A DNA stretch of 64,000 bases. Origin: Nereocystis luetkeana (Eukaryota > Sar > Phaeophyceae > Laminariales > Laminariaceae). The notes beneath the pieces were generated by a model. It was not told the DNA's origin, did no database searches, and worked only from the letters and a program-made list of their open reading frames with translations. This document shows positions 1-64,000 of the stretch, piece after piece; the first letter of the stretch is position 1, and each line of letters opens with the position of its first letter. The stretch spans positions 2,482,222-2,546,221 of the forward strand of contig JARUPZ010000037.1 in the NCBI GenBank assembly GCA_031213475.1. The letters run 5' to 3'. Made by a program: the position numbers and the translations under genes.

Positions 1-463
1 CCTGCGGCGTGCCGTTGGTGTTGCTTGGTTTCCATCCGTTGGATGGTTTGTCGGTTGGTTGGTTGTTTGGTTGGTTGGTTGTTTTTTCTCTGTTGGTTGA
101 TTTCGCTCGTTCGATTGGCTGGATGTTTTCTTACATGCTGTAGTAGGTTGGTTGGGTTTATTCGTTTCGTTATTCGGTAAGTTTTCTTGAGTTCGAGCGT
201 TTTTCTTCGTGTTTGCCCTTCGGTGTCTTTATTCTCGTATGTTTTTTTCTGTTGCGTTTCCCTTCGTTTTGTTCATTGTCACAACCATTTTTTTTTTCTC
301 CTTTTGCGTTTTTGTCTGCTTTCGTCTTTTTTTTCCCCCCCGCCCTTTCGATTTGCGTATTTTTGACTGTTATTATTTTTCTTCGTCCTGTTATTTCCCT
401 TGGTCATTTTCTGTTTTGTTTTTCTTCCTGTTTTCTCCCTATTTGTTTTATCTTGTTCTTCAG
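1..463 (+). other. Intron of the glutamate synthase gene, with GGTT repeats and a T-rich 3' part
   Basis: The stretch ends in a long pyrimidine-rich tract and TTCAG at 459-463, directly before the first recognisable exon. Positions about 45-92 are a degenerate GGTT microsatellite. The open frames across this stretch are Phe/Leu/Ser-rich translations of the pyrimidine tract and are not coding. Confidence 0.75.
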
Positions 464-2997
464 GTGAGGGCTGTCTTCGGGAAGGACCCTCGACAGTACT
501 CGGTGATGACGAAGGAGTTCCTCTCCGACGGCGAGGGTAACGTGCGCGGCCTGGTCACGGTGAACGTCGAGGTCACAAAGGACGGCATCAAGGTCAGAGA
601 GAGAGGAGGAAGGAGATCGGTATTTTTTGAGTGAATTGAGCGGAGGGACGGGGGGGCCAAGAAAAGGAGAAAAGGAAATTCACTCACCGGGAGGAAATGG
701 GTGAGAGTAGGGGAAGGGGAGTAGAGATACCTGGTAGAGACGAAAGTGTGGATTGGGTCGATGAGGGCATGGGAGGGGGCATACATGAGGGAGGTTTTGG
801 AACGGAAGGAGGCCGAGGTGAGATAGAGATAGAGAGTGAATTTAATGGGGAAGGGCAAGGAAAGGAGATGAAGAACGGGAGCTCATTGAACGGGAAGGAG
901 GTCGAGATTAGGAGGTGAAACAAATGGGGAGAGGGGTAAGGACAAGAGGTGACAGAGAGCTAATTGGATGGGGCGAGGGGCTGTGGCAAGGAGAAAGAGA
1001 GTGAATTGGACGGAGATTGGCAAGGAGAAGATAGTTACAAGAAGGTGAACTGGAAGAGGAGGGTTAAGGGCAAATAGATCGGGGAGCGACTTCAATGGAG
1101 AGGGACTAGGATACAGAGGTAGAGAGCGATTTCGTCAAGGCAGGGACAAGAAGAAGGAGGTAGAGATAGGGAGTGGGTGAGGAGTTAGCTTTAGAGAGTG
1201 GCTCGAATGGGGGATGGTCAAGGGGAAGGATATGGAGATTGAGGCTTGAATAGCAGTCTCGAGCTGCCAGCAAAGTCGTAAGCCCACCGTGATGGCTTGG
1301 TTGAACGTTCAAGCTGGCAGCACCTTCTGCGGACGCCCCGCGCTTCCACTAATGGGAGTCCGAAAAAAAAATGGTGGCGCGCTAACTTGCGACGCATGGC
1401 TATTTTTTTTATTCACGTGTCGTTATCATTGTTTTGGTCACCGGCAGCGGGGAGCAGCGGAAATAACAGGGGCAGAGGGGGGAGCGTGTTGCGACTTTCA
1501 CCTATCTACAGGGCTTTGGCTTGTTGCCGCGCATTTCCCATGATAGCTGTGCGAAAGACTTGCTAGGCAAACTCTTCCTCCGTCGAATGTGCAGCACTAC
1601 GCTCGCCCCCCCCCCCCCCCCCCCCCCCCCCGTCTCTCTCCCCTCGTCCCGCTGCTCGAAAGGGGTGCGTGGTCAAGGCTCCATAAATTACAATCAATAG
1701 GCGAGAAACTAATGAGTACGCCCCCCCCCCGTCGCCCGCTGCCCTCCCTCATCCTTTGGCGTGTGTGTCCTCGTACGTCACCACTCTTGGCTGAACTTTT
1801 AACCCCCCTCCTCCCACTCCCCTCGGTGTTTCTTGACGCTCGCGCTCCGGCCGGCCCTGCGCCTGTTCCCCATCCCTTCCTCGCCGTGCTGGACACTAGC
1901 AAATCGAGGGATCCGAGAAGGAGTGGCCGGCGCAGCTGGTGATTTTGGCCATGGGCTTCCTCAGCCCCGAGGCCGCTATCTCCAAGCCGCTCAAGCTTGA
2001 GCTTGATCAGGTGTGGGACCGTACATTTTTGCGTTTTTTTGTTTTGTTTTTGTTTTCCTGTTTGCGAAACACGGGACAGAGGATTGTCTGCTACCAGGTA
2101 TTTAATATACTGTAGCTGTAAATCGATCTATAGATCGTTCACCTGCCAGTAGGACTCGCTGTGCGGGGTGCGTCAGAGTACAGGTCGTGCAGGTCGTACA
2201 TACGGCTCCCCTCCCCCCCACGGCAGTATTATCTGCTGTAGATCACGCAAGAGCGTAGTTATCGATCATTGTCCTGCCTTGGAATATCGAGAGCCTTTTT
2301 TTCAGTCTTCCCGGGAGCATTTGAATATAGATGAGAAATCTGAGGTCCTGTGTCTCTCTGATGTGTGGAATGAGCTGATTTACCGGGCGGGCTGAGGGAG
2401 AGGCAGCCACGATTTTGTCGCTCGCCTTGCTCCCAAGGGCTATTAGTTGTGGACGATAAAAGCGCCGAAGCGAATGAAAACGGCCGCGTTGTCTGCTCTC
2501 CGTCTGTCTGTCTGCCTATCGTTGCGGTGATTAGTCGCTTTCGCTCACGGCGGCATCACCGGTGCTTGCTTGGGGGGTTGGGTGGACGATTTAAGGAGAA
2601 GCGTCGAACAGCCGGCAGCGATAATGCTTCGGCCATGCTGTCGTGATGTTATGGTGCAGTGTGTGCGTACATAAAGCTTTTTGTTTTTCAGCGGTGCACA
2701 CGCGCAATGCACTGACGTCGGTTATATCCTCCCCGCACCCCGCTCGGCGGCGTTCCTGTGTTCCGTGTGTGTGTTTTCCCTCTTGCCTGTTATCAGCGCG
2801 AGAACATCCATGCGCCGTATGGGGACTACCGCACGAATGCGGAAGGCGTTTTCTCGGCGGGTGACTGCCGCAGAGGTCAGTCGCTCGTGGTGTGGGCGAT
2901 CAACGAGGGACGTGGCGCCGCCGATGCGGTGAACTCGTACCTCGCGCAGAAGGCCGACCAGCAGGTGGAGGAGGAGACTTTCATCGGAGCCATGTAA
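464..2997 (+). CDS. NAD(P)H-dependent glutamate synthase (GOGAT), C-terminal three exons; gene starts outside window
   Basis: Exons read at 464-592, 1900-2010 and 2797-2997 (stop TAA at 2995-2997). All joins are phase 0 with GT-AG introns (593-1899 and 2011-2796). The spliced 146 residues match the end of the GltD-like beta-subunit domain: [15 protein letters not shown], then [19 protein letters not shown], then the FAD-binding signature [17 protein letters not shown]. The domain passes electrons from NAD(P)H through FAD and Fe-S clusters to the glutamine/2-oxoglutarate amidotransferase half, giving two glutamates. In plants, algae and fungi this domain is fused to the large subunit, so the missing upstream part probably encodes the GltB-like region (inference). 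A free small subunit is the alternative. The C-terminus is short and acidic after the FAD motif. Confidence in the family is high; which nucleotide it uses cannot be read from this fragment. Confidence 0.9.
600..1235 (+). repeat. Purine-rich degenerate minisatellite inside a glutamate synthase intron
   Basis: The plus strand is almost entirely G and A here. Imperfect units of roughly 50-60 bp recur, each containing variants of GAATTGGACGG, GGCAAGGAGA and GGTAGAGATAG. It lies within intron 593-1899. Frames open across it are repeat artefacts. Confidence 0.6.
1604..1632 (+). repeat. Poly(C) run
   Basis: An almost uninterrupted run of about 29 C in the glutamate synthase intron 593-1899. It is one of more than ten poly(C)/poly(G) runs of 10-30 nt in the window. 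Confidence 0.9.
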
Positions 2998-3016
2998 GGC
3001 GGCACTGACGGCTCCT

Positions 3017-3027
3017 CCTCCTCCTGC

Positions 3028-3060
<33 letters not shown>

Positions 3061-3313
3061 ATATTCTGAGGATGGGGGGGATCCTGATGCTGAAGATGAT
3101 GGTTGAGGGTGTTTTCTTTCGCTGCTGCTGCTGCTGCTGCTGCTGCTGATGGTGCTGACGGCGACTCTTGCTGCTGCTGCTTCTTATGCTGCTGATGCTC
3201 ACGATTCTTTCTACCGCTGAGGGTGATTTTTGCTGCTGCGGACGGTTATCGCTGGTGATGGTGATGATCCTGCTATTAAATTGTTGTTGTTGCTGCTGCT
3301 GCTGCTGCTGAAG
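3017..3313 (+). repeat. CTG/GAT triplet repeat cluster downstream of glutamate synthase
   Basis: Tracts of CTG triplets occur at about 3028-3051, 3123-3150, 3165-3183 and 3289-3311, mixed with GAT triplets. They start only 20 bp after the stop codon, so some probably lie in the 3' UTR (inference). Confidence 0.85.
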
Positions 3314-4007
3314 ATGATGACCATCCTGCAGCTATCGCTGCTACCCTCGTCCGTGTGGCGGATTTATCCAATCTGTGCTTCTGTGCAGCAAGCGATACAC
3401 GAGGGGTCGAATGGGACTACGCTCAGACGTTTTTTTTTTTTTCTCCATTTCGCTTCGTCTCGCGGCTGCATATTTTTTCGGGGACTGAGAGGCAAGAACT
3501 GTGCCTCTCTTTCTCTCTCCCCACCCGCAAAATACCAAATACTATCACAAGAGCGCCAACACAAACTGCCACGGCAAGCTTCGTGGTGTGGCCATATTCC
3601 ATAGCATTCAGTGCACAGCCTGGCAGGGGCGAAGGGGGGCCAGGGGGGCCATGAGCCGTAACACACGAACGTGTTACAGCAGTACGAGTGCACGACTGCT
3701 GAGACGAGCTTTCTGGCCATGATTTGAGTCACAAAGAACTAGAGCTTTTTGCGGTTGTCGGGTGATAGGCCGAGCACCCCCTCGGGGCGTTGGCTTATTT
3801 TTGTACCACAGGGGGAGGCGGGGGTTGGGACCAAAGGTTGCTGGTGTACGTAGCGCTGTATCGGGTAGCCCCTGTTCTCTCTGCCGACTGTGCGCCCCGA
3901 ATCTCGGTGGGTGGTGGGGTGTGGAGGTCAGCTGGTCCGCCTTCGCTCGGCTGGCACGTCGCCTCAATGGCTAGAGCCTTTTCTTCTGGCGTCTTTTATT
4001 TCGACTT

Positions 4008-4128
4008 GTTGTGCTCCGTCCCGGCATTGTAGGGATGGGAGGGTCTATGGTCATACGACTACGGCCATGCATGAGATCGGCTACATCTCTCCTATCGAGC
4101 ACCCCCCCCCCCCCCCCCCCCCCCCCCC
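4008..4128 (+). repeat. Dispersed repeat family B, 3' part, ending in poly(C)
   Basis: It shares CGGCATTGTAGGGATG and GGTCATACGACTACGGCCAT with copies near 12160-12345, 12860-12955, 16590-16641, 16968-17157, 20125-20340, 26455-26580 and 37475-37635. The copy runs directly into about 28 C residues at 4101-4128. No coding capacity is seen. Confidence 0.75.
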
Positions 4129-5159
4129 GCCCCTCCAATCCCCCCCCTTCCGTTCGGATGTGTCTGTGCCCGACGGATGCTGTGTGGAGGTTGTGATTTT
4201 TTGGTTAGTAACGGTCGGCGGTGAGGTGACCGCTTCGTTTTTTTTTTCGATGGGATGTGAAGGAGGGGGAGGCGCTGACGGACGATCGATGTACCCACGG
4301 GTTTGACAAAAAGGCGGAAGGCTAGCTCTTGAGGCGCACGGGCGGCCTCGTAGACCTTAGGAACACCCGAGAGTTTTTTCGATCGGCCTCGCGGATATTT
4401 TACCCACCCCCCCTCTCTCTTTTTTACGTTAATTTTGTTTGTTGTGCTAAAAACTCGGGAGCGCTCTTTGTCTTGGGGAACTAACCCCGCGTGACGTGAG
4501 GCTTGGGGCCTGCAAGCTCTAGAGTTGACTGCGGTGCGTGCGCACGGGCCTATGGTAGTACGTTTCCATGCACTGGTGCGCTCGTGTAAGTGGACGGATG
4601 GGGGGGCGGAGGCTATGCGTGTTTTAGAATGCGAGGAACGATTACTGAATGTTGAGGGTTCGTTATCTGGTGCTGGGTACACAGACGTCTGGCTCTCTTT
4701 TTAGCGAACGGAGTTTTTATTGGTTTTCATTGTTTTTTTTTCTCTCTCTTGTTTTTTTCGTTCTTCCTTGTTTATGTTGCCTGAAGTGAAGCATCAGCAA
4801 TCGGCGTGCCTTTATGGCGATACAATAGTAGTAGAGCGAGGCAACCCTGGTTGCTTCGCGGAAAACACAAATGCCAGAAAGAAAGCAAAATATTGCTAAT
4901 AATATGTCGTCGACGGGGAGGAGAGCGGAGCGGAGAGGCGGCCTGGTTGTCCTACGCGTCAAAAAATCCGAACCGAAACGCGGGCCGACGGAAGACGCGC
5001 GCAGCTCGAGTCGGGATTGGTTTTGGAGAGAGTGGTTGGTTGTACTCGTGATGACAGGACGCGGGCCACGTGCGGCGGTAGAGGGAGGGGTAGTACTGCT
5101 GTGCCTACATTTCTTGTAAGGTGCCTCACATGAGGAGAGCTCTGTACGTATGTACCACC

Positions 5160-5880
5160 CCCGCCCATCAACAGACGTTTGATAAATGTTATGAGCTACG
5201 GCAAACCCTATCCGCGATCAATGGGCTTGCAAATAAGAATATGCATTTCACACATCTGATGCGAATGTGTTGCGTATATGATAGCTACTCGAAGCTGAGG
5301 AACCCCATCATCAAATGGGCTTGCACACGGTAGTATACGGTATACATCGGATGCAAATGTGCTGGGTTCAAATCTCATCAAACGAGCTTGCAAACATTAG
5401 CATGCAATAAACACCGGGTGCAAGTGCGTGGTTGATAGCTCCTCAAAGCTATGGAGCCCCATCATTAAATGGGCTTGCAAATAGTGATCCGCGATTCACA
5501 TTGGATGCATGTATGAGGCGTTCTACGACAGAGATTCACTCTAATTTTTCTGAGGCCCCTCGCTTTAGGAGCTCCATACCTCACCCGAAAACTGCCCTCA
5601 GTAGAATCAAATTCCATCGCGATGAATAATCCCATGGACCAAGTATACAATTACGTCATTTATTTTTCAAAACTAGATTGGTGGGAGCGATGATTTTCGG
5701 TCAAGAAGCCCCGTCATTCAGAAAACTTTTTATCTTTTTATCGGAAATGTGCTACCTCTATCGTAGAACGCGCCATATTGTTCGGCATAACTCATCAAAA
5801 GGGCTTGCAAATAGTACTATGCCATACAAATCGGAGGAAAATGTGTTGGGGTATACCTCAATTTGAGGAGCCCCGTAGGT
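5160..5880 (+). repeat. Degenerate satellite-like array
   Basis: Units of very roughly 85-130 bp recur, marked by CATCAAATGGGCTTGCA-like cores at about 5217, 5308, 5384, 5465 and 5797, each followed by ATRCAWNTGGATGCAAATGTG-like sequence (short forms such as ATCGGATGCAAATGTG). Copies are quite diverged. Nothing suggests coding. Confidence 0.6.
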
Positions 5881-7410
5881 GGGAAATGTTTTTTGCTTTA
5901 AAATGCAACATCCCCTCGACGGCAACTCGGTTCACGGGCAGGCTGTGCGGCTATGGTAAGAAGTCGGGCACACAGCAGCAGCAGCAGCAGCAGTGGTAGC
6001 ACCACATGGTACTATACTTTCCGTCTCTTTTGGTGACTACGCCCCTTGTACCCGATGGCGGTAATCAATCTCAATCAGTCAGGTGTCCAGCAATCACTGT
6101 CAATCCATGCGAGAGACGCTTGAAAACTCGCTTTATCTCGCGGATCGGCGATCGACTACACCAAGGTAGCAACTAAATATGAATACTTCTATGGCCGCAT
6201 CCGGGATAATAGTGTGTTCCCTGTGCGCAATAAATATTGAAGGCATTTTGGGTTACATCAGACGGGAGAAAGGGAGACCTCTTGCGACACCACAACCTGT
6301 CCCGAAGGTCGAGGCGCTCCTGTCCTACTGCCACAGCGACTCGTAAGGCACGGCAGCAACAGGGTTTCCAACAGGCCAGGTGAGAAATCGGACGCAATTA
6401 AACCTACTGCAACTCCAGCTGAGATGGAACGTGAGAGAAATGGCCCAAACAGGACCCGCAAACACAATTTTTCATCCCTTTCCGTCCTTGACAGATCGAT
6501 GCTTGATGGGGTCGGATATTTCAAAAGGATGCCCTGTTGCTACCTTACTTAGCATGGGGAGGGGGCACATAATAGACCCTGGGGCTGGGCGGGTCGCGCC
6601 GTGTGGCAGTTGGATGCTTCAACAGTCAGTCGTAGCGCCTCGAGCGCCCGATCACGTACGAGAACTTTCGCGCTGGGGAGGGCGGCCTCGAGTGGCTTAA
6701 ATCCGCCGCATGCCATGTAGGAGGTATTCATATTAATAGTTGCTCGGTGAGGATGTAGTAAGTGTTGTGGAGTGTTGCCCCGCTGCCCGATTTCGGAATG
6801 TTATGGCTGGCATCCTTTAATCGTCGTGTGATCTGCATCGATTTACGATTTTTCCGGGTGGGCTAATGTTATGGAGTGTTACACGTATACGATACGTACT
6901 GAACATTCGACAGGGAAAACTGGTTCCGTATCATGCCTATTTGATAGTATTCCTTGGAGCCAATCGCTTCTCACAGGCGTTACATGGATACGGGATTACA
7001 GTAGTAGTTGAGGTAAACTTTCACTGCGTCAGACTGCGTGTTTCATGAACCCATCTCTCACACTTCTGACTGTGGGCCCGAAGGGTCCTGTAGCTAGTAC
7101 GTTCGAGGAAGAAGAGCGTCGGTCGAGCAGACTACGGCAACCAGCACCGACACATCCCTGTGTCTCTCTTGCTTCGTAGAACACGCTCTCGTCACATGGT
7201 GTTCTGCGTCCCGTCCTACTGCTTTGGCTCGGGGCGGAGTGCGGCTGACGGAGGCGTGTATGTATGTCTGATGGGGCACTCGGGGTGGCGGCAGCTGTGG
7301 CGGTGGGGGAAATACGCGAAGCGAGTGGTCGCCGGGGAGGACGGGGCTTGCACGACTTTTTTTTTGGGGGCCATGGGGCGCGCGAAAAAGCACGCTACGT
7401 ATCATAAATA

Positions 7411-8102
7411 GCTCCCCTGTGTTGCATTGCCCACGAAAAAGAGCTGATATTGCCAAAAGTCCCGACAACAAAGCCAATGGAAGCACGTCTGCCGCCGTTT
7501 TTTTTTCTGAGGACATTTCGTTTTTCTGGTCTAGCTCGACCGTTCCTGCGAGGAAAAATTTGGCAGACCGGATATGAGCTCCTTGGTGCACTCCCGTGAG
7601 TGTGCCAAAGCGACAGCACTTTTCGTGTCCTCCTTCATACCGGACCTTGTCGCTGAAGGTTGAAAATATGGTTCCAGGTGCTTGAATTTTCGGTTTCTTG
7701 TACTGTGTAGTCAAGTATTTTTTTCTGCTGTAGAACGAGAAGGAGGAACGTACACGTTACGACTTCTGGGTTCCTCCAGCAGCTCTCGTTCTACAGCAGA
7801 AAAAACTACTTGGCTACAGTACAAGAAACCGAAAATTCAAGCACCTGGAACCACATTTTCAACCCTCAGCGACAAGGTCCGGTATGAAGGAGGCCATGAA
7901 ATTTGCTGTCGCTTTGGCACACTCACGGGAGTGCACCAAGGAGCTCATACCCGGTCTGCCAACTTTTTGCTCGAAAGGAGCGGTCGAACTAGAGCAGAAA
8001 CACGAAATGTCCTCAGAAAAAAACGGCGGCAGACGTGCTTCCATTGGCTTTGTTGTCAGAACTTTTTTTTGTGTTTTGTGGGCAGTGCAACACAGGTGAG
8101 CG
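7411..8102. repeat. Large foldback: inverted repeat with arms of about 330 bp and a loop of about 20 bp
   Basis: The left arm (about 7411-7749) reads as the near-complement of the right arm (about 7770-8102). Shared blocks include GCCAATGGAAGCACGTCTGC, GGTGCACTCCCGTGAGTGTG and GGTGCTTGAATTTTCGG, with only scattered mismatches and small indels (roughly 90% by eye). Only about 20 bp separate the arms. Frames open in either arm are mirror images and not genes. It may be a foldback transposon or a source of a long hairpin RNA; the sequence does not decide between them. Confidence 0.85.
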
Positions 8103-8164
8103 GCATCAACGGGATAAACTACGCTGATAAGCTGGGAAGCTGAGGCGTTCTTCTGCGGTGGTGG

Positions 8165-8274
8165 TATTACGGGGGACCATAGTTAATAGGACCTATGGTA
8201 TACATAAAAACCTATATATTTAATCATTTTTACTAACAATATTTGGTCCTAATAACTATGGTCCCCCGTAATAG
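8165..8274. mobile_element. MITE family A, copy 1
   Basis: An element of about 110 bp with inverted ends TTACGGGGGACCATAGT, flanked by TA on both sides (probable TA target duplication, as in Tc1/mariner-type MITEs). The interior is AT-rich and noncoding, with AATATTTGGTCC next to the right end. Four more copies are in this window. Confidence 0.8.
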
Positions 8275-8289
8275 ATGTAACACTTTTCG

Positions 8290-8415
8290 ACCGAATATTT
8301 CTGACTGAAGGGGCTTTCAGGGCTGCAGTCCCGTTTGGGGGACAAGCCAGTCAACTTCTGAGTAATTCGTCCCCAAAACGTGACTGCAGTCTTGAAAGGG
8401 CCAGCTAACCTGAGG
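8290..8415. repeat. Dispersed repeat family C (TGTCCCCAAAACGNGACTGCAGTCCT), inverted pair
   Basis: CTGCAGTCCCGTTTGGGG at about 8323-8340 and CCCCAAAACGTGACTGCAGTC at about 8371-8391 form an inverted pair. Single copies of the same motif occur at about 24362, 25480 (reverse), 33850 and 61575. The linked motif TTTCTGACTGANGGGGCTT recurs near 20940. Probably remnants of a terminal inverted repeat element (inference). Confidence 0.55.
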
Positions 8416-9527
8416 AACTACTGTAATTGTAACTACCCCGCACCGTTTGTGTTTGCAATCGATTTCGTCACATACCTACAGTAGACCACGCACGGGATTT
8501 ATTCGCGTATCGGGTTAGCAAGCGGGGAGGTCAAGTGAGATTCTTTTATTAAACAAAAATAGTTTTTTTTTCAGGGTGAAGTTATAGAAGAGCTCCTGGT
8601 ACACCCGCCCCGTAGCTCAAGCGACCGCTCCGGCGTCGACAGTCGGAGCACCACCGCAGGGTACTGCTCGACTTCGAGGCGCTGGCGCAACGGGCGGGGG
8701 TACTATTCATACTGCATTCACAACAGACACGCAGTATAATAGTACTCAAATATGATGTACGGCAGAACACTGGTACCCGGATGCAAAATCCTGGCCATAG
8801 TCGGCGCGGTGGTCGGCTGTGGGCGCCGGCAGCGCAAGAAGAGCCGTCGCCGATTGCCCCTACAATGGGCGTGACATTATCTGATGCTCCAAGAGTTGCT
8901 GCTGCTGCTGCTGCCGCTGCTGCCGCTGCTGCTCAATGTGTGCAAGAGCCGTTAACGTGAAGTCGGTGCGGGTCCGGCCGCGGCGACCGTATTCCGTAAA
9001 CCGACTAAGATACGAGACAATAAGCAGTGCGAATACATCACATTCTGACACGCGCAGAGAGTTCGATGCCACGCCGCGCGGAGCGCGGTAGCTGGAAAAG
9101 CTTTGCAACTCATGCCGAGGAAAGTCGTGACAAATAATGTGTGTCTCAGTCCACCGGTGGCGCTCTGTTCCACCCGGGATGGCGCGGCGCGTTCCTTGTT
9201 CGTTATGCGTAATCATTACCGCGTCGGCTGCCCTGAAGTGTACTGCTTCGCGGCTCGAAACAACCTCAGCACAGCGCACACAATGCATGCCTCAGACAAA
9301 AGACTAAATAAAGTAAGTACAGCGCACGTATTGGCTGCAACGTGCGCATACGCCCGAAGCGTTTTACTCGCCCCTGCCCCCCCCCCCCCCCCCCTCGCCC
9401 GGAATGTATTTCTCCCATCCGCCCCGTCTCACTCCGTTCGCTTGCCCCCCCTCTCTCCTACGTACACAAGCCGCCGGGATACGCCGATAATTATCCCGCC
9501 AAAAACACTGCCCCCCGGGGTTACAGA

Positions 9528-10425
9528 CTATATATCAAGCCGCGGAGGTCGCACCCTACGTCCCGCGCTACGCTCCTCGGTGTCGCCGCGACCGGAACGA
9601 CGACGTGCTTCGTCAACGCCTTCTACCCGTTCGCTCGGAGCCGCAGAAGGGGAATCTGAAACCGCCACCGACGAGGAAAGGCTAACAGGCGACAACATCG
9701 AACTCCCCCCGACGGTACCGTCGTCGCGCGCCGCGTCCACCGACCCCCCTCCCTCCGTTCTGCGAACGTCCCCTCCCACTAAGCCTACCCCCTCTCCTCC
9801 TCCTCCTCCTCCTCCTTTTTCTCCTCCTCCTCTCGCTGAAAGCGTCGAGGAGGGTGGCGGCGATAACGACGAGTTACACTCGTCGCCGTCGTCACCGCCG
9901 TCGCTGCTGGCCCCCCTCGATTTTCGAACGGCGTTTTTTGGCCGGGAACCCCGGAACCGTCTCCTCGCTCGTTGCTGCTGCTCTGGCCGCTCGCTACCGC
10001 TAACGCTGCCACCGCTGCCGCCGCTGCCGCCCTCTTCCCCCCTTCTTGATGATGCCCTCTGCATAGTACAGTCATCCCCCGCAGAGTCCGGGCGCGCTGC
10101 TATCGGCAAGGACGACGGCAACTCCCTATCGCGACCACCGATCGGTTCCGTCCCCCCTGCCCCCCCCCCCCCAACGAAATCCCTCGCCATTCCCCCGACG
10201 ACTACCCCCCCGTCTCCCTCGGCGATGACGCTGACGCTGATGCTATGCCGCGGCCCATCGTCGTTGCTGTCGCTACGGCTGGCGGCGGCGGCAGCAGCGG
10301 CGGCGGCGCCAGTGCCCTCGTTGCCCCCGCTAGCGGCCACCATGTCCTCAGTTAGCCGGCCCTGTCCTTGGTTTGGCTTTCCTATCTCGGTTTGCACCCT
10401 CCTGCCAAGCGCGTGCACATTTTTT
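9528..10425 (-). CDS. Possible disordered, Gly/Ser/Ala/Asp/Glu-rich coding exon (candidate tail exon or separate gene), strand uncertain
   Basis: About 890 bp of GC-rich sequence is open on the minus strand (296 codons) and simultaneously on the plus strand (466 codons at 9103-10503). The minus translation is Gly-, Ser-, Asp/Glu- and Arg-rich with Ala and Gly homopolymer runs, typical of disordered tails. The plus translation is Pro/Ser/Leu-rich. I recognise no domain in either. Because it lies downstream of the last resolved exon of the minus-strand channel gene, it could be an additional C-terminal tail exon; no splice acceptor is obvious at its upstream edge. It could equally be a non-coding GC island. 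Confidence 0.25.
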
Positions 10426-10925
10426 GTTTTTGCCGAGGTTCGACAGGAGGGAGTTCTAGTTATAGTGCGTGACGTGTTTTTTTTTGCTTTCGTAGCGGGT
10501 TAAACAACATATATAAATGTGATGGAGTGCGGTTTGCGTGGCAGTAGATATGGCAACGTGTGGTTGTTCAAGATTCATAAAAGGGAATGATCATGCGCCT
10601 GAAAGTCGGTACGAATAAAGATTGAAAATAAATGATGCTCACGCCCACTGGAGCATCCCCTACTCTCTCGCTGCTCCTTGTGTTCCCTACTTCTCCCTGC
10701 TTGGGTTCCCTGTCCTCTATATGTCTTGGATCGAGGTAGAGATAGCATGGAATTCAATACTATGATGACGAGCAACTACCCAGCACTCCGACATCCCTTC
10801 ACATAACCCTAGCCTTCACTTCCGCGGTTCAAATACCACCGCTGACATTTGCTCACCTACGTATCTCGGTTTGCACCTTCCTGCCTAGCGCGTGTATGTC
10901 GGACGTTTCGTTATTGTTTGTCGAC
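10382..10925. repeat. Direct duplication of about 65 bp (10382-10446 and 10861-10925)
   Basis: Both copies begin with TATCTCGGTTTGCACC, continue TCCTGCC.AGCGCGTG, and end with a diverged TTGTTTGTCGACGT-like or TTTTTGCCGAGGT-like segment. On the minus strand both copies read in the same frame as HALGR-VQTEI, so the reading frame was kept after duplication. Confidence 0.6.
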
Positions 10926-11639
10926 GTAAAGAGCCTAGCGGAGAGTGACTGACATCTTGTCATGGCGTTCGTTTACCGGTTTGAACACCACACACAACGC
11001 ACACTAAGGCTCATTCTTATCGGAGAGCGTTTTTTCCAAAATTTCCCAAGCTTAATTGGAGATACGTATCGATATACGGAGGCCTTCTGTCACTATTCGT
11101 GAAATTCTCCAGAAGCAAAAATGTCAAGTTCGTTAACATTCCAATATTTGGGAAAAAAAAAACAGGAAAATATGGAAGATTAAAAAATTGCGCGAAAAAA
11201 AGGTCGAAAATATGGACAAAAAGCTCTCCGATAAGAATGACCCTAAATAGTCTATTGGGACGAGTGCATATTACTGTACCACTCTGGTTGTATGTCAATA
11301 TAAGGACCGATTGGTCTTCATGTTAATGTCTAAATGGTCCTTATATTCCCGGCCAGAGTTGTAGTTGTGAGGGATGTGAATTTGGCTGGGTTCCCACGGC
11401 GATCATAGTCATTTCAGTACGTAGTCGGGTACGGCGGGGTAAGCCAACTATCGAGCTTGTTCTCTACAGTAGTAGTTAGGTACCAGCAACAACGACAAAA
11501 AAAAACGCGTCGGTCAAGACACCAAAACGTAGCAGAAAAACGCGAATTTCTGCACGCAAACTAGTAACGTGTCCCAGGTACCAGGTATTATGTTTCCAAA
11601 GGTTCCTTAGTTCAAACAGTAGAACGTTTGCAATGCTTT

Positions 11640-11935
11640 AGGAAATACAGTAGCAGGAATCTTCACGGGTCAGGAAGTCATCGAAATCTCAAGGGTCGGG
11701 TCGGGTCGGGTCAGGAGGTCTTCAAACTCTCATGGGTCGGGCCGGGTCACCCTCATCCAGACCCGACCCGACCCGACCCGACCCGACCCGACCCGACCCG
11801 ACCCGACCCGACCCGACCCGACCCGACCCGACCCGACCCGACCCGACCCGACCCGATCCGACCCGGCTTGGCCCGGCTTGATCCGCGAGGTTTTATCTGA
11901 CTCGTGAACAGCCCTGGAAAAATATTTGAACCTTA
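11640..11935. repeat. ACCCG pentanucleotide array with flanking inverted GGGTC repeats
   Basis: About 20 tandem ACCCG units fill roughly 11761-11860. Opposite-strand GGGTC units stand at 11696-11713 and 11733-11747, so the region can fold. The right edge carries CAGGGCTGTTCA on the minus strand, the same boundary motif as the related element at 33900-34070. It appears to be a mobile or duplicated element built around the array. Confidence 0.7.
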
Positions 11936-14900
11936 AAATTACTCCAACATTGATCCCCACGAAATATACGTGTCATAGCTTGCCTGCACTCTAAGAACCG
12001 TCGGTACGCCTTCTGTATGAACTCTGCCGCCAGAATGTGATCAATGGTGATGTTCTCCTTTGAGACCGGGTTGACCATGTAGTCGTCCCGGTTGATGCCG
12101 GATGTTTTCTGCCATCCGCTAGCCAACTGTCGAAAACGAGGGGGGGGCGGGGGGCAGTGTAATCATTGTCATGTATGCCCGATATGGCCATACACCCTCG
12201 CATCCCTACAACGTCGGGATGGAACACGCCGAGTTTTCACCGACCAGGCAGACACTGCTTGCACCAAGCGCGAAGCGCCGTGAGGTGTTCGGCGAGTCAC
12301 ATGAAGGGTGATTTGCATCCTAGTAAGGATCGATTGTGAGGCGAACTTCGACACTTTGTGACGGGGGCGGGGGGGGGGGTTAAGGGCCGTCGTTAACGAT
12401 ACGTAAATGTAAAACTATTTGACATTGGCAAGTTGTTTTTGCAAGTCTGTGTTTTTCTGTGCCAAATTTCCCTGGTTTTTTGCCTCTTTATCACCCAAAA
12501 AGTCGTATATGCATATACACCCAATATGACATGCATTATTAACAAGTAAGGCATGTATACCCAATAAGACATGCCTTGTTACCCTATAAAGCATGCCTCA
12601 TTACCCAATAAGGCATACACCCAAGAAGGCAAGCATTGTCGCTGGAATATACGTGATGTTGTATATACAATATATTTCGATATACACATGTATACCTGGG
12701 TCATGGCACATCAATGCTCATCGTCAAGTTTGCCGTTCCTTCGCTTTTAATTGCAAGTCAGGTATCGGGTATTGAGAATCTGCAGGCGAGGAGAGCCTCG
12801 GCAAGGGTGAACGAAAATTATATATATCGACACCTCACTTTTTTTCCTAGCCCCAGACATGAGGGGGAGGAGGTACTCACAATCGCGCATGGGGGGGACG
12901 GTGCACTCGATATCATGCATCGCCGTAGTCGTATGACCATAGACCCTCGTAGGGAGAGGGTTACCAAAAATAAACTGTAAGACAAAACCGAAAAAAAAAA
13001 GAGTTTGATTTCGTTTCTGACAGAGAAATCCCAACCCGCTAGTTTTGTTCGATTCCGACGTCGGTGGCGAGTGTGGTTCCGTTTTTTTTTCTTCTTTTTT
13101 TTTTTGCCCCCCACGGGTGCAGCCATACCGAGGCACGCATCTCTATCCCCTTTCTTTGGTTTCTGCAGCGACCTCGCACCTTGGCCTGGAAGTACTGTGG
13201 CAGGTCGATCGTAGCTCCCTTCTTCTCCGCCTCCGAACGGTGCACCTCCTCGGAGAGGGCAAGAAGCACATCCTGCTCCGTTGTGAGGGGAGATCGTGAG
13301 GTAGGTCGGCCGTATTAGAAGCAGTGGGCCCCGATTCACAGACAACTCCACATATATATACAGGCGAACATTTCACAACCTCGCGCTTCATGAGCTAGAT
13401 ACTGTTTTGAGACTATGATGATCTGTTCACCACCTTTCATGGCCTACGAGCTGATGCAGCCGGGTGGAACCCGTATAATCCGCCACTTCATACACAGCGC
13501 ATGCGACCCTGGGTTGGGTCAGTATAGTATGCAGACCCTGCACAACCTCGCACAACGGCAGATTAGGAACTGGACGGTCTGGACTACGAACTGTCGGTGG
13601 TGTGCAACGTCCGTACTCGCAGTGTCTTTGGTTAGTGGATGTAGATGCCTACTGGTAGCTTGTCTCCTTCCCCCGGCTCGTACATACCCAAAGGATCACA
13701 GGTGACCGGGACCCATCCCCCCCCCCCCCCCTGCACAATGTGGGCGTTAAACGATCCTAGTGGAAACATTGAAAAAAAATGTGGCGAAACCTCACAAGGC
13801 GTCGACATACCTCTCGAATCGGTACGCACAAGGGTTGTGCTACACTGCCCCCCCTGCACAATGTGGGTGTAAAATAATCCTTGTGGTGACGTTGAACAAA
13901 GGTGACATAACCCCTTAAGATATCGACAGTCTCTTAGTTCGTTCGGTACACCTCGTAATGGTGGTGCTACTTACGGAATGTCTCCACAAGGATTTGCTTA
14001 CGCCGCCTGGTGCAAGGGCGAAGGGGGGGGGTCCCGGCCATCTGTGTACAATCTAAAAGCATTCAGGCCTTCAGTTCGTAGATTTCAAGGTTGTTTGTGT
14101 CCCCAAGTCGTGCATGTCTAGGATATGTATGCCGCCATCTAGATACTGATTTGGTGCGTGCCGCCTCTTCGTCGAGATTGAAGTCTACTGCGGCAGTTCA
14201 TTTCGGGAACAAAGCAGCCGAAAGCTACCTATTACGGCAAACCTCCGCGTAAGCGAGGCGGAGTAAAATATTTGACGAACACTTTGGCCGGGTTGAAGCC
14301 AGCAGAGTTGGTTCGATGCACCGCTCGCTAGGAATGGAGCAACGTGCATGGGAGGTCGAAGCGGGAGTGAATACGAGTCAGCACTGGCATGGACGGTAGG
14401 ACGGCGTCTCACCCGAAACAGGAGCGGAAGGAGAACGTTCTAAGCTAACAAGCAACGAGCATACTTAAGGCAACAACCAAACGGAACACGACACCGCAAA
14501 GAGCACGACATCGCCAAGAGCATTAATTACACCGTAAAGATCACGACACGGCCGCAATACGACACAGCAAAGAGCAAACGCACGACACCCGCAAGAGCGC
14601 CTAACACAGCAAAAGTACATGGCACAGCGCGTAAGGTCATGCCACGGTAGAGGAGTGCGCAATCCACGAGAAAAACGAGGGACGGCGCGCTTGCCCTCTA
14701 CGGGGCAGCGCCTAATTGCTTCTGACGGATCATCACGCGAGGAGCTCTCTACCTCACCCAAAGACTGACGAAACACACAATCGGAACGAACACTCCCAGG
14801 GGCCAACAGCAGAAGTTGTGCTACAAAAAATACCGAAACGCAATGAACTGGGTTCCGACAATAATGGGTAGTGTTGTCAGTGCCCTTAAAGAGCCCCATC

Positions 14901-15382
14901 GCTCTCGGAACTACGTATTTCGGCCCCGAAAAGTATTTTCAGGTACCAATCTGGGCGTAAATATAGAGGATGTCTTCGACACAAATATGAACCCCAAGCG
15001 GTTCTTACATTTCCGCCCAGAGCGGTATCAGGCAATAAGGCACGCCCTATTAGGCATGCCCTACAAGGTAGGCCCTATCGCAGCAAGCGGCGGTAGCGGC
15101 GACGACCGTGGTGGCAGACGGCGGCAAATAAACCGACCGCAAAAAAAGTGCATTGTTTCGACCACCTCCCCCTCCTCGTGCCCCCCCCTCCCCCACCGCC
15201 CGTAGCAGACACGAAAAAAACAAAAGCAAACACGCACAACGTGCCTTGAAATGCACTTGGTTGTTGCTGAAGATTCGCAGCTTCAGCCGTCTGATTTGGG
15301 CCCGCAGCTCTCGATCGGTAGCGTGGTACTCCTTCCCGAAGCCCCATGGGGCGAAAAGGGTTTGCAAGAAGCCGTGGAGGTC
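11893..15382 (-). CDS. Channel exons 16-18: pre-IQ region and IQ motif
   Basis: Exon 16 (15382-15245) encodes DLHGFLQTLFAPWGFGK onward, the conserved pre-IQ stretch, and ends AAG followed by GCACGT. Exon 17 (13272-13180) continues DVLLALSEEVHR and DLPQYFQAK. Exon 18 (12108-11893) contains FIQKAYRRFLECR, close to the IQxxxRxxxxxR calmodulin-binding pattern. The frame then runs about 30 codons more to TAA at 11893-11895, inside the ACCCG-associated repeat element, so the true C-terminus may lie further downstream through another splice. Confidence 0.82.
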
Positions 15383-18300
15383 CTGCACCCGAACAGATAC
15401 GCGTCGACGGAGAAAAGGCAAAGACCGACGGACCGACGGACATTTAGACGGACACGGGTAATAATGACAACTACCGACGAAAAACAAAATAGGACAACGT
15501 TTTCCCGACGGACAGCGAAAACACATTCGACGGACAAGAGCCGGTTAAAATATCGACGGAAAAGGATGAGACAATTTCCAACCGACAAGGATAAGACAGA
15601 TACCGACGGACAAGGGCGAAAAAAACACTGACGGCCAAGGACAGTAAAAGTACCGACGAACAAGGGTCATAAAAATACCGGCAGACACGGGCTAGACAAA
15701 TACCTACTGCGAACGGTAGTGGCACGTGTCGACGGACAAGTGTAACATATTGTATCGATATTAAAGGGAAAGCTAAAATATCGACGGACAAAGGTAAAAG
15801 ACAAATGCCGACGGCCAGGGGTAAGACAAGTACCGACGGACAAAGGTGAGACAAATGCCGACGGAAAAGGGTAAGATTTTGCTATCGACGGACAAGGGTA
15901 GGACAGAATGCCGACGAACAAAGGTAAGCCAAAAATACGAACATGACACACGGAAGACGTGAGGGCTAAGGGGCCACGAGCTATTCCCGTAATACAGTGT
16001 ATCTATGTTCTCCCTTTCGGCTACCCTCTTTCTATAAAAACGCGCTGGTTTGGGGAATCGGCCCCTGATGCTGTTCAACTCGCCAGAGAGTTGGAAATAA
16101 ACACACTCGTTTTGGTGTAAAATCTCGACCACAGGCTTCGACAGAGGAGTGAGGTCGACGTTAGTTTACATGTTGTCCCCTCCACAACGTATGGAAACCC
16201 CTCCATCCACCCCTTAAGTCACGCTGCAAACGCATGTTTACCGCGTTCAAATGCGCATTTTAACTCCTTCCATGGGGCTTCGGAGGGAACAGTTGCCGAA
16301 ACAGAGTGCCGATTTACAGCATCGAGCCACAATAAAAGCAAAACGAAACAAAAGCCCGCGCTGCCGGTGCATACAGGGCATTTATTTGTGCGAACTGTGC
16401 AATGGAAAGAGGATGTACGACGCGCCTGCCGCATGATGATGACGATGGTTGAACGGTTGCACGCTCATCAAATTATGGGAGGAATATCTCTTGTAATCAT
16501 ACGTAGCCAAATACAGCGTGCAAGCATACGGGGGATACATGGTTTTTGGGTTCATCGAGGGTTCTGGTTACTATGATACCCCCCCAATATATGGTCATAC
16601 GACTACGGCCATGCATGATAATGAGTACACCCCCCCCCCCCAACATGTTGTATATTTAAGGTGAGTTGGCGTCGGTTGGCAGCGACACTGTAAAGCATGC
16701 CGCTCACTACGTCAGCTAGAGAACCATTTTTGTTTTTGTTTTTTGGCAGTCGGTCACAGCTGGCGATCGAGCTAGATCATCTGTGCGGGGTGGAGAACCT
16801 TTTCTCCGCACAAGGGGAATGATCGCAGCACATCGTGTGTATGGTAAGGCACCCACGAGAGAGTTACATAGTACCCCCACTGCTATCTCTGGAAGTGGCC
16901 ACACCTGAAAATATACCAGTTTATTGACGCTATCATCCATATGCAAGTCCGTCTCACAAGCGGTTCTTAGCAAGATGCAGCTCACCCTTACTGCGACTCG
17001 CCAAACGCCGCACGGCGCTTTGCGCTTGGTGCAGGCAATGCCTGCTTGTTCGGTGAAAACCCCACGTGCTTTGTCCCGGCATTGTAGGGATGCGATAATC
17101 TATGACCAGACGACTACGGCCATGCATAATATTGAGCACACCCGACCCCCGTAATGGAAGGCTCATAGGGACCGCGTTCGTTGCTTTTGGGTCGTTCTAT
17201 AATCAAGTCGAAAATGGCGTGGAAGCCCTGGAGTTGCTATCGGCACATGCTGGCATAAATAGCACTTGAGTGGGCGAGAAATACGCGTGCCCACTGCGAA
17301 GGATAATAGTCCCTAAATATAAACTTAGGAAACCAAAAACTCGCCTGAACAGATATCAAGCAGGTGGCGCGAGGATCATACTCCGCCCAATGGTGCGCGA
17401 AACGCGCGAAGTCTTCCTGGGTGATGACGTCATGGTCGCTCGCCGAGGCCGCGTCGAAACCGTCGAGGATGACCCCGATAAACAGGTTCATGAACACGTA
17501 CGTGATCGTCAGGGTAAAACTGCGCGAGGGTTAGTTTTCACGGGGGGTAGGAGCGAGGCAAGGGAGGGGAGGGTGTACTCATGTCGTGCAGCCGTAGTCG
17601 CCGAGGAGGAGGGAACGATGGGGGTGAGGGTCAACCCGGCTATTTTTAGTGGAAGGGGAAGTATAATACGCGACTGCGGTGCCCGCGTTATGTCTTTTGT
17701 CCTCGGTGTTTCGCGTCCCTCGTCTATCGTTCATAAAGTTGGCGGCAAGCGAGTAGTTCGAGGGAGAAAAGTGGTGCGTGAAACGTTGCTACTGCTGCTG
17801 TGGTACCGACGCCAAGGCAGGAAACAACAGCGAGTACGTCGGGGGACTGAGGGTAAGGAGCGGAGCTGTAGACATTTTCCTCCAGCCCAGTGCCATTGGC
17901 GAGCGTCTCACCACCACAACCATTAGACACCAGCACGAACACGAAGACATCACCAACACCAACATCAACACCAACACCAACACCAAAACCGCCAACACCA
18001 ACATCAACACCAACACCAACACCAACACCACCAATAACACCACCACCAACACCGTCAAGACGACCAACACCAACATCAACAACAACAACACCGCCAACAT
18101 CACCAACATCCACATCAACAACGACACTGCCAACGCCACCACAACTACCACCACCTACTCCGCACAAAGTTAAGGCCGTGCCCAAATCCGTACACATCAC
18201 TACCGTACAGTAATAGAGAAAAATTACCCGCCATACGCACCCGCGCGCGTCAAAATAAGGCCACCGTCGACCGTAAAGCCTCTCACAAACCTGATCATGT

Positions 18301-21300
18301 ATGGGAAAATGGACCAGCTTCCGCAGCCGTTGAGCGGCGTGCAATTGGCATGGTCCGTGAAGCCGCACATGTCTGGGTCGTAAACTGGTTGCGATTCGCA
18401 GTTCTCTCGGTCTGCGACCATGTCGTACATAAACCCGTTCCAATTTTCCCCGGTGCTGAACCGAAGCAACAGCACCATCGAGCCCCAGAACGTCTGGAAG
18501 TTGGCTTGCTCGTCGACGGCACCCCTGAGCCCCACCTGAGTGCATATATATCAGTGTGTGTAAGGTGGCGTTTTCGTGGGCGGGGGAGCAAGAGGTAGAT
18601 ACGTGATGTGCTTCACTAGTTAGAAAATAGTATTCGTCCACGAGCGGGGTATTTGTTCACGAGTTTTTTTATCTATTACGGGGGGCCATAGTACATAGGA
18701 CCAAATAATTCTTAGTAAGAATAGGGAAATACATGTTTTTTTTTGTGTAACGTGGGTCCTATTTATTATGGTCCCCCGTAATAGCACAGCAGTGTAGTTG
18801 AGGCGTTTTTGGGGACGTAAGAGGCACGTGCGGGATGTATGTTTCACCAATCTAGTTAGGTAGAAGGGTATATTTGTTGACTGTTTCTTATGATATGTAG
18901 CAAGGAAGTAAAGAGAAAGACGTTTCGTGCCCGCAGTTTTCTGATTTGGTATTTTTTTTCGTTTGATTTTAGCCTTGGAGCACGTGGTAAGGGTGCCTCG
19001 ACGGGCAGTGCTAGACGTGCCGATAGAGAGAGGGAGGGGGAGAGGTAGACAGGGGGAGATATATAGAGAGGGAAAGAGAGTCAGAGAGGAAGAGGGACTT
19101 AGAGAGGGAGAGAGAGGGGCCTCTCCTTCTCCCCAGGGCATTCATTGTCGAGATTGGATGGACAATGGCGACTCGACAAAGCGACACGAACGGCACATCG
19201 GCAGCGGCATCGGCAGCGGCTGCAGTAGCAGCGTCAGTGGCGGCAGTAGCAGTGGCAGCATCAGCAGCAACAGCAGCAACAGCAGCAGCGGCAGCGGACA
19301 CCGGCGGTAACCGCGGCAGCAACCTCACCCCGTCCTCCGGACAGAGCATGGCCACACGAGCCACACGCGCTCGCGCAGAGGTGGCCATCCACGGTGTCCG
19401 ACAAGACACCTAAACACATACATGGGTGCGTTGGCACCTACGACGAAAAAAAGACTGACAATGATACGCTACGCTAGCCTAGTCATCGTTTCCCCCTTCC
19501 CAGCGTGTATCGCACGATACAATCAAACCCACGATACAGGAGTAGAAGCCGGCGAGAGGTAGGCCAGGCCAGACCGGACCAGGCCGAGTCGGGCCGGGAC
19601 TGGCCGAGGTCTACACCAGGCCGGGCCGAGCCAGGCCTAATCGACCGGCCCATCGGCTGGCTCACCGTCGCGAAGAGCTGCACCCCCATAACGGCGTAGA
19701 TGAAAAACTGCAGGAACAGGAGGGCCCCAACGTTACCGAGGCTGGGAAGCGTCAGCAGCAGGGTGTTGAAGAGTTGGGCCATCGATTCCAGCCCCCTAAC
19801 GAGCCTCAGCACGCGGCCTATCCGGAAGGTGCGGATGATGGTCGCGATCGAGCCGTAGCTCATCCCCGTCATCCACAGCATCAACAGACCCAGGTTCGTG
19901 CCAATGACGATGAAGATGTCGAAGCGATTCCACGGGTCGATGAAGTAGGCTCTTCGGAGGGCTAGGATCTACGAAGTCACATGGGTTGAGGGGGACGGGA
20001 GGGGGTGGGGTTTGGGCGTATTCATTTGTTGCTTGCCTTAGTCAATTGAGCATCGACCACGCATCTCTCGCGAGATGGGTGAAGAAGGTGTGTACGGAAG
20101 AGGGAAGGGGGTAGATGAGTGTGTCGGGGGAGAGGTGTACTCGTGTCATGCGTGAACGTAGTCGTGTGATCAGAGACCCTTGCATCCCTACAATGCCGGT
20201 ACGGACCACGTTGTGTCACCACCGACCAGGAAGACATTTTAATTGCTTGCATCAAGCGCGAAGCGCCGTGAGGTGTTGAGCGAGTCGCATGAAGGGTGAG
20301 CTGCGTCTTACTAAGACGCGGGGGGGGGGGGGGGGGGGGGTAGACGGTTAGACACTTGTGAATGGAGTGTTCGCAAACATGCATGAGGACACTATTACGA
20401 AATAGGATAAACAAATCGCCAATGCCAAAACACACGTCAGGTGACCTTTTGAGCGAAGTGTCGTAAAAACGGTAGTCTGGTGCACGCGTATTCACCTAAA
20501 ACGACATTTGAAACTCTATACCAGGTACGTCGTAAAAAAGCAAGTTATCAAACACTAAAACAGGCATGGCTTGTAGTGCCGCGTCGGCGTCTTACGCTCC
20601 ATCTACTGCAGGGTTTACCGAAAGCTAAACATGAAAAAACTTACTGCGTTAAACCGGACAATATGTTATGAACGACCGCCGTCGGGAGATGGACAGAGCA
20701 CGGCGGGACACGGTAGGCAGCCTCTGCCGCGCGGCAAAAACAAGGGTCATGACACATCGTGTGCAATGAAGAGGTCAACCTTCTACGCCTGGCCTTTGCT
20801 TGCGAATGCCCTGAGCTGCAGGAGCTACCAGGGTATACGGCAGGCATGCCTTGCGCGTCACGCCTACATATTCGATGGATGCTACGATATGGCATGCCTA
20901 TTAATAATAGCGCCTCTTTTTGTTGCCTTGTAAAGCAAATATTTCTGACTGATGGGGCTTCTCAACTGAGGAAGTACCCAATACGTAAGACATGCCTTAT
21001 CGTGCGTTTGTACCACATGTTTCGAGTGCCAACCTTAAGGCAAGGCATGACATGTTTTTTTTTCATCGGCCCTTTAGCGTACCCTTCAGCTTGTGGGTGA
21101 CACACATAGGTCCTCAAGCTCGGGAGCACCCCCCACAACTGATATCAGTGCACCCTTACCGTGGCATGGATCACGGACAAAACAAATAGGTCGAGGAAAC
21201 CCCTCGTTATAGAACCGCAGGATAAGAATAAAAAAAAACTTAGAGAAGCTCGCGACGAGCTCGGCAGCGTTGGAGTCGACATGATCGATAGCTCTAGCGA

Positions 21301-24300
21301 TGCCTTCCCCTGTGTTGTTGAGGAGGGTCCACACCAGCCAGAACCGAGAGGGCGTAGGGGGCCGACGGACCGTCGACCGCCGCCATTATGGGCGAACATA
21401 TCATAATAATCAGAACCAAACATGGTGTGTAAACATAGGGGGGTATAAGGTTTTTGGGGTCGATCGTGGGTTCTGATTTCTATGGTAGCCCCTCGTGATA
21501 GACAAAACCTTACCTTCCCCTGAGAGTGGGATATGTTTCACCAACATGTACGGACGCCAATGTACCTCAGGATAAACGAACAATCAAACCTGGCACACGA
21601 TTCGATTAGGCGCGCACCATGGACGACATGGCCCGCACGCCCCCCCACCCCTCTCTCCTCCCGCCAGCCTCCCCCCCCCCCCCCCCCTGGGAGATGAATA
21701 CATTCGAAATCGATCATTGAATACTGATCAAAAACATATTCCTACCGGGCATCGAAAACACTCTTAAATGGAAAATAGAAAAAAAAAGGAGAGCTTAGAA
21801 GCCAAAAAGTCGGACAGCTCCCATCAGACCCCCTCTCCCCCCCTCGTTCGCACGCGGTCTTTGTCCCACCTTCACTATTGCCTCCAAAGTAAATATCAAG
21901 GAAAATGTGTAGTTAGCCCCCTCAATTAGCCTGCGAACAAAGAGAGGCGGGAGTTTCACATGGGCGACGCGGGCAGAGGGGGTAGGGGGGTCGGGGGTTA
22001 TTTGGGGAATGTTACCGGCTGAATCGACAGCCTGTTTGGCAGGCAGGTGGATTGACCCGTTGTTGATGTTCTTGTGATAAAATTTACAGCTGGTTGCTTC
22101 CCTGCCGTTCTTCGACGCAACTGAATAAACATCCGAGAGAGGCATGTCGACGTGCCTCGGAGTTTCTCGCTCACATCTACCCGTCGATCTAACCCGCCAT
22201 TCGTTTTTGTATTTTTTCTTGACACGCCAGGAGCAATGCGAGCCAGACGGTTCGCTTGCTGTCTACTACCCTGAGGAGGACCTTATTCGATAGATTCAGT
22301 ACAAAAGCCCGTGACCGACTCAAAGCAGCACGTTGTCATCATCGGTCAGCGACGGGGTGCTACACGCGCGGAAGAAAGCGCTCATCTGGCTACTCGACTG
22401 TAGGCATCAAGCGTCGAGTGCACGGCATCATCACCAGCAGGGCGACTCGCTTTACGGTTCTCCCCGAGGAGCGAGGGAGTCTTTCCTGCAATATGCTTCA
22501 AGGTTCGCCCATGTTTTTTTTTCTTCGTGGTACGTACGACGTCTTGCCGCTTATGCTCCCCTTGTTAGTTCACGACGCCTGTAACCATAGGAGTACAGTA
22601 TGCAACCCTTATTTCGGCCAAACATTTTTCTGTCCGACGGGGCTCGTAACCTACCAACACTCAACTGGTGAACTATTACACGTACCCAACACCGTATAAT
22701 AGGATTTTTTTTTTACGGCTTAGACCTATTCCAATGGTACAGCGAAGTTGCAATAAAAAGTTTGAATTTCAAAGATACCCGCCAAAACATTTCAGAACAC
22801 GCTTCCTATGGGCCACCTAAAAAAAAAAAGTTCCTAACTTTTGGAAAAGCCCGAAAAAAGCAAATCTGGGGCCGATGTTGGGCCAACATCGGCTTGAGAA
22901 AAACTCAGGCCGATCTTTGGTTCGAAGCGGCGAGATTCCGAGTCCTCGACAGACATCGATCAACAAAACCAACGATTGCGTCACGAATTCTGAACGGAGT
23001 GCGCTCGTTAGGGGCTCCGACCCACCCTAGGGTCACCGTCTTCACACCATGGCCGGTGTCATGTGGCGGGAGCTGACCAGGCGTGTGATAAAAAAACATT
23101 TGGCCGCTGGTTTGCACAAAACAGAAGACAAAACTGCTCCATCCGTCTCGAATGGCAAAAAATAGTCTTTTTTTCAGGTTTGGGAGGATACCGTAGGACG
23201 CCGCCGGCAAGCTCTCGCCCCCTAGACCATGGATCCGCCTGATATCTTCGAGGCGGTCATCTATACTCGTTGGGCTTGCCAGATACCGAGTGGGTTGGCC
23301 GTGGGCTGAGTCTATGTCGAGATCGAGGGTCGATCGTCGCACGAGCTGGTTTCGATCACCGTGTTGACAATTTGCGACCAGAAAAACACAAATTGCGCCG
23401 CTTGCAGCCGTTGGGGGAAAAAAAAGAAAAAATCAAACATTTTTCTCTTTTTTCCCCACAGCGGCGGTACGAGAATTTTTTCGGCTGTTTTTTCAAAGCC
23501 ATATATTTGAAAAAAAACTTTTCAACTTCGCGTTTCCATTGGCATAGGTCTTACTACAAATATTTTTTTTCCCCGTGAAAATATTCGAAGCCATGAGGTT
23601 GCTCATCGAGCTACGTGCGTACGAGGAATATTTTTTTTTCGCTTGAAGTCAGCTTTTGGGTGGGGGTTCATTTATAATTTTTTATAGAGCTCCTCAAAAG
23701 TGAAGACCTCGAGATGCCAGGGGTACACAAAAACAAGAGGAAGAGGGAACGGAGCCACATTCGCCAACTGCGAGCGGCCTGGGATTTTACTGTCAGAAAT
23801 AAAATACAGAATGTTGCTTTTTTCAGTTTTTGCTTTACTTGATTTTAGTAACCCTCCTCTGTCTGGGGCTGAAGAAAAAAAAAGGTAGGGGCGCCGATTT
23901 TGTTTTCCCCGGGTACCCTTGGTGGTACCTCTTACGGCCGTGGGGTAGCGCGCGTTCTCTCTGACCTGGTGTACACGCTGCCCTGGCCGAAAAACTGCAT
24001 GGCCATGACGATCGTGTTGAGCACGATGCAGATCATCACGCACGGGTCGAACCACTTGTGGTGCGACACCTTGTAGCACCAGTCCCCCACGGGGTCTCCC
24101 GGCAGGGTCACGCGCTTCAGCGGCCTGAGTCGCTGCGTCATGTGCTGCGTCTTTATCCAGGACTGCTGTTCCTCCGTCACCAACACCCCGTCCCCTTCTG
24201 CCTTGGACTTCATCTGTTACCGATGATGTCGGAGGGGGGTAGGAGGGCGGCAGCGGGGTGATACAAATGCGCAGGAGGGGATGGGGGACGCGGGCAGGGA

Positions 24301-27300
24301 GTACTGGAAAAGCCTTCCAATAATATTTCGCGACGATGCTATGGCACACGTTGCGGTAGTTTGTCCCCAAACGTGACTTTGCAGTCCTAAAAAAGGTTAA
24401 GTTAGCCCAGTGAGCGATAAATCTGATGGCATACGAGAGTTTATAATAATAAAAAAAGAGTATACGCGCGAAAAACGTTAAACAAAAAAGCGATATAGGA
24501 TATACACTATTGATAGCAGTGTTGCTGCTCCTCAGTGGAAAACCCCATCAGTCAGAAAGGTTTGCCTTACAAGGCAAACAAAAAAATCCTTTAAAGTCCC
24601 TGTTGTGCGGGACGACAGCACGCGTCTACAGCAATATCACACGGATGATTGTTTGCCTTGTTGAAGTTGTCGATGATGACACCGACGAACAGGTTCATCA
24701 CGAGGTAGGACCCGACCAGCATGAAGAGCATGAAAAACCAAACCCGGACCAGGTGTTCGTCTCTGATCGGCTGCATGTCCTCCTCTGTCGCGTCGACCGC
24801 CGCGTACATCACCGCTGTCCAGGCCTCCGTCGTGGAAATTTCAAAGAATGTAAGGAGCGCCTGGGCCACGTTGTCGAACTGCTGCGGGATCGTCTGGTCC
24901 CACTCCAGCCCGAGGCATTCGCACACCTGTTGTTTCGTTTCGATTGAGTGTCAGGTCGTGGCTGTGATTGTGACGGTTTCATGCGGTGCTTGTATGTTCC
25001 CCGTTCGAAGTTAACGACACTCCGGCTGAGAATCGTAACGGTTTCAGCTCCGGTGAACGGGCTTCTGCGTGAATTTTCATAGCGATGCATCATGTGTTCT
25101 GGCCTTGTTTTTTTTCGTGCAATAATGCTGCACAGCATGCACGAAACGTAAAGGATTATCGTACGATGTACTGTTGTACGACGGGCTTACTGTAAGTCGT
25201 GTCGTGTCTTGCTGGTCAGAGAACTCCCTCAAGACGCCAGAGTCACACCACCTGCTCCGCGCAAGCTCAAGGCCGGTGCACTCTTTACGCCCCTAACCAC
25301 AACCTCTAATACGCTACAAATTATTATGGTATAGCTATGCGACGCTTCACTCCGAGCTTCAAGCGATATTGTGCCACACGCTACAAGCATGGTAGGGGTG
25401 CACCAAGTTTTTCTGGGGCTCCTCCCTCACCCGATACTGACATTGAGAGAAAAAAAAACAACGCTTAAGCCAGTTTGGGCTGCACTCCCGTTTTGGGCAC
25501 AACTTACCTGGAATTAGTGTTCAGCAGGTGTGTCGGTGCACTGCAGCACTAAAAGGGTTGATCCCTTCGAGACCCCGAGGTAGCGATCAAAACAACGATA
25601 ACTTTAGCGGTATCAATCATTTAGGAACGGCGTGAGGGTCCAGAAGCACGGGTATGTAAGGATCACGATTTCGCCCGTGCCGCACGACTCCTTGCATTCA
25701 ACCATTGTAACCCGGACACCCAACCATTGTATCACCCCCCGCCCCCCCCCCCCCAGTCACGTGGTGGCCACAACGGTTGCTGCCATCATAGCCCCAAGAG
25801 GGTTAACCTGACGGGAAAATTCCATCGCCTACGTACAGCGTTCTTATAACGAACAATAGAGTCACGGCGCAAAAGCGGTTCCAGCTAACCATTGGGCAGT
25901 TTCTTCATGAACAATAAGGTTACAAAAAAAAGGGCCTCTTGCTCCCCCCTACTAAGCACATATTAGCACGTGTCTTGTGTGCACGCACCTGAAAACTCGT
26001 AGGACTTTCCGCGGAGGACGAAGGCCAGGAAGAGCAACACGCGGCGGAATCCGGCCAGCCGGAGTTGATGCTCGCGCAGTCGGCCGCGGTAGTGAAACCG
26101 CCGTTAGCGCCGACCGAGAAAGAATCGGAGACGTTGCTGAGAGGCCCGAACCACGCCCGCTCTTCCACCGACATCGAGTCCCACCCCGAGGGCTCCTCGA
26201 TGAACAGGGTTGCCGCCTCCGAGAGGGAGTCAAACCCGTCCCCCTGGCACGACATGAGGATGCCCTTGAAGTAGTTCACGCCGAGAATGGCAAAGATTAT
26301 GAAGAACATGAAGCACACGGCGGCCACGTTGAGCACGTCGGGGATGGCCGCGAAGAGAGCGTTCAGGACTATCTTGAGCCCCGGCGCCCGGTTGATCATC
26401 CTGGATGCGGTTGAAGGCAAGCAGGGACGGGGGAATGGTGGGGAGGGGGGGGAGCGGGGGTGGGAGTGGAGGTGTATTCATGTCACACATGGCCGTAGTT
26501 GTGTGGCCGTAGACCTTCGCATCTCTATATACAATACCGGGACGGAGAGAGCAGGTCGGGTGTTCACTGACCAGAGGGTGGGGGGGGGGAACGAAGGCCA
26601 GGTACGAGGAATGAAAAACACCACGCGTGCGAAAATAGGCATAGCACTTTATGGCCCGTTCTGTTTTGCTGGTTGGGACGGAGCTCCTCTCAACTGAGCA
26701 AACGACCACTTCGACCGAAACCACCACTCTGACCGCAAAACGTCGGAACCGTTTTGCTGCTGAGGCAGCACTGTACGGGAAGCGGTTGCGTCCGGCATGA
26801 CTTTTTAAGCAGGGGGGCCAAATCAACATCATGTCGACCCCGTTGTTCAAAGGCCCACACAACCAAAAGTTAGTCTTTTCGAAACCTGTTTTTGCAGTGA
26901 TGCTTACGGCACGACGCTAACGGGTGGGCATCATTCTCCATAATTCTTCGACAGTTTGTGTGCGTTGAAGACCAGCCTGCTCCTTGAATAGCCACCGCTA
27001 AATTATTTGCGACGGTGTGTGCATACGCCTCATGAGCTATCGCGTTCGAGTATTTCCACAGATCATCTACAGATCATCTGCAGATGGATCACGATCTACT
27101 GTAGACCATCTAGACCCTGACCTGCACATATCATATGCCGTGCAGGATCTGTATGGTACAGATCTGATCCAGTAAATATTCACTAAATCATGCAGATTTA
27201 TACGGTTCCCACCCGGCAACACATGGGGTAGATATGTTTTGATCAGGAAACTATCTTCCTTGAAATATTTAGATCATGAAGTTGGAATCGGTGATCAGTC

Positions 27301-30300
27301 CGATATGTGGAACACACCTTCTGGATATAAGTACAACGATCGGTTGAACATTTAATATGAAGACCACACGCGCCTTACATTTACGTCCAGCGTGGTGTTT
27401 TAAATTTGACACGAGGTACCTCGTACCATTCTACTTCGCGTGCTTTCATGACCCCCTCTAGGGCAGTACGCAGCCGGGACCGACGAAAAAGTCTTGTCTC
27501 AACACGCGCGCAATAGGCCGATCCCTGTCACACGCAGCTCTTCCTTCTCTCCGAATGCGTTCATTTTTTCACACGTTAACACAAGAGACCCCCTGCCCCT
27601 TTACGCCCTAACATGCTGGTAAAGCATATCTACAACACTACTTTCTGGGAATGTGTATGGGCGGTCAACGTTTTCGAAGCTCATGCTACATACCATGGTA
27701 CACGTTGTTGAGGATGGAAAACATACAAATAGCAGCAATGAAATTAGTCTCTAGCCACGTCGAGTGTTGTTTTTGTGCTCCACGTTACGGTACCTCAGTG
27801 GTCGGAGCGCCCTCAGCGTCCGAAGGGATCGGAGACTCTCCAAGTTTCCCGAGTCGTCGGTGAAAAGCTGGACCATGGAGATTACCACCACCACAAAGTC
27901 CAGAACGTTCCACGCGCTCCTCAGGTACGCCCCGTGCATCAGCACGAACCCGTGGGCGGAAATCTTGAGGGTCATCTCGATAAAAAAGAGCACGTTCATG
28001 ACGCCCTCCACCTGCTCCAGGTACCCCGCCGCCGCAGAGTCCGGGTCGCGCAGGGGACTATCCAGGGCCAACGCCAGCGAACTCACCGAAATCAGCAGGA
28101 GGATGAAGCGGTCGAACCCGGGGTTGGCAACCACGGCGGCGCACACCATGCGGACTGTGTTGTCGGGGCCCAGCAGGAATAACGCCTTCCCGGGGTCCAG
28201 GTCGCTGGGAACCCGCAGGCCGTATATGCACATCTCGAGCAGGTGCCCCCCCAGTCGCTTGCAAGCCCGGCATACGCGAGCCGCGACTCCCTGCCCCCCC
28301 CCTCCTTCCCCGCCTGCGTCCTCCGCATCTTCGCCGCCTCCCCCGCCCCCGTTGCTGTTGTTGTTCGCCGTCGGAACTATCTTCCCCCCCATCCCCTCCC
28401 CCATCGCACCTCCTTCCGGGTGCTTCACGCTCCGGGCGGAGTTGAACGCCTTCGCCTTCGCGGTACCAGCCCGCAGGTTGGGCGAGGGCGAGCCGGGGGG
28501 CGAGATCGGGTTGTAGGGCGACACGCGCGGGCTGGCGATGCTCTCGCCGCGCGGCAGCTGCGGCTTATTGGCGTTGTTTGGATCGCCGGCGTCCCCGCTC
28601 CCGTTTCCGGCCTCGGCATCGACGTCCTCCTTGTTGGTGAAGTTGGAGAGGAGGATGGCCAGAAACAGGTTCATGACGATCATCATCCCCATTATGATGA
28701 GGCTCACGAAGTAAAACACACTCACCCAGCCCGTCGCTCGTCTCGCGTCGTACATCACGGTGTTCCAGTTTTCTCCGGAGAGGATCTGAGGTAGGGAGCG
28801 GGCGGGATCGGCGGAAGGGGGAGAGGGGGAGTCGCGTCGTTGCGGTTCCAATCGTAGGGCTCGTTCGAAGGAGTTTAGTCGGTAGCAGGCGGTGTGTGTG
28901 CGTGACAGCCGCGGAGTTGTGTATGTGGACAATAGCTAGGGGTCAGAGGTGTTTCACGACCTCACGTCCAGGCAGCGGACATGATACACCCAACGCTGGT
29001 TTGTTGAAGGTGCACGTGAACCTTGGTGCAGGGATCGATTGCACCCGTGAGGGATTGTCCGTCGACTTCCCACGTCCCACCTTGTCTACGGTAGGCCGCA
29101 CCAGCAACCCAAAAAAACGCGCGGGGCTGCATGGCAGGAAGAGGAAGGGAGAAAGGTCTGAACACCTATGCCTTTACCATGACGCTGACGTGCACAACGC
29201 GTATAAGTATATATATATATAACGCAACGACTGCGGCGGCGCTCCCACCGCAAGGTCTTGAGACTCTCACTCCTTCCTTTCCCTCTCATCCCCTCTCCCC
29301 TTTCCCTTTCACCCCCTCTTCCTCCCCCTCCCCTCCCCTCCCCTCCCCTCCCCTCTGCTCTAAACCTCACCGTCAGCCACGACACGAAATATATTTAAAA
29401 CTCGCCTCGAATATCGTAGTGAAGGCGTTCATGAGCGTGTCGAAGTTAGACCTCGGGATCGCGGCATCATAGTAGCCCTCCTCCCCGATGCCGACGACCT
29501 CTCCGTCCACGTCGAAGTGGAAGCGGTTGGCAAAGAACTGCAGGCCGACGAGCGCGTAGATGTACATAAAGAGCACAAGAAGCATCCCGAAGTTGCCGAT
29601 GTCCAGGAGCGTCTTGCCCAGCGTGTTCAGCAAGTCGCGCATGGAGTGCCACTCCCTGCGTGTTTTGATTTCGAACGGATGGAAAGACGGAGGTCGGGTT
29701 GGGGTTGGGGTTGGGGATTGAGACTGGGGTTGGTGTTGGTGCTGGTGTTGGTGTTGGGTTTGGGGCTGAGATTGCGGTTGGGGTTAGGGTTGGTGTTGGT
29801 GTCAGGGTTGGCGCTGGCGCTGGGGTTGGGGTTGGGGTTGGGGTTGGGGTTGGGGTGGGGTTGGGGTTGGAGTCAGAGTTGGAGTTGGGGTTGAAGTCGG
29901 AGATGAAGTTGGGGTCGGGGCTGGGGTTGAAGTCGGAGATGAAGTTGGGGTCGGGGGTCGGAGTCGGAGTTGGAGTCGGAGTTGAAGTTGGTGTTGGTTT
30001 TAGGGTCTGGGTTTGGGTTCGGGTTTGGGTTGAGGTTGGGGTTGGGGTTGGGGTTGGAACTGGGGCTGAGGTTAGGTTGTGCCATATCGGCCGGCGACGC
30101 GGGTTTCCTTTTTTCGTTCCAATGAGTCCGAGTGGTGCCAACTACAGGTAGGCCCTACTGCTGTAGTTTGTTCGGTTCGTTTGATATTATGCAGTTCCGG
30201 ACGGGGGTGACGGCACCACCACCCGCCGTGTGCAGCAAATTTAGGGGGGCGCAGTCAGGAACGCACGCCTTAGCCTCTTTACCGCAGAGAACCCCCGCCC

Positions 30301-33300
30301 CCCTCCGCGCTCCTCCCACCCCAGCAATAATACAAGCACCTGCCTGTGTATCGGCTCTGCCATCGCCGCCTTTAGTTTGGGATCACCAATCTTTTAGAAG
30401 GGGACGTGGTTTCAATTCTACGCTTGAGAAAGTTTGACTCGACGCGCTGTTATCGTGCACCTCGTGGAGATATGGTTGCGTGGCGGCGCACCGCGTAGCT
30501 GTGTAAACACGGAGGGATCGACCAGCGTTGTGCATGCGTACACGTACACCGCCCTGTCGGGTTAATGTCTACTAATAGCGGCATCTCCGTACCAAAAATA
30601 ATGACGCAGAAAACACATCAGAAGCAGGTAATCGTAGTTGGGTAAACCGAAGGCTCGAGCACCGCGGAAGATCGAGTACCGTGCGTGCAATCGGGGTGCG
30701 AATCCGTTGCGCAAATCTTCGCGGTCACAATCGATCGTTTCATAATACCCGGCCCGAATGCTCCTGCACAGTAGCTGTTATGTGGCGGAACAGGTTCTCT
30801 TGTTCCTTTCAACACTTGAATATGGCCCACCTGGCAAGCTTGAAAACCCTGAACAGGCGAAACGATCTCAGGGCCGAAAGCGCCCCACCCGACGAGTTTC
30901 CAGTCGCTCCCGTCAAAATGGCCGGCGGCGAGAGGAACAACTCCAACAGTCCGCTGATCACGATGAAACCGTCAAACAGGTTGAAGTTGTCCTTCGCGTA
31001 CTCCCGCGGCCCGAGTGCCGCCAGCTAAGGAGTTCCAACCGGAGGAGGAGGGGGGGCAGGATGTACTCATGTCGTGAAGGGGGGTTGGTGCGTGCAAAAT
31101 ACCGCGACAACAGCCAACGAGACGATGCAGGAAAACTCAACGCGATCTGCTGGAGATAAGCGAGGAAAATACGGGAACTTCAGAGTTTTCACGCAAAAGT
31201 CAGCTGTTAGGGTTTGTCTCTTCCCATCGCGGGTTGTACAGCTTCCCGTGAGCAGGAGGATCGAGTCGTGCCCGGCTAAATCGCCTTCCTGTTTTATTTA
31301 CCCCGGCGTTGCTCGGGGGAGTCGCCGGCGCGCATTCGTCGAGGAGAAGGGGGGCAGAACCACGCGGTGGGCGGCTGATGAATGACGCAGATTGGCAGAC
31401 CCCAGAAACAACACCTTTGGTCGAACTCACAGCTGATTCTGACGTACCTTCATCAACGGAGCTAAAGAAAACAGAAACTGAAGCTGACTACCTGGTATGT
31501 GGCATTTGTTCAAGAAATAAGGTAATAAGGAAAGCAGAGGAATACATAGATATACATACCAGTACCTGATACCAGCAGTGCGAAATTTCTGCGAAAAAGA
31601 CGGCCGGCCCTCAATCGACACATTCCTAACAGATTCTCAACAACGCCAAAAACAGGTACGAGGTATCACACGTACGTACAAGTACTACAGCAGTTGAAGA
31701 CCTTGAACTTTTTCCACCCCCGACGAACGCAATAACGAGACAAGTAAGGGTGAAATATCACAGACAAACTAATACTCGCCTTGAGCGCCATCTCCAGCAT
31801 GAAGCACAGAGAGAAGGCAAAGTTGAACACCTCGAGATAGAGCGAGAACTCGTCGTCCATGGGGTGGTGGTCCATCGCCAGCACCACCGTGTTAAGCACG
31901 ATCAGCAACGTGATCGAATTCTGAAAACCGTGCGCGCGGCGGTGGGGGCGGCGCGGACGGGCGAGCGTAGCGTAACCATTTCAATGTATTGCTCTTCCGC
32001 CTGCTGCCGACACATTGTGCACATGGGCAGCATCTGCAGTGATTGTTTTTTAAGAGTGATACCGCCTCGTGAAACAAGTGTATTGAGTGAATTCATGCTA
32101 CTGTAAGTCAACCCTTTAACTAACTAAGTAATTCCACCCCATACCCAATACCAGGGTACATGCGTTGTACTTCGAAGTGTATATTTGCATGCATTATTAG
32201 TGTGGGACCGCGCACGATTCTGTTGTGGAATATGAAGGAGGGGGGGGAGAGGGGGGGGGAGAGGGCAATAGAGGCTTAGGTCGCGTCATCACGCATTGAT
32301 TGGCCAGGTGTACATTTTGTTGTGCACGACGAAGGCTTGTATCGAAATTATGATGGTGGTCTGCGCCCGGCAATGGCTTTTGGAGAACCCTACGAGTATA
32401 TACTTACACCTCCTCATGAGGCAGGCAGCCGTCGGAAGCTGGTGGTGGTGGTGGTGGTGGTCGGCTTTCTTTGCCTACACCCGTTGTTTTGAAGTTAATC
32501 TACGGTAGTGGAAAAGGCGTACACAAGCGAGAGAGCGGAACGCGGACCCTCGCTAGGTACGTGCCCACACCCTGGTCCGCTAAAAACGCACCCCCATCGA
32601 AAGCATGGTCCCACCGTTCACATCGAGCACCACCGCGATACCCCCCTAAAGGAGGCGGGATGTTTGTTCGTTGCCGTCAAAGGACTGCCGCCCTTAACCG
32701 TCCTGAGGCACAGCGAAAGATATCCTACACTAAGTGATCCAGTTATTGAGTCCCCAAACACGTGGGTACAGCTACCAAGAGGTCAACAATGGTGGGTTGC
32801 CGGCAACCCTTCCCTACAGAACTTGTTGTTTCCGTACCCTCACTCTACGAGTACCAAAACCGGGTGGCCGCAATATCGTTCGGAAATTGTTCTGGCTGGG
32901 TATATACGCACACTCGTCTTCGTGCTGGTCTCGAAACACCTGCTACATACGCATCATAATCACTCGCTTGTCCGTAAGTCAGCTTGAACCGAGAACATCT
33001 GCTGAACAGCAGCCCCATCATCACGTGGCATTAAGTCAGCGCTGGGCTATCGTAGGGAGCCGTGATTATGATGCATGTTTAACAAAATCACAATCTGGGG
33101 TCGACTGGCTGTGTTTAACACTGGACCTCAGGTGTACCTCAACGGTTGCAGCAACCACTTCAATCAGCTCTGAATTATGGACAACTGGTCACGGTGCACA
33201 TCTAACCAAGTTTTTCGAGAGGGTTGCCGCGCCAAGCAGTAATCTATCGCGAGGTTTACCTTTCCCTTCTTCAAAACGGACGTCGTGCGCGCTTGATGAT

Positions 33301-36300
33301 GGCGGCGAAAACACATCGGGAAAATATATAGCCAAGCCGCGCATATTGGTGACAAAAACGAACGAGGGCGTCATCTCGCGACCACACACGCAACCGCTCA
33401 GGATGGAATGCTCAGCTGGTCAAACGAATGTCTCGAGATGATTGTGCGCTTTCTTCCTTCTTTTACATTTTGTTTTTCTCGTTCCACTTCCATCATAATT
33501 GCACTACTTTCTCCAGCTCTTTCCCTGTCAACAAAGCAGTCACTCCTCTACCGGAGATGAAGAAACGAAGTCGTGCGTACGGCAGGAGAAGAAGTAAAAC
33601 CGTACCGTACACCTCATTTTACCCCTCACAGCCCGCGCGCTGGTTCTACTTTGGCAGGGCTTGGGGCTTTTCTGACCGCGTGACTTATTCGACCGCCCCC
33701 GATATAGACGGAGTGAAGGCTACGCAGGAATTATCAATGGACCTAAAATATCCAAAGACAAGGCTGGCACGGAAGGATATCACCCGCCCGATCCACTACG
33801 TCACGCGACCGTGACTACATACGTAAGAAATTAGCTCAACCTTTGTTGAGGCAGTTTGTCCCCAAAACAGAACTGCAGTCCTAACTTAGTAAATAAGGTT
33901 TGCCTCCAAGTTTTCAGGGCTGTTCATGGGGTTATGACCCGACCCGTCCGCGGGTCGGGTCCCGTCCGCGGGTCGGGTCAGGAGGTTTTCAGAATATCAC
34001 GGGTCGGGTCTGTCCACCCTTACCCGATCCGACCCGACCCGACCCGGCCAGCGAGGGTTGACCCACTCCGCGAAGGGCCATGGAATTCCGCACGAAACGT
34101 GAGAAAACAACTTTTCGTGCTAAAGCTACTTTGGTGTACTGTAGAGCACACCCTGCCTCGCATAAGAAGAGTGCCGGTAGGAACTTGAGCCTGGCCTCCC
34201 TACGCTCAAGGATTTCCAAGGATGGTGTCACAACAAGGTTATAAGGTTTGCGCATATTACGCAGGCGTTTCTTGTTGGCGAGCCCATACTGTATTCTAGT
34301 ATATATGGTAGGCTGACGACTTCGAGCGTTTTCCCCCTCGTTAAAGTCAGCGGGTGGGATGAGTGAGTATCGGGGCGCAAGTCGCTGTTCCGACATTTTT
34401 GCACATCCACGGCTTTCGATTCTACCTTCGCAAATCTCAGACGCCCTAGGTTTAAACTTTAAACCTCTATGGGGTGGGAGAGGGGCGCAAGTTGCTTTTC
34501 CGACAGTGCACACCAAACTTTTTGATTTTACATCGCAGTCTCAGGCGCCCTTGCTTCCCCAGGGTTTCAAACTCTGTACCCGGTAGGATGGAGAGCCGGC
34601 TCCTCTAAGGAGCTTCCCTCGTAAACCCGTTAAATGCGCCGCAAACGCGGAGCAAGAAAGCTAGATGACCGTGAAATACAAAACCAACTCTTATCATCCC
34701 CTGTCCCCTGAGAAGCATGTATCTCCCAATTCTCGCCCATCTCTACCCCTCGATCAGCACTACACTTCGTCAACGCACTTCAGAAGAAAAGTGTTTAGTT
34801 ATCAATTGTCATATTCTAGCCACGTATCGCTCTGTCCCAAAATAAAATAACTGTTTGTACAGGGGTACACGAAAACAAGAAATGCATCGACACCCCCACT
34901 TCAGTTTTAAGAGTCCCAGACAGGGGGGGTACTACAATCAAGTGAAAAACTGAAAAAAAAAAGTTGAAAAAAAAACTGACAAAAACCCCAACCCGCTACT
35001 CGTATTACGGGGGACCATAGTAAATAGGACCAAATATTGTTAGTAAAAAATAGGGGACTACATAGGTTTTTGTGTGTACCGTAGGTCCTACTTACTATGG
35101 TCCTCTGTACTAGTTTGTTTTCAGTTCTAACCTAGCGTCTCCTTGATCTCGTTTTTTCGTGCCCCCCTGGTAGTATATTCACATTGAATTCAACTGTCCC
35201 ATACAGTATACAGCATACAGTATAGTTCCCTGTGCCTACCGTAAATACGAGGACAGTTTGTATCTTCATATTTAATCGAATCGAAACGTTCGTTATACAT
35301 ATTGGAGACGGGGTGGTATACTACTAACAGTCGTAAGCATCACACCAACAGTCGCCGTTCTTGCGCCCCCAGATGCAGAGACCGATATGCGCATGTGTGT
35401 CATCGCCTGCGCTATCACTCACAACCCCGAGAAATCACAAACCGAAGTCGGAGTCGTTACGGCCCGACGGTACCCAAGGCATGTCCGCGTTTTCATTGCC
35501 AGCCGGAGGAAGCCGCGGCGGAGGCGGTGGTCACGGGGAAGAGCGTGTGGCTGCCCCCCTTGGGACCGACGGGTCACGGGACAAAATCTTGAGGCGCGAG
35601 GATTCGCGCATTCCATTGATAACGGCAGGGGTCTAAAAGACAATACCTGGGAACTGGCTTCTGGAATACGCTGTTTTTCAGGTCAGGATTCGGTATTAGT
35701 TTCCCGCAAAGGCGCCAAGCTTACGTTTTTTCTTTGTGCTTCTGTGCGTACGGGCTGCGTATTGGCCAGGTGATATAAATCGTCGTACTTTTTTCTTCTG
35801 ATTGGCTCTTCTATGATGGCTCGATATGAATGAAAACATAAAAATCATTGCAGTAGCATGTTTTCTTATCTCCCGCACGGCATCCGCCTGCGTACGGATG
35901 TGTCACATGTGTCCATCATATGTGCGTGTACTGTATTCCGGGTGCGAGGCTGCTCACGCACCTGGAACTTGTTGTGGTCGACCAGCCGCCGCAACACCAA
36001 GCGCCAAGCAGGAAGTCCCAGCAGGTCCTCGTTCCCAACCGCTCCCTTGCCCTCGTCCTGCTCGTCTTCCTCCATAAAGCTGGCACCGTTTGTTCCCTCG
36101 TCTGCCCACAGCGCCTGTCGATGTCGCTCCTCGGCCTCCTGAGGGACGCACGCACACGGCACACACGGCATGCAGTAGGGCCGGCTAGGTTTTCGCGGCA
36201 TTCGTTCCGAGGATAGAGCTGTACAATGGTTGGAACAGGCCTTGCCCCAGCTCCGACAAAAACGGTTGAAAACTACTTCACGAAAAACGAACCCTAGCCC

Positions 36301-39300
36301 TAACCGGAACCGTGACCCAAACGCCGGATTGATGGGGGAATGTTGGCTGTATGGAATGGACACTGGTTGTTGTGTGTACTCCCGGACATACTTTTATCGA
36401 AAGAATGTGTTTTTCTTTTGTCACTGATGCCACCGCCAACAGTATCCACATCCTTTGCAGCGTACGTTCGTAGCTTTTTTATTGTCCCGCGTTGCAGGTT
36501 GTGAGCGGGATGAGAGGGCCCGAGAATAGCAAGACACAGAATATCCCTTTTCCCGTCTGCCTGATATTTGTTTCGGAGTGAAGAAGCACACACGACACTA
36601 GCACGACATATTATAGAGATGATCAATTCCCACTTGATAGATGATCTAGAGCTTTCAGGGCTGATGGAATGCCTGATTTGTATGATCTGTATGATCTGTA
36701 TGATCTATCTAGCTCATCACGATGTTGGGTGAGAGCTGCATAACCTGCGTGATCTACAATGGCACATGTTTCCTGGGGTTGGATTGTGCTATATACATAT
36801 ATATCTTGCACAACGGCAGGCGAGGAACTAGATGATCTACAGCAGACAGATCAGATAGATCATGATATATCCCAGGTGCAAAATAGTGTGTTCTATCAAT
36901 CATCTCGTCGCAGCACCGACCGCCGCGTACGACAACGGCGGCTGCATTGTTTTTGAGGGTACGTCGAACCACCGATACACCAAACAGGGAGCAGGGGGGA
37001 TGGCTAAACACTGTCGTGGTGCTGGCGCGCGCGATTTTTCACGCGCTCCAAAGTGAACGGGGAGTGGCGAAGCTTAAGTTAGAGTTGGATCCTTTTTTGA
37101 AGAAATAAAAGTGGCCAACCTGCAACAGTAAAAATTCAAGGCTATTCGTTGTGCTGTTGTCGTACGTTTGTACGAGGTAATATATCAACACACGGTCAGT
37201 TCGAGTCGTGCTGTGCGTCCGTGCCCCACTCGCATTTACACTATTAATTACGTACAGCAGTTGACCGCCGAATAACTCCTCTTTTTCTAACGGCGCCTGC
37301 GACAAAACTTCCTTGGTGAAACGATCACAACACAACGTACATTTCTTGTACAGCAGTAGACGCTGTCGTGTACAGAGGCGTGGACCACGATATTGCCTGC
37401 TTAGACGAAGATACTCTACCCGAAGTAAACACGCATTATCCATAGTCGATGCGTCTTCATCTTCTGCCATTACCCCCCCCCCCCACGAGGCACCTCACGG
37501 CCCTTCGCGCTTGGTGCAATCAACGTTTGCCTGGTCGGTGAAAACCCGACGTGCTCCGTTCCAGTATTGAAGGGATGCAAGGGTCCATGGTCATACGACC
37601 ACGGCCATGCACAATATCGAGTACCCCCACCCCCCCTGCTCTTGCGAATTCACGGGTTTCGAGGAATCAGCTTTTCGTTTCCGGCGCCGTTTGCTTCGTT
37701 TTCCACCGACTCACAGTCGCTTGCACTCTGTGTTGTGTTTTTTGCGTGATATCGATGTCTCCGGCCGCGGGTTTGCCCTCCACTCCTCAGAATCATCACA
37801 ACCGACACCGCCGTCGCCCCCCACAACTTTGCTTCGCGCGGGATGAATAACGCCCTCTCGCAAGGTGCAGTAAGGCTGTCACCCGTGTGTTGCAGTCAGG
37901 CTATCACCCGGGTGGTCAGTCAGGCTATCGCTCGGGTGGTGCGATCAGGCTACCACCTGGGTGGTGCAGTGAGACTATTACCCGGGTCTTAATTATAGTT
38001 TTTTTTTCCAAGTGAGGTACAACTGTAACTCCTCTCCTGGGATCCACTTGGCGCTACTGGAGACGGAGACGGAGACCCGACCGGTTTATCGCGTACCTTA
38101 CCTCACGGCCCACCCCTTCCCGCCCCACACAAGCTCTGATGAACACGCAGAACGCGACTTACTGATCCTGCGGCTACTACTACAAGCTCTGCAGCTTGAA
38201 ACGTCACCGCTGTTGACGTACCTGGTACATATTATACCCTCCCAGCACGTTTCACGATATTTTATGCAATTCGGGTGCACTGGGGAACAACAACAAAGGG
38301 CAGAAAATATTATATACCCCGGAGCGCTGTTTTAGTTGCGAGGTCGATCGTGTAGAACGCGCGCACCTTATCGTCCTCCTTGCCCTTCGTAAAATTTCCC
38401 TCAAGAACAGCCAGGAGTAGATTAAGCGTGAAGAATGACCCCCACAGGATAAGGACGATGAAAAAAATGTCTCCGAGGATGGGCAGGCTGCAATCCTTGA
38501 CCTATCATGACAGCAGTGTTCCAATTGCGAAGGAAGAACGTGGGACTTATAATATAGGTGATATACTTACTCTTGACAAACTCGACTCGACTTCCACACG
38601 GCAGCAGTAAAACTTTCACTACAAAGTAAGGCAGGGGTCGAAGTACGCAGCGGGGGAAAAACACGATGGCGAACCGTGAGGCTATGCGTTTCTACGGGCG
38701 GATGGAGTTCTGTAATGGTACTGTAGACGGTGATGAAGTACAGCATAAGAGACGATCTCTACAGTATTAGGCAATCATGGACATTTTTTGCAGATTGCAG
38801 CGAGTTGCTGCACTATTACGGGGGACCATATTTAAAAGGGGACCTACGGTACACACAAAAACTTATACCAGGTATATTTCGCTATTTTTAGTAACAGTAT
38901 TTGGTCCTACCAGGTATTTACTATGGTCCCCCGTAATAGGTTTAATCCTCGATATCGTTGGTTGTAAAATGTGATCCTGAACAGGACAGCTCCGTACACG
39001 TTTTTCACCCATCCAAACTTAAATACTGCCGCCATCCATCCGCAATAAAACCAAACAAGTGGGCGCACCTGGTAGAGAATGTCCGACCACCCCTCCATGG
39101 TGATGCTCTGAAAAATCGACAAAAATGCAACAAATATGTTGTCAAACGTCGTGTAGCCCCAGTTCAGGCTCCTCACGAACGTCGCGTTAGCCACTAGCCT
39201 GTCCGCGTCCCACTCCACCCCCTCGATCACCCCTCCCGCGAATCGCGCGTTCCCCAGCGCGTCGTAGTTGCTACCGCACCATCTGAACTCACTAACGTTC

Positions 39301-40772
39301 ATATACCGAGAGTCCTGCTCGCACTTGTGCTTGCCGGAACCCGAGGCCGCGGTGCAAAGGCGCTCGTCTTCCGAGTCCACCGGCCACCAGCACTCCCGCG
39401 GGGTGGACCAGGGGCTGCTACTCTGCGTCCACGAAGGCTCGTCGTCTACCACGTCGAAATTGCTCTCCTCGAGACAGCGGTACGCCGTGTAATTCATCCC
39501 GATCTGGGGGGGGGGGTACGTTTTTGGCGTTGCATTTAGTCTCAGCCATGGGGCAAGATTATACTGCACAAAACAGCGTTGTATTCACGAGTAAGAAGTT
39601 GTCCGGCTTATCGTGTCTCTTGTCAGCATGTCAGCAGCGCTGTGATGGCTGATTTGTGAGTGGTTGACTTGAGCAACCCTTCTGACGACGAAAGGTGGCC
39701 TGGTCTCCATGATAACCACTTATTAATAGTCGTACCTGGTATTAAACATTGCGCATATAGCGCATGCTGGACAAAACATCCACATACATTCAGTATTATT
39801 CAGTGACCCCCCCAAACTCACATTATTCAACGACCCTGGCCCAGCTCCATCATAGTGCCATCTACTTCGTGCACAAGCTGTACTGTAGCACACCTTTGCA
39901 AACTAGTTAAGACACCTATACTCTCGCCTACAGGCAAACGTCGACGAGGTCGGCTGATGGTGAAGAGATAGAGTTGCTGCCGCCCTCAAAACGCGTGCTC
40001 TGTCTTACTCGTACGTGTATACTGCTGTGAGCCTCACCTCGAAACTGTTGTTCACTGGGTACGGCGTAAGCCGACAGCGGGAGTGCTGCTTCCCTGCGAA
40101 GATCTGTATGCCGAATATCCCGAACACCGTGAAGATGAACTGCAGGAGGATAACCACGCTCACCAGCTGCGGCACGGACCTCAGCATGCTCACCACCAAC
40201 TTCTGCAGCCCGGGCAGGGCAGATATGCTCTTCAACGGCCGCAGCACTCGAAACACTCGAATCGCGGTCATCTTAGGCATCCCTGGTATGCTCGTCATGA
40301 GCGCGGTGATCACGACCATGAAATCCAGTATGTTCCACGAATCTCGCAGGTAGGACCCACGGCCGAGGTAGAAGCCCTGTGCGATCACCTTAAGTACGAA
40401 CTCAAGCGTGAAAAAGGCGGTGAATATCGCCTCCGACTCGAACAAGAGCGAGTTGCGCCAGGAGCCCTCGTCGATGGGCTCGCCCACGTCTGGCGAGGTA
40501 GGGTCGTCGTCTATTACGGACCAATCCGTCAACGCCAGCACGAAGGAGTTGAGGATGATAAGGAAGAGGATGAAGCGGTCGAACCAGGGGTGTGCGATGG
40601 TCTTGACGCAGGCCACGCGGATCGGGTTGAGTTCGTCGAAGACGTAGAGCGACGTCTTCGCGTATTTGAACGTCTTCCCGCAAGCTTTAAACACTGCCTC
40701 CTTGCTGTGGTCGTAGCCCGGGGCTTCGTTGCCCTTTTCGAATGTTCCATGGTGCTGCGTGGGGTATATCAT
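11893..40772 (-). CDS. Four-domain voltage-gated Ca2+ channel alpha-1 subunit (Cav-like), 18 exons
   Basis: Exons in coding order: 40772-40038, 39503-39069, 38501-38367, 36138-35962, 31920-31780, 31024-30831, 29655-29406, 28785-27794, 26400-25989, 24926-24657, 24213-23966, 21930-21870, 19968-19666, 18535-18291, 17519-17345, 15382-15245, 13272-13180, 12108-11893. They total 5220 nt, every join keeps frame, and the product is 1739 aa. Four repeats of six membrane segments are visible. The four pore glutamates are E382 (TMEGW), E694 (SGENW), E1191 (TTEAW) and E1481 (TGENW), the EEEE filter of Ca2+ channels. Each repeat has an S4 with Arg/Lys every third residue. The C-terminus has a pre-IQ region and IQKAYRRF, so calmodulin binding is expected. 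It should sit in the plasma or flagellar membrane and pass Ca2+ on depolarisation. The ATG at 40772 has an in-frame TAG two codons upstream; a further 5' exon is not excluded. Five introns use GC donors. Confidence 0.93.
12150..12350 (-). repeat. Dispersed repeat family B, nearly full-length copy in channel intron 17
   Basis: On the minus strand it carries the GCGCTTCGCGCTTGGTGCA core, GGTCGGTGAAAAC, and a diverged CGACGTTGTAGGGATGCGAG. A GGGGGGCGGGG run lies on each side (about 12139-12153 and 12364-12378). Confidence 0.75.
12500..12640 (+). repeat. Tandem AGGCATGCCT-type repeats
   Basis: Units of about 20-40 bp recur, carrying ACCCAATAAGACATGCCTTGTTACC and close variants (CCAATAAGGCAT, ACATGCATTATTAAC). 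Related AGGCATGCCT palindromes appear at about 15037-15065, 20842, 20893 and 20988. Confidence 0.55.
13718..13972 (+). repeat. Tandem duplication of about 127 bp starting at a C run
   Basis: The two units both start with CCCCCTGCACAATGTGGG (about 13727 and 13853) and end with GGT.GTGCTAC (13846 and 13972). They differ at many positions, so the duplication is old. It lies in the channel intron 13273-15244. Confidence 0.7.
14470..14630 (+). repeat. Minisatellite, ~20 bp units with GAGCACGACACCGCAAA
   Basis: Imperfect units of CACGACAC.GCAAAGAG recur seven or eight times. The sequence lies in a channel intron and has no coding meaning. Confidence 0.6.
15420..15935 (+). repeat. Minisatellite of about 28-35 bp units (ACCGACGGACAAGGGTAAGACA)
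   Basis: About 15 imperfect units with the core CCGACGGACAAGGGTAA fill the sequence, in channel intron 15383-17344. Units vary in length and sequence with no conserved spacer structure, so it is not a CRISPR array. Confidence 0.8.
16590..16641 (+). repeat. Dispersed repeat family B, short 3' fragment ending in poly(C)
   Basis: It carries ATGGTCATACGACTACGGCC followed by ATGCATGATAATGAGTACA and a run of C. It lies next to a fragment of a second inverted-repeat element (GGTTCTGGTTACTATGATA at 16559-16577). Confidence 0.65.
16968..17157 (+). repeat. Dispersed repeat family B, full-length plus-strand copy
   Basis: This is the best copy of the family: AGATGCAGCTCACCCTTACT, then the CGCACGGCGCTTTGCGCTTGG core, GGTGAAAACC, CCCGGCATTGTAGGGATGCG and ACGACTACGGCCATGCATAA, ending in a C-rich stretch. 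No RNA polymerase III box or tRNA fold could be assigned with confidence. Confidence 0.75.
17345..24213 (-). CDS. Channel exons 11-15: III-IV linker and domain IV (S1-S6)
   Basis: Exon 11 (24213-23966) encodes the III-IV linker (LVTEEQQSWIKTQ) and S1. Exon 12 (21930-21870) is only 61 nt and encodes S2 (TFSLIFTLEAIVK). Exon 13 (19968-19666) has S3, S4 (IIRTFRIGRVLRLVRG) and S5. Exon 14 (18535-18291) has the pore (RFSTGENWNGFMYD) and a Cys-containing loop. Exon 15 (17519-17345) has S6 (TYVFMNLFIGVILDGF) and an EF-hand-like start of the tail (ITQEDFARFAHHWAEYDP). It ends CAG followed by GCGAGT. Confidence 0.9.
17928..18170 (+). repeat. ACC/AACACC microsatellite in channel intron 14
   Basis: About 240 bp of CAACACCAACACCAACATC-type repeats between exons 15 and 14. 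Large open frames on both strands (Thr/Asn-, Pro/Thr- or Val/Gly-rich) follow from the repeat. Confidence 0.9.
18674..18783. mobile_element. MITE family A, copy 2 (channel intron 13)
   Basis: The ends read TATTACGGGGGGCCATAG and GGTCCCCCGTAATA. The interior has ATAGGACCAAATAAT and GTGGGTCCTATTTA. Both ends include a flanking TA. Confidence 0.8.
19020..19310 (+). repeat. GA-rich tract followed by CAG/GCA triplets
   Basis: GAGAGAGGGAGAG-type sequence runs through about 19025-19120. A GCAGCGGCAGCAGCAACA triplet tract follows at about 19198-19310. Both lie in channel intron 18536-19665. Confidence 0.8.
20125..20340 (-). repeat. Dispersed repeat family B, full-length minus-strand copy with poly(G)
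   Basis: The complement carries the GCGCTTCGCGCTTGATGCA core and CATTGTAGGGATGCAAGG. A run of about 22 G stands at 20319-20340. It is in channel intron 19969-21869. Confidence 0.75.
21384..21501. mobile_element. Possible MITE family D with imperfect ends (AATCAGAACC)
   Basis: The left end (ATTATGGGCGAACAT...AATCAGAACC) and right end (GGTTCTGATTTCTATGGTAG) are imperfect inverted repeats of about 33 bp around a short interior containing GGTTTTTGGGGTCGATCG. A right-half fragment of the same element (GGTTTTTGGGTTCATCGAGG) is at about 16541-16580. Channel intron 19969-21869. Confidence 0.5.
24657..26400 (-). CDS. Channel exons 9-10: domain III S5, pore and S6
   Basis: Exon 9 (26400-25989) completes S4 (MINRAPGLKIVLNAL), encodes S5 (CFMFFIIFAILGVNYF) and a long extracellular loop. 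Exon 10 (24926-24657) has the pore helix with ISTTEAW and S6 (GSYLVMNLFVGVIIDNF). It ends AAG followed by GCAAAC. Joining there in phase 0 to ATGAAG of exon 11 gives DNFNK/MKSKAEG, the usual start of the III-IV linker. Confidence 0.9.
26455..26580 (-). repeat. Dispersed repeat family B, partial diverged copy
   Basis: The complement carries diverged versions of CCGGCATTGTAGGGATG and ACGACTACGGCCATG. It is flanked on the left by a G-rich run. Channel intron 26401-27793. Confidence 0.65.
27055..27320. repeat. GATC-rich palindromic repeat region, locus 1
   Basis: Many short palindromic pieces such as AGATCATCTACAGATCATCT, GATCTACTGTAGACC and AGATCTGATC occur. Similar sequence appears near 36620-36870 and 59800-60260, and a short piece at 2122-2135. 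Channel intron 26401-27793. Confidence 0.5.
27794..28785 (-). CDS. Channel exon 8: domain II pore and S6, II-III linker, domain III S1-S4
   Basis: This is the largest exon (330 codons). It starts at the pore (ILSGENWNTVMYD), continues through S6 (MGMMIVMNLFLAILLSNF), a linker of about 150 residues rich in Pro, Ser, Gly and Asn with a Gly run, then S1-S3 of domain III and the S4 sensor (LRSLRTLRALRPLR). It ends in phase 2; the Arg codon is completed by exon 9. Confidence 0.92.
28785..31920 (-). CDS. Channel exons 5-7: domain II S1-S5 (two GC-AG introns)
   Basis: Exon 5 (31920-31780) encodes S1 (LLIVLNTVVLAM) and S2, and ends AAG followed by GCGAGT. Exon 6 (31024-30831) encodes S3 and S4 (SALRSFRLFRVFKLAR). 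Exon 7 (29655-29406) encodes S5 and the start of the pore helix, and ends GAG followed by GCGAGT. The pore itself (SGENW) opens exon 8 at 28785. The phase-0 joins at both GC donors give continuous family sequence (LEMALK/LAALG and TTIFE/ILSGE). Confidence 0.9.
29255..29355 (+). repeat. CCCCTCC pyrimidine tract
   Basis: CCCCTCCCCT-type repeats lie just after the end of channel exon 7 (which ends at 29406 on the minus strand). On the transcribed strand this is a purine-rich intron start. Confidence 0.8.
29690..30075 (+). repeat. GGGTTG minisatellite in channel intron 6
   Basis: About 385 bp of GGTTGGGGTTGG-type hexamers with GAAGTCGGAGATGAAGTTGG inserts. Adjacent to exon 7 on its 5' side. Strands are strongly asymmetric in G and C. 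Open frames here are repeat-driven. Confidence 0.9.
33900..34075 (+). repeat. Second ACCCG/GGGTC element
   Basis: It begins TTTTCAGGGCTGTTCATGGG, the same boundary motif as at 11935-11910 on the minus strand, then inverted GGGTCGGGT and ACCCGACCCG units. Channel intron 31921-35961. Confidence 0.65.
35003..35112. mobile_element. MITE family A, copy 3 (channel intron 4)
   Basis: The ends read TATTACGGGGGACCATAGTA and TTACTATGGTCCTCTGTACTA. The right end has diverged at the terminal bases. The interior carries AATAGGACCAAATATTG and CGTAGGTCCTAC. Confidence 0.8.
35962..36138 (-). CDS. Channel exon 4: domain I-II cytoplasmic linker
   Basis: The exon of 59 codons reads from EAEERHRQALWADEG to LVDHNKFQ. 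It joins in phase 0 after the KGKEDDK end of exon 3 and before NSITLLIVLNT of domain II S1. It is strongly charged, with an acidic run (EEDEQDEG). The intron on its 5' side spans 36139-38366 and the one on its 3' side spans 31921-35961 (about 4 kb, the longest in this gene). Confidence 0.85.
36615..36875. repeat. GATC-rich palindromic repeat region, locus 2
   Basis: TGTATGATCTGTATGATC repeats, TAGATGATCTAGAG and GATGATCTACAGCAG occur within channel intron 36139-38366. Compare 27055-27320 and 59800-60260. Confidence 0.5.
37475..37635 (+). repeat. Dispersed repeat family B, plus-strand copy bounded by C runs
   Basis: A run of 12 C precedes ACGAGGCACCTCACGG, then CTTCGCGCTTGGTGCAA, CCTGGTCGGTGAAAACCC and GGTCATACGACCACGGCCAT, ending in a C-rich stretch. 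Channel intron 36139-38366. Confidence 0.75.
37866..37987 (+). repeat. Minisatellite, about five 25 bp units (TCAGGCTATCACCCGGGTGGT)
   Basis: Units AGTCAGGCTATCACCCGG and variants with GCTCGGG, CACCTGGG and TTACCCGGG recur. The CACCCGGGTG part is palindromic. Channel intron 36139-38366. Confidence 0.8.
38367..40772 (-). CDS. Channel exons 1-3: N-terminus and domain I (S1-S6)
   Basis: Exon 1 (40772-40038) gives a short cytoplasmic N-terminus, then S1 (WFDRFILFLIILNSFVLAL), S2 (FTAFFTLEFVLKVIA), S3, S4 (RVFRVLRPLK) and S5. Exon 2 (39503-39069) encodes an unusually long Cys-rich extracellular turret of about 115 residues and the pore helix with TMEGW. Exon 3 (38501-38367) encodes S6 (GSFFTLNLLLAVLEGNF). 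Exon 2 is preceded by a run of C directly before CAG, serving as the polypyrimidine tract. Introns 39504-40037 and 38502-39068 are GT-AG; the second holds MITE copy 4. Confidence 0.93.
38814..38938. mobile_element. MITE family A, copy 4 (channel intron 2)
   Basis: The ends read TATTACGGGGGACCATAT and ACTATGGTCCCCCGTAATA. Two TACCAGGTA motifs sit inside this copy (about 38872 and 38909), absent from the other copies. Confidence 0.8.
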
Positions 40773-42799
40773 CGGCTATTCCAGTGATCGGGCCCTTCAG
40801 CGCCGGTACTGCGCCTCGTACGAGGTAGATGAGCCACCGCACGTATCACTTCAGGGCTCTCTCTCTCTCCGGGTCAGCACGGTCCGGTGCATGACCGCTT
40901 CGCTTCCTTACCCGTGTGCACAGATCGTCGAAGAACCACACCGTCCGACGACGATATGGTAGTAGCAGCAGCAGCAGTAGCAGCAGAAGCAGGTAGCACC
41001 AGCAGTACGATTTCGACACAGCAATAAATACAGGACAGTAGTAGGCTCCCGCTTCCACCCGACGCAGCCTGTGAGTGTCAGAGGTGCACCTGGCCCGGCA
41101 TACGCTGCTCAGCCCGGCGGACTGATAGTCTGGCTCCGGGCCAACCCGCAGGACGCTCTACCACCACCTGGCTGACACCGCCTTACGCGACCCAACGTCT
41201 TTTGACCTCGCTCCTCGAGAGGAAAGCAAATGACGGTTTCGAAATTACGTTAATTTTCCTTTGGTTTATTTTCCGTCGGTATGACCGCCGCCGGTCGGTT
41301 TTAGAGTTTTTTAGGACAGGATTCGCGCACAGGAAGGATTACAGGATACAACACTGCAGAGCAGGATGAGTACCTGGTACAACTGCACAATGCCCTACCT
41401 GCTACGTATTTACGAGAAGAAAAACTCTGCAAAATATGATGTGTGTCTACCTGTCTGCACCAGCGTCCTATGAACGCCGTCTGCCCGAGGCGCGGCGAGA
41501 AAATACGTACAGCTGGTATGTATGTGCCCATGGCTTGAAATTTGCTTTCATCATGCCTTTCGTGTCTGTTGTGGACTGCAGTACTCGTCGTATTGGAAGG
41601 GCCACGGAAGGAGATAATAAGACGATCCTCATGTCTCCAGCATGGACAAACAACTTTAAAACGCTGATGTCTTCTATCGGTCCGGCCCTCGAGCAGCGTT
41701 CACCTCTTTCTGCCCAGCTTTCAATTTGTTGGGGAAGTGGAGCGCACACAACACGTATTCGTTTATTGCGATTACTATCCCAGTTTTGTCGCTGCGAGGC
41801 AGTAGTTCGTAACTAATCGGGTTTCGCCATTCCAAATCCTGGCGGTATCTACTACAATACGCGTACGAGCGTAAGCATGAATGCACGAGGTAGACGAGCG
41901 AAGCATGCATCGTGAATACAAGGCCCGTCAAGCCAAAACAATCGTAGCTGCAATCCGTTTCCAAGTTCAAACTGGTGTAGTTGCTGAAAACACCGTATGC
42001 GTACCCCGAAGAACACAACAATGATCGCAGATTATGTAATGATCGCAGATTGTGGAGCAATGTGATACTGGCAGCCTACGTACGAGGTGGATGTTCCGTG
42101 CTGTACTTCGCGCAGCCCTGTGCACTGGAAGAAAAAAAACACTACTGCTGTGCGTGTAATTCGAGTGCCTGTACAATACCTGGTACCAGGTACGCGATTA
42201 TTCATATATTGGAAAGGGTTTTCCAGCAGGGCGAGCGTCCCCACTTGCTGCATGCTGCAGTCCTCTTGACGTACGCGACAACACCCACTGATATTGACAG
42301 CAGTTGGTTGAACCCACACTTTTTCGTAAAACTTGATACAGCATCGGGCTGAAAAACGCATGTATGTGAACGGCTGCATCAAATGTTCGCATATGCGAGA
42401 AGGCGCACCAGCATATAAAGTGTGTTCATGCTGTTCATGCTGCAGACCAAATACTAGTATATGTGTACCTAAAGTACGCACATCACACAACAGCGCAGCT
42501 AATGCCTACGACAGAAGCGGATAAAACAGGAACAGCGCACAACTCAGACATATGACAGCAGCATCAGTATTTCCACCGGTTGACCCCATTCATATTTCCG
42601 TTCATATAAAACATAGAAATCTAAGCTTCGTTGCGCGCGACGTGGTGGTCTTCAACCCACCAGGTACCAGATACCGGTATCATACAACGACACGATCATC
42701 CACCCCCACGCAGCACATGACAACAACCGCAACGCACACCACGAGTATACATATACATGTTTAGCCGCGGGCGGCGTTTGCATCCAAACGGCGCCCCCA
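40773..42799. other. Intergenic region between the channel and NAD+ synthetase genes
   Basis: About 2 kb between two minus-strand genes: the synthetase 3' end and the channel 5' end. It holds an AGC triplet tract (about 40963-40995), several TACCTGGTA/TACCAGGTA motifs (41372, 42177-42191, 42661) and TACAGCAGTA-type motifs. No coding sequence recognised. The channel promoter should be here (inference); no core element is identifiable. Confidence 0.6.
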
Positions 42800-45700
42800 T
42801 CATGAAGACTTCTTAGCGTCTTTCGCCTGGCCCCCATCAATCCGACCGGGCGGCAAACCCTTCAGCATCGAATCAATAACCGCATACTGGCGCGGCCAGC
42901 GCGTGGGGTACAAAAACGGTCTCAGGTCGAAACGGTTGTCGTCCGGCGAGTACTCCTCGGCGTGGTACGACGGCGTCAGCGTGGTCATCTTGTGCCGGTT
43001 CACGGAGTAGAAAAAGAAGAACCGTTTCACTTTCGCGGCGATCTCCGCAGGAGATAGGTGCCTCCAGGCCGACAGCAGGTTCTGGAACATCGACACCGGG
43101 CCGCATCGAGCCACCTTCCTCAACCGCCCGAAGTGTGAGAGCTCCTCGTACGTCATCCCCATGTCCTCCTCGTCTACCTGGCTGTGCTCATCCGCCTCGT
43201 CCGCCCCCTCCGCGAGAGGCCGCAGCTCGGCGGTCGGCGGCGCGGCCGCGATCTCGGCCAGAGCAGGGTAGCCCCGTTCCCGGGCGGCCCACGCCAGGAG
43301 CCTCTTGAGGTCCACCTTCGAGATGCCGCCGATAGGGTTAAGGTCGGCGCTGCTGCAGTCATACTTGGTCATGTACCCCCTCAGTGCTTCGTCCACGTTA
43401 GCGCTGCCAAGCACCAGTAGGAACCCATGGCGCCCCCGAACCCAAGGAAGCAGCTGCGCGAGAAGGTAGGCCATGACCATGCGGAGGCGCGCCTGTATGT
43501 TCTGCAGCGCCAGGTCCTCGGCAGACGTCCCCCCCCTCGAGAGGAACTGCGGGGTCTTCCCGGTAAGAGCGCGAAAAACTCCGACCACCGCAGAAACCGC
43601 GGTGTCGATGGTGATGGTGCTGTGGTACGCACCGATCTGATCCGCAAGGGCCGCCGCGCGCCCCCGCGTGGCGCTCGAACTGTTCTCCGTCCCCATGAAG
43701 CACGTGTGCAAAACGCAGCTGGCGAGCTCTCGAGGGTCCGTAGGCACCTCCTGCTCCTCATTAAGCCCCATTAGTCGCCGTACCTCCTTGGTCACAGTCC
43801 CCGCCCCCGCTTTCGCGCCTTCCTGCCCGGTTGCTACTGAAGCAACAAGCTCCGCCTTTTCTGCGGCTGCTGCGTCGACGGCCAGCCCGCACATGACCCC
43901 CACGATGGCTGCGACGCTGGACGAGTCCGCCCCGCCCGACAGGGGGAGAAAAAATCCCGCGCTGCCAGACCTTCGCAAGTAGTCCCAGAGCCAGCAGGCG
44001 GGCCCAAGGGCGCACTCTTCCTCCGGGCTGTGCATTCGTAACGCTTGCGGCAGGGTTGGGGGGTGGGTGATGTAGTTGGCGCCGGGAGTCCCGAGGTAGA
44101 ACTGGGGCGCCTCCACGGTGGGCAGTCGCCGCGCGCCCGAGGCCTGCTCCATGCGAGAGCTAACAGACGCGCGGTAAGACCTCACGTCCTCTAGGTTCAC
44201 GGTTGCCGTGATTACTTCGACATCCTCGAGCGAGAATTGGGCCGCCTGTGCCACGACGTTGCCGTTGACGACGATGAGAGCGCAGCCGTCGTAGTAGAGC
44301 CGGCCCCCGTCACAGCCTCGCTGGTTGGAGTAGACGTACACGCCGCCGCACTTTGCCGTCGCCGATATCATGTAGCTCAGGCGGGTGTCGAGCTTACGAA
44401 GCTGGTGGTGGGAGCCCGACCCGTTCCCAATAATCTCTACCCCCGCCAATGTCTGGCCTATGTGCGGGCTGTCTGGCGTCCAAATCTCCTCGCAGGTCTC
44501 GCCCGCGATCAGGGCGTCGAGCGCCGAGATAGCCGCCTGGCCGAAAGGCACCTTGTCTTGCCCCGTCACCTCCGCGAGCCCCCTGCACAGGGTGTGGTCT
44601 TCCGTTTCGTTCCTGCGCTTCCACGTGGTGAACCAGCGAGTTTCTCGGTAGTTGCCGTCGTCGGCCAGGTGCAGCTTGGGGCGGATGGCGAGGATCTTGC
44701 GGTTCAGACAGAACACGCGGCAGTTGTACCGGACCCCGAGGTGCTGAACGGGCATGCCTATGTCGCAGAGGATGTCATCCGTCGCGTCACACTGAGAGCA
44801 GGAAGAGACGAGACGGTGTGACGGGGAACGCGAGGAAGTGAAACGCGTCAGACTTTACTTCAGTGTCATCGTACATATGACTGATCTTCGCAGGTCGTTC
44901 TGAAGATTGACAGATGGACATGCTTACTGCAGGATCTCTAACCTTCAACAGCTCCAGATAAAAACATAATAATATATATGCTTCTATCCCTCACTACTGC
45001 TACAGTGCGGACGACGTGTTCCGCGTGGGATCATCCTATCGCACGGCGAGGACTAGATATCAAAAACATACATGGATCTACTCAAGTACTGACAGCGGAG
45101 TGTGTCCGAAAACTAGGTACACATATATGAAAAAACAAAAAGAGGCAGTGCAGTACACAGAGTCCCTTTTCACAACTGGTTCGGAAGGATCTGCGAGGGT
45201 CCAGGTTGTCCACTCTTACGGACTAGGATTCACTTGCTGGGGGGACGGAGGCACGGGCGTATACCCAACCTAGACCCTAACCCCGACCCCAACCCGGAGT
45301 CAAAACGGGCAAAAACGGGCGAGAATCACGGCTGGGTAATTTCCACAACACGGTATATCGGGGGTGTTCAGCGCTACTTGCCGGTACAGGGTAAGCGCGC
45401 CACGGGATGCGCCGTATATCGGCTGATTTGGTCACGCAATAAGGTACGCCGGCTCTTAACTACCAGGTATTCAGGTAGATTTTCACCGTACTGTGACCTA
45501 GGGTTCACCGTTTTATGTCGTACAGAACGCAGACCTATACAATAGCTAGACGAAACAACATTATATGTCCTACTGGGCAACAACATACATATAACCAACA
45601 GAGCGCCGTCAGAGATCAAACGTCGTAACACACCATTTTTTCTAATTTCCGGAGCATGGCGCACGTTGGGCCCCTACTCGCCCCACCTCGCAGTCATATC

Positions 45701-48700
45701 GACTAACTCCAGGAACGGAACACGGAGTTGGAACACGCGGGCACGCTAACAACGTACCAGGTATACATGTATGCGTGTGCAGCAGTATGCAATCAGTACG
45801 TGTTATGTGAATATATATATATATATATATGCCAATAGTGGTACGCTGAACTATGTCAGAGTGGGGCCGGTATAGCGGACAAAGCAAAATAATACCACAA
45901 AAATAACAGGGCCACCACCCACACCCACGAAAACACCCTCCCATGTATCAGCCGACCCAACCCATCGATACACCCATCATATACTACAGCAGTGCAGCAG
46001 CATATGTACAGCAGTAGATATGTACCAAGCTCGTAGGTAGCAGCACCATGATCGAGAAGAGGAATCACCATGGTCCAAAAAACAGAACTCCAAACCACGG
46101 CCACCGCCCATAGTAGCTTGCCTACTCGCCCACCCACCCACCAATCAACCCATCCACCCACCCACCTACCCACCAACCATGTACTTCAGTACAGCAGTAT
46201 AAGTACAGCAGTAAATGCGTTTGGTTCATATCAAATTGTACTAGGATTTCCACTTTGTTATGATCCTCCGCCATGCCGGCGACGAAGCAAACCGTCATCA
46301 AGAGAACGCCTCTTCACAACGCCGAGTCGGGCATCGGCACCCGTTCTTTCGCCGGGGTCACCGAGGGCCGCTGTGTGTCGAGCGCGGCACGGTCGCGGGG
46401 GGTCCGGTGGCGCGCGGGAGAGCCGGTGCCCCGCGGGAATACTGCAATCGGTATAGTCGTGAAGATCCAAATGCGATATCACTACCACCATCATCACCAC
46501 ATAGCAGCAATACTTATACCCTTACTATTATATGCGACTACGTGTGTACGCTCTCCCTTCATTTACGGACAAAGGAGGGGTCAAGCACAACCCGTCGTGG
46601 CCCTTAGACGATCAGCCGCGCCAAGTCCCCAGATCGTTCTTCTCCTCAGGGTGCCCGCAACAAGCTATACACACCGACGCATCTAGATGGCCCGACTACA
46701 TCGCATGCTCTGATCTTCGACAGCAGGAGGTAGTGCTCTGCCGGTTGTATGTATGCATGTTGTTGCTCCGTGGAACGTAACGGGGTATGTTGCTGTCTTG
46801 TTCGCTTCTAAGATTGGTATGGGACGGTGGTCCCATAGCAGGTAATCTCTTTGTTCAGGTTCGGGTGTGAAGACACACCGAGGCTTGTGTGGCGTTATCA
46901 CACTCTCGGGGGGCAGCAAAACCAGCAGCCTCAGAGTGACCCTGCCGAGCGGACTGAATGGCCTCGAAGAATTACTGGGATAATGAGGCGGTGCGACCTA
47001 CGGAGTAGGACCTGGCGCTGTAGTGGTCTCTTTACAGTACCAGTAGAGTAGTGCCAGCTGCCAGCTATAGTGCCGGTGGAATCGCTGGCCACAGATGGGA
47101 TTAGCCAGTGTGGCAATGTGCTGAGTATTGCCGGTCGCCGCTATAGTGCCGGTATTGTTGCCTGGCCCATACCGGCATTATACTTGTAGAGGACCACTAC
47201 TCGTAATGTATCGACATTAACGGGGTTGGCGCGTTTATGTGCGCCGTAAAGCTGTGCACCCTAGGCCGTACGTAACACGGTGCTACCGACCTGAGTAGTT
47301 AGGAGCCGGTGTACCGTACGGGGTTGCGGCCAGATCACGGTACAGCGGTGCCCTTTTCAATGAGCGCTGCCGATAGAAGGTGCTTTCTGTGAGGGGCTTG
47401 CCCTTTACATGGCGCGTAACATCTACGGTATACCGTTTTATGGCGAACTAATCGCCGAGAATATTCCAGCATATTCCACGAGTTTCGAATTGAGGACACG
47501 ATTCGACCTGCCAGTCGGGAGTGATATTGTATTACCAGTGTTCGGGCCAGTTTTAACCATGGGCGTGTTTTAGTCGAACCTCTTTCGTTTTGAATCGAAT
47601 TCAATTGGATTCGGTTTGGTGGGAAAATACGAGTTTCGGTTCAACCTGTAACCCACGAATGGCTTTATTTTTTTAAAAATAAAATCGGAGTAACGCAGCA
47701 TGTCACACAACGTCCAGCTGAAAAACATCGACGAGAGTAGACGAGAGCGAAGGCATGCGAGTTCGCGTACGCACCGGCGCCAGCCTTTTTGTTTGGCGGC
47801 GCAGGCTAGGCAGCTATAACCGCCATTATTTTGCAGAGAAGCCACCACCCGGGTACAATGTGCTATGGTCTGTAGTCGTGGGCGCGGCTGTTGCCCCGGT
47901 CTTCATTCGTTGAGCTTCACGATTTATCACCTCAGTGGTAGTCTTCGAAAATGTCTAAACAGCGATGAATTGCATCGGGGATGTTGGCCCAGTGGGAACA
48001 TGCCATGCAGGTTATATGCAATCCTCACATTTGTATTCGATTCCAATATTCCAATGGATTCGGTTCGATTTGCCCCAGAAAAGTGTTTTGGGGCTTCTTT
48101 TGCATGCGAGTACGTATCGATCGGACCGACTTTCCCTCGCGCCGGATTACAAATGTATTCTTGGTGATTTATTTTCAGACCAATCAGAAGCAAATTCAAA
48201 TCGTTTCATACAAAAAGAGTCGAAATTAATCGAATACCTGGTAGACGAATAACCTCATAACCTCTCTTCGCGGTAGCGACCATCCCTGCTGTAACTATTA
48301 ATACTTGTATTAATAGGGAACAAACAGAGCAGTAGAGTCCTCCATATGGTAGAAACGTACCAGGTATGTGTATCGGTATAATCTCCATTAAAGCGGGAAA
48401 ACAAAACAGGACCGTGCTTGGCTCTCCTGATCCCATCCGGACCTGATTCCACCCGGATGTAATCCCATTTGGCACCCTGCTCCCACCCACCGGAGGCCGT
48501 GAGTGCGAAGCGCGAACCGTAAACGGTCAGAAATCGTCGAACGGTAAAAAATCGTCGGATGCAAAAAAAAGAAACCAGCGTCGCAACCCGAGAATTGAAC
48601 CCAGCGACGAAATCATGGTGCATGGTGCTGGGCACCATAGACCGCGAAGCTATATCCCCTCTCCGCCCCCCCACCCCCCCCACCCCGCCCACACCACCCA

Positions 48701-50404
48701 CCCCCCACCCCCTCCACGTTATTTTTGGGCTATTTTTAGTCGCAGTACGAACATACCTGTAGCTACGTACATACCTGGTGTACAGGAAATACTAGGAATA
48801 CTCCTCGGGAAAATTAATATATCTACCAAGTGGTGAACCCAGCTCACAAAACATGGGGAGTGGAGGCGGAGGGTGGAAGGCGATTTACGCTGCGGACGAC
48901 CGCTGTGCCAGTCTGCCTCTGGATAGGATCACGATAGCCGCGGGGCTTCCGGCGGAGGGCTATTTTCATTTCTGCATCTTGTGGGCAGTAGTGGTTGCCC
49001 CCATATAGTGGAGCTTCCCAAGGTAGGCTATTTACGCACTCTGATTGGCTCAGGGGTGTTTCGCAAGCGGTGCAACCACGGCTCCTTGTGGGTGGGAGCA
49101 GGGAGCAGGGTGCCACAGATAGATGCTGCCCAGCACCTGGGAGTGAAGTAAAGCAGCGAAATAAATTACTTCAGGCACTTCGTTTACTCGCATTATTTCG
49201 GGTTCAGGTACTGCGGATACTGCGAGTACTCGCAGTATTTCGGCCTTCAGTAATGATCATACTCCCAGTACTCGCAGTATTTTAGGCCGCCAGTGCTGCA
49301 ATACTGAAATATAAATATATATCCGACCCCGTTATTAGCTTCGCACCGGCATCAAGAGCATACGTACCTGGCCGAACTGCAGTACGAGTAGACTGCGAGT
49401 TCACCTACAAAGAGTAGTGCGTACGTAGCGTGTAAGCGGTGTAAGGTATCCTCCGCGCCTTCGCAAACAACACAGATACATGCCGGCCGGACGTATTGGG
49501 AGTGACTTGGATCCAACGCGTCGTCGGTCGTGAGTTATGATATACCTGGTACCTCATACGTCCTACCAGGTACCAGGTACCATCAAAAGTAGTGTGCAGC
49601 ATGCAGCGCGTATCATAGTGTCAGCCCCTGCTGGTGCTAGCGCCGGCTGCTGGAGCGGTCGGTAGAAGCATGTGTACCAGGTATGTACGACGTAAGAGCC
49701 CCCCGCAGTAACTATTATACTGCAAACGTCAACAGCAATAATGTCGGGGCAAGTCCTGCTGGGTGCCTTGAACGCATACGAAACGTGGAGCAAGCCGACG
49801 GCAGTTGCGTCCGATAAGGGATGAGCGGGGGTGGGGATACTGCTGGTAACTGGCGCGGCAGCTCTACGAGGGTTGCCGGTTGCAGGTGCGTACATTCGAG
49901 CGAGTTCGCAGCTCGACGTCTTTGGGGTAGACGCGGGGTGCTGCGGTTATGCAACCACTGCTGTGCGTCTGCTCTTCTGAAGTACGTGACCAATCTTGCT
50001 ACGTTGTACTTCTTATGCGTTTGTGTGCCAAGTCTACAGCAACAGCAGTAGTGCTACTGCTGTAGAACCCATCATCGAACAGGGAAAAATGCAACACCAC
50101 ACACTCTTCTAGCAACGTACGCCATTACACCACGTCCTATGCTACCCCACGTACTCACAGAAAGAAGAGCAGCGAGGCTTTGATCGCAGTGGAGGAAAGT
50201 GTCATGCTCTAAGAAGTGGTCTTCGCACCCGTATCCGCACAACTCCAGCTCAGGGCCCAGACGATATCTCGCCCCTAGAGCCTTCGCCTGCTTGATCGAG
50301 CGGAGCACTCTGTCGAGGTTTCCGTCGAAGTCTAAAGCCCATTGATCAAGATTACACGCCGCCACCGTGACCAGAGGCGTCCTCTCCAACATGGCGGTCT
50401 CCAT
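42800..50404 (-). CDS. NADSYN1: Glutamine-dependent NAD+ synthetase (glutaminase-synthetase fusion), two exons
   Basis: Exon 1 is 50404-50159 (82 codons) and exon 2 is 44791-42800 (663 codons plus stop). They are joined in phase 0 across a 5.4 kb GT-AG intron, giving 745 aa; the human enzyme is 706 aa. The junction [20 protein letters not shown] is collinear with the family. The N-terminal nitrilase-type glutaminase has the triad E52 ([10 protein letters not shown]), K121 (IRPKLHLA) and C182 (ETCEEIW), equivalent to human E45, K114 and C175. The C-terminal synthetase domain has the ATP pyrophosphatase loop [11 protein letters not shown], and later [12 protein letters not shown] and [12 protein letters not shown]. 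It amidates nicotinic acid adenine dinucleotide using glutamine and ATP, the last step of NAD+ synthesis, in the cytosol. Start ATG 50404 is chosen because it precedes the conserved [15 protein letters not shown] by about 10 residues; the frame stays open upstream with ATGs at 50446 and beyond. Confidence 0.96.
44792..50158 (-). other. Long (5.4 kb) intron of the NAD+ synthetase gene
   Basis: Bounded by TCT/GTGAGTAC at the 5' end and CTGCTCTCAG/TGTGAC at the 3' end. It contains a TATATA run (about 45811-45830), a CCACCCACC tract (46125-46175), C-rich 48664-48715, repeated TACTCGCAGTATT (about 49206-49280), CTATAGTGCCGG repeats (about 47065-47155) and several TACCAGGTA motifs with a dense cluster at 49543-49581. 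A GC-rich island at 46258-46440 is open on both strands, with no recognisable product. Confidence 0.85.
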
Positions 50405-50767
50405 GGCGCTCTGATGGGGAGTGTGTGTGATCAACAGCAGGTTCATGTCGACAATTCGAAATTTTTCGGAATTTTTCGAAAAAATTCCAGTGAGTTGGAC
50501 AGGACAAAGCCCCTTTGAACTAAGGCCTTCGAACACATATAAAGCCACTTGAACACAAAACGCGTAAAAACGTGATCACCACAATTTCTATTTTCCATCC
50601 CCAACCCTCTTCCGAAGCGTTGTAGACCTCTGACTTCCCAGGGATACCACGAAAGACCAAGCGTCTAGCTATCTCGCTGGGGAAGGTACCACATCGGACA
50701 AGCCTCGATCTGCTTCGTGGAAGAGCGTTCTGGGATATCCGATCCCGCTTCTGTGTCAAGTTGTCAG
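50405..50767. promoter_or_regulatory. Shared divergent upstream region of NAD+ synthetase and the ER J-protein
   Basis: The two start codons point away from each other, 363 bp apart, so both promoters and 5' UTRs must lie here. At 50454-50489 there is an AT-rich series of alternating TTC and GAA words (TTCGAAATTTTTCGG, then AATTTTTCGAA, then AAAATTCC) that resembles a degenerate heat-shock element, though the 5 bp spacing is not kept. No TATA box is clear. Confidence 0.45.
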
Positions 50768-52387
50768 ATGAAGCTACGGGTTCGACAATTCCTGTTGGCG
50801 GCTGCCTTTTTAGCTCAGGCGCTCCTCACGGAGGGCAAGGGGAAGAACTACTACAGCACCCTAGGGCTCAAGAAGAACGCTAAAGAGGCAGCCATCAAAA
50901 AGGCGTACAGGTGCGTCTGCTGTGGGCTCTACAGGCAGAGCTTGCCGGCTTTGTTGTCAGCTGTACTGCTGTACTCTCTTACAGGCTGCTCTGCTGTGTA
51001 TACTGGTGATTTTGTTTCCGATCACATTTTTCCGTGCGTCCTCTTGTTTTCAGCGGACGATCGACGAGCGACGCTTTCGACAGAGATATTCAACCGTCGC
51101 TCCACGAAAAGCCTGCGGTGCCTGGTTTCGAGCCTCAACTTCGAGCGTCGTTGCCGCTCCCCGACGTACTCATACTAAATTGTAACTTGGCATGAGGTGA
51201 AGAGTTACCAGCTCACCAGGCCCACTTTCCATCTCCGTCTTGCCTCAATTTCTCCATTTTCAAGACTTTTTCTGATGACGTGTTGTGAATTACACACGGA
51301 CGTCGCTGATTGGCCAACGTGTCTTTCACACATTTCAATCAATCAACCATTAATAATTCTTGTGTTTTTGTCTCATCGTAGCCGAGCGCGCTGCTGCTGA
51401 GAGCAAGCAGCACCGAGGAGCAACGAAAGCGCGCTGTCAAGCCCGCAGCTTGCGTGACACATCATATGTATGTTGTAGGCTTCCCGTGTATGGTGACGCT
51501 CTGGGCCAACCAACAGGACAGCGTGCCGGACACGAGTCCCCCCGACTCTATATTACCACTCGACATCCAACAGCAGCATTCGCTTCCAGTACCTGGTACG
51601 ACCTGTCCTGTACGATGAAGGCGGTTTTGATCTTTGACTCAGCATTTCTTTCTACAGTCCCGCGCGAGCCAGAGACCCAGCGATATTGCGGTTACTCCAG
51701 CAGCAGCAGTGTAATCGTCGTATTTTTTTGTAAGTAATGTTTCGCCCGGCGTCATGTTGTTTGTACCGAAAAATCATGTACCTGGTACGTCGTACGTAGC
51801 TGTCTGGAGCTGGGGAGACGAGAAATAGGTGACCGCGTTGCTGCGATAAAACACGGATGTGTATACGTAATATGCAGCATGTATCGAGCAGCACCGGTAT
51901 GTAGCTGGTCGTATTGCAAATCGCCTCCCCATATACTCAGTATTGTACTCAGTATACATACGGCAGTACTTGTCGCGCCTATTTTGGGTACATCGCTTAT
52001 TGGTTATTAGGCCAAGTATTATGGGAAATTTTTGAGACGTTATTTCTGTCTTTTTATTTTGTGAGTTTTCGGGCTACAGAAAAGTGTGGGTGAACATATA
52101 TAACGTGTATTATGGGTTCTGATTTTTAAAAGTGGTTTTGTATAGTATTGGTTGATCGTGGCTTCGTCTGAGGTGGGGTCCAACAGCTTGGCTTCGGCCT
52201 GTAGCATCTTCATCCAAGTTGATTTTCTGTAGTCTGGGCGTGGCTTGGCACGTCGCGAGCGTTTTACGGCAGGCGTCTCAGCGTCCTCCTCGTCGTTTTC
52301 AAACGTTGCGAAGGCAGCGGCGGCCGCGAGCGTGGTTTCAGCATCCAAACACGGGAGGATTAGCGCCGGCGACATCGAGTCGCCATC

Positions 52388-52436
<49 letters not shown>

Positions 52437-55400
52437 GTGCTGCTGTTGCTGCTGCTGCTGCTGGCGGTGCTGCTGCTGCTTCTGCTACTGCTGGTGCCGC
52501 TGTTGCAGCTGCTGCTGCCACCGCTAATATTGCTTCCATGTGAAGGAGAAGCCATCTCTCTTTACACAAGCGCCGTAGTTACCGCCCCCCGTCGGCTTGA
52601 TGCTTTCGCGTGGTGGGTGACGGGTGGCAGGAGCGCAGGTAGATAGGTGGGCTGGCAGTAGTAGTGAGATGTAGCACCCAAAATACGAAAAATCTCAGTT
52701 CTCAGAAATCAGCAAAACCTCTCAGAACTGAGCTCAGTTCTGAGAGGTTTTGCTGATTTTTGCCCCCTCCAGGAACTGAGATCAAAAATATCGATGATTT
52801 CCTGTCCCATAATAGATGGTTCTGATTTTTGGGCTTCGGAGATCGCTGAAAAAGCCAGAAATAACGTCTCAAAAATTTCCCATAATACTTGGCCTTACCA
52901 AACCCTTTCCCTTCGTTTCGCAACGATGCGTCGGAGATCAGCGCCCTACCTCCCGAACGCGTACGCATCTATATACCTGGTACATGTTACACAGCGTACG
53001 GCATGATGACAGGCACATCCTCGGACGAAGTTCAACGCCATGACTTCTCTCGACATTGGGGAAGGTGCATAGTGCGATAAAACCGAGTGATGCTTTGCGT
53101 CAACGTATGGAAATATCACGACGAAATATTTCCTGAGAGCCGCATTTTTCGTCGTGCGTGTCCGTGTGTACGCCCCCGTCTCTGCGTCCTCTGCGTTTGG
53201 AGAAACTCGGTTTGGAAATTCGTCCCTCCCTGGTGTGTGCTATCTTCTTACTCGCGTGATGCGGTACGCATATACGTCTACGTGGCGACTGATGCGTCCG
53301 TTTATATTACATATGCCCCCTCTGCTCTGCCAAACGTCAACCAATCAACCCGCCTCGCTTGCTGGCTGTCGGTGCTGAACGAGCAAACTCGACTTCCGGT
53401 TTTGTTGCACCGACATAACTTCCCACCACGGTCTGCCTGCCCCCCGACGCAGGAAGCTAGCGCTCAAGTACCACCCGGACAAGAACCAGGACAAGGTTGA
53501 GTGGGCCTCCAAAAAGTTCCAAGACGTGGCCGAAGCTTACGAAGTCCTATCCGACTCGGAAAAGCGCGGCATCTACGATCAGTATGGCGAGGAAGGACTC
53601 AAGCACGGCGCGGGCAACGGTGACGGTGGGGGCTTTCCCGGGGGCGGGGGCGGTGGGTTCGGTGGGGGTTTCCCCGGAGGCTTTCGTCAGGGCGGGGGCG
53701 GGGGTGGAACGAGGTTCCACTTCGAGGCCGGCGACGCCCAGAGGACATTCGAGGACTTTTTCGGGAAGGGCACTCCGGGAGGTGCGTTGGTGCGGAGCCG
53801 GCCTGTTCAGTGGCTGTATCGGCAGGGGCAGGGTTTGGTCCGCCACCCGCGTTTCCTCGGCTTCGTTCAGCGGTTGAAGCAGTTGTTCAGATGGCTCAGC
53901 GGTGTGCCCGAGTACTCATCGTCGTACGGGGGGCAGAAGCGCAAGCGGGATGATATGGGACAGGGTCGGGGGCAGAGTCGGGGGCAGGGTCGGACGCGAG
54001 GTGCGTCGTGAGTCACGAGCCTCAGTTGAAAAACCGCTTAGAGCCTGCAGTCCCATTGTCGAAACAAATCGCTTGGAACTATTCTATATTAATAGTCATA
54101 CCAGGTATGTCGGTTTCTGCACTATGCAATACTAAAGGGACTACAAGAGAGCGCCCGTTTTTTTTTTTTTTCCCATCACTGTAGTAGTATGTTCATGTTT
54201 TCACGAAAAAAAAAATGCCTGGTGGGTGTTACTACGGATCGTAGCGGTTGTCCGATGCTTCCCCCCACCTTTTATTCTGGGGCGTGTCTTTGAAGCCTGT
54301 AAACCGGGCCCACGACCGACTGCCCGTATGCTGGTGGAAGACGACGGCGAAAGAAGCATCTGTTCAACACCGCTGCGTTGAAGGCGGTACAGCCGCGTCG
54401 CCACTGCCTGCTGTTGTACGTACTCGGTGGTTTTGTTGGATCGTCCGGACCAATCTCCATCCACCCCACGCCTTCGTCTTGCTCGTGGTAGTACTTGCAT
54501 TCGAGGGCAATTAAGTTGGTTGACACCGCTTGCCTTGCCTTGCCTTGCTTTGCCCTGCCTTCCATCTGTCCTTTGTCACAGGCGGTGGTGGGGGTGGGAA
54601 CATGTTCGACGACTTCTTCGGCGGCGGCGGTGGGGGGGGTGGAGGGGGCGGCTTCGGGGGCGGTGGCGGCAGGAGAGCGCAGCCCCCCCCGGAAGACCTT
54701 TACCCCAAGGGTTCAGGTGTCAACAAATTGTCGGAGGCCAAGTTCCCCAAAAAGGGTTCCGCGCATGTTTGGCTGGTAAGTACTGCGGCACTGGCAGTTG
54801 TTTGCCCATCGCAGTAGTTACCAGTATTGCGTAAGGGCGTAAGACCAACTATTATGGGAGATTATTTATGGGCTCCAGGAAGTGAGTTTTTAGGCCGAAT
54901 ATACGGGTTTTACACGGCGGGACGGGCAAAGACACCGGTAGACTCCTCAGAATGCTCCCCGAAGTTTTCCAGAGAGCTGGCTTTCTTGGATGGTTTTCCG
55001 TTTCTCCGGAGCATCAGTTTGATTTTGGCGCAGCCAATCAGTTATTTCCAGAGGGTAAAAAAAACTTTCAAGATTTCAGGGGAAAAATCATTCATGTCCT
55101 CATAACTGGCAATATGGACGATCAGTCAAACTACGCTCTGGAGAAACGGAAAACTGCTCAAGAAAACTCTCAGAACACTAAAGGAGCATCCTGAGGGGTT
55201 TACCGGTGTTTTTGACCGTCCCGCCGAGTAAATCGCGGGTTTTCGGGGCAAGAAACGATTGTTAGAGCCCTTCAAAATTTTCCCGTATCAGTTTGTCTAG
55301 TATATGGAATCGTGTTCTCGTCGGTTCTCAAATCACATGCGGTTTTACATTTTTTGCTGTTTCGGTATTTTTGACTGGCCCCTGGTAAAAACGGCCTGCA

Positions 55401-58400
55401 TATCTACTAGAAACCCTTCTCGTATGTTTTACGACATGTAGAGTTCATTCGGTAGCTGTTGTTTTTTGCGATGCCGGTTTTTGCGAGTGGTTTCCATATT
55501 TGGTCGATTTGCGGTGTTACCGGTATGCCCGCTCTGAACTATGCGTGAATTGCGCATCCCTGGTCTGTAACAGGTATATATATATATATTATACCTACCT
55601 ACTGTAGTACCCTGGTATGTATTTGGTTTTCTTCCTGTGTACTGGCAAGAATCGTAGTCTTCCTTTTTCCCGTGTCTCTCGTACATACATGTTACGCGTT
55701 TCTTTAGTTTCATCTTGCCGACTGCCAACTGATGTACACTTGGAACTTGAGGCCTTGGTGTTACTTTTCTTCTTTCTCCCGTTATGGATGCTCGGAACAT
55801 ACCTATCTATATAACCCGCAGCTCGTGGATCGTTCTTGTTTGATCCCACAGCGGGCAGTAGTGCATCTTACTTAACCCCACCACAATCGCGCGCGTCTTC
55901 CTTGAAACCACAGCAGCAGCAGTGCGTTTTTCGTGACCGCGCAACGGCAGTACGAGTAGCGCCCTTTTCTTGGTTGAGCTGGGTGCGTGACAAATATGCA
56001 CATGTATATAATATGTACAGTCGTACGTACACGATTATTCAGCAGTAGCCGCCATCTTCAAGTGTCGAATAGAGCCGCGCCGACCAACAAGCCCTTTTTC
56101 TTCGCGGAATGACCCGCGACGCTTGCTCCGCGGTGTATCCACAAGTACATCGCATAATAGTCGTGACGGTTACCCACGATTTGTATTCTGTCTGCTTCCA
56201 AACCCTTCCTCAGCGGCTGGGGCGTGTCTGACGTCTACGGTACCTACCTACCCTCTTGTATTTGCCACGCGCCGCTTCGCCCGCTCCCTTATCTAAAACC
56301 GTCGTGCAAACGCAACAGGTCCACTTCTATTCGCCACGGAGCCGCGAGTGCAGCCAGCTGTCGCCGACCATGGAGAAGCTGGCGGAAGCCTTGCGCGGCG
56401 TCGCGAAGGTACGTGCGGGGTAGTTCGGTCTGTCGTGTGTACGAGGGGGGGGATCGAACGCGTGCTATGTACGTGGGCTGGCTGGGTTTTAGTTGTGGCA
56501 GTGTCGGCGCTCTTCCTTCGGCGGACGACGTGGCCCGAACCACGGCGCACGTCCGCTTACTTTTGCCCCTTGCCAGCTCTCTCGCTTCCACCGCTTCGGT
56601 TTCGCATAGTACTGGTTGCTGCGATTGCTTGCTTGTGGGGTGAAAAACGCGTTGAGGCGTGTTGTGGAACGTTGTGTCGTGGCGAAGAGCCGCCTGCGGC
56701 CGGAGGAAGCTGCTGCGACTATCACGGGGCACCATAGTGACTAGGACCAAATAGTGTTGTTATGATTAATAGTAGTAAATAGTAAAAATAACCAATTATA
56801 TACTGGTAGTTTTTTTGTGTATCGTAGGTCCTATAGGTCCTATTTAATATGGTCCCCCGTAATAATAGTGTTCGGCCGGTAGGCCGGTGCGCGTGTGTGA
56901 CATTCGGCGAAGCATTAGTGCTTTCACGGTCCTGTCCCCACCCACCGACCCACCCACGCACCCACCCTGGCGGGGTTGTGAACGTCGAGTTTCGAATTTT
57001 TACAGCAGAGGCGCCAAGGACCACGGGGTTGTTTTTTGTTTTTTTACAGTAGTTGTGATTTTTTTGTTCGTGTTTTGTTCGTGTTTTGTTTTGTTTGTTT
57101 GCCGCCGCACAGGTCGGAGCCGTGGACTGCTCCGGTAAGACAGAGCGGTTCTGTGTCAGCCAAGGGGTGCGGGAGTTCCCAGGAGTGGCCCTCGTGATGG
57201 ACGGCAAGGCGACCGCCTTCGACGGGAACACCGGTGAGTGTTTCTGTTTTTAGTGTTTTTGTTTCTTGCCTCTCGTCCCCCCCCCCCCCCCGTGTTGTTT
57301 TCAAGTCAGTTTTCGCCGTTTTGTTTCACGTGTATATTTTTTTCTCGCCCTCTTATTGGCGCCTGCTGTACGCTCGCGGTTTGCTCGCGGTTTTGCGCCC
57401 ACTACTTCGTAGTGCACCTACGAAAACCACCAACCGGATTCCATCGAGGATCAGAACTCGTGCGTTTTTTTTAATTGGTTTCGTGTCTCCCTTTTGTTTT
57501 TTTGTCAGATAACCCAATGCCTATCTGCGGCCGTAGAAACGGGTTTCGTTCAGATGTTGTTGTCGAGTTGCCTCCTGCTTGCACACGCCTGCGCTACGTA
57601 TGGCGTTACTGCTTTGCAATTGCAGAAGTAACGGCAGAGGCATAGAGATGCCTCCCATCGACGCTCCGCCATACCTCACGCCCCGCCATGCCCCTTGTTG
57701 TTTTGTTTTGTTTGTTCTGGTTTGGTTTCGGTTGTCATCCGTGGTGCAGACGCGAAGTCCCTTCATGAGTTTGTCCTGGAGAACCTGCCCGCGGAACACG
57801 TGGCCAACCTGCGCAGGAGAGATCAAGCCGACGCCTTTTTGGCGTCCGAATGCCGGGAGGATTCGGAGTGGGGCGTTTGCGGCGTCTTGTTTACCGACAA
57901 GTACGACACATCGGCGGCGCTTAAGGCCCTCTCCTTTCGATACCGTGCCAGGGTGAGACGCGCGCTCCGCGTGACCGGGAGTTGTGGTAGGGAGTAGGGG
58001 GTGGCGGTGGGGGTGGGGGGGGTCGTTCTCATTTCTTGCTTGCCTTAAGTCGTTTGACCATTGACCACGCATCCCTTTCGAGACGGAGCACCGTTCCTAC
58101 TCCAAATAGAGACACCTCCAACAATTGGGCGCTCGTGGCGGTGGGGGGGGGGGTTGTACTCTATAGGGGGGCGCGTGCTCATTTATTGTTTGCCCTGTGC
58201 CATTTTGCCATTGACCAAGCACCCCTGTGGAGAAGGAGTGGGGTGGTTTGGTGGCGACGGTTGTATGATTTAGTGCGCTTCCGTGTCGTGATGGGGCAAC
58301 AGCCAATACGGGTCGATTTTGTCACCATCTCTTTTGCTGTTTTACGCCCGTGTACGGCGCGGTGCGGTTGTGTGCCCCGGATATCTCATGTACTCATTTA

Positions 58401-60614
58401 TTTGTTTGTATTATCTTCCGGCGGATTGATACATGCATTTGTTTGTGTACTTCGGTGGATTGTTGAATGTAAAAAGTTAAGCCTACGTACCACGTTTCCG
58501 CTGTATCAGCCCACCTCGGCTGTGTATATCCTCGCCCAGCTGCGTTTTTGTGAGAGGTGCGCTGCTTATTAGCAGCCCTGGTGAACTTTCGTGGCAATTC
58601 ATGCCTGACGATACTCCGTGTTTTGCGCTCTGTTTGTTGTGGCCAGGTTGCGTTCGGCGAAGTGCGCGGGAAGAACGACGCGCTGGCGAACAGCTTCCAC
58701 ATCTCGTCGTACCCCCGCCTCGTCTTCTTCTGTGGCGGAGACGCCAGCGTATCGTTCCCCTACGAGGTGAGACCAATAGGCGTCAGTGCCTTTTACAGCC
58801 CCCTTGTAGGGAAACCCCGCGATGGGGAAAAAACCATACACCATTCTATGTTCGGATTTATAAGAACCGTCTGTATGTTGATATCCAATCGAAACCGTTC
58901 TTGTGTTTGTGGACAAAATGGCACCAGCACAAGGGGCATGAAAATTTCTGCGTTTTTTTTTATTTCTCCCCCAACACGGTAGTGCAGCCTTGTATGTAGT
59001 TGGGACCACAAACCTGACAAGCGACCCGACAGGGATTGACTGCACTGCTGTATATGCACATGATATTTTTTTCGAAGTGCTGTCGCGTGCCGTATACCTG
59101 GTACAGTTTACAGCCGAGCATTTATTTTAGTCCCTTCGTGTAGCGGTGGAAATCTGCCCCGTTTGCCGTGTTCACCGGGTACGATGGGTTGACGATGACG
59201 GCGTGACGGCCTTTCTTTGATGGCAGGGAGAGCTGAAGGCTGAGCCGCTCGACGCGTTCGTGAAAGGTCTGCGAGATGGCGCCAAGTGCAGGGAAGCCAC
59301 CCAGAAAAATGCTGAGGCTCGCCATCAAGGTGAGAGGAGGCACCGCCCCCGCTCCCGTCGCTGGAAGCGGAGAAGTGTTTTTTTTTTTTTTTTTTTCGGA
59401 GGGCAGAGTGTCGCGGGTTGCTCGCTCGTCGTCATGGTCGAAATACACGCCTTCGAAGCAACAACAAACTCTCAACTCCACTGTTTCCGTCCTGCCACCG
59501 ACTTATCGCAACGCCTGAGGTACACAAAAATATTTACGGTAGCGATTAGGAGGTGTATTTTTTTTAAAGCGCATAGTAGTACGGTAGTAGAGTACTCGTA
59601 GCCTATTGGCCTGTGTTGACAGGGGGGCATGTGGTCGACCAACTCTGTGTTTGTGGTGTGCGTGCGAGTGGCGGGCATGTTGCGCTTGTGAGCCACTGCT
59701 TCGACGGCGTGTTCTTGTTGTCCCGTTCCTAGCATCCAACTAACACCTGGCGCAGGCAGTATAGTAGCCGACCTCTATGTAAATATGTGCCTCTAATTCA
59801 TACGATCTCGGATAGATCCCGATCTACTGTAGATCATGATCTATAGATGATCTATACAGTATATCCTATGTTTGCCGTTGTGATCTGTCGTGGCAAGATC
59901 ATGACCTACACGCAGCAGATCCTATGGCTGCCGTTGTGATTTTTTATCCCACAGCCGTACCTGAATACAGTCCCGCCCGGCTATACACACGTGGGTAACA
60001 GCCGCGTCACACAGGTTCCGCCCGGAAAAGTAATGGTTCAGATCTCGCAGATCGTATACGCGTACCATGTGATTTCAGGAATCTACCAGTATCTGCCCAT
60101 ACACAGGTCCCGTCTGCCTGGCAAAGATGGCTTAGATCTTGTAGATCTTCTATGCGAGTTCAGGAACCTGCCAGTATCTGTCCATACAGATCCCCACGTG
60201 GGAAACATGATTTAGATCTTGCTGATCGTATGGCATTCAGCAGTAAATCTACCAGTGTCTTCCCCGAACGTTCTGCAGTAGGTTAAGAAGCAGGGACCTG
60301 GTCTGATCTCTTTCGATGTGTGCAGCTTAGTCTAACTGTTACACTGTTGTTGTTCTGTCTCCTTGCCCACCTCCCAACTCTCCCTCCCGCGTTCTTTCGT
60401 CCGTCGCACGACTTGCTCCTGGTGTCGTCGCCCCCGAATGTACGTGATGGCAGCCTCGATGTTGCGGCCGGACGACGATTTTTCCAAGATTCGCGTGAAG
60501 GCGCTCAGGGAGCTGCTGCTGGCGTTCGGCGACGCCTGCGAGGGCTGCGTTGAGAAACTCGACTTCGAGCGGGCGCTGCGAGGGCACGTGCTTACCGCGC
60601 AGGCGAATCGATGA
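50768..60614 (+). CDS. ER J-domain protein with two thioredoxin-like folds and a C-terminal MANF/ARMET-type SAP domain, nine exons
   Basis: Exons: 50768-50910, 53453-53781, 54582-54775, 56319-56408, 57113-57233, 57750-57952, 58647-58766, 59227-59329, 60454-60614. They sum to 1464 nt, all phases agree, and the product is 487 aa. Residues 1-23 are a signal peptide. Residues 27-90 are a J domain with HPD at 55-57, then a long Gly-rich region to about 195. From about 220 a thioredoxin fold begins ([13 protein letters not shown]), but its active site is SREC (230-233), without the first Cys of CxxC. A second thioredoxin-like region with [10 protein letters not shown] covers about 300-415. The last exon ([19 protein letters not shown]) matches the SAP-like C-domain of MANF, with CEGC at 463-466. 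In the ER lumen it would recruit BiP through the J domain. There is no KDEL-type signal. Start ATG 50768 is the first ATG with a signal peptide behind it. Confidence 0.9.
52040..52555 (-). pseudogene. Truncated Harbinger-type transposase N-terminal fragment
   Basis: The 171-codon minus-strand frame has a Ser/Asn homopolymer N-terminus encoded by CTG triplets, then [35 protein letters not shown]. This pattern (D-Y-x-x-S-x-W ... ML ... DP-x-S-x-EA) resembles the region before the RFRVPF-type block in HARBI1-like nucleases, as I recall the family. After that the frame turns into non-homologous sequence and ends, so no DDE catalytic domain is present. Family call is tentative. Confidence 0.45.
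52386..52520 (+). repeat. CTG triplet repeat tract inside the Harbinger-like element
   Basis: About 135 bp of CTG triplets interrupted by TTG, GTG, GCG and TTC triplets. On the minus strand it encodes Ser/Asn runs, on other frames Leu or Cys runs. Confidence 0.9.
52706..52759. repeat. 54 bp perfect palindrome
   Basis: The sequence is its own reverse complement, centred on GAGCTC between 52732 and 52733, with arms beginning AAATCAGCAAAACCTCTCAG. It lies inside the Harbinger-like element. It has no loop and could extrude as a cruciform or mark a nested footprint. Confidence 0.85.
56720..56864. mobile_element. MITE family A, copy 5 (J-protein intron 4)
   Basis: The ends read TATCACGGGGCACCATAGTG and TTAATATGGTCCCCCGTAATA. 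The interior is longer than in other copies (about 145 bp), with AATAGT repeats and a duplicated TAGGTCCTA near the right end. Confidence 0.75.
59800..60260. repeat. GATC-rich palindromic repeat region, locus 3 (J-protein intron 8)
   Basis: GATCTACTGTAGATCATGATC, CTATAGATGATCTATACAG and repeated TTAGATCTTGTAGATC pieces alternate with CAGGAATCTACCAGTATCTG-type pieces that recur about every 80-90 bp (60079, 60163, 60240), so part of it is a tandem array. Confidence 0.55.
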
Positions 60615-63600
60615 CGCAAGTGAACGAAGCACTCCGCTTATTTTTATCGAGAGGCTTTGAAATACTGTCGGTGCTACTGGTATATACGACTGCTGTACCA
60701 CGGTATATGCAGGCGGGCGGGTGGGGCGGGTGAACGGGTGGGTGCTCCACGCTGGAGCCTGATTACCACCCCGCTAAACATGTGGTTTGTGTTTTATGTC
60801 GGTTGGTCGCTCGTTTCTGGCCCGAGAAAGGGTTGCTGGAGCTAATCATGGAAGGGGGTGGGGTGTTTCGCGTGCGCTGTAATTTATGGCCTTTTGCGCT
60901 TTGCTTGCGTAAACAAGCAGGAAAATCACCGACTTTGGTCGGATGATTTCTTTCGCGGGGACTTTAGCGTGACGCTACTGACCACGTGTGTACTCGTATT
61001 GGTGTAGGATAGGGAATCTAGAGTTTTCTCGGCTAGGTCGGGTATGCGCCGCGCTTGCGCAATGTGCCTCGCCGACTTGTCGAAAATGCTAAAAACAAAA
61101 GTGTTTAGTCGCGCTTCTAGTAGAGTGAGCCGAATACTTCCTCCTTTTATATTTTGATGCTTGTGGTGTTACTTTTGCTCGGCCGGCCTCTCACGTTCCG
61201 GGGAAGCTGCTGGGACCATCAATGGCGTGGTGGGAAACTATTTTGTACAGGAAATGTTGCGTACGGTAGAAGGACATGTATTGGGTGCTCTCAATATTTT
61301 GTAGCACCGACGCACGGGTGGGTGGAGGGGTGGGTAGGTTTGGCGTTAAGGGTGCGGCATGAATTGTGAAACTAACGAAGGCACTAAATTGAGTTACTTG
61401 AATGGAACGGGGAAATCTATCGATGTCGGGGGGGGGAGGCTTTCGAGGGTGCATACATGCATTTATGCACACGTCAGACGTCGTGCAAAGGAAGCACCTT
61501 TCTTCAACCCTTTAGTACTGCACTGTCCAGAACATGTACGAGTATCTAATTATAATTCCAAGTTGTTCGTCCCCAATTGTCCCCAAAACGGGACTGCAGT
61601 CCTACAGGGGTGATTTGGCATTTGTCATGCGAGTGCGTTTTGCAAATCAATGTTTTTTCCGAGATTTGTTTGCTTAGTGCCCTCCTGACCAAGACGAGGG
61701 CCCGAGTTCGACTGACCTCAGTCGTTGTCGGTCGTAACTTCTGTATTTGTAGGTTCAGGAGTGAAATCCCGTCTGGGTTCCTGAACCAGCCCGGACTGAC
61801 ATTTTTTCTGATGAAAAATGCCTTTACAAGGTAACGTGAGCCGGACTGATGTGTGCTGTGTGTTCTTCACACTCGAATGTCCTTTCTACCCGTCGACAAA
61901 CAGCACAACCAGTGTCCGTACTGATTCTTCATCCTACGAGTAGAGAGATATTGGTACGAGCTTTGTGGTGGCAAAACTACGATGTATACCCGACTCGCTT
62001 GACAACTACTCCCGCAGCGTGTCGAAGACCCGAATGGACGGGAGTAGCAGCGGTTAATGCTGGTCGCGGGCTGTTTCTCGAGTTAGTTGAAATTGAGGCG
62101 TACACTCAACAGGCGTCGAAACCAACGCGGGTTCGAATACCCGACATCGCAAAACAAAAAAAAACGCCATGTATGTGAGCTTCGCGTACTTCACAATGAT
62201 GTCTTCAGTGCGAATACTGTTCTGTTAGGTCCATGCAGGTATTACAGTAGTAGTTAGTTATCGTTTTTATATCCCTGCGAATGTGACGCTGGAGTGTTTT
62301 TTTTTTCTGGATGCTCACGGACTCTTTACATCCAATAAACCGGCAAAAAATATACCTGGTACCTGGAATCATACCAAGTACCAGGTACCAGGTATTCATT
62401 TTGCATTGAGGGTGCTCCTTTCGGAAGCCATATTTTAGCGTGTATTTCGAGAGCTCTTGGCGTTCGCCAGGTGTAACTGCCGTGTGTGTAAGATAAAATA
62501 CTAAATACATGTAGAAGAGACGGGCAAAACAGTGGGTTCGGGACGCCACAGGAAGAAAATATCACTCCTTCGTAAAAGCCACCCAAACGATTAAAACAAG
62601 AGCGGAAACCGTCGAAACTTCCCCTCCCCAGATATTCAGTAATTGCTGGCTTCGATTTTTAGGTGATTTTGGCCAGGTTTTGTGGTGCGTTTTAATTACC
62701 ACCCATAACTTGCTTGGTTTTAGAGTAGGGGTCTCGGCATGCTTCCGTTACGCATTGTCATATTTCCTCAGTCCTGCGATCACGACCGTGGTCGCTTTGG
62801 TTTTCAATTCGGTGTATTTCAAACGGCGTAAGAATAAAATTGGACAGATTGTCCTGCACGGACCGTGCGTGTTTGACGCCGTGTGTTCTGGCTCTGATCG
62901 ACCAAGTGAAAGAAGGAATTGTCATGCTATTCCCCAGTGCACTGTTTTCTCATGAAGTTGGACGATCTGACGAGAAACTTGCCGACATTTCTGCCACCCT
63001 ACCTTTTAGAACGTAGGGATATCATAATGGGCACAACAATAAGCAGGGCTTTTCATGGTGAATATGGCGGTGTAGGGTCTCTGCGGGTGAGTAGTATAGT
63101 ATGATAATGAACTTGGAGCATAACGAGGGCGAGACGTCAGAGCATACCAGGGGTCATGCGATGTAAGAGCGGAATGAGCATCTTAGCTAGATTTTAGTCG
63201 ACTATACTATTAGGATGGTAACCTTCTACGGTACCTTTCGAATCATCCGGTGGGAAAATAGGGACATCGTGGCTGAACGAGCCCGTACGAAGAAAGCTCT
63301 GATAAAACCGACTCCCAGTACGCGATTATAGCAGGGTAGCCGAGACGGCGCCCCTTGCCGGCCGCTCTCTCGATTCGATCGGAATCAAGCCCCCGTCGTC
63401 TCTGTCTCTCGCGGAGACCCGTTGCGCCGCGTACGTGCGCAGGAGCCACCAAGCCTCGCAACACTCGTTTGATGACTCCATGCTACCGCGAAAAATAGCC
63501 AAAAACATAAAAATTAAATGCGGAAAAATGTAGGGTTTCGCTACCGACCTATATTAGCCCAAAAAGAAGCGCGCTCCGACTGTCGCTTGTGCGATGTTCC

Positions 63601-64000
63601 TGGCTCGACAGCCACGCGTAAACCAGGCGCAAGACCAGGCGCTTTGAACCGTCTTTCCCGCCCTACCGCTGCTGCAGGGACTGGACGCCAAGGGATACCA
63701 CCGTGGATGCTTGTAAACCCGGACTGTGACCCGAATGCTCGTTTTACACCAACGATAGTTATGCGCCGGGCAGAGGAGGTATTCAGCGCCGCCCGCCAGG
63801 GTTTAGTACGATGAAGCGCACGGACTGTCCGAACCAGTCCTGAGAGGGCGGGTCTATTTGTACAAGCAGGGGCCATGTTTTCGGAAACTCCCCGCTGAAA
63901 AAGTAAGGGCAAGAAGAAGTATTTCGGGCGGAGGGGGGGCTTCTTAAGTATGAGGTGGAAAGCCAGAAATGGATGCAAAAGCATGCGTCACCAGGTGGTC
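60615..64000. other. Region with no recognisable gene
   Basis: Downstream of the J-protein stop codon. It holds a family C motif (CCCCAAAACGGGACTGCAGTCC, split around 61575-61600), a dense TACCTGGTA/TACCAGGTA cluster at 62353-62393 and generally AT-balanced sequence. Two GC-richer patches (63330-63480 and 63560-63850) are open on the minus strand for 60-147 codons, but show no motif I recognise. Confidence 0.55.

Follow-up and report, generated by a model that had tools for sequence, protein, structure and literature searches.

The window analyzed here, a 64,000-nucleotide stretch of Nereocystis luetkeana DNA, contains a nine-exon gene on its forward strand between positions 50768 and 60614 (Table 1). 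A preliminary description had joined these nine exons in phase, and this gene model was borne out. The exon coordinates agreed, all eight introns between the exons begin with GT and end with AG (8/8), and the spliced open reading frame of 1,464 nt encodes 487 amino acids with a single stop at its end.

Table 1. Exons of the gene and the protein features that they encode.
Feature	Position	Strand
Exon 1: predicted signal peptide (most hydrophobic at aa 8-20), first part of the J domain	50768..50910	+
Exon 2: remainder of the J domain with HPD, Gly/Phe-rich linker with FEDFFG	53453..53781	+
HPD motif (aa 55-57)	53472..53480	+
Exon 3: Gly-rich linker with MFDDFFGG, first part of thioredoxin domain 1	54582..54775	+
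Exon 4: thioredoxin domain 1, active-site position S-R-E-C	56319..56408	+
Exon 5: thioredoxin domain 1, REFPGVAL	57113..57233	+
Exon 6: last part of thioredoxin domain 1, first part of the second thioredoxin-like region (no CxxC)	57750..57952	+
Exon 7: second thioredoxin-like region (sub-threshold), SSYPRLVFF	58647..58766	+
Exon 8: end of the second thioredoxin-like region and linker	59227..59329	+
Exon 9: MANF/ARMET C-terminal SAP domain and stop; phase-1 intron upstream	60454..60614	+

Coding signal was scored by codon log-odds, with parts of four long exons from neighboring genes as the training set and six of the gene's eight introns as the background. The in-phase frame was the best of the three forward frames in all nine exons and the best of all six frames in eight of them. 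The exception was exon 8, which had the lowest in-phase score of the nine (0.12, versus 0.22 on the reverse strand), and exon 3 won narrowly among frames (0.19 versus 0.14). Exon 9 scored 0.49; among 2,000 windows of 53 codons without a stop, sampled from those six introns, the 99th percentile was 0.46 and the highest value 0.55. That exon 8 is spliced to exon 9 is predicted from the intron phase, the splice signals, and the logic of the domain order. Exon 2 has a second in-phase donor at 54000/54001, the use of which would add 73 amino acids and yield a product of 560. Of the three frames of the added stretch, the in-phase one is the only one that is open and has the best score, 0.05. This value exceeds the intron mean (-0.49) but stays under the 95th percentile (0.15) of 1,000 stop-free windows of 72 codons. 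A Pfam search with these 73 amino acids returned no match. The longer form is thus possible, being neither supported nor excluded by these scores, and the shorter form is adopted here.

The start of the protein resembles a signal peptide. This prediction comes from hydrophobicity: the most hydrophobic 13-residue stretch has a Kyte-Doolittle value of 2.3, the next one outside the start reaches 1.5, and no other hydrophobic stretch is of comparable length. A Pfam search of the whole protein gave seven matches, with DnaJ, Thioredoxin, and ARMET_C each above their curated cut-offs. DnaJ matched amino acids 27 to 90 (88.2 bits against a cut-off of 27.8, E 3.8e-25), in agreement with the HPD-containing J domain placed at about 27-90 in the preliminary description. 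The J domain and the Gly/Phe region together also match DNAJB6 in a PDB search (aa 27-164, 1.1e-27). Two thioredoxin-like regions had likewise been proposed, and here the outcome was mixed. The first was confirmed by the Pfam Thioredoxin match (52.2 bits over two stretches, best 209-301), while the second, at about 310-430, gave sub-threshold matches only (best PDB E 0.0047; Pfam E 0.0083), so that a second thioredoxin domain there is plausible.

The active-site position of thioredoxin domain 1, which we placed using the canonical motif FYAPWCGHC, reads S-R-E-C instead of CxxC, and REFPGVAL in exon 5 presumably marks the cis-Pro position of the fold. The second region contains no CxxC in its sequence. 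Because the thioredoxin site is SREC and lacks a CxxC, dithiol redox chemistry of the ERdj5 kind is unlikely. In the PDB, the whole chain matches ERdj5/DNAJC10 best (1.7e-57; this score adds the alignment of the J domain to those of thioredoxin domain 1 with each of several ERdj5 domains). Together with the clear first thioredoxin domain, this match would suit an ERdj5-like disulfide reductase or isomerase whose SAP tail is incidental, but we consider that reading very unlikely given that neither thioredoxin region has a CxxC, the only one in the protein being the CEGC of its SAP domain. The protein is therefore probably not an ERdj5-type reductase, as judged from these motifs.

The last exon had been described as a MANF/ARMET-type SAP domain, with the profile search named in advance as a possible refutation, and that search came out positive. 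ARMET_C matched amino acids 442 to 472 in the whole protein at 31.3 bits and matched exon 9 alone at 36.2 bits (E 4.1e-9), both above the curated cut-off of 23.5, and the SAP motif CEGC lies at amino acids 463 to 466. When exon 9 was searched against the PDB (E up to 10), eight of the nine distinct sequences returned were named MANF, ARMET, or CDNF, with 6h9u as the best match (E 1.1e-5). The ninth, 2rqy, is named a putative uncharacterized protein, and its matched stretch is near-identical to that of MANF. ARMET_N, the saposin-like half of MANF, is absent from the seven Pfam matches of the fusion protein, and because of this the protein, by its domain content, carries a MANF-type SAP domain yet is not a MANF. 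Relatives of exon 9 were also sought in viral contigs (48 pattern matches) and in bacterial and archaeal genome contigs (588), and a scan with a three-row SAP alignment was run against the same kinds of contig (24 and 72 pattern matches, respectively); in neither search was any match confirmed at E up to 1e-3.

To place this exon in its genome, ARMET_C was searched in six frames against the 465-Mb assembly. Seven candidates were scored and two matched at E up to 0.001, which makes a chance ARMET_C match very unlikely. One of the two is exon 9, and the other, stronger match lies on contig C19. The ARMET_N search produced three candidates, of which two matched at E up to 1, both on C19 and one of them above the cut-off. 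The C19 gene, read over three exons that exclude the first, signal-peptide exon, is a MANF with both ARMET_N (1.2e-14) and ARMET_C (3.9e-13), and its C terminus is EHLEL. Since the ARMET_N matches are confined to C19, in this separate MANF gene, it is unlikely that exon 9 is a fragment from another MANF. An HSP70 family search of the same genome scored 53 of 383 candidates, and all 53, on different contigs, scored equally. On one of these contigs, L006, dnaK sits between open reading frames that by eye are groEL on one side and thiG on the other, an arrangement like that of red-lineage plastids and one that supports an algal source; because this contig looks plastid-like, the HSP70 search appears not to have reached BiP.

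We also weighed whether exon 9 lies outside this mRNA, as part of another transcript or of a misassembled locus. The reading frame is open upstream of the splice acceptor and ATG codons are present in it, which would fit a separate transcript. Phase and splice signals fit the join to exon 8, however, and exon 9 by itself would have no signal peptide. The restriction of ARMET_N to C19 also speaks against a separate transcript, as does the form of the exon. In the fusion gene as in the host MANF gene, one exon, the last (161 nt and 155 nt, respectively), encodes the SAP domain and is preceded by an intron in phase 1. We therefore give little credence to a separate exon 9. The same likeness bears on where the exon came from. 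Eleven codons separate the junction from the conserved [LI]RVK in the fusion and 12 do so in host MANF, and because both SAP exons are terminal, in phase 1, and similar in length and in this spacing, exon shuffling is suggested as the origin of the SAP exon, with the qualification that agreement in phase by itself is expected by chance one time in three.

MANF residues are numbered here on a human MANF sequence. That sequence has the right letter at all six residues named in the excerpted text of PMC6358605 (R23, D119, R133, E136, K138, and E153). In our alignments, MANF R133, K138, and E153 correspond to R448, R453, and E468 of the fusion protein; the first and last are identical, K138 is conservatively replaced by arginine, and the position of E136 is alanine. 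R23 has no counterpart, as the SAPLIP domain is absent from the fusion protein. The excerpt of PMC6358605 reports that the isolated SAP domain of MANF associates with BiP when ADP, though not when ATP, is present, and that it inhibits the release of ADP. In the same excerpt, binding by the R133E and E153A mutants was too weak for a fit and neither showed activity in the ADP-release assay, whereas binding by K138A could still be fitted (PMC6358605). The partner residues on BiP named in that paper are N200, T203, E217, D238, and N239.

The conservation is not uniform, and it is possible in principle that the SAP domain is vestigial or has taken another partner, with BiP engagement lost. Over BLAST-aligned stretches, the fusion SAP domain is identical to human MANF at 15/34 positions and to host MANF at 14/30, compared to 21/40 between host and human MANF. 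By these alignments, it has diverged further from human MANF than host MANF has, and on the same identities the SAP exon would be a copy that is not recent, or one that has evolved faster. The loss of E136 points in the same direction, and so, as weak evidence, does a single-sequence AlphaFold2 prediction of exon 9, run without an alignment, which gave one helix over residues 5-50 instead of the SAP fold (pLDDT 89.4 for the best model and between 63.3 and 77.1 for the remaining four; pTM 0.52). Against loss of function, R133 and E153 are conserved, the K138 change is conservative, and the coding signal of exon 9 is intact. On balance, a domain that no longer engages BiP seems quite improbable to us.

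The usual role of a J domain is to trigger the ER chaperone BiP, and that of a MANF-type domain is to keep BiP bound to its client. The preliminary description had inferred that one chain could do both, stimulating BiP through its J domain and tuning the nucleotide cycle through its SAP domain, and that inference is strengthened, at the level of sequence, because the BiP-contact residues are conserved. We propose that the protein would be a soluble BiP co-chaperone of the ER lumen in which the J domain loads BiP and the SAP domain then slows ADP release, a reading whose chances we judge to be evenly balanced. By analogy with its family, and with its HPD present, the J domain should stimulate ATP hydrolysis by BiP, so that BiP would be loaded onto a client. 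Holding or presenting this client, without dithiol chemistry, may fall to the thioredoxin-fold modules together with the Gly-rich linker. The SAP domain, if it follows MANF in holding the ADP state, would bind the nucleotide-binding domain (NBD) of BiP in that state and slow ADP release, and the client complex would be prolonged as a result, giving loading and then holding within one chain. The J and SAP modules would either take turns on a single BiP or engage two BiP molecules. One of these two arrangements probably applies, because the surface that MANF engages on BiP is also predicted as a contact for J-domain proteins (PMC6358605, excerpt). Sequential action would be favored, given this shared predicted surface and the preference of the SAP domain for the ADP state, with reach supplied by the long Gly-rich linker.

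The SAP domain could also serve only as a tether, retaining a J protein that lacks KDEL in the ER through BiP without itself altering the nucleotide cycle. The fusion chain ends in AQANR and has no KDEL-type C terminus, whereas host MANF has its EHLEL end. Half-maximal binding of MANF or its SAP domain to the BiP NBD, at 10-15 uM according to the excerpt of PMC6358605, would also be compatible with tethering. The two residues kept in the fusion, R133 and E153, are nonetheless those whose mutation cost MANF its inhibition of ADP release as well as its binding (PMC6358605, excerpt), and we regard a pure tether as unlikely. Returning to a co-chaperone that loads and then holds, we suggest more tentatively, and with doubt slightly outweighing belief, the fuller proposal that a single co-chaperone would start the BiP cycle, with its J domain triggering hydrolysis, and also stall it, with its SAP domain capturing the ADP state in cis, that the dwell time of the client on BiP is set by one chain, and that the SAP exon was shuffled in from a MANF gene.

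Judged by its domains, the fusion is of the J-PDI kind with a MANF-type SAP domain added, and comparisons with known systems show how it departs from each. It resembles MANF and CDNF in the sequence of its last exon, in CxxC spacing, and in two of the three named BiP contacts, the third being conservative, but it lacks the SAPLIP/ARMET_N domain and an EHLEL-type end and is joined to J and thioredoxin domains. ERdj5/DNAJC10 has six thioredoxin domains and a KDEL end. Like ERdj5, the fusion has an N-terminal J domain followed by thioredoxin domains; unlike ERdj5, it has one clear and one weak thioredoxin domain, no CxxC in them, a SAP tail, and no KDEL. To our knowledge, Hip and yeast Sec72 carry no J domain in the same chain. 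These two proteins are nucleotide exchange inhibitors of Hsp70, and the fusion would share with them a slowing of ADP release and longer client binding, although their TPR domains bind the NBD surface opposite that of MANF (PMC6358605, excerpt). Four of the thioredoxin domains of ERdj5 are active, and J-thioredoxin (J-a) proteins, which share with the fusion a J domain joined to a thioredoxin domain, are known from green algae and protozoa, including CrDNJ of Chlamydomonas and proteins of Ostreococcus, Micromonas, Paramecium, and Cryptosporidium (PMC3017771, excerpt). CrDNJ differs from the fusion in that the excerpt of PMC3017771 describes it with a single active thioredoxin domain and does not mention a SAP or ARMET part.

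Among the literature matches listed, no title or abstract opening named a J-thioredoxin-ARMET protein, although absence there is not proof. The excerpted MANF study gives no information on how the inhibitor is integrated with the known J-domain co-chaperones of the ER, and its authors speculated that SAPLIP contacts with clients or co-regulators (J proteins or exchange factors) may direct MANF to specific BiP-client complexes (PMC6358605). A natural chain carrying both a J domain and a MANF SAP domain, if confirmed, would be genomic evidence for the joint use of both activities. Such a pairing may offer a natural way into how the two controls on BiP are coordinated, and the fusion would be a ready construct for asking in which order they act and whether they compete for the surface of BiP that both are predicted to use.

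Two introns of the J-thioredoxin-ARMET_C gene contain inverted repeats. Those in intron 1 enclose an open frame on the minus strand (52040-52561) with no Pfam match at E values up to 0.01, and the element is probably a small DNA transposon; the nested repeats of intron 3 perhaps represent a foldback element.

Upstream, the CN_hydrolase and NAD_synthase exons are read as a putative glutamine-dependent NAD synthetase gene. Its first CN_hydrolase match starts near 50368, and roughly 400 bases separate this point from the initiation codon of the J-thioredoxin-ARMET_C gene, which lies on the opposite strand. The tRNA-Arg call overlaps the CN_hydrolase open reading frame, an Rfam search of the window returned no match at the gathering threshold, and the call is probably false. 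By its domain matches, the Ion_trans gene is read as a predicted ion channel of the voltage-gated type.

Elsewhere in the same assembly, contig C19 carries a stand-alone MANF gene, with its two ARMET domains spread across three exons that do not include the signal-peptide exon, and its product ends in EHLEL. The assembly also yielded 53 Hsp70 matches, all with one score, in 638-aa open frames across 53 contigs. The only one of these contigs examined, L006, looks like plastid DNA, judging from groEL, dnaK and thiG (gene names assigned by eye), and many plastid contigs seem to be present in the assembly.

Features in the window and on contig C19
Feature	Location	Strand	Details
47-nt inverted repeats around 793 nt	52009-52895		Intron 1; repeat identity 98%
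Nested inverted repeats of 64 nt and 31 nt, imperfect	54895-55246		Intron 3; 83-84%
CN_hydrolase and NAD_synthase exons	42800-50575	-	Pfam matches
tRNA-Arg call	50059-50151	-	ARAGORN
Ion_trans exons	27751-40775	-	Pfam, 2 ORFs tested
Stand-alone MANF gene	3977-7928 of L003 (contig C19)	-	ARMET_N and ARMET_C matches
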